A DNA stretch of 64,000 nt from NCBI GenBank assembly GCA_023374025.1, contig SIJG01000029.1:62001-126000 (forward strand), given 5' to 3'. Source of the stretch: Heterodera schachtii (taxonomy: Eukaryota > Nematoda > Chromadorea > Rhabditida > Heteroderidae). The position numbers were made by a program, and so were the translations under genes. Positions 1-64,000 of the stretch are shown one piece after another. How positions within the stretch are numbered: the stretch's first letter is position 1; each line of letters starts with the position of its first letter. The notes under the pieces are model-generated. The model did no database searches, was not told the DNA's origin, and saw only the letters and a program-made list of their open reading frames with translations.

Positions 1-411
1 AAATCATGTTTTGTGAGGGAGAGAGGCTCATTCGCCTGGGAGCAGTTCGTTCGCCCATTACTGAAATTTTTTTTATAAAATTTCAAAAAAAAAAAAATTT
101 TTTCCAAAAATTTGCTGATTTTAAATTTACTAAAAAATTCACTACAATAAACTTCCCTTGAACGATTTTTATTTAAAAAAATTAATATTTTTATTCAAAT
201 TTCTTGAAGCATTTACTAAAGAAAAAATCTCAAAAATAAAAATAAATTTCAAAAATCTTCCAGGAACAAAAACCCGAAAATTTAAAAAAGTTTTGCTTTT
301 AAAATTTTTATTTTTAAATTTAATGGACGAGATTAAAAGGTCGTGCACCCATTTTGTCTAATTATGTTAATTAACTTCCAGATTCATTAATTAATTACCC
401 TTTTTCTGCAG

Positions 412-539
412 CAGATGATGATGTTTCCGATTTGGAGCAGCCGGTCGGCCTTTTCTCCTTTTCAATCCTTTCGCTGTTCACATGGAATTGTTGGCGAAAT
501 GCACGCGCAGCTGAAAAAATCTCCAAAAAAGCGGCATAA
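412..539 (+). CDS. probable 3' terminal exon of an unidentified upstream gene
   Basis: A strong acceptor (pyrimidine tract then TTTCTGCAG) ends at 411. It is followed by an open frame with two leading bases and then DDDVSDLEQPVGLFSFS..., ending at a TAA at 537-539. The peptide has an acidic start, a hydrophobic stretch of about 15 residues and a basic C-terminus (NARAAEKISKKAA), so it could be the tail of a membrane-anchored protein. I do not recognise the family. The rest of the gene would lie to the left of this window or in the AT-rich sequence before 400, where I see no convincing exon. Confidence 0.35.
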
Positions 540-710
540 TGTGCCAGAATTTTTATTTATTAAATGGATAAACAAATATTTATTAGGATTTGCAATTTGT
601 TTCGCCTCAATTTTGGATACAATCCGCCAATTATTTATTTTTTTGTCCATTTTTAATTGAAAATTCGTTTTTTTTATAATTTTTATTTTGTTTGCCCTCG
701 CTCCAATTAA

Positions 711-2511
711 ATGAGGCCGTGGACATTTGGCCTGGTCAAACCCGACGGGGTGGCCAACCCAATCGCCGTCCGATGGCTTCTCAGCGCCATGCATTGTGAG
801 GGCTTTGTGATCACAAATGGTTTGTGAGTGGGATCAGCACCGTCTTTTGATTGTCTATTTCAAAGTTCCCCCTTCATTTTTTGCAGGCTGTCGTCTGACG
901 GTGACACCGGACTTTGCCGGCGAGCTGTACTCAAGCCATCAGGTGAGGAATGAGCCGGGCTCGTAATCAGGAAAATTTCTGGGTCATGTCAGTTTGTACG
1001 GAGCAGGTCGTCCCCCCCCCCCCCCCGTCGTTTCCCCCCCGAAAAATTTTTTAAAAAAAATTTTCAAACCTAGAAATTTTTCATAAAAAAATTCTTAAGA
1101 ATTTTCTTAGTACGAAAATTGCAAGAAAAAAATTTTTTGAGAAATTTTTCAGCGATTTTTTAGAAAATTTTTGAAAAAACTTAGTAGTTCATTATAAAAT
1201 TTCTAAAAAATCGTGAAAAATTTCTCAAAAAATTTTTTTTTCTTGCAATTTTCATACGAAGAAAATTCTTAAGAATTTTTTTATAAAAAATTTCTAGGTT
1301 TGAAAATTTTTTTTAAAAAATTTTTTGGGGGGGAAACGACGGCGGGGGGGGGGGGGGAAATGAAGTGCACCCCAGTTTGTACAAAGGGTTTTGTATGGAA
1401 TTTTTCAAAAAATTTGAGAGTTTTGACAAAATTTTATAAGGGTGCGAAAAAATATACGAAACCCCAGAGTACGCACACAACGCCGCTAGGCACACTCGGC
1501 AAAAATTTAAAATTTTTTTGGAAAACATAATATAATTTAACAATTTTTCCCCCGATTTTTAATATGCCTTGCACCTTTATTTCCATCCCATTTTTTAAAG
1601 GGTGCCTTTTATTACGGGCGTCTCATCCGGCACATTTGCAGTGGACCGTCGGTGGCCATGCGAATGGAATTGCGCAAATTGAACGCGGTGCAGAACGCAT
1701 TTGATGAAGATGACGATGAAGAAGGATGCTTCGAAGAACACGGCTTTTCCTCCTCTTCCGCCTTTAATCCGTCGACGACGGAAGGCCAAGAAAATGCGAA
1801 AAAATTCGACCCATTGGAGGCGATCAATCGGTGGCGCACTTTGCTGGGCCCGTCCAAACTGTTCGCCAACATTTACCTGAGCGGTTGTGCCGAGTTTGAC
1901 GAAATCAAATGCAAAAATTTGCGCCAAATGTTTGCCGTGTCGGACACCAGGAATCTTTGTGAGGAATTTTTTTTTATTATTTTTTTACATTTAAAAGTTT
2001 GGGGTTGGAATTTGACATCCTCACAAAATTTTGATAATCTCCACCTTGAAAATTTAAATATTTTTTTTTTGTAGGTTTTTCAATGAATTTTTTTTATAAT
2101 TCCATTTATTTTACTAGGCCTCCATTGTGTAAAAAAATATATGCAAAATTCGAAGTTTTCTACGAATTTCAAAGTTTAACCCTAGCAATTATTGTTATTT
2201 TTTTAATATCAATGAGAATATGGCTGCTAAATTCTCTCTAAACTTTAAAGCCCTAATTTTTGATTTTTTTTTTCCAAATTTTACTTCCTATTTTTTAAAA
2301 AATTGTTAAAGGCCACGGCTCCGACTCGCTGGAATCGCTGTGCCGGGAATTCAGCCTTTTTGAAGCGGACATGAAGCCGGTTGAGAGGCCAGAAATTGAA
2401 CTGTTTGCGCTCGATGATTACACACTGACGGAAGCGGACTATCAAACGGACAACAACAGAAGGAATGACGAGGAGGAGCAGGAGGACGAGGAAGAAAGGG
2501 GAATTTTTTGA
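711..2511 (+). CDS. NME6: NME6-like nucleoside diphosphate kinase, four exons
   Basis: The inferred exons are 711-819, 887-942, 1601-1958 and 2312-2511. They join in phase to 240 codons plus a stop. The N-terminus reads TFGLVKPDGVANP, the KPDxxA start of NDP kinases. Exon 3 has YYGRLIRHICSGPSVAM and INRWRTLLGP. Exon 4 supplies HGSDSLESL, with the catalytic histidine at about residue 176. The order and spacing (SGP, WRTLxGP, DTRN, HGSDS) match NME6 rather than the NME1/2 type. Family role: phosphate transfer from NTP to NDP, with NME6 often mitochondrial. Oddities are an acidic insert of about 45 residues before INRWRTL and an acidic, Glu-rich C-terminal tail. Intron 2 contains a foldback element. 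A polyadenylation signal AATAAA lies at 2536-2541. NAT10 follows on the same strand 385 bp downstream. Confidence 0.88.
1007..1362. mobile_element. poly-C/G foldback element in NME6 intron 2
   Basis: A near-perfect palindrome runs from a C tract followed by GTCGTTTCCCCCCC to its complement GGGGGGGAAACGACGGC and a G tract. The arms contain the mirrored words CAAACCTAGAAATTTTT and AAATTTCTAGGTTTG. The same left half recurs at about 17812-18060 and 22724-22980. The flanks both read AGTTTGTAC, a possible 9-bp target-site duplication. It has no coding capacity. Confidence 0.7.
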
Positions 2512-2895
2512 AACTCAAATTGCCATTCATTTTTAAATAAATTTAAATAAAATTTTTTTATTTCATTCGCTTTTAATTTTGAAATATTTACCAGTCAGTA
2601 CACTTGGTTTTGACCACACAATATACCCAATTTATTTTGTTTTGTTTGCTTTTATTACTCAAACCATTTGTTTTTCTAATTAGTAATTTATACGTACTGA
2701 ATTTTTGTTTCCAATTTTGTGTCGGCCATTTGAATTTTCCAAAATCGAGAGCTTGTTCCAAAACTGGAGCATCTTCCTCACCAAAAAAAAAAACCGAAAT
2801 TTTCATGCGTTTCAAAGACTCATGCATCAATTACGATGTAAACTGCTGTTAAATTTTCCATTCATTTAGTAAAACAACAGCAAACAAACAAAAAA

Positions 2896-5800
2896 ATGGG
2901 CCGCATCAAATTGGACGGTCGAATTCGTGCACAAATTGAGCGCGGCGTGGCCAACCGATGGCGCTCACTGTTCATCATCATCGGGGACAAGGCCAAGGAC
3001 CAGGCGGTCACGCTGCATCACATTTTGGCCAAGGCCACCACCGGGGGGCGTCCGTCGGTTGGTGAAAAAAAAAACATTTTTTATTGAAAAATTTTCAAAA
3101 AATCTTTCCCCAGGTGTTATGGTGCTACAAGAAGGAGACGGAGTTCAGCTCGCACAGTGCGTTCGTTTATTGGCATTTTTGTGCCGTTGTCCACCATTTT
3201 AAAAAAAAGCGTCGTAAAACGGAAATTATAAATATTTCAACCTCATTGGGTTCGAAAATTTAACACCCATTCATTGTACTTGCGCAATTAGGACTAAATA
3301 TTGAGGAGGAATCAAATTTATTTACATAGTAATTGTATCGCGGATTTGAAACGGACTAGGGGGGACCCTATTTCTGAGATGAACCGGACAGTAATTTAGA
3401 CAAAATGTCCTTTTAACTGAAATCCAGGGCCTGTTATATTTTCTAAAAAACATAATTTTTCCAAAAAAAAAAAATCATGAAAATTTGGGCAAATCCTATA
3501 TTTCAAACGAGTTATAAAATGGGCAAGATTTTTAAAGCTTATGGGAATTTGCATGGAAAAGGGGGAAAACCGGGAAAAAAATACGCGATTTTTCCATTTT
3601 TCCACCAATTTCAGGGAAGAAACGCATCAAAGAGTTGAAGAAGCGCAAAGAGTCGGGCCTATACCAGTCAAAGGTCGTGTTTGTTGTGCATTCTTTAAAT
3701 TGTTTTTGATTTTCCATGATAAAATGTGCAATTTATCCCTCCGAATACAAACAAACAAATTAAAAATTTGCAGGAGGACAACCTTTTCGAGCAGTTCATC
3801 CTGTCCACCCAAATTCGCTACTGTTACTATGCCGACTCGCATCGCATTTTGGGCAACACCTTTGGCATGGCTGTGCTGCAGGGTGAAATTTTTTGTCTAA
3901 AAATCCTGAAAAATCGCAAAAAAAAGGAAATGAAGTTCAAAGACTGGTTGCCTTTCTACGTACGACGATTTCGGCACTTTTCAGACTTTGATTCTGTAGA
4001 TTTGCAAAATTCCACCCAAATATTTTAAGTCTGGTTTAGGGTCCACGCCTAGAAAAATATTTTTAATGAATCAGTAGAGAGAGCGGGACCGGGAATTTTG
4101 GGCAAACTCGGGACCGGGACCTTTTCGGGTTGAAAAACCGGGAAAAAACCGGGACTAGTCCCGGTCCCGGTCAAAACCGGGACTTCGGTACTCAGTTGTA
4201 CTCAGTTGTCCGCTTCCAGGTCCCGGTCCCGCTCTACTCTAGAATTCAGTGAATTTTGCAAGGAATTTGTGTATTGTTAACATTTCCTGAAATTTCGTCC
4301 ATTCTTTTTCTTCTTGTTGACACATTAGTTCGGCACTTTTCAGACTTTGAGGCACTTACGCCCAACCTTTTGGCACGAACTGTCGAAACGGTGGAGGGCG
4401 GTGGCCTCGTCGTGCTGCTCATCCAATCGGTCACCTCACTCAAACAGTTGTTCACCATGAGCATGGTACACAAAAAATCAACCAAAAAACCGTTTTTTAA
4501 TTTGTTTTTTTTCAATTTTTCCCCCTCCCCTTCTCATTTGAAACATAAAAATGTGAATTTTTGCAAAAAAAAAATACAAGTATTTTTTCTCAGATTTTAA
4601 CAATTTCCTATGATACATAAAAATGACAGACACAAAAAATGTTAATAACTTTTCAAGGCTTTTACTGGTACTCTAATTTTCTGTCAAATTTTAGGATTTT
4701 CAGAAAAAAATTTTAAAATTTTTTTGCTATTAGAAAATTCATGAGTGATTAGCGTTTTTGTGCCAAAATTTTGCCAAAAAATAAATGCCAACAACAAGCG
4801 ATTTTTGCCCGTCCATTCTTTTTTCATTGCCATGCCTTTCTTTTCACAGGACGTGCACAAACGCTACCGGACGGAGGCGCACGCGGACGTTGTCGGGCGG
4901 TTCAACGAACGCTTCATCCTTTCGTTGGCCAGCTGTGCCAACTGTGTGGTGATGGACGACTGTCTGAACGTGTTGCCCATTTCGTCCTCCGTTCTCAACA
5001 TGGCCGATTTGCCGCCCGTCATTGCCCAACAAAAAGTTTGTCTTGTTTTAATCTGCCCTTGAAAATCTGCCGGTTTTGAGAGGAACCAGTGCCGGGTTTT
5101 TGAGTTTTGGCTCTTACATTTGAAATGTTTCCATTTACACTTATAAAATTCAATTGCGGAATTCTTTCCACTGTTTCCTCAATGAATTGCGTGGAGTGAA
5201 AATTCCGCAATTTTTTTTTAAATTTTATAGGTATGCATTAGAGATCGGCCTGGACCTGGATCCAGGCCTGTATTTTTCCTGGATCCAGGTACAGGTACAG
5301 GCAAATTTTTGAATAAGGTACAGGTACAGGAAAACACGAAAAAACCTGGATTTCCTGTACTTTTGCACAGAAAATACAGGTACAGAATACAGGTACAGGC
5401 CAATCGGGAAATACAGGTACAGGTACAGGCTTTTTCCAAAATACCGATCTCTAGTATGCATTAACGGAAGTTTTTTTTAAAGAGGGTCCCTCCCAAAAAG
5501 CAAAGTTTACAAAAAATTTTCGCTATAAATTTTTGGTTTTTTAATGATATATAAACCTGAGAAAAAAGGGAAATGATTATGATTGTGACAAAAAAAAAAA
5601 AAGAAATATAAGAACCTTTTAAATTTTCCAGTTTGGTAGGTACTTCAACGATTTCTTGAGATTTATTATGAAAATACAAATTCCAGCAGCGAGATTTTGG
5701 GTTGGGGTTCACCCGATGTTTTTTTTAGTAAAAAAATATTTAACGCGCTATTAAACCCAAAAAATTCACAGAGTGCCGCGGGCGGCGACGCGCCGTCGGA

Positions 5801-8800
5801 GTTGGCACGGCTCCAACAGTCGCTGGCCGACACAAAACCCATCGGCCCGTTGCTGCACCGGTGCCGCACACTGTGCCAGGCCAAGGCGCTGCTCCGCCTG
5901 CTCGACCTGGTCACCGACAAAATGTCCAACTCAATGTGCGCAATCACCGCGGCGCGGGGCCGCGGCAAATCGGCGGCCATGGGCCTGGCGGTTGCGGGCG
6001 CGGTCGGCTGCAATTTGACGAATATTTTTGTGACGAGTCCAACGCCGGAGAATGTGCGCACACTGTTCGACTTTGTGTTGCGCGGTTTTGACGCCATCGG
6101 TTACCAAGTTAGCTTTTGTTTTTGGCCTTGGGGGGAGCAGTTCGTCCGCCATGTCATTGTTTCCCCCGAAATTTTTTTTATTTTAGACATAAATTTTTCA
6201 AAAAATAAAAGTTTCCAAACCTAGAAAATTATTCAAAAAAAAAAAATCATGGAAAATTTTTATAGGAAAATTCCAAGAATAATTAGTTGATACCAAATTA
6301 ATGCTATTCTTATTTCTAGGCCTGAGACGGCGATTTTGGAGCAAATTCGGGAGGGCCGGAAAATTTTCGAAATTTTTGTTTTTTTTAAATACTCTTAATC
6401 ATAATTTTTTCCTTTTTAATATATTTGATTTATAACACTTAATTTGGTGTCTAAAATGGAGAACAATCATGAGTTTGCCATTCTTTTTCCAGGAACATGC
6501 CGACTTTGACGTGGTCCGCTCGTTGGACCCGCAAACCGACAAATGCGTGACGCGCGTCAACATTTTCCGGCGCCATCGCCAGACCATCCAAGTGGGGCAA
6601 CGGGGTGGGGGAACCAAGAAAATCGTCGAAACAACTTGGTAACCATTGCAGTACATCCATCCGTCCGAATTTGTCAAGTTGGGCCAGGCCGAACTGTTGG
6701 TGATTGACGAGGCGGCCGCCATTCCGATGCCATTGGTCCAAACAGCTCATCCACGGCAAGTTCACTATTTATTTAACATTGTTGCACTACATTCCCCCCC
6801 CCCCCCTTCTCCCCAGTCGAAATTTTTTTTACAGAAAAAATCATTAAAAAACTTTGAAAAAACGATTTTTTGGGAAAAATTACAAAAAAGAATCCATTAT
6901 AGAAAAAAATTCGCTAGAAAAATTTTCAATTTTTTTCTAACATTTTAGGTTTTTTTTTTCTTGGGAAATTAACAAATCTATTTTTAGAATTTTTTGAAAA
7001 ACGGTTTAAAACCCAAATGTTTTTGTTGTTTGGCATTTTTGAAAAATGATTTTGAGTTTTTCTTATTTCGTACACCCCAAAGAATTTAAAAAAAAGCTAT
7101 TTTTTGAATTTTTCTACAAAATTATTTTTTAGGGAATTATTTGGTGTTTCTCGCCTCGACCACCAACGGCTACGAGGGCACCGGGCGTTCACTGTCGCTG
7201 AAACTGCTTGAACAGTTGCGACGGGGCGGCGGCGGTACGACGACGGCGACTGGTGCCATCGGTGATACTGCTGCTGAAACGGCGACAACGGCACGGCGGC
7301 GACCGTTGTTCGAACTGACGCTGGAGGAGAGCATTCGTTACGCGATGAACGACCCGGTCAGGCGCTTGCACTGTTCAGGAGCAGCTCATTACCCCCCCCC
7401 CCCCCCCAATTTTTTTAATTTAAATTTTTTTTCAAGGCCATAACGATGCCGTAAAAACCCCAACTCAGTTTGGGCGAACTCTGTTTTTTATGAAAAATTT
7501 TTCCAGTAAGTCCCCAGTTTTAAAAAAAAATTTCTGCAAAAACTTTCGAATTATTTTACTTACAGCAAATTTTCTCAGAGGGTTTTGTTTTGTTTTTTGA
7601 AAAGTTCTTTATACGGACACTTAAAAAAAAATTTTCCTCGAAAAATTCGAAAATTTCGTATCAAAAAATGACAATTTCAAATCGCAGGTTGAAGATTGGC
7701 TCAATGGGACGCTGTGTCTCAACTCGCAGCAGAGTTTGCCCACGTCTTTGACAGGGACACCGGCGCCTGACAAATGCGAATTGTACGGCATTTTAAAAAA
7801 AGATGGCATTTTTTTAAATTTTAATTTTTTGTATTTATATAATTTTTTGCTTTTCAAAAGGTATTACGTCAACAGAGACTCGCTCTTCTCATTTCACAAG
7901 GCGGCTGAGGTGACCCAATTTTTTTAATTTAAGAAAATTTTAGGTCCGATTCTTATTATTAGAAAAGTTATAAAAAATTTCATGGAAAATTTTTAATTCA
8001 TCACAAAATTTAAAAAAAAATCGCTGGACAATTCAAACAAAAAAACAAAATTTTTGAACTGTTCTTATAAAAAAAATCATGTTTTATAAATTTGATTGAA
8101 AATTTAAAACAAAAAATCCAGGGATGAAACGACCGAAACGGGGGGGGGGGGGAGCTGTTCGCATAAGTGCCAAAATTTGCCATGGCCAAGAAATGAAAAT
8201 GTCCAACCAGCCCCCACCTCTTGATGAAAAGTGCCATTGAAATTGAACTCCTTTTTTTATTTTTCAGGTGTTCTTGGCTAATCTGATGTCCATTTACGTG
8301 GTACGTTTTGCCATTTACTCAAAAATTAATTTATTTTATTTTGGCATTAATTTTTCCCCCTCCAATTTTAGGCCGCCCATTACAAAAACAGTCCGGACGA
8401 CCTGCAAATGTTGGCTGACGCGCCGGCACATCACCTTTTTGTGCTGATGGCACCCGTGCCGGCTGATCAAAGCTCCGTGCCACAGGCAAATTATTTGGGG
8501 ATAAATTGGCATTTAATGGTCACCATTCCTAACCGAAAAATTAAATCCAAAAATTATCGAAAATATTTTTCAAAAAAAAAAAAATAAATTTAATTTATAA
8601 AAATAAATTTAATGAGCGATGGTGAAGGGTAAAATGTATTTAAATTTTATGCCAAATTCTCTCTACCTTTTTAGAATTTTCTATAATTTTTTAATTAATT
8701 GTAACTTAGAAATTTATTTTTCCCGGCTTGGGAAATGACAAAAAAAAACGATTTAAAAAATCTAATTAATCTGCGTTTCATCCGTCGTTTTCAGATTTTG

Positions 8801-11800
8801 GCGGTTGTCCAACTGTGCCTGGAGGGCTCCATCTCCAAACAAAGTGTGACAAATGTGCGGGACAAAGGCAAAAAACGGGCGGCCGGTGACCTCATCCCGT
8901 GGACACTTTGCCAACACTTTTTGGTCAGCAATGAAATTGGCGGTCATTTTAGGGACACCGATTTTTTTTTTGGGTTAAATGCCTACATTTGGACCAGTTC
9001 GTTTCCCCTTCCCCCGAAAATTAGAACTGAAAAGTTTTAATCCGCTATTTCTAGTAAAAAAAAAATGTCGGATTTTTTTCAAAGGGATTTCTCCCAAAAA
9101 TTTTTTTTTGTAATTTTTAAAACATACATGAAAAAAGGGGGGGGTCGACCCCCCCCCCCCCCCCATTTCGCCCGCAAAGGGCCCAAAATGTCGGACCATT
9201 TCGCATCGAGGGGGGGCCGGTGTAAAAGAGGTGGGGGGGGGGGGTCGCCGCCGAAGGGGAAAAGAGGGAAATTTCTGAAAAATTTGGCTATTTTCTTAAC
9301 AAAATTCATTAAAAATTCTTAAAATTTTCCCCGGCGGCGCCTATCGGCACCGCCGGCCCCCAAAAAATCTTATTTTTTTCCTTAAAAATTAGCCAAAAAT
9401 TCAAAATTTGGTCATTTTTTAGACAAAATATGCCGCCGCCGAACCCCCCCCCCCCCGTCCCCAAAAAGTTTTTTTTCAAAACCGCGCCGCAAAAAAAAAC
9501 CTTTTTTTATAAACAAAAAAAGTCGTCCACTTGCTAAAAAATCGCAAAATTCGGCAATTTTTGGTGAAATCTGTTAACAAATTGCACTCAAATTTTCAAA
9601 AATTTTCACCGGCGGCGCCTACCGGCACCGCCGGCCCCCCTTTTCGCGAAATTTTCTTAAAAAAAACCGCGCCGCGAAAAAAAAACGGTTTTTGAAAAGC
9701 AAAAAAAAAAAAAGGTCGTCAAATTACATGGCTGGACCATTTCGCAAAATTGGCCGCTGACCCCCCGTCGACCCCCCCTCCCAGACCATTTCGCAAAAAT
9801 TTTGGTTGACCCCCCCCTTTTTCATGTATGTTTCAAAAAAAAAAAAATTAAAGCAAATTTTCAAAAGTCACCAAGGGTTGGTTTTTTCGACTGAGTTTGT
9901 TGAATTCCTTCTAAAAAATGCATGTTTCAGGACGACGAATTCCCAACTCTGTGCGGTGCGCGCATTGTCCGCGTCGCTGTCCACCCGAACTTCCAAGGCA
10001 TGGGCTACGGGTCGCAAGCAGTTCGCCTCCTGCTCAACTTTTACGGGCAGCGCCCGCGGCACGTTTCAACGACAACAGCGGTGGCACAATGCCAAAATGG
10101 GGAGGACAAAAATGGTGGCAATGATGAGGAGGAGGATGAAGAGATGTCGAGGGTCCAACTTGTGGATGTAAGGCCATGCACTCGGTTTTATTTAAATTCA
10201 ACCCATGGAATTTTTTAAATTTTTTTGGTATTTTGACTAATCCCTTTGGTTAAAAGTGGAAATTATTTTTCATAATTCCAGCCCACGGGGTAAAAAGCAG
10301 CAATTTATAGACGTTTTTTGACAAAAAAATTTTTTTTTACATATTTTGATAATTTGGCTCAAATTTTTCAAAAATATGATATAATGTGTGAATGTAGGTA
10401 GCTTCAGTAACACCTTGAAAAATGAGGAAATTTTAATGATCTTTGTTAAAAAAATTGAGTAGTTTCATAAAATTTGCTAATTTTTCTTGCAATTTCCTAT
10501 TGTGGTTTTTTATTTTAAAAATATTTTTTTATTTGCCCTCTTCAAAAATAAAAACGCCTTTTAAAATTGAAATTGATTTTCCTGTGCCTTTTAAGGACGG
10601 CGATCTGCACAAATTGTTGCTCCATGACGAGCAAATTTCGCCCCGTGCCAATTTGCCCCCGTTGCTCGTCCGTCTCGCGGACTACCGACGCCATGCTGAC
10701 CAATTGGACTACGTCGGCGTTTCGTTTGGCCTCACGTTGGCACTGCTCAAATTTTGGAAACGGCTTGGCTTTGTGCCCGTTTATTTGCGCCAAAATACGA
10801 ACGATTTGACGGGCGAACACAGCTGCGTGATGGTGCGCAAAATTGCAGCTGCGGCAGGGGGAAAAGGAAGTGAACATGGCGAAGATGACGACGATGAAAA
10901 TGGGAGGATGGACGACGGGGAACGGAGTGAGTCAGAGTTTATACCGACAAAAATTGGCTTGGCACCAAATTTAGGCGAGTCGGCATTTTCCAACGGGCAT
11001 TTATATCCCACAAAAAAATTTTTTTTACAACTTTTTGAGAAAAAAATTTTTTTGAAATTAAATTAATAATAATTTTAAAAATATAGAAACTTTTCATCGG
11101 GAAATTTACGTGGGAATAAAATTCAATTTTCTAAAGTTTTAATTTTTTTAGATTTTTTTTTCTAAATTAAAAAATCAATTTTAGAAAAGTTGACCGAGAA
11201 ATTGAAATTAATTTTTTTGTTGGGCGTGGAGAAATACTTTTCATGAAAATACCATCATAAATAGACTATCAAATACGATTTTTTTTATCCATTCGTAAAA
11301 TTTCATTTTGTATTTCTTCGCTATAAATTAGGGCATCGTCATGCCATGCCGCAGAATTCTGCTGCCGCTTCTGGTGCCACGCTGAACTCGGACGGCACTT
11401 GGCTGTCCGCCTTCTTTGTGGAGTTCCGGCGTCGCTTCGTCTCTTTGCTTGGCACTTCGTTCAGCGCGTTCAGCCCCCACTTGGCGTTCAGTTTGATGTT
11501 CATGGACAGTGCCAGCATTGGCTGCTCCGTGCAGCAGCAACAGGGCGAACAGTCGGCAGAGAATGGTGAGCACCAAACACACCTTATGGTACAAAATGAG
11601 CCGCAAATGTCGGGCCGCAAATGTCGGTTATTGGCTGGGGCCGCAAATGTCGGGGCCGCAAATGTCGGGGCCGCAAATGTCGGGCCGCAAATGTCTGGGC
11701 CTCAAATGTCGGGACACGTGGGCCTCATCAAATAAAAATGTTCAGAAATCTTTGAATTCATAATTTTTTAAATAAATTTCTCGAACAGGAATAATTTTAG

Positions 11801-12781
11801 TCACCTCCCCTCTATTGTTTAGGCCTGCTTGACCGTGCCGAACTCCGTCTGCGCATGTCCGACTTGGACTTGCGCCGGGTTGCCCAATACTGTCGAAATT
11901 TGGCGGACTTGGCCCTGATCAGCGACCTGTTGCCCACCATTGCCGGCCTGTACTTCACCGCCCGGGTGGACACCAATCGGGCCCCGTTGGACCTGTCTCA
12001 GGCCGCTGTACTGCTTGGCGTCGGCCTGCAGCGCAAAATGGTCGAAACGGTGGCCAACGAATTGGCACTGTCCACCAGCCAAACGCACGCGCTGTTGAAC
12101 AAAGCGATCAGACGGTGGGTGAGACGGCGGAGGAGCACGGGGGCCAAGATGGTGAACTATGTTCCTGCCCCCCCCCCCAACCGTATTTCAATCAGTTCCC
12201 CATCTCTTGGCCATAAAATTTTGAAAATCCGAAATTTTTTTTAAATTCATTCGAAATTTTTTATTTAATTTTTTTCAGGAAAACCACTCTAATTGTAAGA
12301 AATTTTGAAAATTTAAAAATTTGAATTCTACAAAAGAAAAAAAATGTTTAATAAAAAATGGATTCTGAAATTTTAAAAAACAAAAATTTAAAAATGTTTT
12401 GGAGGAATTTCGCCGTTAAAAATATTTGTGAGGAAATTCGCCGTAACTTTCTGTTTAAAAAAACGAAATCTTGTGTATTTTCTTGTTTATATAATAAATA
12501 ATAATTTGGTTTGGCTCCATAACCCGTAAATTTACCAAATTAAGGGCCATCTATTTGACTTACAGTATTTGTTTTGGTTCCAATTTTGGTTTTCGTTTTT
12601 CAGTTTGTCCGAATATTTCGACTCAATTTGCCGTGAGGCGCTTGAACAGCAACAACAACACAACACAAATGATCGCCAACAGCACATAGCAACAGAAGCA
12701 GAAGGAAAATTGGGGGCAAAAACGAAAAGCGACGAATGCCCGGCGATTAAAAAATTGAAAATTTCACATTTTGTCAAATGA
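2896..12781 (+). CDS. NAT10: RNA cytidine acetyltransferase NAT10/Kre33, 20 exons
   Basis: Exons read from splice sites and protein similarity: 2896-3057, 3114-3156, 3615-3673, 3774-3882, 4344-4465, 4850-5035, 5772-6107, 6493-6591, 6652-6755, 7133-7356, 7688-7782, 7861-7909, 8268-8300, 8372-8485, 8795-8923, 9931-10167, 10596-10926, 11332-11565, 11823-12114, 12604-12781. All join in phase except exon 9 to 10. The product is about 1044 residues, close to the roughly 1025 of human NAT10. Landmarks are the N-terminal RIRAQIERGVANRWRSLF, a Walker A ARGRGKSA near residue 288, VIDEAAAIP (Walker B), NGYEGTGRSLSLKL, the GNAT acetyl-CoA loop FQGMGYGS near 643, and YLRQNTNDLTGEHSC. Known role: ATP-dependent N4-acetylcytidine formation on 18S rRNA and tRNA in the nucleolus. 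Introns are swollen with repeats, and two look GC-AG (after 6755 and 8485). The start is the conserved MGRIKLDGRIR. Confidence 0.93.
3971..4350 (+). repeat. duplicated acceptor and start of NAT10 exon 5
   Basis: A 21-base stretch (TCGGCACTTTTCAG plus ACTTTGA) occurs at 3971-3991 and again at 4330-4350. The second copy contains the true exon 5 acceptor and first bases. The first copy is a decoy: splicing there would give DFDSVDLQ and then a stop near 4028. A hAT-like insertion (4075-4241) lies between the two. Confidence 0.6.
4075..4241. mobile_element. hAT-like element, word CCGGGACCGGG
   Basis: The termini are TAGAGAGAGCGGGACCGG and the complementary CCGGTCCCGCTCTACTCTA. The interior is made of CCGGGA / TCCCGG words in both orientations. 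The flanks TGAATCAG and GAATTCAG are an imperfect 8-bp duplication. It lies in NAT10 intron 4. The same family is at 36508 and 43665. Confidence 0.65.
5239..5453. mobile_element. hAT-like element, word CAGGTACAGG
   Basis: The terminal inverted repeat is TAGAGATCGG / CCGATCTCTA. A perfect 8-bp target-site duplication GTATGCAT lies at 5231-5238 and 5454-5461. The interior is almost wholly CCTGTACCTG / CAGGTACAGG and GGATCCAGG words. It lies in NAT10 intron 6. Confidence 0.85.
9124..9833. mobile_element. inverted-repeat element with two GC stem-loop cassettes, NAT10 intron 15
   Basis: The ends are ACATACATGAAAAAAGGGGG and its complement CCCCCCTTTTTCATGTATGT. Inside are repeated GGACCATTTCGCA words near both ends and two copies (about 9332 and 9610) of the stem-loop GGCGGCGCC-TATC/TACC-GGCACCGCC. 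Each is followed by a GCGCCGC-AAAAA stretch. The open frames here are poly-G/poly-P shadows and not genes. I could not define a target-site duplication. Confidence 0.55.
11598..11712 (+). repeat. GCCGCAAATGTCGGG tandem words in NAT10 intron 18
   Basis: Seven or so imperfect copies of a 15-18 base unit, GCCGCAAATGTCGGG, lie just after exon 18. A related word (GACATTTGCGGCG, its complement) recurs at 46265-46395. The three downstream paralogous copies of this intron lack the array. Confidence 0.7.
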
Positions 12782-13638
12782 TACAAATTTTGTTTTTTTA
12801 TTCTTGTTGATTTTATTTGTTGAAGAGAGATTTTCACCCCTATTACAGTACTTAAATTGGTTTTTTTTTTGGTCTAAAATGAGGCCTGCTTCAACCTGAA
12901 TGACCAATTTCAATTAGTAATTTTTGGGGGTTCGCGGCACCGAGAGGCAGCGCCGTAAAATTTTTTGGAACCTTTTTGATTTTTGACTCATTTCGAAGTG
13001 AGTAGATAAGAAAAAAAAAATTTTTTTTTGGCTTGGTGCTTATGTAAAATTTAAATATTTGGTTCAGTTAATTTTTAAAATTTTTGCAACGATCAGGGTC
13101 CCGACTAAGTTTAGGGGGACAAAATGTAGCAAAAATATAAAACAAATTTTATTGTATTTCCCTAATTATCTCCCAATTTCCATTAATCTACCAGTCTCCA
13201 ATTATCCCCCTTCCACCTTTCTGAGGGAATTGAAAAATAATCCCCCATGGGCGATAATTGATCAGTAGGAACCATATAAAATATTTTCACGAGCATAAAA
13301 AACTCATTTTCAATTCAATTTTTGGTCGTACTTATGAACCAACCGCCAATGTTGATCGATTTTTTCTGTTTGCTCTCCTCTCCCTCCCGGCGGGGGAGGA
13401 CGGTGGACAATTTTTCTACAGGCCCACCGCATTTAAGCGTTTTTTGCTAAAGTCCCCCCCCCCCCCCCCAACCGTAGAGGGGGGAAAGGAAGGGGGAACA
13501 CTTGGGGAGAAGAGTATTCAATTAACATAACCAAATGTAAAAATGATGAAAACGATAAAAAAATATGATTAGCATTTTGGCCAAAACACCGCACACTCGT
13601 CGACTACGGCGGTCAGTAGATGGGGCGCTGCTTTCTCG
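12782..13638. other. gene-free stretch after NAT10
   Basis: The first 60 bases resemble the 3' flank seen after every NAT10 terminal exon copy (TTGTTGATTTTATTTGTTGAAG). Around 12990-13130 is a fragment of a dispersed repeat also found at 34460-34570 (GTGAGT..GGCT.GGTGCTTA, then GTCCCGACTAAGTTT). From 13288 begins the 5.9-kb unit that is tandemly repeated at 19210. It includes the uninterrupted hAT target TTATGAAC at 13332-13339. No exon is convincing here. Confidence 0.6.
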
Positions 13639-14384
13639 GGTGCTGAATCGTTATATAAAAACAAAAAACCATCAAATGGAAATTTGCAACAAAAAACTGC
13701 CCATAAATTTTGTCTAAGTCTACCAAATTAGACATTCTTGATATGGTTCGATAGCCCCAACGTTTCTCTATTGGCTCATCTTAATTTTTCGAAAATTTGG
13801 CCAAGTTTAAGCAATGTTATGGCCAAAAGTACCCAAGACACCGGGTTTTCATACTTTTTTGGCCATAACTTATTTTAAACCTAATGAAATTTTTTGAAAT
13901 TTTACAGGCTAACAGAGGACTCTTAGAGCTATCGAATAATAGCAAGAAAATAAAAAATAAAAATAATTTCTAGCAGAAGTTTTTTAATTAAAATAAATTT
14001 ATTTTGATCATCAAAAATTCTGATCAAAACAGTTTTAGAATGAACAAAATTAAAAAATCTTGATATAATTCGATAGCCTAAGAGTCCTCTATTAGCCTGC
14101 AAAATTTCAAAAAATTTCATTAGGTTTAAAATAAGTTATGGCCAAAAATGTTTGAAAACCCGGTTCCTTGGGTACTTTCGGCCATAACTTTGCTCAAGCT
14201 TGGCCAAATTTTTTGCAATTTAGGTGAACTAATAGAGAAATGTTAGGGCTATCGAACCATACCAAGAATGTCTAATTTATTTGACATTGACAAAACTTAT
14301 GGGCAGTTTTTTCTTGCAAATTTCCATTTAATGGTTTTTTATATAACGCCCATATTGATGGTTTTTATATAACGACCTAGCACC
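13639..14384. mobile_element. foldback element with GGTGCT ends
   Basis: The terminal inverted repeat is GGTGCTGAATCGTTATATA / TATATAACGACCTAGCACC. A perfect 8-bp duplication CTTTCTCG lies on both sides. The arms mirror each other for over 300 bp and contain the recurring words GGCCATAACTT, TCGATAGCCC and TCTATTAGCCTGCAAAATTT. Related copies are at 20814-21263 and 53182-53920. Confidence 0.8.
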
Positions 14385-14536
14385 CTTTCTCGTTCTCTGT
14401 TGCTCGCGCCTTCCATCTGATTTAATTTAAAAATGTTAATTTAAAATCCTTTATTCTTCTTTAGTTACGGACCTCCGAACTCGTCCCATAATTACTATTT
14501 TTAATTGAATTCGCGAAATTTGGTTTTTGCCTTACA

Positions 14537-15430
14537 ATGCCTCACGCTACCGACCGGAACAAAAAAAAGAAGGCATCACATGCGCGCCAACAGCGAACGG
14601 TAATCTCGGGAACGGCTGGGCCGATCGGGATAAAATTTGGCACCGAATTTTGACGGTGCATATATGACAAATACGGATTTTCGATCCGATAGCAAATGAG
14701 CGCCAATGATTGATCTCATTTTTGCGTGCAATGCCACGCCAGGGTTTGCCCTGAGCAGGGGAATGAGATTTTTCCGGGAAAAACGAAGAAGAAAAAAAAA
14801 TGTATTTTTAACAAATTTTTGTATCCCCTTTATTTAGAACGATGATTATGATGAGACGTCGGAGTGGGAAGGGGACGAAGAGGTAGGAATCATTTTCTAA
14901 TATAATTATTCTGATTTTTTAAATTCACTATAAAATTTGAATTTTTTATCTGGTTACCGCACATTTGCGCCCAAACATTTGCTCCTCACAAGCAAGAATC
15001 GAACATTTTAATGAGTTTTTTATAATCGAAAAAGAGTAAATAAAATTACTTCGGTAAATTATTATTATATTTTCAATAAAAATAATTGTTTTGGGTCAAA
15101 TGCATTTTAGTAAAGAAAAAATGAGAGAATCACTGTAAAAGGTTGAAGAAAATACAGTATGACACTAATGATTAAGTGAATTCAATTTAAAACTTTTCCC
15201 GCTTTGAGGTTTATGACATGAACCAAAATCGAAAGGATAAATGGATCTGCTCTGATTATTAATAACGAAAAATTTAACGACAAATCCTTAGAGAGAATCG
15301 GTTCTATTTTCAACATCACGAAAGTGCTGATAGGTAGGGCAGAAAAAAATAAAATCAAAAAATACCAATTCTAAGTGTAATTGTAATGTTGGCCTTTCAT
15401 GGCTCGTATGATGAAATGTATCTGCAGATG
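14537..15430 (+). pseudogene. caspase-like gene fragment, copy A0, rearranged
   Basis: Four exon-like pieces can be seen. 14537-14599 reads MPHATDRNKKKK...ARQQRT with a GTAATC donor. 14838-14882 is acidic (NDDYDETSEWEGDEE). 15209-15333 reads VYDMNQNRKD, then after a one-base frame change ALIINNEKFNDKSLERIGS, the first beta strand of the caspase p20 fold. 15376-15430 reads SVIVMLAFHGSYDEM, where the catalytic SHG has become FHG and the frame runs into repeat sequence. The third piece is joined directly to the tail of what is a separate exon in copy A1, so an internal deletion has occurred. The family is identified from known caspase motifs. I judge this copy non-functional. Confidence 0.65.
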
Positions 15431-15523
15431 GGGCGCTGCTTTCTCGTATCTGTTGCTCGCATTTTCCATCTGATTTAATTTAAAAAGCTATTTTAAATCC
15501 TTTATTCTTCTTTATTTACGACC

Positions 15524-17330
15524 ATGCCTCACGCTACCGACCGGAAGAAAACAAAGAAGGCATCATATGCGCGCCAACAGCGAACGGTAATCTCGGGAAC
15601 GGCTGGGCCGATCAGGATGAAATTTGGCACCGATGGTGCATTGAGATTTTTCCGGGAAAAATGAAGAGGAAAAAAAATGCTTTTTTAACTAATTAACTAT
15701 TTGTATCCCCTTTATCTAGAACGAGGATTATGATGAGACATCGGATGATACTGATGAGGAGCCGCAGTGGGAAGGGGACGACGAGGTATGAATCCTTTTC
15801 TAATATAATTATTCTTATTTTTTAAATTCACTATTAAATTCGAATTTTTTATCTGGTTACCCTATATTTGTAATTGTAATGTAGGCCTCTCATGGCTCGT
15901 ATGATGAAATACGGACTGCATACCGGTCAATCATTAGAGAGATTTGGTAGTAATGCGGACGTTGCAAAGTTTTCGGAGCTTGTGCACGGCTTAGGATACG
16001 ACATTTTTCGAGAAAACGACTTGACAGCAACGGTACACTAACATAGGGAAAGACAAATGAAATGTTTAATGAAAAAATTAAATAATAATTTTGTAATCTA
16101 AAAAATTTTTAAACAGCAAATTGTTGAAACAATGAAAAATTTTGCTGGTTTTCATCATCACGATAGAGCTGATAGGTAGGCAGAAAAAACAAATTCTCAG
16201 AAAAAATAAACTCAAAAAAAAACAAATTCTAGTGTAATTGTTATGTTAGCCTCGCACGGCTTGTATGATGCCATTTATGGCAGTGACTGCATTCCGGTCA
16301 ATATACGTCAGTTATTGGAACTCCTGGATTCGGAGCATTGTTTGGCATTATCCGGGAAACCGAAACTCGTAACATATAAAATTATTAATCGTGGCTGGTA
16401 ATTTCGACACTGGGTAAATTCGACACTGAGTATTTTCGACACTAATTAATTTCGACAATACGTTTTCGGCATAGAGAAATTTCGACACTGAACTAACTAT
16501 TTCAAAAACTTTCACTGTTTTCCAGCATTTTCGACACTGGACCATTTCGACAGTGATTAAATTCGACACTATTGAGAATTTTTAAAAAATAATAAGAAAT
16601 TTTGAAAGTTGTTAGTATTTAGGTATGATAAATTTTCCTATTTTCTAATTCGTACTTTTTAAAAGGTTAGGTTGGTATAACTGAGTAAAACGATAAAATT
16701 GCGCATCTCCAACTAACCAAAAAAAATTGTTAACTAATTTTTTGGAAAAGAAGAGAGCTAAAGAATTGACAATCAAAAAATTGTGAGATTTAAATCTATT
16801 TGTAGCCACATTATTTGGTTAATTGGAGATGCGCAAGTTCGAATGATCAGAACAACCAATGCAAAAAAGGCAATGATCACTGACTGATCAGTTTTTTTTT
16901 GAATTAGCGCCCCAAAATATCGCGATTTGGCATTATGAGTTATTTTGTCTAACACTGACACTGGGTTTGACGTTTTACTCAGTTATACCAACCTACCTTT
17001 TAAAAAGTAAGAATTAGAAAATGAAATAAGAAAATTTATCATACCTAAATACTAACAACTTATCAAAATTTCTTATAATTTTTTAAAAATTCTCAATAGT
17101 GTCGAATTTACTCACTGTCGAAATGGTCCAGTGTCGAAAATGCTGGAAAACAGTGAAAGTTTTTGAAATAGTTCAGTGTCCAAATTTCTCTATGTCGAAA
17201 ACATAGTGTCGAAATTACTTAGTGTAGAAAATACTCAGTGTCGAATTTACCCAGTGTCGAAATTACATAGCGCCAAATTAATAAGGCAGAAATTCAATTA
17301 TTTAGGTGTTCATCGATGCTTGTCGGGGCG
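15524..17330 (+). pseudogene. caspase-like gene, copy A1, p20 region with SHG and DACRG, scrambled
   Basis: The exon-like pieces are 15524-15586 (MPHATDRKKTKK...), 15720-15785 (acidic prodomain), 15885-16032 (LERFGSNADVAKFSELVHGLGYDIF...LTAT), 16117-16175 (QIVETMKNFAGFHHHDRAD), 16233-16368 (SVIVMLASHGLYDAIYGSD...SGKPKL) and 17306-17330 (VFIDACRGG). The catalytic histidine (SHG) and cysteine (ACRG) are both present, with D in place of the usual Q in QACRG. The third piece is a chimera: its first half repeats the SHG exon and its second half belongs to the GS.AD exon, so the reading frame is broken. A foldback of about 880 bp sits in the intron before DACRG. Caspases are cysteine proteases of apoptosis. 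This copy looks damaged, although most splice sites survive. Confidence 0.7.
16391..17274. mobile_element. foldback element, word TTCGACACTG
   Basis: The two arms mirror each other across about 880 bp. Both ends are filled with TTCGACACTG / CAGTGTCGAA words, and the middle has mirrored GGTTAGGTTGGTATAACTGAG. The sister unit at 22192 lacks it and reads straight through (ATAAAATTATGGCAGAAAT), so this is a recent insertion. The exact target duplication is unclear (ATTATTAA against ATTAATAA). Confidence 0.7.
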
Positions 17331-17541
17331 GTATTTAATTTTATAAATATTCACGTGCAAAAATAATGAAGCAAAATTTTGCCGGAGAAAACTTTTCTTT
17401 AAATGTTATACAAAAATCCGTAAAATTGAAAAGTAAGGATTTTTTGTATGTCAGAAAGATTATCCTTTTAACTTAAATCAATGTGTTGAAGAAAGAGCAA
17501 ATGTACTTTGTTCCTGCTGATCAGTCTGTCCTTTTGGGTGG

Positions 17542-19131
17542 ATGAGTGCCAATTTGGTGAGGAGTTTCCGTCCAGGAGCTACTGATCAGACGATACCTAT
17601 GCACTTTTTCGAGGCTGTTGACGACTTTGCACTTTCCGACTTCTTTGTGGAGTTCCGGCACCGTTTCGTCTCTTTGCTTGGCACTTCGTTCAGCGCGTTC
17701 AGCCCCCACTTGGCGTTCAGTCTGATGTTCATGGACAGTGCCAGCATCGGCTGCTCCGTGCAGCAGCAACAGGGCGAACAGCCGGCTGAAAATGGTGAGC
17801 ACCAACCACGGGGTGCACTTCATTTCCCCCCCCCCCCCCCGTCGTTTCCCCCCGGGTCGTCCCGCAAAAAAAAATTTTTTTTTCAATTTTCAAACCTAGA
17901 AATTTTTTCATAAAAAAATTCTTAGGAAATTTCTTAGTAAGAAAATTTAAAGAAAAAATTATTTGAAAAATTTTTCAGCGATTTTTTGGAAAATTTTCAA
18001 AAAAACTTAGTAGTTCATTATAAAATTTCGAAAAAATCGCTGAAAAATTTCGAAAAAACTTTTCAAAACCTTGACTCGAAATCTTCATATAAAAAACTTC
18101 AACTAACAATAAGATTTATATTGATAAATTCTTATTTTGAAATTTCCTAAAAAAAAATTTGAATTATTTTCAAGCAATTTTTTTAGGAAAAATTTTACAT
18201 TTTGAATGAGCCTCAGCAAATAAAAATGTTCAGAAATCTTTGAAATTCATAATTTTTTAAATAAATTTCTCGAACAGGAATAATTTTAGTCACCTCCCCT
18301 CTATTGTTTAGGCCTGCTTGACCGTGCCGAACTCCGTCTGCGCATGTCCGACTTGGACTTGCGCCGGGTTGCCCAATACTGTCGAAATTTGGCCGACTTG
18401 GCCCTGATCAGCGATCTGTTGCCCACCATTGCCGGCCTGTACTTCACCGCCCGGGTGGACACCAACCGGGCCCCGTTGGACCTGTCCCAGGCCGCTGTAC
18501 TGCTCGGTGTCGGCCTGCAGCGCAAAATGGTCGATACGGTGGCCACCGAATTGGCACTGTCCACCAGCCAAACGCACGCGCTGTTGAACAAGGCGATCAG
18601 ACGGTGGGTGAGACGGCGGAGGAGCACGGGGGCAGCAGAGGCTGAACGGAATCCCCTCCCCCAACCGCATTTCAATCAGTTCCCCATCTCTTGGCCATAA
18701 AATTTTGAAAATCCGAAATTCTTTTAAAATTCATTCGAAATTTTTTAAATTTTTTATTTAATTTTTTTCAGGAAAACCACTCTAATTGTAAGAAATTTTG
18801 AAAATTCAAAAATTTGTAACTCTACAAAAAAGTTTGTAGAAAAATTTGATTCTGAAATTTGGGAACAAATTTACATTGAAAAAACTTCCAATCTTTTTTA
18901 TTCAATATATCATCTATTTGCTTATTTGTTATTTGGGTTCCAATTTTGGTTTTTGTTTTTTTCAGTTTGTCCGAATATTTCGACTCAATTTGCCGTGAGG
19001 CGCTTGAACAGCAACAACAACAACACAACACAAATGATCGCCAACAGCACATAGCAACAGAAGCAGAAAAAACGAAAAGTGACGAATGCCCGGCGATTAA
19101 AAAATTGAAAATTTCACATTTTGTCAAATGA
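17542..19131 (+). CDS. caspase p10-like segment fused to NAT10 C-terminal exons, copy 2
   Basis: Three exons keep phase: 17542-17794, 18312-18603 and 18966-19131, about 236 codons. The first 32 residues (MSANLVRSFRPGATDQTIP..., then FFEAVDDFALS) align with the caspase p10 strand VSWRN....F.CEV at identical spacing. Just upstream, VPADQSVLLG continues the p10 match but is out of frame by one base. From DFFVEFRHRFVSLLGTSFS onward the protein is NAT10 exon 18, then exon 19 (LLDRAELRLRMSDLD...) and exon 20 (LSEYFDSICREALEQ...ISHFVK). Acceptors, donors (GTGAGC, GTGGGT) and stop are intact. It lacks the NAT10 helicase and GNAT domains. It could be an expressed chimera or a decaying duplicate; I favour the latter, with doubt. 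Confidence 0.5.
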
Positions 19132-19262
19132 TACAAATTTTTTTTTTTTTTTTATTCTTGTTGATTTTATTTGTTGAAGAGAGATTTTCACCCCTATTAC
19201 AGTATATTTTCACGAGCATAAAAAACTCATTTTCAATTCAATTTTTGGTCGTACTTATGAAC

Positions 19263-20512
19263 TAGAGACCGGACGGGATCGGGATCCCGCGGGATTTCTT
19301 CGGGATCCTGCGGGATTAAATTCGGGATCCCGACATCGGGATCCGTCCCGAGCGATTTTTTAAATTCATCGGGATTGATCGGGATCGGGATTTCATCGGG
19401 ATCCCGAACCGGGATCCCTCCCGACCATTTTACCAATCCCGCGGGATTGAAGTCACGATAATTTTTGGAAAAAATCTCATTTTTTAAATTAAGACCTTGA
19501 ATTTTAAATTAAAAAATATTGTCATTTGTTAATTGTTCTTAAAAAATCCAATAAAATTCCCAAAAAAGTTTTCACGCGTCTCCAGAATTCGAATAAAATT
19601 TTCAAAATTTGAAGCAAAAGTTGGCCATTTTGTGACTTTTATTTTTTTTTCAAAAAAAAAAGAATTATCAAAAAATATTTTTTTAAATTCCTAAAACAAT
19701 ATTTTAAATCTTATTATGTAGTTTCATGGCACAAATATTTCTAAGAATTTTATCCAAAAAAATCAGAATAAAAATTGCTCCGTATTTTTCCTTCGGTGCC
19801 AATTGGCATCACCAGACCCAAGAACCCATTATTTTCTTATAAATTAGTTCAAAATCATAAAATATGGACAGTTTTTTGTATAAATTCTGTTAACAAATAC
19901 ATTTCAAATTTTCAAAATTTTCCCGGCGGCGCCTATCGGCACCGCCGGCCTCCCCCTCCTTGTTCCCCTAAAGTTTTTGAAAAAATTTGCTGCAAAAAAA
20001 AAAATTCTTAAAATCGGATTTTTTGATTCCGATGCACTTTACGATTGATAATTTTCCTCAAAATTGTTAAAAATGATCAGAGGAGGCGAAAATACAAAAA
20101 TTAATATTAATTAATTAAATTGTAAAAAAACAATTTAAAGCTATGTTGTTAAATGTTCTAATTTTTACCCTAAAATCTGATTTTTTGGACATGATATTCT
20201 AATTTTGCAAAAATTTCTATAAAAACCTGATATAATTACCATCCTATTTTCTCGATCGAATTGGTTAATTATATATTATATAAGCATTTGAACAAAACTT
20301 GGCATAAAACGTAAAAAAAAATTGAGTTTTAGCAAATCCCGGTAACGCCGCGGGATCCCGAAAAAAATCTTCGGGATTGATCGGGATTCGGTCGGGATCC
20401 CGACTCGGGATCCGTCCCGATCGTTTTTACGAAATGTTCGGGATTGATCGGGATCGGGATTCAGTCGGGATCCCGATTCGGGATCCATCCGACCCCAGTT
20501 GTCCGGTCTCTA
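19263..20512. mobile_element. 1.25-kb hAT-like element, word GGGATCCCG
   Basis: The termini are TAGAGACCGGACGGGATC and CCGGTCTCTA. A perfect 8-bp duplication TTATGAAC lies at 19255-19262 and 20513-20520. The paralogous unit at 13332 has the uninterrupted site. Both ends are packed with CGGGATC/GATCCCG words. The AT-rich middle holds one GC stem-loop (19922-19947). It has no transposase frame, so it is non-autonomous. Confidence 0.92.
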
Positions 20513-20813
20513 TTATGAACCAACCGCCAATGTTGATCGATTTTTTCTGTTTGCTCTCCTCTCCCTCCCCGTGGGGGAGGACGGTGGACAATTTTTCTAC
20601 AGGCCCACCGCATTTAAGCGTTTTTTGCTAAAGTCCCCCCCCCCCAACCGTAGAGGGGGGAAAGGAAGGGGGAACACTTGGGGAGAAGAGTATTCAATTA
20701 ACATAACCAAATGTAAAAATGATGAAAACGATAAAAAATATGATTAGCATTTTGGCCAAAACACCGCACACTCGTCGACTACGGCGGTCAGTAGATGGGG
20801 CGCTGCTTTCTCG

Positions 20814-21263
20814 GGTGCTGAGTCGTTATATAAAAACCATCAATATGGGCGTTATATAATAAACCATCAAATGGAAATTTGCAACAAAAACTGCCCATAA
20901 CTTTTGTCAATGTCAACAAAATTAGACATTCTTGATATGGTTCGATAGCCCTAACATTTCTCTATTGGCTCATCTAAATTTTCGAAAATTTGGCCAAGTT
21001 TGAGCAATGTTATGGCCAAAAGTACCCAAGACACCGGGTTTTCATACTTTTTTGGCCATAACTTATTTTAAACCTAATGAAATTTTTTGAAATTTTACAG
21101 GCTAATAGAGGACTCTTAGGGCTATCGAATAATAGCAAGAAAATAAAAAATAAAAATAATTTCTAACAGAAGTTTTTAATTAAAATAAATTTATTTTGAT
21201 CATCAAAAATTCTGATCAAAAATAACGTCCATATTGATGGTTTTTATATAACGACATAGCACC
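20814..21263. mobile_element. deleted foldback with GGTGCT ends
   Basis: This is the same family as 13639-14384 and inserted at the paralogous site (flank CTTTCTCG on the left). The right half is largely deleted and the right flank is the interior of a caspase first exon (CATCACATGCGCGCC...). The deletion therefore ran from inside or beside the element into the gene. Confidence 0.65.
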
Positions 21264-21533
21264 CATCACATGCGCGCCAACAGCGAACGGTAATCTCGGG
21301 AACGGCTGGGCCCATCGGGATGAAATTTGGCACCGATGGGTAATTTTTGATGGTGCATATATGAAAAATACGGATTTTCGATCCGATAGCAAATGAGCGT
21401 CACTGATTGATCTCATTTTTGCGTGCAATGCCACGCCAGGGTTTGCCCTGAGCAGGGGAATGAGATTTTTCCGGGAAAAATAAAGAGGAAAAAATTTTTT
21501 AACGAATTAACTTTTTGTATCCCCTTTATCTAG

Positions 21534-22241
21534 AACGAGGATTATGATGAGACATCGGTTGATACTGATGAGGAGCCGCAGTGGGAAGGGGACGACCAGG
21601 TATGAATCCTTTTCTAATATAATTATTCTGATTTTTTAAATTCACTATAAAATTCGAATTTTTTATCTGGTTACCCCATATTTGTAATTGTAATATTGGC
21701 CTCTCATGGCTCGTATGATGAAATACGGACTGCATACCGGTCAATCATTAGAGAGATTTGGTAGTAATGCGGACGTTGCAAAGTTTTCGGAGCTTGTGCA
21801 CGGCTTAGGATACGACATTTTTCGAGAAAACGACTTGACAGCAACGGTACACTAACATAGGGAAAGACAAATGAAATGTTTAATGAAAAAATTAAACAAT
21901 AATTTTGTAATCTAAAAAATTTTTAAACAGCAAATTGTTGAAACAATGAAAAAATTTGCTGGTTTTCATCATCACGATAGAGCTGATAGGTAGGCAGAAA
22001 AAACAAATTCTCAGAAAAAATAAACAAAAAAACAAATTCTAGTGTAATTGTTATGTTAGCCTCGCACGGCTCGTATGATGCCATTTATGGCAGTGACTGC
22101 ATTCCGGTCAATATACGTCAGTTGTTGTAACTCCTGGATTCGGAGCATTGTTTGGCATTATCCGGGAAACCGAAACTCGTAACATATAAAATTATGGCAG
22201 AAATTCAATTATTTAGGTGTTCATCGATGCTTGTCGGGGCG
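21534..22241 (+). pseudogene. caspase-like gene, copy B, with nonsense codon
   Basis: This is the paralogue of copy A1 in the second unit. Pieces are 21534-21599 (acidic prodomain), about 21700-21846 (LERFGSNADVAKF..., acceptor AG lost), 21931-21989, 22043-22178 (MLASHGSYDAIYGSD...) and 22217-22241 (VFIDACRGG). An in-frame TAA at 22128-22130 follows IRQLL, where copy A1 has a glutamate codon. The first exon is missing because of the deletion next to the foldback at 21263. Confidence 0.7.
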
Positions 22242-22452
22242 GTATTTAATTTTATAAATATTCACGTGCAAAAATAATGAAGCAAAATTTTGCCGGAGAA
22301 AACTTTTCTTTAAATGTTATACAAAAATCCGTAAAATTGAAAAGTAAGGATTTTTTGTATGTCAGAAAGATTATCCTTTTAACTTAAATCAATGTGTTGA
22401 AGAAAGAGCAAATGTACTTTGTTCCTGCTGATCAGTCTGTCCTTTTGGGTGG

Positions 22453-24483
22453 ATGAGTGCCAATTTGGTGAGGAGTTTCCGTCCAGGAGCTACTGATCAG
22501 ACGATACCTATGCACTTTTTCGAGGCTGTTGACGACTTTGCACTTTCCGCCTTCTTTGTGGAGTTCCGGCGCCGTTTCGTCTCTTTGCTTGGCACTTCGT
22601 TCAGCGCGTTCAGCCCCCACTTGGCGTTCAGTCTGATGTTCATGGACAGTGCCAGCATCGGCTGCTCCGTGCAGCAGCAACAGGGCGAACAGCCGGCTGA
22701 AAATGGTGAGCACCAACCACGGGGTGCACTTCATTTCCCCCCCCCCCCCCGTCGTTTCCCCCCGGGTCGTCCCGCAAAAAAAAATTTTTTTTTCAATTTT
22801 CAAACCTAGAAATTTTTTCATAAAAAAATTCTTAGGAATTTCTTAGTAAGAAAATTTAAAGAAAAAAATTATTTGAAAAATTTTTCAGCGATTTTTTGGA
22901 AAATTTTCAAAAAAACTTAGTAGTTCATTATAAAATTTCGAATCGCTGAAAAATTTCGAAAAAACTTTTCAAAACCTTGACTCGAAATCTTCATATAAAA
23001 AACTTCAACTAACAATAAGATTTATATTGATAAATTCTTATTTTGAAATTTCCTAAAAAAAATTTGAATTATTTTCAAGCAATTTTTTTAGGAAAAAATT
23101 TTACATTTTGAATGAGCCTCAGCAAATAAAAATGTTCAGATCTTTGAAATTCATAATTTTTTAAATAAATTTCTCGAACAGGAATAATTTTAGTCACCTC
23201 CCCTCTATTGTTTAGGCCTGCTTGACCGTGCCGAACTCCGTCTGCGCATGTCCGACTTGGACCTGCGCCGGGTTGCCCAATACTGTCGCAATTTGGCCGA
23301 CTTGGCCCTGATCAGCGATCTGTTGCCCACCATTGCCGGCCTGTACTTCACCGCCCGGGTGGACACCAACCGGGCCCCGTTGGACCTGTCCCAGGCCGCT
23401 GTACTGCTCGGTGTCGGCCTGCAGCGCAAAATGGTCGATACGGTGGCCACCGAATTGGCACTGTCCACCAGCCAAACGCACGCGCTGTTGAACAAGGCGA
23501 TCAGACGGTGGGTGAGACGGCGGAGGAGCACGGGGGCCAAGATGGTGGTGAACTGTGTGACCCGGGGTGAACTACGTTCCCCCCCCCCCCCCCCCGGCTC
23601 GGTTTCTCCCCGCATTGTTTCCCCTCCCCGGAGTAGGACAAAACGTCGTCGGCCCGAATTTTTCGACCATAACTTTTTTCTTTCTCAACCAACTTAAACA
23701 TTCTTGGTATTATTCGAAAGCATACGAAAAATGCTATTAGCCTGCAAATTTTTAAATTTTTTATTCATGCACAAAAAAATCGAAGCAAAAAAAAAGGTTC
23801 GAAATACTAGGTTTTTGAGTTCCTTCTGGCCATAACTTTTTGGAAACTTAACGAAAATTTTTGAAATTTTGCAAATTAATAATAAACACATAGAGCTATC
23901 GAACAACACCAACAATGCTTAATTTTATTGACAATGAACAAAGTTATGGTTCAAAAAGTCTTCCGACGACGTTTTGGGGTGCACCGTCCCCTCCGCCCCC
24001 CGAAAATTAAAAAAAGTTTATTAACATAGAAATCAAGAAAAGAAATTTTAGAAAATTTTGTTGTAAGAATAATCCCATGAAAAAAAATTCGATAAATTTT
24101 ACGGTGAATTACTAAAAATTTTTCCAAAAAAGTCAGTGAAATGGTTCTCCCCACCTCTTGGCCATAAGATTTTGAAATCCTAATTTTTTTTTCTTATATT
24201 GAAAAAATTTCTAATATTTAAAAAAAAGATAGATAAATTTACCGTATTTAAGGGCCATCTATTTGCTTATTTGGGTTCCAATTTTGGTTTTCGTATTTTC
24301 AGTTTGTCCGAATATTTCGACTCAATTTGCCGTGAGGCGCTTGAACAACAACAACAACAACACAACACAAATGATCGCCAACAGCACACAGCAGCCGAAG
24401 CAGAAGGAAAATTGGTGGCAAAAACAAAAAGTGATGAATGTCCGGCGATTAAAAAATTGAAAATTTCACATTTTGTCAAATGA
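22453..24483 (+). CDS. caspase p10-like segment fused to NAT10 C-terminal exons, copy 3
   Basis: This is the near-identical partner of the 17542 chimera. Exons 22453-22705, 23216-23507 and 24303-24483 stay in phase and give about 241 codons ending at TGA. The p10-derived start (MSANLVRSFRPG...) and the one-base frame break just before it are shared with copy 2, so both predate the tandem duplication. At the join this copy reads ALSAFFVEFRRRF, closer to the parent gene than copy 2 (ALSDFFVEFRHRF). The first intron again begins with a poly-C foldback. Expression is unknown. Confidence 0.5.
23640..23980. mobile_element. foldback, GACGTTTTG / CAAAACGTC ends
   Basis: GGACAAAACGTCGTCGGCC on the left is mirrored by GACGACGTTTTGGGG on the right. 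The interior has CCATAACTTTTT, TTCGAAAGCATACG, and CATAGAGCTATCGAACAAC words of the shared foldback module. It lies in the second intron of the copy 3 chimera. Confidence 0.5.
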
Positions 24484-25497
24484 TACAAATTTTGTTTTTT
24501 TATTCTTGTTGATTTTATTTGTTGAAGAGAGAAGATTATGTATCAACATTTTTTTGTCCCTATTTTACTTATTTTTGGAATTTTTCGTCCTTAAAAATCC
24601 GGGCCCAATTTATCAGGGTTCAGTTCCCAACTGTAAGGATTTACAATTAGTCATATAAGTCATATTCAATCTTTTTAAATTTTTAACAAATTCCCTAAAA
24701 ATTTACTGACGAGCCTTTCGGCATCGATTACCCCTCAATTCTTATTATTTTTTTTGCAGTTGAAGTACTTAAATTTTTTTTTCTGTTATGAAAAGAACAA
24801 CACGGGGTTTCGATTACAAAAAAATATTATTAGAGATGCAAAATCATTGATTTGTAAATCATAAATTTTCAAAATTTTAAATTTGCTCATAAAATATGGT
24901 CCGAAATATGGACTAAACAGCTCAAAAATGGCCAAATATGGACAAACTATGGAAAAAACTGACAAAAATTAAATTTTAAACCCTCAAAAATCCCAAAAAT
25001 ATTCAATGTTTGCTTAAACAAAATTAAAATTCACTAAACTACCAAAAATGAATTTAAAGCTAAAAATTCCAAATTTTTATCAAATCCTAGTTTCATAATT
25101 TCAAACCAAATAAATCTCAGAATTTTTCTAATGTCTCATTTTGATGTCAGCGAAAATTTTCATAAAAGCAGGTTTTGAAAAACAAAAAATTTTGATTTAA
25201 ATGAATAGAGGGATTTGTAAATTTCTGGTCCCTAACCCCCTTGGTTTCTTTAAAAAATCTTTTGGATATTTTCCAGCGATTAAATTTTTTTTAACTCGCT
25301 TTAATCTGGAGAAAAATCCGTTCTCCCATTAGTTAAGGATAATTAGGTATTTGTATTATGAAAAAATATTTAATTTTATTTTATTGCCATTTATTACTTT
25401 TATTGATCAATTCAATTTACAATTATAGCATATGCATAATCCATGCCATAAAATGATCATTTACAAGCTACAAAATTTGATTAGAATTAGGGCTGGA
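24484..25497. other. gene-free stretch with degenerate ATATGGAC words
   Basis: I see no exon. At 24830-25140 is a decayed copy of the element intact at 29826-30504 (AAATATGGACTAAA, GGCCAAATATGGAC). At 25320-25480 is sequence also found at 39190-39290 (AGTTAAGGATAATTAGG) and a TGATCATTTACAAGCTACAAAA motif like those upstream of the ubiquitin-like genes. Confidence 0.5.
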
Positions 25498-25635
25498 CGG
25501 GTCCGGGTACCCGACCGGGTCCCAGACCCGGATACCCGGTTTTTTCACTACCCGGACCCGGACCCGGACTCGGTTTTTTGAAAATTCAATACCCGGTACC
25601 CGACCCGGTAGGTCCGGGTCCAACCGGGTATTAAA
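25498..25635. mobile_element. hAT-like element fragment, word CCGGGTACCCGG
   Basis: It begins TAGGGCTGGACGGGTCCGGG and is filled with CCCGGGTA / TACCCGG and GGACCCGG words. The right terminus is not recognisable, so this is a truncated or decayed copy. Confidence 0.5.
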
Positions 25636-25751
25636 ATAGACTGGTAAGAATGGGGGTCTGGGTCAACAAAATGTTGACCAAAGTTGGAGGAAAGAAAATT
25701 TTTTTTTAAATTTAATTAATATTTACTTTAGAAAAGAGTTAATTTATTACT

Positions 25752-25826
25752 CATATGGCTTAGTGGTTAGTCTCTTGGATTTAGTGCGTTCTTTCTTAAG
25801 TTCAATCCTTCCTCATTGCAAACTCT
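25752..25826 (+). tRNA. possible degenerate tRNA or tRNA-derived SINE head
   Basis: TGGCTTAGTGGTTAG resembles a pol III A box, and AAGTTCAATCCTTCC about 35 bases later resembles a B box (GGTTCAANYC) with T-arm character. Acceptor-stem pairing is not convincing. Treat it as a remnant only. Confidence 0.2.
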
Positions 25827-25999
25827 TTAAAACATTTTTTAAAGATTTACTTGACAAAAATTTCTCTTTTAGCTTATCTGGTGAACTTGTCGAAAAAATT
25901 TTGATTATAAAAGCGAATTTGGACCAGCTTTTGCTTGCACCTAATACTCAATTGCAGGAAGAGGACGATGAAGCGGTTGATGAGGAAGTGATTGTCGAT

Positions 26000-27351
26000 G
26001 AAAACCTTATCTGCGCACATTAGACAGTGCCTTGGTGGAAAATGCCATGTCAAAAAAAAAATCAATCTTGTATACATTTTTTGAAAGTGCTGAGAATGTC
26101 CTCGAACAGAATGCGTTTGAAACTCCACAAGCGCAACAGGAACGGAGAAAAATCGAAGGAATATTGGGTAAAATAAGTGGTCATAAGCTTGATGATGACG
26201 GTAAAACAATGACACATTATTACTTTGAAAAAGGTGGCAAAGAATGTTCACGTGTTATCTACGTCAGGATCTAGATTTGAATTTTGAAATTTATGTTTGG
26301 TATGTTCGAAAACCGTACACCATCGTGGTGAACAGGAAAGACACTGTGGCAATAGTGAAGAACAAAATCCAACACGTAATTTTTATACCGTATCAAACCC
26401 AAACATTGACCCCGAGACGCAACCATGGCAAAGCGCTTGAGGAAAATGAAACGATTGGCATTCCGCCCGGGCGCCAAACACTGAGACGCAACCATCCATA
26501 TGCCAAAGCGCTTGATGATGACAAAACAATGTATTATTATGGCATTGAAAAAGAAACAACCATTTTCCTGGGGTTGGATGAATTTAAAATTCAAGTGGAT
26601 TTTGCGTGGGAGGAAGTTGGTAAAAAAGGTAACACGTACAATGTTTGGGTGAAAAGAACGGACACTGTGACAATTTTGAGGAAGAAAATCAAGGCCGTCA
26701 TGTCTTCTTATAATTATGAATTCGCCAGTAACCATATGCCCGGCTTTGCCTGGTTATACTGTCAAATGGGATGAGAATGTGCAAACGGTGGAACAATGTG
26801 ACATCAAAAAAGGACACGCCTTTCAAGTGAGGGAAAAGCCGACCAAGGGCGTAGCCAGACCCTTGGCTTCAGGGGGGCTGAAATCAAAAATTCGATCTTT
26901 AGGGGTGTATTTTCCGTTTTTTAGTCGATCTTTAGGGGGTGTGTTTTTCGTTTTTGAAATCCCGAAATTAGCGGGTGTATTTTACAAAATTTTTCGCCGT
27001 TTTTCACCAAAAAATTACAATTTTTTGCCATTTTGGCCTTCATTTTTCAAAAATATAGTAAAATGGGGGTCCGGCGGTGCCGATAGGCACCGCCTGGGAA
27101 ATTTTTTGAGAGTTTTAATGCAATTTTGTTAAGAAAATTGCTTAAAATTTCAAAAAAATTACTGATAATTTTTTACTTTTTTTGGGTTTCGGGGGGGGGG
27201 GGGGCTTTAGCCCCCTCAGCCCCCCCCCCCTGCCTACGCCCTTGAAGCCGACCACATCTGCTGCTCAAGACAAAAGAACAGCCAAGAAAAAAGCAGCGTC
27301 AAAAAAGAAGGATGGACTTTTGGTCCCGTTGTTAGGAGATGATGCTGATTA
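26000..27351 (+). pseudogene. broken secreted ubiquitin-like repeat gene (3' half)
   Basis: From about 26013 the DNA matches the 3' two-thirds of the intact gene at 36835-38220 (starting at the segment 37294 onward) and its 3' flank. The frame breaks near 26250, where KGGKECSRVIY diverges, and again near 26740 (MPGFAWLYCQMG*). A 401-bp hAT-like element interrupts the last domain. Remaining fragments include EIYVWYVRKPYTIVVN and IQVDFAWEE. The signal peptide and first domain are absent. Confidence 0.8.
26844..27244. mobile_element. hAT-like element with CAAGGGCGTAG ends
   Basis: The terminal inverted repeat is CAAGGGCGTAG / CTACGCCCTTG. A perfect 8-bp duplication AAGCCGAC lies at 26836-26843 and 27245-27252. 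The intact paralogue has the empty site at 38116-38123. It contains TTTAGGGGTGTATTTT words, one GC stem-loop at about 27072-27094 (GGCGGTGCC-GATA-GGCACCGCC) and poly-G/C near the right end. It is the sister of 57811-58228. Confidence 0.92.
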
Positions 27352-27674
27352 GCCTTACCTTACAGAAGCAACTTGTACCAAAACATTCTTTATAGAATTA
27401 TGCGATAGTTTCTAGTAAATTTTCTGACAGCTTACCGTATTTAGAACAAATTTTTTAATTTTAAACATGACAAAAAGTCCGAAAAATGATTTTTTATTTT
27501 TTTGACCATAAATTTTAAAATAGGAAAATTCTTCATATTTTATGAGTATAATGTTTTCATTCATATTCAGCTTTCAAAATTATATAAAGAATGTTTGTGA
27601 TTGGTTTTTCAAGGAAAAGTTAGGAAGCGTTAGTGCTCCCACACTGATCGAATTCACCCGTCGACAGTGTCCAC

Positions 27675-27769
27675 CGGGGATGGCATTCCGAGGCCCAAAA
27701 ATTTTTTGAAATTCCTAACTCGCATTCCGACATAAAAATATCGGAAATCGGAATTGCATGCCATCCCTG
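27675..27769. mobile_element. 95-bp element, word ATTCCGA
   Basis: The ends are CGGGGATGGCATTCCGA and GCATGCCATCCCTG. The perfect 8-bp duplication GTGTCCAC flanks it. The same insertion is at 38541-38832 in the duplicated 3' flank of the intact gene, so it predates that duplication. Confidence 0.75.
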
Positions 27770-28189
27770 GTGTCCACCCTTTTATTTTTCAATTGATTTT
27801 TTAATTACTTTTTTTTTCATTTTTCGGTTATTCTATTTGCATAAAAATCTTTTCTGTCTGTGCCGATGATACGTTAGCGGACCACTCACTCACTGTTAAC
27901 GGACTGTTTTTAAATAAAATTTTATTAAATTAATCGCTTTAACCGAAATCGCTACCGTATATTTTACATTGTGGTTTTAATGACCAAAATGCTCAGATAC
28001 AGAAATTTTCATTTTTAATTAAAATTTTATTGAAAAATCCCACCCCCAAAAGAAACGCTCAGCCCTAACAAACACCAACTCCTTTCCCCCCATGTTTTTT
28101 GCTTTATTTTTCTTTCAATGGTTCACCTCTAAAATTTTCATATTATTAATAGAATTAACAATTGTATTCACCAGGTTTAGACGGAACCC

Positions 28190-28557
28190 GTCAGTTGGGC
28201 CCCCACGTTTGGGCCCCAGCATGTTTTTTTTGGCTATAACTTTTTTCTTTGCTAACCAAATCCACATTGTTGTTATCATTCGATAGCCCTTTACATGCTC
28301 TATTAGCCTTACAAAAATCGAAAAGATTTTGTAGCCTATAAAAAATTTATAAAGAAAAAACTTCAAAAATTTCGACTTTTTCAAATTTTCATGCATAACT
28401 TTTTTGTTAATCGTTTGTTCGCGAAGCAATAGCTTAGAAAAAGCTTCTAAACATATTAAGCTTTCGAATGATATCAACAATGTTGGATTTGGTTGACAAA
28501 GAAAAAAGTTATAGTCCAAAAACTTGCTGGGGCCCAAACGTGTGGGGCCCAACTGAC
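28190..28557. mobile_element. foldback, GTCAGTTGGGCCCC ends
   Basis: Ends GTCAGTTGGGCCCCCACG and CGTGTGGGGCCCAACTGAC are complementary, and the arms mirror each other. Inside are TAACTTTTTT, CATTCGATAGCCC and TCTATTAGCCTTACAAAA words. A relative with GCTCAGTTCGGCCCC lies at about 30805-31190. Confidence 0.7.
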
Positions 28558-28726
28558 GTAGACCGGGTTTAGAACAATGACACAACATTCCCATTTAAAT
28601 CATTTTAATTTATAATTTTTGATGGGCTTAAATAGTTAAAAATGTCTCGAAGCCTTGGTTTTAAAATTTTTTAAAATTAAAATCGAACTATGATTAGCCA
28701 ATCACCACCTCCCCCCCCTTATTTAG

Positions 28727-29745
28727 GCCTGCTTGACCGTGCCGAACTCCGTCTGCGCATGTCCGACTTGGACTTGCGCCGGGTTGCCCAATACTGTCGA
28801 AATTTGGCGGACTTGGCCCTGATCAGCGACCTGTTGCCCACCATTGCCGGCCTGTACTTCACCGCCCGGGTGGACACCAACCGGGCCCCGTTGGACCTGT
28901 CCCAGGCCGCTGTACTGCTCGGTGTCGGCTTGCAGCGCAAAATGGTCGAAACGGTGGCCAACGAATTGGCACTGTCCACCAGCCAAACGCACGCGTTGTT
29001 GAACAAGGCGATCAGACGGTGGGTGATACGGTGGAGGAGCAGGGCCGAGATGGTGGGTGAACTGTGTTCCTGTCCCCCCCACTCCCAAGCTCATTTCTAT
29101 CCGTTCTTCACCTCGGCCAAAAATTTTGATAAACCCGTATTTTTTTTATTCGAAAATCATTCGAGGATTTTTTTCAAATTACCTATTTTATTTTCTAAAA
29201 TTTTTTCTGAAACCACTCTAATTGTAAGAAATTTTGAAAATTCAAAACTTTTCAACTCTACAAAAGAAAGCAAAAATTGTTTAATAAATTTTCTTAGGGA
29301 CAATTCATCATATTCAAAAACAAAAATTTAAAAATGTTTTGGAGGAAATTTGCCGTTAAAAATATTTGTGAGGAAATTCGCCGTGTTTAAAAACAAAATC
29401 TTGTACATTTTCATGCTTTTATATAAAAAGAAATAATTCGGTTGGACATGTAAAATGATTAGTGATTATGGGACACATAAAACGGACAGTAACCATAAAT
29501 TTGCCAAATTAAGGGCCATCATTTGCTTGTTTGTTATTTGGGTTCCAATTTTGGTTTTTGTTTTTTTCAGTTTGTCCGAATATTTCGACTCAATTTGCCG
29601 TGAGGCGCTTGAACAGCAACAACAAAAACACAATGCCAATGATCGCCAACAGCACACAGAAGCAGCGAAAGAAGCAGAAGGAAAAACGAAAAGCGACGAA
29701 TGTCCGGCGATCAAAAAATTGAAAATTTCACATTTCGTCAAATGA
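28727..29745 (+). pseudogene. NAT10 exons 19-20, copy 4
   Basis: 28727-29018 matches NAT10 exon 19 (LLDRAELRLRMSDLD...LLNKAIRR) and 29571-29745 matches exon 20 (LSEYFDSICREALEQQQQKHN...ISHFVK, TGA). Acceptors and the GTGGGT donor are intact and the phase is kept. No exon 18 or any upstream exon is near, so there is no evident start. It is a dispersed partial duplicate. The 3' flank again matches NAT10. Confidence 0.75.
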
Positions 29746-29825
29746 TACAAATTTTGTTTTTTTTATTCTTGTTGATTTTATTTGTTGAAAAGAGAGAATT
29801 TGAATGAATTGCAGTTAATAATTAA

Positions 29826-30504
29826 TAGGGTTGTAAATAATATGGACTAAAAAACGCTAAATATGGACATAAAATATGGACTAAAAAAGCACGAAATATG
29901 GACTAAAAAGCTCAAAAATGGCCAAATATGGACTAAAAACTGCAAAAATATATGTTTTAAACCTTCAAAAATTGCAAAATTATATATTAATATTTGCTTA
30001 AATAAAGTAAAAATAAGATAAACAACCAAAAAATGGATTTAAAACTTAAAAATGCAAAATTTTTTTATTGTCGTCCGTTGTATAAAAAACACCTCCAAGT
30101 TTGCCAATTTCAAAAAAAATTCTCATTTAAAGAAAAGAAAAATTCGCAAAAAAAAATGGTGAAAAATTTATTAAAATGCCAAAATGACGACGAAAACGCA
30201 AATTTTACGTATTTTTGGGGCTGTATTTTTAAAAATTTCCAAAAAGTCGATCTTTAGGGGTGTATTTTTCACTTTTTTTGCATTTTTCTTGTGAAAATTT
30301 GCCAAAAATGGCCAAATATGGACTAAAAAGGCAAAAATGTCGAAATATGGATTTATTCCCGAAAACCCCCAAAATATGGATTTATATGGACTAAAAACCT
30401 TCACCAAAACAAAAAATTTTAACGTAGAAATGCTATTTTTGAGCCCCTTTCATCATAGCATATGCGCAGAAAAAATATGTTAATCCATATAATTTACAAC
30501 CCTA
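29826..30504. mobile_element. hAT-like element, word ATATGGACTAAAA
   Basis: Termini TAGGGTTGTAAATAATAT and AATTTACAACCCTA are inverted repeats. A perfect 8-bp duplication ATAATTAA flanks it. The interior repeats AAATATGGACTAAAAA and GGCCAAATATGG at both ends around a unique AT-rich centre. Confidence 0.88.
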
Positions 30505-31960
30505 ATAATTAATTAACTCCGAATTGGAGCGGTAAGAAAAAAACAAAATATGTAAATAAATTTTTTAAATGTTTATTTTTTGGAAAAAATCCTTTGTAAA
30601 GGCTGAAATATGCACAAAATACCAGAAAAATGACCTAATTTTGTATATTTAAATATTAATTTTTTGTATCTCCTTTTTTAAAAAAAAACCGATTTTTTAG
30701 GGGTACATTTTCAAAAAAAAATTTAAATTTTTCACAAGAAATTTTTTAAATTGTCAAAAAAATTTAGAAAAAATGCTAAAAGTTTCAGTTCCTACCGGAG
30801 CCGCTCAGTTCGGCCCCCACGGTTCGGCCCCAGCATGCTTTTCCAATATAGCTTTTTTATTTGTTATCTAAATCCATCAATCTTCGTACCATTTGAAAGC
30901 TCTTAACATGCTCTATTAGCCTTACCAAAAAGCGAAAAGGTTTTCAAGCCTGGAAAAAATTTTATTGAGAAAACTTGAAAATTTCGACTTTTTCGCAATT
31001 TTCATGTATAACTTTTTTGATAATCGTCTAATCGCGAAGCAATAGCTTAGAAAAAGCTTCTAAACACCGTAAGCTTTCAAATTGATACCAATGTGTCCTC
31101 AACTAGCCTGCAAAATTTCGAAAGAGCTGACAAAGAAAAAAGTTATAGTCAAAAAACATGTGCTCGTACGAAACGGCCCGTACGAAAACGGCATGGCCCG
31201 TAGCCCTTATGCTAACGGATTTTCCTGCTAAATTTCATGTTTGGCACATAAAGTACAATTAGAAATGGTCGGAAAGTGATCGGAGTAATTGCTGAGAAAT
31301 GATTGAGGGAAAAGAAATGCTTAAAGGTATTTATTTGCCCAAGTATCGATTAGATATTGTTTACGTGACACAAAAAAAGTGCGGCGAGATACATATCAGA
31401 CCAAAAATACTCTCCTAATGATAGGCTCAAGGGCTATGAGAGTGAAAATTTTTAAAATTTTTAAAAAATTTTTTACTTTTTAAATAATTCAGTTTATTCA
31501 TTTTGCAGTTAAATGCTACAAAATAAAGATTAGAGTAGTATCAAATCATAAGTGATCATATCATTTATATGCTACAAAATACAATTTTAAAACTACAAAA
31601 AATGCCGAAACTAAAAGTGATTATTTATAGAGCCCGGAAATTCCAAATTGCGGATCCCGTATTGGGGTTGGTACGCAAAATTTTTGCGGGACGGGATCTC
31701 GCAGGTATAAATCCCACAAATCACGCATTTAAATTTTGCGGGATCCCGCGCGGGATTGCGGGATTTCGGAAATTTCGAAGTTTTTAGAATTAACTTTAAA
31801 AATCTCCAAAAAACTAAATATACTTGGCCATTTTAAAGAAATTTTTTAGAGGCTGGCGGCATACGTGAAAATTATTTAACATGCTACAAAAAACAATTTT
31901 AAAATTAGAAAAATACCAAAACTAAAAGTGATCATTATTAAACATGCTACAAAAAACAAT
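30505..31960. other. gene-free repeat stretch upstream of the first intact ubiquitin-like gene
   Basis: It holds the foldback at about 30805-31190 (GCTCAGTTCGGCCCC...; its right end reads GTACGAAACGGCC-CGTACGAAAACGG). A partial hAT-like fragment starts with TAGAGCCCGGAAATT at 31628, with GCGGGATCCCGC words to about 31775. Several TGCTACAAAA...AGTGATCATT motifs occur from 31500 on. I see no exon. Confidence 0.55.
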
Positions 31961-32045
31961 TTTTATAATAAAAGTGCCGAACAAAAGTGATCATTTAATG
32001 CTACAAAATACAAACTTTGAATAGAATTCTGCCACATAAAAGGGG
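31960..32045 (+). promoter_or_regulatory. conserved core promoter with TATA-like box, first intact ubiquitin-like gene
   Basis: ATAAAAGG at 32036-32043, inside CCACATAAAAGGGGTGCC, lies about 95 bp before the ATG. The block TGATCATTTAATGCTACAAAATACAAACTTTGAATA..AATTCTGCC just upstream is nearly identical to the sequence before the second gene (36695-36755). That conservation, next to diverged coding regions, supports a regulatory role. The motif GTGCCGAACAAAAGTGATCA upstream is repeated in both loci. Confidence 0.55.
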
Positions 32046-32136
32046 TGCCTTGACAGTGGTGAAGCAACAATCCCCACATTTATTCATTCCCAATTACTCC
32101 CTCCCATTCCCTCCAATTGCCACCAAATTTCCCCCA

Positions 32137-33717
32137 ATGAAGAACCATTTTTGCTTTTCACTGTTCACCGTTGGCACTGCTGCTTGGCTAGTGTTAATGC
32201 TTTTCATGTTGATGACAATGCCTTCATCCGTTGATGGCTATGAAGTGTTCGTGATGCCAATGGATGAAAACATGACAAAAAAGACTGGTGATTTTATCAC
32301 CTTTGAGCTGGAGAAAAGACAAATCACTGCGACAGATTTGAAGAAGAAAATCGCACAAAAGATTGGCATTCCGCCCGAAAGACAAACACTGAGAAAGCAA
32401 ACCCTATATGACGATTCGCACAACAATGATGATTCCTTTTACGATGGTTCATCCTATTTCTTGTCGTTGGACGAATTTGAAATTGCCGTGTGGTATAAAG
32501 GCAGTAAATACACCATTTGGGTGAAACAAACGGACACTGTGACAGTTTTGAAGAAGAAGATCCAAAGAATAATTGGCTTTGTGCCCGCAAGACAAACCTT
32601 GTACAAATTCAATCTTGCTAATCAGAAAATTGCCATGAAAAATAAAAAAAACTCAGAAAAATTAAAGGAGAAGCTAAAAGATGGGATTAAATTAGCAATT
32701 GAAGAGACGCACCAGCAACAAGAATTTAGAAAAATTGAAGAAGCAATGGCAAATGTAGAAGGTACAGTGCTTGATGAAGAGGACGGTAATAAAACAATGG
32801 CCCAATATGGCATTGTGGAAGAGGAAAACATTTATGTATCGGTGGATGGATTTGACATTTTGGTGCAATATGCGGAGGAGATAATTGTTAAAAAGGATAA
32901 CAGAGATCATTTTGAATGGAAATTGAACTCCTACACTTTACGGGTGAAGTCCACCGACACTGTGGCAACTCTGAAGAAGAAAATCCAGGAGAAGGTTTTC
33001 AGTCTTCATTCAAGCTATACTATTTCGGCATATCAACTGACAGTGAGACGTGACAGCCATTATGGCATTGTGCTTGAGGACAACAAAACAATGAAAGATT
33101 ATGGCATTGTAAGGCATGGAGCCGTTTACGCGTCGAGTTTTGAGTTTGAAATTTATGTTTGGTATAACGGCAAACCGTACACCATTGATGTGAGAGAGAG
33201 CAACAGTGTGGAAACGCTGAAACAGAGAATCCAAAGTGTAATTAGCATTACGCCAGAGCGCCAAACGCTGAGACACAAAAACCCATGCAACGTTGCGCTT
33301 GAGGCCGGTAGAACTTTGTTGTCTTATTCCATTAAACAAACAACAAGCATTTTCTTGGCATTGGATGAATTAAAAATCAACGTGATTTTTATATCGGAGA
33401 AACAAAGTAAACCAGGGAACACGTACAACGTTTGGGTGAAGGGAACGGACACTGTGGCAATTTTGAAGAAGAAAATCTATGCCGCGTTGACAATGGGTTA
33501 TATATTTTTAATTAAATATGATTTCATTAGTGACCACGAATGCCTTACTGCCGGAGGGGATGAGAATGTGAAAACGATGGAACAATGTGGTGTCAAAGAA
33601 GGACACACCTTTAAAGTGAAGAAAAAATCCGACCACATCTGCTGCTCAAGGCAAAAGAACAGCCAAGAAAGACAGTGCCAAAAAGTGATGAATCTGGACT
33701 TTCGGCCCCGTTGCTAA
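32137..33717 (+). CDS. secreted protein with about five divergent ubiquitin-like domains
   Basis: This is a single-exon gene of 526 codons. I chose the ATG at 32137 (MKNHFCFSLFTVG...) rather than the in-frame one 120 bases upstream, because the paralogue at 36835 begins there and the TATA-like box falls at -95. Residues 1 to about 33 form a signal peptide (VLMLFMLMTMPSSVDG). At least four to five ubiquitin-fold repeats follow, shown by TDTVTVLKKKIQ, IGIPPERQTLR and EAGRTLLSYSIKQTTSIFL, which echo ubiquitin DTIENVKAKIQ, GIPPDQQRL and DGRTLSDYNIQKESTLHL. A coiled, charged linker (KNSEKLKEKLKDGIKL...) lies between domains 2 and 3. There is no GG processing site. The tail is Cys-rich and is read in a different frame from the paralogue's basic tail. 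By analogy with cyst-nematode ubiquitin effectors it may act in the host; that is inference. Confidence 0.8.
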   Translation: MKNHFCFSLFTVGTAAWLVLMLFMLMTMPSSVDGYEVFVMPMDENMTKKTGDFITFELEKRQITATDLKKKIAQKIGIPPERQTLRKQTLYDDSHNNDDSFYDGSSYFLSLDEFEIAVWYKGSKYTIWVKQTDTVTVLKKKIQRIIGFVPARQTLYKFNLANQKIAMKNKKNSEKLKEKLKDGIKLAIEETHQQQEFRKIEEAMANVEGTVLDEEDGNKTMAQYGIVEEENIYVSVDGFDILVQYAEEIIVKKDNRDHFEWKLNSYTLRVKSTDTVATLKKKIQEKVFSLHSSYTISAYQLTVRRDSHYGIVLEDNKTMKDYGIVRHGAVYASSFEFEIYVWYNGKPYTIDVRESNSVETLKQRIQSVISITPERQTLRHKNPCNVALEAGRTLLSYSIKQTTSIFLALDELKINVIFISEKQSKPGNTYNVWVKGTDTVAILKKKIYAALTMGYIFLIKYDFISDHECLTAGGDENVKTMEQCGVKEGHTFKVKKKSDHICCSRQKNSQERQCQKVMNLDFRPRC

Positions 33718-35743
33718 GCGAACATTAGTCGAGCAAAAGAAACCAGTTTCATACATCCTTTATAGAACTATGTGATAGATTTAGCGATTTTTTTTTTGGT
33801 TATTTCTGTCTGTCTGTTCTGTCTTTCTTTCAATGGGCGCTCTCTTTTACCATGACATTATTGTCACTCATTTAGCCAACTGTTTGCTTCCCCATTTTCA
33901 ATTGGATTTTTAATTGTTTTTTTTATTTTTTGGTTATTTCCATTTTCATAAAAAGCTGTGCTGTCTGCCCGCGGGATCTCGTCCCGCAAAAATTCTGGAT
34001 TCCAATCCCGCAGCGGGATCCACAAATTTGAAATTTCCGGTCTCTAATCCTGATATCATTCGGAATTAATTGCTTTCTATTAGCCTGTAAAATTTCAAAA
34101 AAAGTTGTTAATTTCAAGAAAGTTATAACCAAATCTATTCAAAAAAATTTGGGTTTTTTGAGTTTCTTCGGTCATAACTTTTTGAAAGTAAACGGATTTT
34201 TTTGAAATGTTCAGGTATTTGAAAAATAAAAAGTTCGATCGAATTATTTTAAATTTTGGTTTATTAAAAATGCGTCCAAATTCGGCCTTTCAAACACACG
34301 TGGAAAAAAGGGGGGAGGGCGGGGGGGGGGGGGGGGGGTCAGTCGAAATTTTTTGCGAATTGATCTCAACCAAATTTTATGACTTTTTTTTTTTTTTGCT
34401 TTTCAAAATCGTTTTTTTTTTTTTTGCGTTTTGCTAATTGGGACAATTTGCATGCAAAAAGTTCGAAGTGAGTTGGCTAAGAAAATTATTTTGGCTCGGT
34501 GCTTAGGTAAAATTTAAATATTTGGTTCAATTAACTTTTAAATTTTGCAACGCTCGGGGTCCCCGACTAAGTTTCGGGGGGCAAAATGTAGCATTTTGGT
34601 TTGAAAAATGTCAATTTTTGCTAAGGAAATAGTTCAAAGGAAATGTACCTCATTTGCAACTGCAATCAGTGAATAAAAATTATTTTTGCTCAATTTTTGG
34701 CTGAAAAATATGTCACTAAAACGTCACTATTTCGGACTTTTTTCACTATTTTGACATTTTTACTCACTATTTTAGTTAACTTTTTTGAGATTTTTCGTCA
34801 CTAAAAGTCGCATCCCTATTAATAGAGCATCAAAACGAAAATATCACCCAAATTTTCCAAAATTTTTTTCTAAATTTTTTATAAAAACCAGAAAAGAACC
34901 AATTTTTTCCACAAAAAAATCACAAAATTATAATTTTTTAATGAAAACCTGCTAAAAATATGGTCAAAATTCTCAATTTTTTCCCTGGCGGCGCCTATCA
35001 GCACAGCCAGCCCCTAAAGGATCCTTTATTTTCTTAAAAATTTGCTCAAAATCACAAAATTTGGCCATTTTTGTGAACAAATCTGTTACAAATCGCATTA
35101 AAAATCACAAAAAATTTACCCGGCGGCGCCTATCGGCACCGCCGGCCCCTTATTCCCCGAAAGTTTTTGAAAAAAGCGCCGCAAAAAATCAACTTCAATT
35201 TTTCGTGCTCAGAATTTCACAAAATGCTTATTTCTAACAGAAAACTGCTCAAATTGATCATGTAAAATCAAAAATCAAAAATATAACATTTATACATTTT
35301 GAACGTGTTTTGAATAAATTTTGTAAAAATGAGGCTTTTTGACTCAAAATGAGGCTTTTTTGCCAAAAGACTGATGAATTCATGCCGAAACCAAAAATAA
35401 TCATTTACATGCTACAAAAACAATTTTTGAGTCGAAACCAAAAAATAATCATTTTGGTGCCGGTTTTTAGTTATGAAAGACTGTTAGTCCTTGTGCTAAC
35501 GGGTTTTCCTGCTAAATTTGATGTCTTTTTGACAACTACAAACTGGATAAGAAGATCAGAAAAAAAATACAATATTTGATTAGAAAAGTGCCGAACAAAA
35601 GTGATCATTTACATGCCACAAAACACGAAATTCTTCGGGGTTGATCGGGACTGGGATTTAGTCGGAATCCCGACTCGAGATCTCTCCGACCCCAGAAAAT
35701 ACACTCATAATGATCGGCTCAAGAGCCATATAAGTGTAATTAG
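33718..35743. other. gene-free mosaic of repeat fragments
   Basis: It contains the following: a right end of the GGGATC family (to CCGGTCTCTA at about 34047); a foldback fragment (34060-34220); a poly-G element near 34300-34340; GTCACTATTT words (34700-34817) ending AGTCGCATCCCTA; two GC stem-loops at about 34986 and 35119; and GGGATC words at 35640-35695. TGATCATTT-ACATGCTACAAAA motifs occur at 35400-35620. No exon seen. Confidence 0.55.
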
Positions 35744-36272
35744 CAGGGCTGTCAAAAATATGCAAATGTATATTTTTTCCTGGCTTCCATGCTCAAAATA
35801 GTAGGAAAACACTTTCTTTTTTGTGTTTGCGTATAAAAACCGGGACTTTTATTTGCATATTTTGGGTTTTTATGAACATTTTGTATTTTTTTTTTTCATA
35901 TTTCATGCATATTTTGCCATTTTTGTACATATTTTCAATTTTTTTTTGCATATTTTGCCATTTTCGTCAAGTATTTTTCGATTTGAATATTCCTTAGGAA
36001 AAAAAAAATTTGACTATGCCTAAAATTAAATCCAAATCGGAATGGATGCGCGAGTGGGTCAACAGTGAGCTCCCTGCCGAAAATCTTATGAAATTTATAA
36101 TTTGAAATTGCAAAAATAACCGATAACATTTATGAGGAATAAAATTTTTTAATTAATTTGCACCCCCCTAATTTTCAAGTTTTTTTGTGCATATTTGGTG
36201 CATACTTCACGACTTTATTTGCATATTTATGCGCATATTTTGGTCATTTTTCGTGATATTTTTACAGCCCTG
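35744..36272. mobile_element. hAT-like element, word GCATATTTT
   Basis: The termini are CAGGGCTGTCAAAAATATG and TTTTTACAGCCCTG. The flanks GTAATTAG and GTAATTAA form an 8-bp duplication with one mismatch. Both ends are filled with TGCATATTTTG words. Confidence 0.8.
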
Positions 36273-36507
36273 GTAATTAATGGGTTTTTCTGCTTGTCCT
36301 CTTGGCCCATGCTTATCGGTATCGCTTCCTTTATTAAACAAAATTTGTTTTTATTGAATGAGAGGCGTTCGGTGTTAAAGCTGATCATTCTTTATGGTCC
36401 ATGCAGAATAATTTTGTGCATATCTGCTCACTTTGTAATAATTAGTAAATATATGCTACATAATACAATTTTTTATAGAGTGCCGAACAAAAACTAATCA
36501 TTTAAAT

Positions 36508-36694
36508 TAGAGTTGAGCGGGACCGGGACCAAAACACGGACAACTGAGTACCGAGGTCCCGGTTTTGACAAATTTTGACCGGGACCGGGAAATTCCCGGT
36601 TTTTTCCCGGTTTTCCCAGCCAAAAATTCCCGGTTTTTCAACACGATTAGGTCCCGGTCCCGGTTCCCAAAATTCCCGGTCCCGCTCAACTCTA
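36508..36694. mobile_element. hAT-like element, word CCGGGACCGGG, in effector-like promoter
   Basis: The termini are TAGAGTTGAGCGGGACC and GGTCCCGCTCAACTCTA. A perfect 8-bp duplication ATTTAAAT flanks it. It is inserted about 45 bp upstream of the TATA-like box of the second ubiquitin-like gene, splitting a promoter-proximal motif (AATCATTTAAAT / ATGCTACAAAATAC). Confidence 0.92.
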
Positions 36695-36755
36695 ATTTAA
36701 ATGCTACAAAATACAAACTTTGAATAAAATTCTGCCCCATAAAAGGGGTCCCTTG
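36695..36755 (+). promoter_or_regulatory. conserved core promoter with TATA-like box, second ubiquitin-like gene
   Basis: ATAAAAGG at 36739-36746 lies 96 bp before the ATG. It is preceded by TGCTACAAAATACAAACTTTG as in the first gene. The spacing to the start codon is the same in both genes. Confidence 0.55.
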
Positions 36756-36834
36756 ACCTCAGTCCCCACATTCATTCATTCATCCCCAATTTCCCCCTAC
36801 CCCATCCGTTCAAATTACCAACATATTTCCCTCA

Positions 36835-38220
36835 ATGAAGAAGCATTTTGGCTTTTCACTGTTCTCATTTGGCATTGCTGCTAGGCTAATGCCAATGCTT
36901 TTCATGCTGATGGTAATGCCTTCATCCACTGATGGCCATGAGGTGTTCGTGATGACAATGGATGAACAGCTTTTCGAAGAGCATGGCGATCTTTTAACCA
37001 TTGAGTTGAAAGAGGGAGCGAGCGCTATTGATGTGACAACTTTGAAGCAGAAAATCCAACAAAAGATTGGCATTCCGCCCGAAAGACAAACATTGAGAGG
37101 CAAAACCCCATATGCCATAGCATTGAAATCTGGTGATAAAATTAATTTTAATGGAATAGTTTTCTTGTCGTCGGACGAATTTGCAATTTCCGTGTGGTAT
37201 TACGGCAAATCCTCCGTTTGGGTGAAAGGAACAGACACTGTGGCAATTTTGAAGATGAAAATCCAAGGCATAATCCACTGTAAACCCAAAAGTCTGCGCA
37301 CATTAGACAGTGCCTTGGTGGAAAATGCCATGTCAAAAAAAAAACCAATCTTTTATAAATTAATTGAAAGTGCCGGGAATGTCCTTGAACGGATTGCATT
37401 TGAAACTGAAGAAGCGCAACAGGAACGGAGAAAAATCGAACAAATATTGCGTAAAATAAGTGGTCATAAGCTTGATGATGACGGTAAAACAATGACATAT
37501 TATGACTTTGACAACGGTGGCAAAGACGTTCACGTGTTATCTACGTCAGGATCTAGATCTGAATTTGAAATTTATGTTTGGTATGTTAGAAAACCGTACA
37601 CCATCGTGGTGAACACGAAAGACACTGTGGCAATAGTGAAGAATAAAATCCAAAAAATAATTTTTATGCCCCATCAAACCCAAACATTGACCCCGAGACG
37701 CAACCATGGCAAAGCGCTTGAGGAAAATGAAGCGATTGGCATTCCGCCCGGGCGCCAAACACTGAGACGCAACCATCCATATGCCAAAGCGCTTGATGAT
37801 GACAAAACAATGTATTATTATGGCATTGAAAAAGAAACAACCATTTTCCTGGGGTTGGATGAATTTAAAATTCAAGTGGATTTTGCCTGGGAGGAAGCAG
37901 ATAAAAAAGGTAACACGTACAATGTTTGGGTGAAAAGAACGGACACTGTGGCAATTTTGAGGAAGAAAATCAAGGCCGTCATGTCTTCTTATAATTATGA
38001 ATTCGCCAGTACCATATGCCCGGCTTTTCCTGGTTATACTGTCAAATTGGATGAGAATGTGCAAACGGTGGAACAATGTGACATCAAAGAAGGACACGCC
38101 TTTCAAGTGAGGGTAAAGCCGACCACATCTGCTGCTCAAGACAAAAGAACAGCCAAGAAAAAAGCAGCGTCAAAAAAGGATGGACTTTTGGTCCCGTTGT
38201 TAGGAGATGATGCTGATTAG
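36835..38220 (+). CDS. secreted protein with about four divergent ubiquitin-like domains and basic tail
   Basis: This is a single-exon gene of 461 residues. A signal peptide (MKKHFGFSLFSFG...MPSSTDG, about 34 residues) precedes the ubiquitin-like domains. Domain 1 (HEVFVMTMDEQ...IGIPPERQTLRGKTPYA) and domain 2 (FAISVWYYGKSSVWVKGTDT) come first, then a charged helix-like linker (residues about 160-220). Domain 3 (EIYVWYVRKPYTIVVN) contains an internal repeat of the PPxxQTL...YAKALDDDKTM part, and domain 4 is FKIQVDFAWEEADKKGNTYNVWVK. The C-terminus DKRTAKKKAASKKDG is basic and resembles a nuclear localisation signal or a ubiquitin-extension tail. The paralogues are 32137-33717 and the broken copy at 26000. 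It is probably secreted; a host-directed role is inference. Confidence 0.8.
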   Translation: MKKHFGFSLFSFGIAARLMPMLFMLMVMPSSTDGHEVFVMTMDEQLFEEHGDLLTIELKEGASAIDVTTLKQKIQQKIGIPPERQTLRGKTPYAIALKSGDKINFNGIVFLSSDEFAISVWYYGKSSVWVKGTDTVAILKMKIQGIIHCKPKSLRTLDSALVENAMSKKKPIFYKLIESAGNVLERIAFETEEAQQERRKIEQILRKISGHKLDDDGKTMTYYDFDNGGKDVHVLSTSGSRSEFEIYVWYVRKPYTIVVNTKDTVAIVKNKIQKIIFMPHQTQTLTPRRNHGKALEENEAIGIPPGRQTLRRNHPYAKALDDDKTMYYYGIEKETTIFLGLDEFKIQVDFAWEEADKKGNTYNVWVKRTDTVAILRKKIKAVMSSYNYEFASTICPAFPGYTVKLDENVQTVEQCDIKEGHAFQVRVKPTTSAAQDKRTAKKKAASKKDGLLVPLLGDDAD

Positions 38221-38540
38221 TCTTACCTTACAGAAGCAACTGGTACATAACAAACATTCTTTATAAAATTATGCGATAGTTCTAGTAAATTTTCTGACAG
38301 CTTACCGTATTTAGAACAAATTTTTTAATTTTAAACATGACAAAAGTCCGAAAAATGATTTATTATTTTTTGACCATAAATTTTAAATAGGAAAATTCTT
38401 CAAATTTTATAGTATAATGTTTTCATTCATCTTGAGCTTTCAAAATTATATAAAGAATGTTTGTGATTGGTTTTTCAGGGAAAAGTTAGGAATCGTTAGT
38501 GTTCCCAAACTGATCGACCTCATCTGTCGACAGAGTCCAC

Positions 38541-38832
38541 CAGCGATGGCATTCCGAGGCCCAAAATTTTTTTGAAATTTCTAAATCTATAATTCCGATC
38601 CGACCAGGGCTGCACGCAACTGGATTTGCAATTACGGAAATCCGTAATCCGTAATTACGGCGATTTTCTCAGTTACGGAAATCCGTAATCCGTAATTACG
38701 GAGGTCCAAAAACCCCGTAATTTCCCGTAATCCGTAACTCCAAAAACCCCGTAATTTCCGTAATCCGTAATTGCGTGCAGCCCTGGATCCGACCCCAAAA
38801 ATATTGGAAATCGGAATTGCATGCCATCCCTG
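38541..38832. mobile_element. ATTCCGA-word element interrupted by a second insertion
   Basis: The ends are CAGCGATGGCATTCCGA and TTGCATGCCATCCCTG. The flanks are GAGTCCAC and GTGTCCAC. This is the same insertion as 27675-27769, but here it carries the nested element 38605-38785. Confidence 0.75.
38605..38785. mobile_element. hAT-like element, word CCGTAATTACGG, nested
   Basis: The termini are CAGGGCTGCACGCAA and TTGCGTGCAGCCCTG. A perfect 8-bp duplication GATCCGAC flanks it. The interior is CCGTAATTACGGAAATCC words in both orientations. Confidence 0.9.
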
Positions 38833-40246
38833 GTGTCCACCCTTTTTGGCTATTTCTGTCTTTCTTTCCATGTGCGCCTCTTTTATCACGACATTATTGT
38901 CATTCTTTCCACATTTTTCAATTGGTTTTTTAATTACTTTTTTTCATTTTTCGGTTATTCTATTTGCATAAAAATCTTTTCTGTCTGTGCCGATGATACG
39001 TTAGCGGACCACTCACTGTTAACGGACTGTTTTTAAACCGGTCTCTACTACAAATCTGGCAGCAAAAAATAAAAATTTTGTAATTTTAAAAAATTAGTAT
39101 TAAATAAATCTCAGAATCGCTTAACCAAGTTCCTTTAAATTTTAAGGGTTTTTTACGTGTTTTAACTCGCTCTATTTTCGAAGAAAAATCCGTTACCATA
39201 GTGGTTAAGGATAATTAGGATTTGTATTATAAAAATATTTCATTTTATTTTTATTGCCATTTATTATTTTATTGATCGATTCAATTTACATATGTCCTGA
39301 TTTTTCAGATTCGTCCTTAATTGGACAATGGCATTTTGAAAGATTAACATTTCCGATTTTTAAGACCGTCCTGAATTGGAGAAAGGCAAGCTGAGGGATT
39401 AACATGTCCTGAAATTTTCATTGCCTTTTTCCAAGCTTTACAATTTTTCTTTTTGTAAAATTTGTGGAATTTTATAAAATATTAAAAGTAAAATAATTTT
39501 ACTATTTTCCTCCAGTAAATATTCGGTTTTCCCATAAAAAAAGGAACTTTTTTTGATGTTAAGGAAACGCTGATCAATCGGCGGGATTTAGAACGACGAT
39601 GAAGTGAACATCAAAAGAATGGTGATTCGACTGATGTGTGAGAATGAGCAAATTGGTCGGATAGGGGGGATTTGATCAGCAGAGTGATTGGAAAATAGGT
39701 TATCAGAATGAGCGGAGAGAGATGATCAGATCGGATAGAGGGGAGAAAATTGAAAGCCCTTTGAAATCGGTATAAGAAAAAAAAAATTAAAATTTCACAA
39801 AAATTTATCCAATTCGGCGAATTTGATGAGATGAGAGTACTTTTTTAGGGGGAGACATGAACACAGCAGAGAAAGAGCGGGAGAGAGACAAAGAAAAAGA
39901 AAGAGAGAGAGAGAGAAAGTGGGAGAGGGTGGAGCTGCGAGAGAGAAATAAAAAGAAAAAGAGAGAGAGGAAGAGAGAGAGAGTGGGTGGGAGCTGCGAG
40001 AGAGAAATAAAAAGAAAAAGAGAGAGAGGAAGAGAGAGAGAGTGGGTGGGAGCTGCGAGAGAGCAGAGAAATAAAAGGAAAGAGAGAGAGAGAGAGAGAA
40101 GAAGAGAGAGTGAGAGAAAGTGGGAGGGAGAGAGAGAGAGAGGGTGAAAGGGATGGAGGGGAAGGTTTGGGCGAAATTTGATTACCATTATGGGATTTGG
40201 CCAAAGTCACGTCCCGCTTTATTCTAACCCTGGGGGGGCTTTCAAG

Positions 40247-40845
40247 TATGGTTAACCCCGACCCCTCGGGGGGCAAAATGTCGGGGGCCGGGGACCACGG
40301 GGGGCGACATGTCGGGGGTCGGGTCGGGGGGAGCTCAACTCTCAGGGGTCGGGGACCCCGGTCGGGGGATGACCAAAATTTTATTTTAACGAAAAAATCA
40401 ATTTTATTTTTAAATGCTCGTAAATCTTGATTTTTTCACTTTAATAATAAAAGTGCGTCCAATTTGGCATTTTATAACAGATTTTGCCCAAAAAATAAAC
40501 AATATTTGCGATTTTTGCACATTTTTTAGTAAAAAATTTGGAGGTTGGGGGGCCGGCGGTGCTGATAGGCGCCGCCGAAAAGTTTTTCGGAATTTCTAAT
40601 TAATTTTATTAAGAAAATTTGCTCAAAATTTCAAAAATTTTCAATATTTTCCCCTTGGTGGATGAATTAACTTTTAATTTTTTTTTTACAACGCTCGGGG
40701 TCCCCGGCCCCCCGACTATGTGTCGGGGGGCCGGGGGCAAAATGTCGGGGCCGGGGACCGTCGGGGGGCGACATGTCGGGGGCCGGGGACCGTCGGGGGG
40801 CGACATGTCGGGGGCCGGGGGGCTCGGGGTCGGGGCTTAACCCTA
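40247..40845. mobile_element. hAT-like element, words CGACATGTCGGGGGCCGGGG
   Basis: The termini are TATGGTTAACCCCGACCCC and GGGGTCGGGGCTTAACCCTA. A perfect 8-bp duplication CTTTCAAG lies at 40239-40246 and 40846-40853. The mirrored arm near 41705-41720 shows the pre-insertion sequence without it. One GC stem-loop is at about 40552-40577. Confidence 0.9.
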
Positions 40846-40904
40846 CTTTCAAGTGCCATTGCCAAATTTGCTTTGAGAATGCTTGGCTAAAGAATTGTAC
40901 AGAG

Positions 40905-41040
40905 ATTTTGTTCTCCCCCGCAGGGGAGACGCGCCGCCGTTCCCGTAAGCAAGTGCAATAACGGGCCAACGCTCGGCCGAGCGGGGGCAAGCTCCCTGCA
41001 ACAACCTATTTCCAAAAATTGGTTAATCTTTTTTGACCCC
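40905..41040 (-). pseudogene. truncated U2 snRNA copy (3' half), inverted
   Basis: Read on the minus strand from about 41040, it matches the U2 gene at 41445 from the stem IIb GGGGTC through the Sm site (CCAATTTTTGG) and the 3' stem-loops (GGGAGCTTGCCCCC, CTCCCCTGCGGGGGAG). The 5' half with the branch-point recognition region is missing. A CGCTCGGCCGAGCG palindrome replaces part of stem III. Confidence 0.8.
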
Positions 41041-41444
41041 GATTTTAGAACACCAAAAATGGTTCATTCCACGCTTCTTCCATCAATTGTCTTTTCCATT
41101 TTGTGCAGCACCGTTTTAATTTTACGGAATTTGAACTTTGCATGCAATTTAAAAAAAGTGATTAGTGAAGGTCAGTCACCATGAAAATTTTGGAGATTTT
41201 TTCTCTGTCTCCATATTTCTCTCACTGTGGGAAAAGAATGAATGATTCTCTTCATTTTCTGCGCTTATCCATACACTCTTTCGCCCTTTCTATTTATCTC
41301 ATGTTTCTTTTCCTCTCCCCTCACACACACTATTTCCCCTCTTTGCATCAATATCTCTGCTCCCCCCAGTGGACCAATATATTCATCCCATACATTTTTA
41401 TTTTTAATTTTTTCCATTTTACAATCTATTTTTGCTGTCCATTT

Positions 41445-41649
41445 ATCGCTTCTCGGCCTTTTGGCTAAGATCAAAGTGTAGTTACAGTTCTTTACGGCTT
41501 AATCTCCGTAACGACCCCCACCGGGGTCAAAAGAGATTAATCAATTTTTGGAAATAGGTCGTTGCAGGGAGCTTGCTCCTTCACGGCTGTGCGTTGGCCC
41601 GTTATTGCACTTGCTTACGGGAACGGCGCATCTCCCCTGCGGGGGAGAA
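41445..41649 (+). ncRNA. U2: U2 spliceosomal snRNA
   Basis: It starts ATCGCTTCTCGGCCTTTTGG and continues CTAAGATCAAAGTGTAG, the invariant U2 5' end and stem I. Stem IIa (TACGG-CTTAATCT-CCGTA), stem IIb (GACCCC/GGGGTC), an Sm-binding site (CAATTTTTGGA), stem III (AGGGAGCTTGCTCCT) and the terminal stem (TCTCCCCTGCGGGGGAGA) all follow in order. U2 pairs with the intron branch point in the spliceosome. The odd point is the branch-recognition segment, which reads GTAGTTACAGTT where nearly all eukaryotes have GTAGTATCTGTT. It could be a variant or a decaying copy. The 3' end is set by the last stem. Confidence 0.88.
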
Positions 41650-43023
41650 CAAAATCATTTTGTTCTAGGACAAAGCCATCGTCAAAGCGAATTTGGCAAT
41701 GGCACATGAAGGCCCCCCAGGGGTTATAGAAAATAGAACGGGACGTGACTTTGGCCAAACAAATCCCATAATCAAATTTCACCCAAACCTTCCCCTCCAT
41801 CCCTTTCACCCTCTCTCTCTCTCTCTCTTCCTCTCTCTCTTTCTTTTTATTTATCTCTCTCTCTCTCCCCCTCTCTCTCTCTCTCCCAGCTCCCACCCTC
41901 TCCCAGTTTCTCTCTCTCTCTCTTTCTTTTTATTTCTCTCTCTCTCTCTCCCAGCTCTCTCTCTTTCTCTCTCTCTTCTCTCTTTCTTTCTTTCTCTCTC
42001 TCTCTCTCTCCCAGCTGCCACCCTCTCTCGTTCCCTTTCTCTTTCTCTCTCTTTCTTTCTTTTTCTATCTCTCTCTCTCCCAGCTCCCACCCTCTCCCAC
42101 TTTCTCTCTCTCTCTATCTCTCTCTCTCTTCCTTCTTTTTCATCTTTCTTCTCCTTCTCTGTTTCTCTCTCCCTCCCAGCTCCCACCCACTCTCTCTCTC
42201 TTCCTCTCTCTCTCTTTCTTTTTATTTCTCTCTCCTCTCTCTTTCTCTGCTGTGTTCATGTCTCCTCCTAAAAAAGTACTCTCATCTCCTTATATATCAT
42301 CTGCGTATGTTTATGTATGTGCTGCCCTTTTTGCATTTGCTTCCTCTTCCTCAAAGTTTAGTCTCTCCCAACAATTCTTTTATCCAATCGTTATCCCCCA
42401 TAACGCATATCCATCGTTTTTTTTATGTAAAATTGTCATCTTTCTTTACCAATTTGGTGTGTTTAGTAAATTGACTCTAAAAATGTGCTAAAAGGAACAA
42501 ATGAAATAAAATTAAAAACGCAATCTTTTGGTGGCGGGGTGTAAAAAAATTTCAAAAATCTCTGTAGATTTTTTCATGTCTACTCGATTCGAGGCTCTTG
42601 AGCAGGGCTGGGACGGATTAAAAAAAAAGATTAACAAATTAGCTGAATTTATTTTTTTAATTTTTTCCTGTAAAAAATCAAGTTTTTTTTCTCAGAAATA
42701 CATTCCCTAAATTTTGGTTTTTTTTTCTTGACAAAAAGTTTTGGTTTTAAAAATAGTCCTATTCCCGAAAAACTTTTCGAAATGTTTAAATTAATTTTGT
42801 TTCCAATTGAAATATCACCAAAAATAAAGTTGTAGTTTTTGGTATTAAAAAATTATATATATATTTTTTTGCCTATTTTTGTTCCTATTTAATGCCTATT
42901 TACGGGTTTTTATGCCTAAAAATGCCACTCCTATTATAATCAGCATATTTTTAATCCATAAAAAAATAGAAAAAAACTAATTTGTGTTAATTTATTTTCC
43001 GCCGCTACACAAATTCACCAAAA

Positions 43024-44390
43024 ATGAGAACTGTGCAAACCGCACGCAAAAGCACCGGGGGAATGCCGCCAAGAAAGCAAACTGCGCGCAAGTCAGCAGG
43101 AGGGGCAGGGCAGCGACTGCAAACTGCACGCATGCCAGCAGCAGGAGGAGGAGAACAGATTCTGGGCACTGCGCGCAGGTCAGCAGGAGGGGCTGCACCG
43201 CGATTGCAAACTGCGCGCAGGTCAGCCGGAGGGTCAGGACAGCGACCGCAAACTGCGCGCAGGTCAACAGGAGGTGCAGCACCGCGACCGCAAACGGCGC
43301 GCAGGTCAGCCGGAGGGTCAGGACAGCGACTGCAAACTGCACGCAGAGCAGCAGCAGGACCCTCCCTACGGAATGGTAGCTGAATTTTTCGGGGTCTATC
43401 ATTGAAGGGGTTCTGTGTTTATGAGCCCTCCAAACTTAAAAGTTTTATTTTTATTAATTTCCATTATTGAAACTCATTAATAAATTTAAAAACTCAATTT
43501 GATATTTAAAAAATAAAAATTAATATTTTAAATTAAATTAAAATTCATTCTTATTATTTTAATTAATTCTAAGGTCCATCTGATCACGAATCTGACACCT
43601 TCTTGACCAATTCATAGTCCTAACCTGTACTCAAAAAATTTTTTTCAATTTCCATTATTGAAAGTAGGGTTGGTCGGGACCGGGAATTTTGGCAAAAACC
43701 GGGACCGGGAATTTTCGGGTTGAAAAACCGGGAAAAAACCCGGGAATTTCCCGGTCCCGGTCAAAATTTGTCAAAACCGGGACTGGGTACTCAGTTGTAC
43801 CCGTTTTTTTCAGTACCAGTCCCGGTCCCGACCAACTCTAATTGAAAGTCATTAATAAATTTACAAACACATTTGATTATTTAAAAAAATAAATTTAATA
43901 TTTTAAATTATTTTAATTAGTTAATTAATTCATTCAATTACTTTCAAGAGTCCTAAATTTTTTATTTCTTCATTAACTGTGATCAGAGAGCATTTTCATG
44001 AGTGACATTATTTTACAAAAAATTTTGCAAACCAAAAGGGTCCCTCCCCCTTTGGCTTTTAAAATGCAAAATGGGCAATTTATTAATAATGACAATTTAT
44101 AAAATTAATTTATGAAACATTAATGTTATTTTACCTTAGTTTTAGCATAAAATTGTATTTGTTTTTATTATTTATTTTTATTCATTAAAAAACACAAAAT
44201 TTTGCATTATTTTTTGAATTAAAATGTTTTTTATTAATCCAAAAAAAAATTCTTTTTTTAAATCATTTCCCTGATTCAAGATGTGGCTGCTGATGATGCT
44301 GAAGATGATGAATCGGTTTCAGAAATGGAGGAGGATTCGTCAGAGGACAATGAGCCGCCCCAACTTGTTCAAGAAGTTCACCAGGGCTGA
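43024..44390 (+). CDS. histone H3 tail-repeat protein with acidic C-terminus (two exons)
   Basis: Exon 1, 43024-43375, starts MRTVQTARKSTGGMPPRKQ, which matches the histone H3 N-terminus with V for K4 and M for K14 and with K9, S10 and K18 kept. Eight tandem units of 14-15 residues follow, each beginning QTAR (once GTAR): QTARKSTGG, QTARKSAGG, QTARMPAAGG, then five with TARR. A GTAGCT donor at 43376 joins in phase to 44281-44390 (acceptor TTCAAG), an acidic tail VAADDAEDDESVSEMEEDSS... ending at TGA. AATAAA follows at 44515-44520. The joined protein is about 153 residues. If unspliced, exon 1 ends at TGA 43381-43383 (119 residues). There is no histone fold and no signal peptide. Function unknown; a chromatin-reader or modifier decoy is a hypothesis. 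The splice join is inferred from phase only. Confidence 0.6.
43665..43840. mobile_element. hAT-like element, word CCGGGACCGGG
   Basis: The termini are TAGGGTTGGTCGGGACC and GGTCCCGACCAACTCTA. A perfect 8-bp duplication ATTGAAAG flanks it. It lies in the proposed intron of the H3 tail-repeat gene. Confidence 0.92.
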
Positions 44391-44520
44391 CGGCATTTCG
44401 GAGATGGCACAGCAGCAACAGCAATGATCTGATCTGATTGATCGATGTCGCGTATTTCCTCGGCACACAAAATATTTGATTGTTTTTTTTAATTAAGTAA
44501 ATCTGATCCAAGACAATAAA

Positions 44521-46771
44521 TGCTGGAGCTTGTTCGTTATTTGATTAATTCTTGACCTGGTTTCATAGTTTAGTCTGAATTTCCTAAATAAAAATAATTT
44601 TTGGTCAGATGTACTATTTGTCCTTGTTTTTCTGAGTTTGTCCTTATTTGGAGGGGTAGAATCTTAGAAAATAGTCATTATTTAGCATGTCATCCTTTTT
44701 TTTTCCATTTTTTTTCTTAAATAATGGTTATTCAAATAATAAAAATGGTATTTAGGCCAACATTTTTGTAAGTTAGCCTATATTGGAGTAAAATTTACTA
44801 GATTTCGTCTATTTGATTAATCCCTGGCCTGGATATCATATTTTGACCCATTTTCAGTATAAAAATCTGGCAAATTTACTATTTGTCCTAATTTCTCTGA
44901 TTTGTCTTTATTCGGAGGGGTTGTTAAAATTTGCGAAATCCTTAATTTGAAGATTCTACCTTATTTCATTTTTTCCTTTTTTTTCTCGTTTTCGTATAAA
45001 ATAAAAAAATGATTATTTTTAGCCAAATTTTTTGTTTTGTTTTTTTTGTAAAATAGCATATTTTGGCGCAATATCTGTGAAAAAATTGAATAAATTTTCA
45101 AAAATTTCCCAGCAGTATCCTGGCATTACAGAAGCAGGGCGAGTGCTGGCCAGGCCGTTTTCGTGTGGCCATTTTTGCGTGGGGTACGTGTTCGCGTGAG
45201 TGCCTGTTTCGGACTGAATTGGTCGGATCTGTGCCGAACATCCAGTTTTTTATAACGTCTTTTTTGGTGGCTTTTTTATAACGACTCAGCACCTGTCACT
45301 CTCCCCCCCCCCCATTTTCCATCTGTGGCATCCCCTCCTAAATCCCTCCCTTTTCGTCGTCCTCCGCCTCTGTATAAGCCCTCAATTTTCCCATAATTTT
45401 TAAAAACACAAATTCTTGTCAATAGATTGATTTTTGAGAAAATTTTACATTATTAGGGGGGTGCATTTTTGAAAATTTTCTGGTCGATTCTTATTGGGTG
45501 CATTTTTTGTTTTTTTTTGCAGTTTTGTTAACAAATTTTGGGCAAAACGCCAAAATAGTTGAAAATAGTTTTTTAAAATTTAGAAAAATAAAAAACTAGA
45601 AAATAGTTGCTAATAACTCGAAAAGTAGCTTAACAACAGCCGAAAAAAACACGTTTTTCGTGCATTTCAGTCTATGGGTAGCTCAGGAATTTGGCGTTTT
45701 GTCACTATTTTTTCACTATTTCGGCATATTTTTAGAAAATTTTTGACAAAAATGCAATAAAAACGAAAAATATACCCCTAAGAACCAATATAAAAAAATT
45801 CAAAAAATACACCCCTAAGAATCGGCCTAAAAATTTTTGGAAAATTTTCTAAAAAATTCTTCCCCAAATTTTTTTTCTTGACAAATTTTTGGTTTAAAAA
45901 AGTCAATATTTACTAAGAAAATATTAGAAAGGAAATTTACCTCATTACAACTGCAATCATTGAATTAAAATTATTTTTGCTAATTTTTGGCTGAAAATTA
46001 TTTCACTAAAACGTCACTATTTCGGACTTTTTTCTCTATTTTGTCACTATTTTGGCACTTATTCGTCACTATTTTAGTTAACTATTTCGAGACTTTTCGT
46101 CACTAAAAGTTGCTTCCCTAATGATAACTAGAGATGATATTTATAGTTGCTAAAAACTGGCAAAATATTTAGTTTTTAAGTTCAAAAAAACCCTAAAATG
46201 GGTACTAAAAATGGGAAATAGTTGATAAAAACTTTCAAATTTAGAGGGTGTAAAATCGGTGATGCGACATTTGCGGCTTTACATTTACGACGCCCAGTCA
46301 AAATGACATTTGCGGCGCAGCATTAAATGACCCAAAACCAAAGGACCTTTTTTATGCGCTTCAAATGCCACGCCGCAAATGTCGGCGCAGCATCTTTTTA
46401 TAGGTCAGAGAATGATTATTTATCCAATAATTCTAAGTTTGGTCAAGTCAGAGTAGATCGTACTAACGCAGTCGGTTTTAGGCGGCGGTGTAAAAACAAT
46501 GGGCCAAAATATTCAACCGACCAAAACTCTATTTCAAATTTATAGAGAAATCTGAAATAATTCATTAGCACATAACTTAAAATTGATCAGACCACTTTTT
46601 GATGGTGATCGGAATACCAAAATACACTGAAAATAAGGGAAAGTTAAAAAAACCATTGGTTGGTAATTTTTTGGAAAATTTAGATAGACTTATAAAGAAG
46701 AGCACTAAACTCTACAAAATACAAAGTGTATTAACCAATAGACTAAATACTCATACATTGTATTACTTTAA
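44521..46771. other. gene-free stretch of decayed word repeats
   Basis: 44620-45000 has TTGTCCTTATTTGGAG words. 45240-45290 is a truncated end of the GGTGCTGAGTCGTTATA family, reversed. 45440-46115 has GTCACTATTTCGG and GGGTGCATTTTT words and ends AGTTGCTTCCCTA. 46244-46395 has GACATTTGCGGCG words. A short open frame at 45115-45200 (QYPGITEAGRVLARPFS) is not supported by anything else. Confidence 0.5.
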
Positions 46772-47302
46772 TAGGGCTTCTTTTTTATGTAAGAAAAATC
46801 GTGAAATATGTAAATAAAATATGTATTAAAAATGCTAAAATATGTATGGAAAAATGTACCAAAACCTCAAAAAATGTATTTAATTTTTTGGAAAAAAATT
46901 CTTTGTAAAGGGTGAAAAGACCCATAAAATGACCTAAATAGGCTTAGAATGACCCTTTCTAATTTTTGATATTTGTTTTTGTAAAAAAAGACCGATTTTT
47001 GAGATAAATTTTCAAAAAAATTAAAAAAGTTTTCACAAGAAATTTCTATAAATTTTCAAAAATCTTCAAATATGTAAAAAATGAAAAAATGTACGAAAAA
47101 TTGCAAAATATGTACGAAAAAGTCCAAAATATGTATAAAATATGTACATATGTAATATGTAGAAAAACTCCGAAATATGTAAAATATGTAAATTAGTCCC
47201 AATTTTTGTTCGCAAACACAAAAAAGAAAGTGTTTTTCCTACTAATTAGGCTATGGAGAATACAAGCAAAAACGTACATACTTGCATAAAAAAGTTGCCC
47301 TG
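46772..47302. mobile_element. hAT-like element, word AAATATGTA
   Basis: It begins TAGGGCTTCTTTTTTATG and ends CATAAAAAAGTTGCCCTG. The interior is AAATATGTAAAATATG words. No clear 8-bp duplication. It is the sister of 51367-52971. Confidence 0.55.
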
Positions 47303-47539
47303 GAAAATAATATAAATTTTTTAAATTTCCTCAAATTTTTACTCAGACCCTCATTTTTTCCAGTGTTTTGGACATAAAATCATTTTACCATCGTATATAT
47401 TTAACTACTGAAACAATTTCTCTTTCAAAAATATTTTGATAAATATCGAACTTCTGAATTATTAACCCAATTATTTATTCTTTTCAAATTATATAATTAC
47501 AATTCAATAAAACAAAATGTAAAAATAGATCAGGTACGG

Positions 47540-47860
47540 ACGCGACGATTTTTGGTGATGGGGGAGGACGAGGGGGGGGGGGGACGAAAACCCCCGCGGG
47601 GACGAACGGGGGTGGGGAGGAAGTGACGGAAGAATACTTGGGGGATGAGAACATCGGACGGGGAGGGATGGGGGGGAGAAACGATTGAAAACGAAATTGA
47701 GGGGTGTTGGTGATGGGGGAGGACGAGGGGGGGGGGGAACGAAAACCCCCGCGGGGACGAACGGGGGGGGAGGAAATGACGGAAGAATGCTTGGGGGGAT
47801 GAGAACATCGGACGGGGAGGGATGGGGGGGGGAAACTTTTGAAAGACGAAATGAAATGAA
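47540..47860. repeat. G-rich tandem repeat, unit about 160 bp, two copies
   Basis: GTTGGTGATGGGGGAGGACGAG...GACGAAAACCCCCGCGGGGACGAACGGGG...AACATCGGACGGGGAGG occurs at about 47553 and again at about 47708. Proline-rich minus-strand frames here are repeat translations. Confidence 0.7.
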
Positions 47861-48231
47861 ATTAATGTAAATGGCATTCCCCCCCCCCCCCCCCCTCCCA
47901 TTCATTGTGCGGAGGTGGGAGAGCAGCTGAAGGGACGGGGACGAAACTGAAAGAATTTTCCAATTTATTCATTAACCCTCCGAAACAAACTATATATTTG
48001 GGAAAATCTTTTAAAAAATCAATCCAATTAATTCATTTTCCTCAATGCCCGGATATATAAAAACGTTAAAAAATAAATTTTAAATAATATTTTTTAACTG
48101 ATTTAGTGTTAAATAGGAATTATTAAGGAATAATTTTTATCGATTCAATTGTTTATAAATTTTTTGAACGCATTTAATTTATTCGTGATTAAACTTTAGC
48201 CAAAGATATTAATTACAATTTAATAAAAACA

Positions 48232-48425
48232 AAATATAAAATAGATCAAACACAAACACACGACTAAAATGGCGATTAGGAGAAGATGGGTGCGGGGGGT
48301 ACAAATCAGACATGGCAATGGGAAAAACAAATATAAAATAGATCAAACACGAACACGACGACTAAAATGGCGATTTAGGAGAAGGTGGGTGCGGGGGGTA
48401 CAAATCAGACATGGCAATGGGAGGG
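48232..48425 (+). repeat. two-copy tandem repeat, unit about 90 bp
   Basis: AATATAAAATAGATCAAACAC...GGTGCGGGGGGTACAAATCAG...CATGGCAATGGGA is present twice back to back with few differences. Confidence 0.7.
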
Positions 48426-48439
48426 ATTTGGGCTTCCGA

Positions 48440-50425
48440 GAGAGAAGAGAGGGAGATGGAGGAAGAGTGAGGGGGAGAGAGAGTGTGAGATAAGTTGGGA
48501 GAGACGATAGAAAAGAAAGAGAACTAAAGGCGAGAATGATAAAGAAAAGGAAGGAAATGTCAGAAAAGGAATAGAGGGATTTGGGCTTCCGATTTTTTTT
48601 TGGTTTTTCGCCACTTGCGGAAGAAAAAAACCCCAATTGAGAATGACAAGCCAAAGCCGCCATAAACCATCAGGTCGGATTGCGTGACCTCGGACGGAGG
48701 AGGCGGAGGAGGAGGAGGAGGAGAGGGCGGAAGAGGGGGCGGCGGAAGAGCAGGGGCTCCGCGTCCTCCTAATGCCAACTCAACCGCTCCGAACATTGCT
48801 GCGGGTGCTACCAATTCGCCCGATTTTTGCAAGATGGCCCCAGGGTAAGCTTTTTGCGCTTAATTCGGCTTCTCTTCTTTTCTTCGTCCTCCGCTGCTCC
48901 TTCGGTTTTGTTCGGCACATTTTTGTCCGCAATCGCTAAATCGTTTATTAAATTAATATTAAAGGAGAGGGAGATGGAGGAAGAGAGTGAGACAGAAAGA
49001 AAGAGGTTGACCGAGAGAAAAGAGAGAAAGAAAATTAAAACATAGTTAGATTGAAATGAGAGAGAAAGAGAGATAAAGGAAGAGAAGGAGAAAGAAAGAA
49101 ATAGAGAGATAGTGAGAAAAGATGAGAGTGGCAACAGATAGAAAATCGAGAGATAGAGAGAAGCGAGGGAGACAGAGATTGAGAGAGAGAGAGAGAGAGC
49201 GGTCGACGAGAGACAAAAACAGCGAAAGATGAGAGAGAGAGGGAGATGGAGGAAGAGTGAGGGGGAGAGAGAGTGTGAGATAAGTTGGGAGAGACGATAG
49301 AAAAGAAAGAGAACTAAAGGCGAGAATGATAAAGAAAAGGAAGGAAATGTCAGAAAATGAATAGAAAAGTGGTGATAGAGAGAAACAGAGAAGGAAAGAG
49401 AAAGATTAGAGAGAGAGAGAAAAGAGGAGAAAGAGAAACTGTTCGAGAAAAGGGGACGACTTAGAGAAAAGAGAGAGCGAGAAAAACGACAGAGACAAAC
49501 AGGGAGAAATATAGAAAAGCGAGGGGAGGTTAACCGAGAGAAAAGAGAGAAAGAACATTAAAACATAGTTAAATCGAAATGAGAGAGATAAAAGAAATAG
49601 AGAAAAGATGGGAGAGAGAGACAATGTGAAAAGAAGAGAAAGACAAAGAGAGAAAAGCGAGAGAGAGAGAGAGGCGACAGAGAGAGGCGGTGGAAAACAG
49701 GGATGGAATCCTGAGGAACCAAAAAATTTCGGAAGTCGGAATTCCGAGTGCCAAAAATTTTCTGAAGTCGGAGTTCCGAGGCCCAAAAATTTTTCGGAAG
49801 TCGGAATTCCGACCCCAAAAATGTCGGAAGACGGAAGTCGGAATTTTTCAAAAATATAAAATATCAAATTTAAATATTTAATAGGCAAAATTTTAAAATT
49901 CTTAACCATGTAAAATGTATTTCAAACTGTTTTTAGTATATTTATATATTTATTTGAAAATTTTTTTAATGATAATATTTTTATGTAATTTTACATTATT
50001 TTGGAATTTTTTTGGACCGTTATACCCTTTTTCTGCGGCGCGCTTTATCTAAAGAAAATTAGAGGAATTGGGGGAGGGGTTCGGTTCGGCGGTGCCGATA
50101 GGCGCCGCTTGGAAATTTTTTAGTGAGAGAGAGGGAGGAAGAGAGAGAGACAGAGAGAAAAGAAGAAGAGAAAGACACAGATGGAAACAAAAAGAGAGAA
50201 TAATAGGGAAAGAGAAAGAAAGCTCAAAAAGCGATTAAGAAAGGGGAGGGACAGAGACAGAAAGAGGGAAGAAAAGAAGAAAAACGAGAGAGAGAGAGGA
50301 ACAGAGAGTGAGGGGGGAGAGAGAGCGTGACAAATAAATTAATTTTATATTATTGAGAGAAAAAAGGGTGGAGAGAGAGGAAGAGAGAGTTAGGGGGGAG
50401 AGAGAGCGTGAGAAATAAATTTATT
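48440..50425. repeat. GA-rich low-complexity tract with an internal direct repeat
   Basis: 48960-49700 and 50120-50420 are almost continuous GAGAGA/GAAAGA sequence. A segment of about 130 bp (GGGAGATGGAGGAAGAGTGAGG...GGAAGGAAATGTCAGAAAA) is present at about 48449-48578 and again at 49230-49357. 49695-49850 is a CAGGGATGGAATCC-started element end with GGAAGTCGGAATTCCGA words. A GC stem-loop lies at about 50089. All long frames here are translations of simple repeats. Confidence 0.7.
48560..48851 (-). CDS. uncertain small proline-rich membrane protein exon
   Basis: On the minus strand an open frame reads AILQKSGELVAPAAMFGAVELALGG, a proline run, then DLMVYGGFGLSFSIGVFFF and RKWRKTKKK before a TGA. 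That is one transmembrane segment followed by a basic tail. I do not recognise it. The opposite strand is also open (poly-Gly then PNANSTAPNIAAGATNSPDF, with a GTAAGC donor), so the coding strand is undecided. Confidence 0.25.
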
Positions 50426-50962
50426 TTATTTTATTATGTTAATTTAATTTGGCAATGGTAAAGTTTTTTGGTTTCTTAGGAAAATAAATTTAAAAAGCAT
50501 ATTTTCTAGGCTAAAAATGCGCTGATCACAAAGCTGAGTTCAGATTTTCCAAAATCATTGATTTTGTCCATGACCTTTCATCTAGTACTTGATTTTTCCA
50601 ACTCTGAAAGAAAATTAGTCGGGTGTAAAAACATAAAATAGCTTTTGAATGAGCTATTGAATGTCTGGAGAAGTCAAGTTTTTATGAAGACTCTTGCAAA
50701 ATCAGAGCTTAGATTCGTGAATTTTTTACCCCAAATTAACTGGAAATAAATTTTTACACAAATTTGAAAATTTTGAACAAGACCATGAACTCGTTGAAAA
50801 GTACAGACAAAATCAATGGTTTTGCAAAATCTGAACAGATTCGTGACCAGCGCCTTTTTTAGCCTAGAAAATGTGTTTCTTAAATTTTTAAATTTGTTTT
50901 TCAAAGAAACCACAAAACTTTACCATTGTTTTTTTATTATTAATACTTCTAATTTTATTTAC

Positions 50963-51095
50963 CTGGTTTTTGGTTGTATGGCTCCGGTTGCGGTGCGTCC
51001 GTGTTGACAGAACGGGTTTGTAACTCCACAACGCAGATGAGGGCGATCAACAGACTGAAATATGGCAAAAAGATAATGTTTGCCAGGTTCAATCT
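50963..51095 (-). pseudogene. possible signal-peptide exon of an unidentified secreted protein
   Basis: The minus strand reads LNLANIIFLPYFSLLIALICVV, then ELQTRSVNTDAPQPEPYNQKP and a GTAAAT donor. This looks like a secretory leader, but no ATG is in frame and no downstream exon is visible, so it may be a remnant. Confidence 0.25.
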
Positions 51096-51366
51096 CCCTC
51101 CCCAATCAACTTGCCCAAATGAGGACTACTTGCGTCGTAAGAGGGACGGCTTCCTTTGAAGAATGGGATTCAGGATTAAATGAGGAAAAAATCACATCTT
51201 AATGTAGCAATGGATTTCAAAATTGATTTTAAACCAAAAAATTTTTTAATCGACTTAAAAGGCTTATCAAAACGGAATATTTTAAAGCAGGGCATAACCG
51301 GGTTAGATTATGGATATAGGTTTTTTAGCTCAATTGATGGCATAATTATGTTGATATTAAAAATAA

Positions 51367-52971
51367 TAGGGCTTCGTTTTTACGTAAGAAAAAGAGCGAA
51401 ATATGTAAAAAAAACTAAAATATGAAAAATATGCAAAAAACCCAGAAATATGTACCAAAATATGTAAAATAAAATTTTTTAAATGGTTATTTTTGGAAAA
51501 AATTCTTCGTGAAGGATGAAATAGGCACAAAATACCATAAAAATGATCTAAATAGGCTTAGAAGCAGCATTCAGTACATATTTTCAAAATTATTTTTTGA
51601 TACAGTGACCCAAAAAAGTCTTGCCTCAAGGAGACAAAAATTGGGAATATTCAATTTTCTGGCTGAGGGATAAAACAAATCTCTTTAATTTATTTTTTCT
51701 ATACCTTATTTCATGCTCTATCAGATGCTGAAATGTTTTTTTATTAAAGACAAAATGAGTGAGTTATTGGCATCAAAGTCAAAGATGCCCAAAAATGAGT
51801 GCAAAAAAAGTCTTGCCTCAAACATGAAAAACCACCTTATAGTTCATTTAAAAATCTGAAATAATTCATTCTAGCTTAACTTATGATGCTGATCAAAAAT
51901 GTCTTTTACACCAACTTGATCTGATCAACCCTTCCTAGTGATTTGGACACCCCAAAATACACTGAAAATTGGGGAAATTTTCGAATAAAATTCCTAGGGG
52001 GCTGGAAAAATTTCCTTAGAAATTTTGAGAAGGCTATTGGAAAGAGCACAGAATTTGCTACCGAAGTGCTTTTTGAATGATGGGGCTACGACTTATACCC
52101 ACCGAGATAAATAGATGATCAAAAGTAGACAACGTAAATATGATCAATATTTGATCATTTTCTCTTGAAATACGGTAAAAATAGTGATTTTTTTATAATG
52201 ATCAAAATTCAACCAACAATAACTTTTTATATACAAGTCGAGCCCCATCATTCAAAAAGCAATTCGGTAGCAAATTCTGTGCTCTTTCCAATGAGCCTTC
52301 TCAAAATTTCCAAGGAAATTTTTCCAGCCCCCTAGGAATTTTATTCGAAAATTTCCCCAATTTTCAGTGTATTTTGGGGTGTCCAAATCACTAGGAAGGG
52401 TTGATCAGATCAAGTTGGTGTAAAAGACATTTTTGATCAGCATCATAAGTTAAGCTAGAATGAATTATTTCAGATTTTTAAATGAACTATAAGGTGGTTT
52501 TTCATGTTTGAGGCAAGACTTTTTTTGCACTCATTTTTGGGCATCTTTGACTTTGATGCCAATAACTCACTCATTTTGTCTTTAATAAAAAAAACATTTC
52601 AGCATCTGATAGAGCATGAAATAAGGTATAGAAAAAATAAATTAACGAGTTATTTGTTTTATCCCTCAGCCAGAAAATTGAATATTCCCAATTTTTGTCT
52701 CCTTGAGGCAAGACTTTTTTGGGTCACTGTATCTCATTTATGGAGAAAAACCTATTATTTTGGGGTCATTTTCAAAAAGTTTTTTAATTTTTTTTACAAG
52801 AAATTTCAATAAATTCTCAAAAATCTTCTTATATGTAAAAAAATGAAAAAATGTACGAAAAATTGCAAAATATGTACGAAAAAGTCCAAAAAATATATAA
52901 AATATGAATTAGAACATGGAGAAGCCAGGAAAAAACATGTACATATATATTTGCATAAAAAAGTAGCCCTA
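51367..52971. mobile_element. AAATATGTA-word element carrying a nested palindrome
   Basis: The ends TAGGGCTTCGTTTTTACG and ATAAAAAAGTAGCCCTA match the element at 46772-47302. It is interrupted at a TA by the Tc1/mariner-type palindrome 51603-52729. Confidence 0.6.
51603..52729. mobile_element. Tc1/mariner-type palindromic element flanked by TA
   Basis: The ends are CAGTGACCCAAAAAAGTCTT and its exact complement, flanked by TA on each side (51601-51602, 52730-52731). The two arms are near-identical inverted copies for over 500 bp, with a short centre near 52165. There is no transposase. The arm identity implies a young insertion or arm homogenisation. Confidence 0.9.
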
Positions 52972-53181
52972 TTAAATACTAAATATCAACGTCAATGTTG
53001 TTATTTATTAAAACAAACAAAACGGATGGAAGAAATGAGATGGGAGAAAAGGAAAGGAGGGGAGGGGTTTTTGAAAAACAGAAATGCCTTTTCCATTCCC
53101 TGCAATCAATCACTGTGATGGCGAGCTGATGAAAGTGAAAGATGGCTGCAGACTGTGAGAGGGAGGGCGAGGAATTGGAAG

Positions 53182-53920
53182 GGTGCTGAGTCGTTATATA
53201 AAAACCATCAAATGGAAATTTTCAACAAAAAACTGCCCATAACTTTTGTAAAGGTCAAACAAATTAAACATTCTTGATATGATTCGATAGCCCTAAGTGT
53301 TCTCTATTAGCTCACCTAAATTTCAAAAAATTTGGTCAAGTTTAAGCAAAGTTATGGCCAAAAGTACCCAAGGCACCGGGTTTTCAAAGATTTTTGGATA
53401 TAACTTTTTTGAAACCTAACAAAATTTTTTGAAATTTTGCAGGCTAATAGAGGAAACATAGGGCTATCGAATAATAGCAAGATCACTTTATTTTGTTCGT
53501 TATAAGAATGTTTTGATCAGAATTTTTAGTGACCAAAATAATTTTATTTTTAATTAAAAATTTCTGTTAGAAATTATTTTTGTTTTTTATTTTCTTGCTA
53601 TTAGTCGATAGCCCTATGTGTCCTCTATTAGCCTGCAAAATTTCAAAAAATTTCGTCAGGTTTAAAAAAAGTTATAGCGAAAAATGGGTGAAAACCTGGC
53701 CACATGTGTACTTTTGGCCATAACTTTGCTCAAACTTGGTCAAATTTTTTGAAATTTAGGTGCGCTAATAGAGAAATGTTAGGGCTATCGAGTGATACCA
53801 AGAATGTCAAATCTGGTAGACTTTGGCAAAATTTATGGACAGCTTTATGTTGAAAATTTTCATTTGATGGTTTTTTATATAACGCCCTTATTGATGGTTT
53901 TTATATAACGACATAGCACC
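53182..53920. mobile_element. foldback element with GGTGCT ends
   Basis: GGTGCTGAGTCGTTATATA / TATATAACGACATAGCACC ends with the 8-bp duplication ATTGGAAG. The interior mirrors the copy at 13639, with GGCCATAACTT, TCGATAGCCC and CTCTATTAGCCTGCAAAATT words. Confidence 0.85.
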
Positions 53921-54186
53921 ATTGGAAGGACAACGGAAAGAAAAGTGAAGGGACGGACAGAGAGGCGGAGGACGATTAAAATCAAGGGAATGCCACAGAG
54001 AAAGAAAAGGGGCCGGGGGAGTGACCGGTGCCGAGTCCTTATAAAAAACGCGGGGGGAAGTTTGGGGCACCAAATTAAGGTAGTGACCAGTCGCTGGTTG
54101 GGTCGTTATAAAAAAACCACCAAAGAACGTAAAAAACCATTCCAACAATCGTGGTATCATTCGATAGTCCTTTAGATGCTCTACTA

Positions 54187-54965
54187 CAGGGCTCCCATTC
54201 GTCCTTGAATGGCAAGGACGTCCTTGAAATTGGGCCCTTCCACTTGAAAATTTGAAAGTATCCTTGAATTCAAGAAGTCCTTGAAAATGAGCATTTGGAA
54301 AAGTTTTTAAAAACCCCAAAGAAATTTGATAATTTTTGTAATTTTCAACAATATTTGGATTAAATTATGGCATTATGTCAATAAAATGCAAATTTAATTG
54401 CCCAAAATCTCAAAATTTGGTCATTTTTTGGACAAAATCTACTAACAAACAGCATTAAAAATACAAAATTCTTCCGGCGCCGCCGGACCCTCCCCTATCC
54501 TCAAAATTAAAAAAAAAAAGCGCGCCGTAAAAAAACCTTTTTTGTCAACAAAAAAAAAAAGTCGTCGCATGGCTTAAAATCGCAAAAATTAGGCAGTTTT
54601 TGGTGAAAATCTGTTAACAAATTGCATTCAAATTTTCAAAATTTTTCCCCGGCGGCGCCTGTCGGCACCGCCAGACCCCCCCCCCCCCTTTTCCCGGAAA
54701 TTTTTGGAAAAAGCGCGCCGCAAAAAAGCGTTTTTAAAGCAGAAAAAAGTCGTCGCAAATGAGGAAAATGATCAGTGAAAACAAAAAAATGTTGGAAAAA
54801 ATCCATTCCGGTGAAAAATACAAGCCATTTGAATAATATTAACCATTTTTCACTGCATATAATAAAAATTTGAAATGTCCTTGGATTTCATGAATTTTCC
54901 CCACTATGTCCTTGCAAATCGGCATACCCGTCCTTGGAAACGGAGCATGGACGATGGGAGCCCTG
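54187..54965. mobile_element. hAT-like element, word GTCCTTGAA, nested in a foldback
   Basis: The termini are CAGGGCTCCCATTCGTCC and GGACGATGGGAGCCCTG. A perfect 8-bp duplication CTCTACTA flanks it. Both ends repeat GTCCTTGAAAT. The centre has two GC stem-loop cassettes (about 54472, partial, and 54649). It is inserted into TCTACTAGCCTGCAAAAT of an older foldback (about 54085-55215). Confidence 0.9.
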
Positions 54966-55423
54966 CTCTACTAGCCTGCAAAATTCCAAAAACGTTAAGT
55001 TTAAAAAAAAGTTCGAGCCCAAAAAGTTGGAAAACTGGTTTTTAGAATTCTGGCCATAACTTTTTTGAACCTTAACGAGATTTTTCAAAATTTTACAGGC
55101 TAATAGAGGACACTTAGGGCTACCGAATGATACCAAAAGTGTTTGATTTGGTTGACAAATAAAAAAAATTATAGCCAAAAACTTGTGCTCGTACGAAAAC
55201 GGCCCGTACGAAAACGACCCCGACCCCAATTTAAACAATTTGGGGATTAGCAAAAAATTAAAAATGACGAACAGCAAAATGCCAAAGGAATGCCAAAAAT
55301 AGAAAACATTACAAAATTGCTCATTTATTTGCACAACTTTAACAATTGCCATTGAAAATGTAAAACTTTTTGTCCATCATTGAGTTAAGAATTGTCTTCA
55401 ACTCCTTCCCGTTTTATGCATTT

Positions 55424-57759
55424 TCAATATTGAATTGGCGATGGCATTTCCTCGCCCTTCAGCGCGGCGATTACATTCGCTTGTCCCATTTCCATCATCC
55501 GTTTTCGGGCCACGCCATTGGCGGAACCAATGTGAGGGGTTATTACTGAAGAAAGAACCGGCAATTCATCATTTATTATTAGGGCTGGGAATTTAAGTCA
55601 CTGAAAAATCTTCAAAAAGTCGACTAAAAAAGTCATAAAAAATCGCCAAAAAGTCACAAAAAAGTCATAAAAAGGCAAAAAAGTCAGAAAAAATTAAAAA
55701 AGTCCTGAAAAATTGCCAAAAATTCACAAAAAAAAAAAAAAAACCAAAAAGCACGTAAAAAATGCAAAAGTCCAGAAAAATTAAGCGAAAGTTAAAAAAT
55801 CCCATTTTTAATAATTTATAGAATAACATTTTGATCGTATTTTTAGGCACTTACCTAATTTTATGAATAGGTACCTAAAATCTTCCAACAATTAAGAAAA
55901 AATTCATCAAGGTTTCATTGCCTTTTTATCGATAAAAATTTTATTTTTCGGCATTTTCTTCGCTAAAATTCAAATTTTGCCTCAAAAATTCAAAAAAAAT
56001 CACGAAAAAAGTCGCAAAAACTCAAAAAAGTCATAAAAATGCCAAAAAGTGTAAAAAAAGTCAAAAAAAGTCTCAAAAAATGCATGTTAGAAGCTTCAAA
56101 CAGAGTTTAGAACATTTTTTTAGTCATTTTAAGGCCATTTAGAGTCAGCAAAAAAAAAAAAGTCAGTCATTTGACTTGAATTCCCAGCCCTATTTATTAT
56201 GTAATTTCATTCGTTGGCACCGCAGTTGGTCAGTGAGAAGAGCGGATGTTCCGCTGGCAATGGCTCCGGCTCAGTGACGTCCAACGCTGCGCCGCCCAAC
56301 TTGCGGCCGTTCAGTGCCTCGTAAAGGTCGTCCGTTTTGACCAAACACCCCCTGAAATGGGTGAATCGGTGCTAAGGCCACTTCACAAAAAGTGCAAATT
56401 TGCTAAATTTTTGACTAAATCAACTCATAACTTTTCTTAGACACAACCAAATTGCATAATCTTGGTATCATACGATAGCCCTTGAATTGCTTTATTAGCT
56501 TGCTTAATTTAAAAAAATGTTATTAAGTTTTTCAAAAGTTATGACAATTTTTCCAGTTTTTTGGCTGAAAAACTTAATAAAATTTTTTAGAATTTAGCAA
56601 GCTAATAAAGCAATTCAAGGGCTATCATATGATACCAAGATTGTGCAATTTGATTGTGTCTGAGAAAAGTTATGAGTTGATTTAGTCAAAAATTTAGCAA
56701 ATTTGCACTTTTTGAAGCGCCCAAATTTGCACTTTTTGTGAAGTGGCCAACCACGGGTGAATCGAATTCACCCGCCCAATTTTGGCATTCTTTCCCCACC
56801 TGCCAATGTTCACCAAAATTGCGTCCGATTTCATTCGTTCGAACTTTTCTTTGTCGAACAGTCCCTTCGTCTGATCATTGACGCTCGCCGACAGAATCAA
56901 AAAGTCGCTTCTTTCGATGAGTTCCTCAAATGGCACATAACGGAAGCGACCCTCTGCTGATTAAATTAATATAAATGGATAAATGGTTTAATTAGCAAAA
57001 TTGGTTTAATCTTCCCCATCAGTCTGACCATATTCGGAGTTGGCTTTTCGGTTGTGATAAATGATTTCCAAGGGGCGAAATGCGCTTAGTTTCTCGGCAA
57101 TGCTTCGTCCAATGCGCCCCATTCCGAAAATGCCAACCGTCGACCCTTCCAACGCTTTTCCAACACAAAACTTCGGTGACCAATTGTTCGGCCATTTTCC
57201 TCTTAACATTTGGATGGGTTCCCCGCACTTTAACCCCCCTCCCCCAACTCTTTGGCTATTTGTACTGCTTCGACAAGGCGGCGTGAAACCGCAAGTAAAA
57301 GTGCCACTGCCGTTTCGGCAGTTGCTTCAGTGGAAATGGCACCGCCAAAGCCCATTCGGATGCCCCTAAGAGAGGGGGGGGGGGGGGTAAGCAGAAGTGA
57401 TTTTGGTGACGAATGAATGGTCCACCTTCTGGCACATTCTACGGTGTCGATGTTTTCATGGCCCGTAGAAATGGTCACCTTCGGAAATTTGACTAATTGT
57501 CTTAATTAATGGCCAAAATAGTGGCCAAAAGTGCCCACCACTGCTTTTAACGCTTTGGCAACTTCCAAAAGCGATGCGTCCACTTTTAGTGGTGGCATCG
57601 TGTAAAGTATCTCAACCGAAATTAATTTTCAATTAATTTCTCGGAATTCTTTTTCTTCTCACCTCAGCCTCTCCAATATATTCGTTGACCCATTTTTGCT
57701 GTTCATCTACCGAGAAAAATCCATCGTGTTGTTGGGGACGGAATTGGAGGACACGCGCA
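55424..57759 (-). CDS. GRHPR: GRHPR-type glyoxylate/hydroxypyruvate reductase (5' end not found)
   Basis: Minus-strand exons, 5' to 3': 57759-57663, 57610-57539, 57478-57426, 57365-57249, 57201-57029, 56956-56800, 56351-56221 and 55545-55424 (TGA). All join in phase. Landmarks of the D-2-hydroxyacid dehydrogenase family are [17 protein letters not shown] (the NAD(P)-binding GxGxxG), [41 protein letters not shown] and ITPHIGSA with the catalytic histidine. Human GRHPR matches along its length. Known reaction: NAD(P)H-dependent reduction of glyoxylate and hydroxypyruvate. One intron (57248-57202) is only 47 bases. The first exon with the N-terminal strand is not identified; it may lie beyond the hAT insertion at 57811. 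A hAT-like element and a foldback sit in other introns. Confidence 0.87.
55580..56192. mobile_element. hAT-like element, word AAAAAGTCATAAAA
   Basis: The termini are TAGGGCTGGGAATTTAAGTC and GACTTGAATTCCCAGCCCTA. A perfect 8-bp duplication TTTATTAT flanks it. Filled with AAAAGTC words. It lies in the last GRHPR intron. Confidence 0.9.
56375..56749. mobile_element. foldback, GGCCACTTCACAAAAAGTGC ends
   Basis: GGCCACTTCAC..AAAGTGCAAATTTG is mirrored at the right by CAAATTTGCACTTTTTGTG..GGCC. The centre has TATCATACGATAGCCCTTGA and its complement, the shared foldback module. It is in a GRHPR intron. Confidence 0.75.
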
Positions 57760-57810
57760 CTTTAATTTATTTATTTACATAATGGAAATTTAAAAGAACA
57801 GCAACGAGAT

Positions 57811-58228
57811 CAAGGGCGTAGGAAGGGGGGGGGGCGGGGGCTGAGGGGGCTAAAGCCCCCCCCCCCCCCCCCGAAACCCAAAAAGTAAAAATTTTCAGTA
57901 AATTTTTTTGAAATTTCAAGCAATTTTCTTAACAAAATTACATTGAAATACTCAAAAATTTTCCCGGCGGCGCCTACCGGCACCGCCGAACCCCCATTTT
58001 ACCTTATTTTTGAAAAATGGGGACCAAAATTGCAAAAAATATTAATTTTTTAGCGAAAAACGGCGAAAAATTTTGTGAAATACACCCCATAATTCGGGAT
58101 TTCAAAAAACGAAAAATACACCACTAAAAATCGACTGAAAAACGAAAAATACACCCCTAAAAATTGAATTTTTTTCAGCCCCCCCCCCCCCTCCCCCTCC
58201 AGAACCCAAGGGTCTGGCTACGCCCTTG
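57811..58228. mobile_element. hAT-like element with CAAGGGCGTAG ends
   Basis: The terminal inverted repeat is CAAGGGCGTAG / CTACGCCCTTG. A perfect 8-bp duplication AACGAGAT flanks it. One GC stem-loop at about 57963. Sister of 26844-27244 in opposite orientation. Confidence 0.92.
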
Positions 58229-58975
58229 AACGAGATGACTCACTGTTGTTCAATTCTGCTCACTTCAAAGGTCGGTTCTGTGACGAGGACGAAGGGAAAA
58301 GACGGAGGAAAAGAAGGAGAGACAGAAGAGGGAATGGGGGCAGAGACAGAAGGGCAATCACTCATCATCGGCAAAAGGAATGAATTGAACTGTGATTGAT
58401 AAACACTGATTGATCAATGAAATATTAACAAATGCTAAAAAATGTTAATTAAAAAAAATGGGCCGGTCCCTTGGGGTCCGGACAATCCGTCAGTAATGGA
58501 CAATCCGTCAGTGGAAAATCCGTCAGTGGACAATTAGTCAGCAATTTTTTTTTTGAGCAATGATCAAAAACCTTGCGAAAATGATTGTTAAATTAAATAA
58601 ATATAATTTTTTATAGATTCTTAACATACTGATCAATGAATATTAACAAATGTTAAAAAATGTAAATTTAAAAAAATGGGCCGGCCCCTTGCCGTGGTTC
58701 ATAAATTAATTGTGAGTGCGTTTAAAAGTGCCGCCGGTGGTCCGTTCCCTTTTTTGTTTCCCATTTCCCTTCTCTGTGTTCATCCATTAGTCTTCTTTTC
58801 TCTTCTCTTCTCTTCTCTCCGTTATTTTTTGCTGCATTTAATGCAAATCTTTGTCATTCGTTTTTCCTTTATCATCAGCAGCAAATGAAAAGAATTTATT
58901 CAATTAGGGAAAATGAATGGCAATTCGTTCCAAAAAACTTCATGCCATCCAAATGTCTACGTCAAACAGAGAGAA

Positions 58976-59010
<35 letters not shown>

Positions 59011-59015
59011 GAGAG

Positions 59016-59088
<73 letters not shown>

Positions 59089-59215
59089 GAGAGAGAGAGA
59101 AATATGGGTCAAAATATGATATCCAGGTCAGGGATTAATCAAATAAAATGAACTCTAGTATTTACCGAGGTTTTGCTCCAAAATAGGCAAATAAACAAAA
59201 ATTTCGGCCTAAAAA
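58229..59215. other. gene-free stretch with GA microsatellite
   Basis: 58480-58540 has CAATCCGTCAGTGGA words, and the segment ATTAACAAATGTTAAAAAATG is repeated at 58425 and 58640. 58967-59102 is a (GA)n microsatellite. No exon is convincing, although the first GRHPR exon should lie somewhere here on the minus strand. Confidence 0.5.
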
Positions 59216-59949
59216 CAGGGTTGCGATCTGTCCTGATTTATCAGATTTGTCCTGATTTGGAGGGTCCAAATCTGACAAAATAAAAATGTCCTGATTTGTC
59301 AAATTTGTCCTGATTTGGAGGTAGCGACCAAATTTTGTCCTGATTTCTTAAATAAACTCATACTTTTGAAATTTTGTGGCATAATGTCACTATTTTATCA
59401 AGAAAATATAAGAATTGTGGCAAAATTTGGTCCTTTTTGGGCAAAAATCTGTTACAAATCCCATTAAAAATTACAAAAAAATTTCCCGGCGGCGCCTATC
59501 GGCGCCGCCAGATTCCCCTGTCTATCCCCCAAATTTTTTGAAAACGCGCCGACAAAAATGCTTTTTTAAAAGCAACGCTTGGTTTTAATTACAAAAATTG
59601 GCCTTTTTGGTGAAAATCTGTTAACAAATCAGAACGAAATTACAAAAAAATTTCCGGCGGCGCCTATCGGCACCGCCTGACCCCCGCCCCTCGCGCATTT
59701 CCCAAAAGTTTTTTTTTTGAAAAAATGCGCCCCGAATGCACTAAATTTACGATTTGCTTATTTCGTCCCCAAAATTGTTAAAATCAATAATCGGAGGTGA
59801 AAAATATAATATTTGATACATTTTGATTTAATAAATCGTAAAAATAACTGATTTGAAGCAGTTTTGCAAAATGTCCTGATTTTCGGCCCCAAAATCTGAT
59901 TTTTTGAGCCCGATGTTCTGATTTTGAAAAATTTTCGATCGCAACCCTG
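59216..59949. mobile_element. hAT-like element, word TGTCCTGATTTG
   Basis: The termini are CAGGGTTGCGATCTGTCC and TTTTCGATCGCAACCCTG. A perfect 8-bp duplication CCTAAAAA flanks it. Both ends repeat GTCCTGATTT. The centre has two GC stem-loop cassettes (about 59486 and 59654). Confidence 0.92.
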
Positions 59950-61070
59950 CCTAAAAATTACCATTTTATTAATATTTGTGTAACCATTTTCGAAGAAAAA
60001 ATGGGAAAAATAAGGATGACATGATAAAATAAGGACAGTGACCAGTGCTGGTTGAGTCGTTATAAGAAAAAATTTTTTTTTTTTGTCTTTTTCTCGATTT
60101 TAGTATAAAATTTTAAAAATGGTTATTTTTTAGCCCAATTTTTATGTATCATTTTTACATAGAGCTGGGATTTTATATGCTAAAAATCCTGATGGAAAAA
60201 TCTCATTCTTTATCATTTTTGCCTGTACAATTACAAAACAAAAATACTTTCAAGGTGTTCGAAGGTAAAATTAATCTTTTTTTCTAACTTAAAAGCTCCA
60301 GCAGAGAATTTCGAAATTCAATGACAAATTAAGAATTCGATTCATTACTTTCGGCATTTGAAATAAATAAAGAAAATTTTGAAAATTCTATAAGAAATGA
60401 CAAGAAAGTTGATTTTAGGGGTGTATTTTTCAATTTTCTTGTATTTTTCTTAAAATTTTTTCCCAAAAATGTCAAAATATTTGCCAAACCCCGAAATATG
60501 TGCGATATATTTTTATGTTTGTTTCGCTGGCGAATGTTTGTGTTTTTTTTTTGCTCCATTAATTAATTTCTGGTTTTTTGCTGGCCGATGTTCTGCGAAA
60601 AATTGCTTCAAACGAAGACTGTGCCACAAATTTCCAAAAAATTTTAGATTTTCTTTTTCAAAAGGGTGACTTCGTTTGATGTACGACTTGGCCTATAAAA
60701 AGAAATGTTTTTAACGGATTATTATGCTATTTTTCTTTTATTTCAACCGCAAAAAATATACACAGTAAAACAATTCAAAAACATTGAAATTCGTGCCGAA
60801 ATTGAGGGCCAGATGCAGAAAAACACAACATTGCTCGATTTTTCTTGTCATTGTGAAAAGTGGAAATAAAAATTTGGCAAATGCCAAGAGACTTGAGACT
60901 GACAAGAGGGGCCCATCAATGGTCGAGATTCACGAGAATTATTAGACAATTTCTTGACATTGTGACAAAAAACAAACAAAAAAGTTTGGCAAAATGCCTC
61001 CCGCGACTTGGCACTATTGTCGAGATTCTCGATGAGTCCATTTATGGCCGAGCTTCTCGAGAGAGAATTC
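59950..61070. other. gene-free stretch
   Basis: It contains a fragment of the GGTGCTGAGTCGTTATA family at 60045-60070, TTAGGGGTGTATTTTTC words near 60415, and inverted CGAGATTCTCGA / TCTCGAGAGA motifs at 60920-61070. An open frame at 60860-61135 has no similarity I recognise and is probably chance. Confidence 0.4.
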
Positions 61071-62702
61071 TCACAATTGATGGTGGGTTTTCCTCCTCTC
61101 TAGCGTCCATGGCGAAAATTTGTCTGGCACCGTGATCACCACCAACTTTTCCTCGTCTGCCTTGTCTTTCTCACCCTCCTCCTCCTCCGTCTTGGCCATT
61201 TTCTTTGGCAATCTGTCTTGGCCAATACCGTATTCGTCCGCCCACTTGGCGTTATATTCCTTTACTTCTGTAACCGCTCCGTTTCCACCATCATTCTTCC
61301 GGCGACTGTCCATCGCTGAATAAGTTGGCATACTGTATTTATGGCAGGCTACGGTTCCCTACAGTGCGCCCATGTAAAGCTTATGAACAAGAGCCATACA
61401 GTATCATTCCACGCTTATACGGTACCCCAAGTCCCTTAGAAATTAGGCGACAGTAAATTATTCGCCTGTATTGACACCTATATATAGCCATTTCCCGATG
61501 AATTATTGACAAGCATTTGCCTTCCAGCTCGTGCCGCTTCTCGTCAAACACATAGGATACGGTGAAGCCACCGTACTCGTCCCGGAACTTTTCAAGGTAC
61601 GGATTACGGTGGTCATTTCGCCGCCGCCGCTTCAGCCCGATGATTGTGCACGTGTAGCCAGGCATTGGAAGAGGCGAGTAAAAATTGGCCGGAAATGGTG
61701 GGGCCATAAAGGGAGAAGCCGGTGGGAACGGGGGAGGGAGTGGAGGCGGCAACACTGAAACGGTGCCAAACGTTGGATTAAAATCATGCCATGCCATGGA
61801 GCGATGCCTGTGCCAATCCATTTTTCGGAAAGTAATTAAAATGTGCCATCGTTCCGGGCACCGAAGAGACGCGCCCGAGAAAAACAAAAAGATCCCGAGA
61901 ATAAAATCTTGGGAAAAGTCTCAGGGTTTTTAAAAGTCACTTCTCTTGAATATATGTTGAACCGAGAAAATTTTCTGATTTGGATTTCAATCTCGAGAAT
62001 TCGAGTGTTGGATTGAAGTCACGGTCTAAAGGCTGGGTCTTGTCTCGAGTTTTTGAGTCTCAGTCTCGGGGTGAAATCTCGGTCTCAAGTAGAGCTCGGG
62101 CAATGGGTTATGATCGGGTTTTTTGATGCAAAATAGAAAAAAACATCTGAAAAAACCTAGAAAAAAAGATCGCTTGTGCCTGTCAGAGCCGTGGACTCAA
62201 TTCTTGGTCTTGAGTTTCTAATAATGTGTCGGAATTCGCCACTACCGTCAAGACGCCCTACCCTACCTGCTGGTGGTGGTGGGGGCGGTAGAGGAGGCAC
62301 TGCTGGCCCAAATGGGGGCATAATGAGCGGTGGCGCTTCTCGAAGAATTGGCGGCGGGGGCAGTGCCGGCGGCGGAAGCGGCAGCGGTGGGCCGAATGCC
62401 ATTGGGGGCGGCGGTGGCGGAAACGGCACCGGTAGGGGCGGAGGAACGGCCGGCAAAAATGCCGGAGGCGCCACGGCATAGGACGGAAAGGGCGAAAAGT
62501 GGATGACCAATTGGGGAGCCGGCGGAGCACTGCAAATGAATTGGGCGGAAGAAAATTGGAGAAAGCAACAGGAGAAGAAGCATAGGAATGCGGATACGCC
62601 CACAGAGCCAAGCAGTTCAGCACAGGGCGAGGAAAAGCATTGCCTAGAAGTGATCGGAAATTGGGTGATCAATGCTTGGTACAGTATGGGTTCGGTGACC
62701 AT
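61071..62702 (-). CDS. secreted proline-rich protein, three exons
   Basis: Minus-strand exons are 62702-62267, 61754-61521 and 61315-61071 (TGA). They keep phase and give about 304 residues. A hydrophobic segment VSAFLCFFSCCFLQFSSAQ near residue 35 looks like a signal peptide, so the true start may be nearer to it than the ATG at 62702. A long proline-rich region (PPPLPVPFPPPPPPM...) crosses the first intron. Then come a compact segment YTCTIIGLKRRRRNDHRNPY and EYGGFTVSYVFDEKRHELE, and a charged C-terminus (KKMAKTEEEEGEKDKADEEK...). The second intron uses a GC donor (GAAG|GCAAAT). The family is unknown; an extracellular-matrix or cuticle-associated role is only a guess from composition. Confidence 0.55.
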
Positions 62703-62871
62703 GATCGGAATTTGTCAATATTTTGTGAGTTGTCAAGTGATCGGATCCCGGTGCTTATTATCTGGAATCAGTGCTTATTAGGGTTTGAAGTGATCAGAGC
62801 TCGCTGCTTATATTTCTGAATGAGTCATGCTTGACAATTCTTATTGGACTTGGATTGATCGTAGTTTGGTA

Positions 62872-63195
62872 CAGAACCGTAGCCAAAAAAAATTTCTGGA
62901 GGGGGAAACCCAAAGACCTTTGTTTTTTGCTTTTCGGAGCAAAATTTTTTTCCATTGATTTTTTCAAAAATTTTCAGCACATGGAGAAAAGCAGGAATTT
63001 GTACTGGTTTAGGGCCAAAAAATAACCAATTTTTACATTTAGATTCAAATTTTCAAAAAAATAATAGTAAAATGAGGCGCTTCAAAAAAATTGTACAAAA
63101 TTTGCAAAAAAAATGCCCATTTTTTAATGAAAAATTTTATTTTTTCATTTTCGGGGGGCGGGGGGGGGGGAATTACACCCCTGGCTACGGGCCTG
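62872..63195. mobile_element. inverted-repeat element with CGTAGCC ends
   Basis: CAGAACCGTAGCC on the left pairs with GGCTACGGGCCTG on the right, similar to the CAAGGGCGTAG family. A poly-G run is near the right end. The flanks give no clean duplication, so this is less certain. Confidence 0.5.
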
Positions 63196-64000
63196 GTTGG
63201 TGCTTCAAGGGTGGTTGGAACTAAAAAAAACAATAAAATGATTTGGTTATTGATCTGATCAAAATAATCTTAGTGTTTTGATTGGTGCTTGGCGCTGATC
63301 AGAATTTTTTTAGGCTATAACGAACCTTTTTCTGCGTATTCTCGCCCGCTTTTTTATAAATAACAGATTCTTTGCCATATCTGTGTGATCATTCATTGCT
63401 GAAAAGAACTCAAATATGGACCCAAGTTGATCAAATGATCACCAGCAGCAGAGCGTGATCAATTTGATAAAAGCAATTAATCACAGACTGATCAAATTTG
63501 ATTAAACAATAAACAAAGACTGATTAGCCCAAGTGATGACTAATGAGTGATCAATTGCCCCAAAAATGATCAGCGAGGGTCAAATTTAATCCAAATAATG
63601 GACCCGAAGGAGACCAGAACAGCCTCTGCATGGCGGTTATATAGAGTGTGGGGATTGATCACTCAGTGCCCGTACAATGAATGCCCCCCGCCCCTCTCCG
63701 CTGATCAGTTGAGTCATCCAACAAACATATTCTGGTCCGCCCCCAACCATACGCCCCCTATTCTTCATCGCTGTGTCCTGTTGATCAGGTTTGTATGTCC
63801 TCAGCAACAACTGATCAGCGGAAAAAGGGGAGGGGGAGGAAAAAAATACTGATCACTCTCCGGTCAAGTCAACCGATCATTGTCGCCATTCATTCATTCA
63901 TTCATTCTCTCAATCTCGCGTCCCGTTAACCCAAGAGTGGTGGCCATTTGATGTAATTATTCGTCAGCACATTATTATTGTCCCATTACTTATACCCAAT
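63196..64000. other. gene-free stretch rich in TGATCA
   Basis: No exon is recognised. At least a dozen GATCA motifs, many as TGATCA, lie between 63255 and 63870, plus a short (ATTC)n run near 63890-63906. It lies upstream of the minus-strand secreted gene. Confidence 0.4.

Follow-up and report, generated by a model that had tools for sequence, protein, structure and literature searches.

A short open reading frame (ORF) in the window, the whole stretch of 64,000 nucleotides that was analyzed, begins like the N-terminal tail of histone H3 and then repeats a part of that tail. This raises the question of whether the ORF is a gene for a protein imitating the H3 tail or a relic of an H3-type sequence that grew by slippage. 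The ORF starts with the ATG at 43024 on the plus strand and ends with the TGA at 43381-43383 (Table 1). Compared with mature H3 1-18, its N-terminal residues MRTVQTARKSTGGMPPRK replace A1 by M, K4 by V, K14 by M, and A15 by P. After M1-V4, the ORF consists of eight units starting with QTAR (GTAR in one). Six of them are 42 bp long, unit 3 has 45 bp, and unit 8 has 48 bp up to the stop; TRF independently found a 42-bp array at 43077-43358 with 6.6 copies. R8 is kept in all eight units and Q5 in seven; at the K9 position, units 1 and 2 have K, unit 3 has M, and units 4 to 8 have R. In unit 3 (QTARMPAAGG), S10 and R17 are also lost. The sequence-only reading had described the H3-like start, the eight units, and the lysine kept in the first two units only, and these features are borne out here. 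It had also reported the absence of a histone fold (alpha1-L1-alpha2-L2-alpha3), in agreement with our results: no Pfam family was found for the 119 residues at E ≤ 1, and the AlphaFold single-sequence model (mean pLDDT 59.3) has one 12-residue helix and no fold. Pfam found no enzyme domain in the ORF, so the mimic is not within an H3K9 methyltransferase itself.

Table 1. Positions in the window of the ORF, its units, and the candidate downstream features
Feature	Position	Strand	Remarks
H3-tail-mimic protein ORF (exon 1 if spliced)	43024..43383	+	119 codons plus stop
N-terminal 18 residues, MRTVQTARKSTGGMPPRK	43024..43077	+	in register with mature H3 1-18
Unit 1, QTARKSTGGMPPRK	43036..43077	+	K9 kept
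Unit 2, QTARKSAGGAGQRL	43078..43119	+	K9 kept
Unit 3, QTARMPAAGGGEQIL	43120..43164	+	45 bp; K9 to M
Unit 4, GTARRSAGGAAPRL	43165..43206	+	K9 to R
Unit 5, QTARRSAGGSGQRP	43207..43248	+	K9 to R
Unit 6, QTARRSTGGAAPRP	43249..43290	+	K9 to R
Unit 7, QTARRSAGGSGQRL	43291..43332	+	K9 to R
Unit 8 with protein end, QTARRAAAGPSLRNGS	43333..43380	+	K9 to R
Possible intron (GT...AG)	43376..44280	+	in phase; splice sites weak by eye; unproven
Possible acidic second exon	44281..44390	+	in-phase junction; unproven
AATAAA, possible polyadenylation signal	44515..44520	+	sequence

In the local alignment against H3, the ORF scored 87, and none of 5000 residue shuffles was as good (shuffle maximum 66). The other two plus-strand frames scored 29 and 28, which is the shuffle level. 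Among PDB chains, H3 peptides were the top matches of the ORF (E 1.7e-4, over residues 2-25). We searched the genome (178.5 Mb, 356 contigs) with the 45 N-terminal residues of its own H3 up to E 10, and four candidates were scored. Three matches were obtained at E ≤ 10. One was the H3 gene on contig C10, and the others were the window ORF (E 0.15) and a stretch on contig C35 (E 0.03). The first look was loose, so this search may have overlooked weaker relatives. The ORF was not among the 14 matches of the full-length H3 query (limit E 0.001). The degenerate pattern QTAR-K/R-S-T/A-GG has six genome-wide occurrences, five of which lie within the ORF and the sixth in the H3 gene, and its reversed control gave no match. 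The H3 gene, at C10:1730400-1730534, is the only one with an intact QTARKSTGG tail found in the assembly, from which further H3 copies may be missing. On contig C2, the tail of the H3-variant genes L003, L006, and L007 (3 of 6 C2 loci examined) is shortened to MARRSNATGTRKPHRYRPG, without the K4-K36 part.

With the ORF as the query, six places were found at E ≤ 0.1: the ORF, the C35 stretch (E 0.07), C2:2802, C2:2225626, C31, and C4. Three of these outrank the C35 stretch (C2:2802, E 0.001; C2:2225626, E 0.02; C31, E 0.05), and the two of the three that were read look by eye like unrelated repeats. The translations read, those of L010, L012, and L014, all have this appearance, and none of the four places besides the ORF and C35 is counted as a relative. 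L010 (C2:2802-3002) consists of arrayed QKWRRKSGGAKV-type words with stops, close to the end of the contig, and looks unrelated to the ORF. Viral relatives were also considered, and none of the 70 pattern matches was confirmed. In a DNA search with very common words skipped, exon 1 and the region of the candidate second exon (44240-44640) each have one genomic match, leaving a multi-copy repeat or transposon unsupported.

The C35 stretch (C35:1122552-1122626, minus strand) reads MRLKQLACKSTGGRAPRKQTAYKCAGGRPAKRSFFITQWKMKK and belongs to the first exon of a SET gene (MRLKQLACKSTGGRAPRKQTAYKCAGG). An in-phase GT-AG intron joins this exon to SET-protein exons on the same strand (locus L016, C35:1118000-1127500, minus strand), and the joined protein has an acidic C-terminus. 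Pfam identified a SET domain in the joined protein (E 2.1e-19), and the nearest solved structures are the H3K9 methyltransferases EHMT1/EHMT2 (E 4e-21 to 8e-20), followed by KMT2A (1e-14). The SET and post-SET motifs NHSC, ELxxDY, and CxCx4C are present by eye. For the pre-SET zinc domain, Pfam gives SET alone and exon 2 resembles the pre-SET start by eye, in a model of hand-chosen exons of which one may be missed. By our own arithmetic, the chance of an H3-like match within 2 kb upstream of a SET match on the same strand is about 8e-5, counting 14 SET matches, 2 kb each, and two strands, in a test picked after seeing the result. Two SET paralogues on contigs C23 and C83 are 61% and 46% identical to C35 in exon 5. 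No H3-like exon was found within about 3 kb upstream of either (2 of 3 SET paralogues), and their upstream regions scored 28 and 31 against H3, compared with shuffle maxima of 35 and 39. The C23 paralogue (L045, about 717600-718360, minus strand) has a C-terminal tail of about 245 residues with IAAKSVEGQ / VAVK-like repeats and evenly spaced lysines, in a reading frame set by splice phase. An H3 likeness of this lysine-rich tail, striking by eye, was dropped, with 782 of 5000 shuffles as good.

The alignment of the C35 exon 1 with the ORF is gap-free over 29 residues from the start Met with 66% identity, and the C35 exon as the query finds the ORF at E 0.006. The two share features that H3 does not have: the place of A1 is taken by a Met followed by Arg, and the RKQLATKAARKS of H3 is represented by RKQTAxKxAGG. 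A Met before Arg is normally retained. Because this Met stands at the position of H3 A1, the numbering coincides and K9 is residue 9 in both mimics. C35 has two units and the window ORF eight. These sequence features suggest that the ORF and the C35 exon 1 share ancestry, or at least a common design. The C35 exon 1 carries ACKS and AYKC, with C and Y at the R8 places. Mammalian G9a requires R8, and the lack of R8 in C35 counts against the H3K9-ligand explanation given below.

The main rival explanation is a relic or minisatellite, in which an H3-type 5' coding fragment or the SET exon 1 has grown by 42-bp slippage and serves as basic filler or is untranslated. In the H3 gene, the word AAGCAA encodes both K4Q5 and K18Q19 at a distance of 42 bp, and slippage from one to the other would yield exactly a 14-residue unit. 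H3 residues 4-17 and 18-31 are identical at 6 of 14 positions. By appearance, units 4-5 and 6-7 stem from an 84-bp duplication at a later stage, and this order of events is tentative. The relic also fits the drift of unit 3 and the last unit, and the abundance of tandem arrays throughout the window (70 TRF rows). Five of the six frames are open across the array, a caveat missing from the sequence-only reading, and the openness of the ORF therefore proves nothing. The case for a gene rests on the H3 likeness, the codon-level constraint, and the second gene on C35.

The codons of the first two units speak against a relic. Between units 1 and 2, the nine-residue motif is kept (T/A at one place) despite different third positions in 7 of 9 codons, and serine is encoded by AGC in unit 1 and TCA in unit 2. 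The between-unit pN/pS in the ORF frame is 0.60 for all eight units and 0.54 with units 3 and 8 left out (with unit 3 reduced by one codon and unit 8 trimmed, to give 14 codons each), compared with 0.87-1.41 in the other plus frames. The minus frames range from 0.43 to 1.57, and one of them is equally low (0.58, 0.43), which we count against the constraint argument. Between genes, identical residues use different codons at 12 of 18 positions for ORF-C35, 10 of 15 for ORF-H3, and 10 of 14 for C35-H3. The corresponding pS values are 0.76, 0.70, and 0.86, and the pN values are 0.24, 0.24, and 0.32. The third-position excess alone is modest (binomial p 0.01 to 0.08 in four comparisons). The codon pattern together with the H3 likeness points to an encoded and conserved peptide, at least in units 1 and 2. 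We consider the relic rather unlikely, and a coding gene of the H3-tail-mimic type highly probable.

The best explanation as a whole, to which we assign a probability of about 0.4, is a real H3-tail-mimic gene that is related to the N-terminal part of a G9a-like enzyme and would act as a ligand of the H3K9 writer/reader system. A small, disordered, arginine-rich protein would imitate the H3 N-terminus, with H3 1-18 copied and the 14-residue unit then repeated. Expressed in the worm's own nuclei, this protein would act as a free ligand for the writers and readers of H3K9, a role that we propose only tentatively. The array may bind H3K9 enzymes and readers, be modified by them, or compete for them, and the simplest ligand role would be that of a substrate and binding competitor. 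The decoy, scaffold, or substrate suggested by the sequence-only reading would each be conceivable. Units 1 and 2 would present a methylatable K9 in the H3 context, and their methylation by a SET family of the C35 type is doubtful. The K9R units would retain R-R-S, a context resembling the S10 kinase site, but would not be methylatable there. The K9 lysine is missing from six of the eight units, which we count against this reading. As possible readers, 58 chromodomain matches were found genome-wide. A sizeable share of these matches sit in frames open for about 370-410 residues, which gives the impression of a multiplied, perhaps mobile, family, and many of them may come from mobile elements.

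A further extension of the H3-tail-mimic reading would be a two-gene system, for which a nematode lineage would have placed the mimic on a G9a-like methyltransferase and also set it free as a multiplied protein. The pseudo-histone tail of the enzyme and the soluble array of eight units would jointly tune H3K9 methylation in trans. The K9 units would be substrate-like, the K9M unit inhibitor-like, and the K9R units for the kinase only. We regard this system as unlikely. If the H3-tail-mimic reading is true, the genome would contain a natural multivalent analogue of the histone tail along with a similar copy on an H3K9-type enzyme, and the feeding or holding of such enzymes by pseudo-substrates would become directly testable with peptides.

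The sequence-only reading named no described protein with this design. Histone mimicry as such is known from the self-methylation sites of G9a/GLP and from EZHIP, and the ORF is therefore a new variant and not an unprecedented design. The histone mimics that we found described are single short motifs. What is new here is a free, repeated, in-register H3-tail protein and a similar exon on an EHMT-like SET gene. Our literature search, with subscription journals mostly outside it, found no tandem H3-tail protein and no H3-like N-terminus on a nematode SET enzyme. Histone H3 itself resembles the ORF in residues 1-18 and in having its K4Q5 and K18Q19 codons 42 bp apart, whereas the ORF protein has no histone fold and no residues past the tail. 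G9a/GLP (EHMT2/EHMT1) have their own H3-like sites, which are self-methylated and recognized by HP1, with Aurora B phosphorylation acting as a block (PMC9768651). As in the C35 gene, an H3K9-like lysine motif is tied to an H3K9 methyltransferase. However, the G9a/GLP sites are single and internal to the enzyme, whereas the copy of H3 1-18 is at the very N-terminus of the C35 SET gene, and the window mimic is an eight-unit array in a separate protein without an enzyme domain. The same source describes the autoregulatory loop of Clr4/SUV39H, an intrinsic lysine segment gating the H3K9 methyltransferase (PMC9768651). Unlike the mimics here, this loop is internal, lies beside the active site, and has no copy of the H3 N-terminus. 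Non-histone H3K9-mimic proteins have been placed in EHMT/CBX networks, where a short ARKS-type motif marks a candidate EHMT target (PMC10611923). The Ala-Arg-Lys-Ser/Thr motif of the self-methylated G9a/GLP mimics is present in units 1 and 2 of the ORF (2 of 8). Those network mimics are short single motifs in larger proteins, without a tandem array in register with H3.

EZHIP (CXORF67) suggests another function for the ORF. It inhibits EZH2 via a K27M-like peptide in which R405 before M406 is needed (PMC6513997). Like the ORF, EZHIP carries its histone-like peptide, directed against a SET enzyme, on a protein of its own, and unit 3 has Arg and Met at the lysine as EZHIP does at R405-M406 (PMC6513997). 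The difference is that EZHIP has one K27M-like peptide against EZH2, whereas the ORF has the K9 context, repeated, with mostly K or R. As a K-to-M inhibitor, the Met of unit 3 would block the active site of an H3K9 methyltransferase, and the other units would raise the affinity. The K4 and K14 positions of unit 1 are likewise hydrophobic (V and M), in line with such a function. An Arg-Met pair with the Met in place of the target lysine occurs in unit 3 alone (1 of 8), which makes an EZHIP-like inhibitor the lesser option, and unit 3 is also without S10 and R17. Five units have Arg there, and EZHIP with its Met replaced by Arg did not inhibit (PMC6513997). We consider this inhibitor improbable.

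The H3 words may also have been inherited by a general basic nuclear protein of the protamine or linker-histone kind, for which they would be irrelevant. The composition of the ORF protein, with R or K at 24 of 119 residues (20%), one acidic residue, and no fold, is compatible with this. However, an R or K share of 20% is far below that of protamines, charge is not all that has been conserved but a specific motif containing Q, T, A, S, and G, and a similar motif is found on the SET gene. Such a protein is quite improbable. A secreted decoy aimed at host chromatin has slight probability: the genome is that of a nematode (204 exact genomic matches to the nematode SL1, none to the reversed control), and two neighboring ORFs, 31999-33714 and 36757-38217, combine ubiquitin domains with a hydrophobic stretch at the N-terminal end, but, by eye, neither the ORF N-terminus (MRTVQTARKSTGG) nor the C35 exon 1 has a hydrophobic leader. 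Chance resemblance of a compositionally biased tandem repeat to the H3 tail would fit the genome-wide E of just 0.15, and is very improbable because the sole other H3-tail match besides the H3 gene is a SET-gene exon, to which the ORF matches at E 0.006, and because the likeness starts in register at the Met.

The acidic second exon of the sequence-only reading is upheld in part. The GT at 43376 and the AG at 44279-44280 give an in-phase junction to the acidic end DVAADDAEDDESVSEMEEDSSEDNEPPQLVQEVHQG*, the candidate exon has a G+C of 0.49 compared with 0.27 in the intron, and a possible polyadenylation signal follows. On the other side, inspection by eye suggests weak splice sites (donor AATG|GTAGCT, acceptor GATTCAAG), and another open frame runs over the candidate exon to 44427. 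The exon as a part of the gene is thus unproven. The interpretation of the ORF as an H3-tail mimic is strengthened by the SET exon match on C35, which was not visible to the sequence-only reading. Within the possible intron, at about 43669-43837, is a small-transposon-like inverted-repeat element (TGGTCGGGACCGGG ... CCCGGTCCCGACCA), and similar words are also found in the locus of the C23 SET paralogue.

The window contains further genes and ORFs. A third ubiquitin-domain ORF is at 26229-26771, on the plus strand like the two mentioned above, in which the hydrophobic stretch follows the Met. Elsewhere in the genome, on contigs C9 and C30, SL1 leader copies are repeated in tandem at intervals of about 577 and 612 bp. 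In the window, a NAT10-type gene with helicase and tRNA_bind_2 domains is at 5640-12241 (plus strand). It is followed on the same strand by three partial C-terminal copies at 18290-18697, 23194-23694, and 28681-29328; Pfam was run on 5640-6221, 11801-12241, and 18290-18697, and the other two copies were judged by translation.
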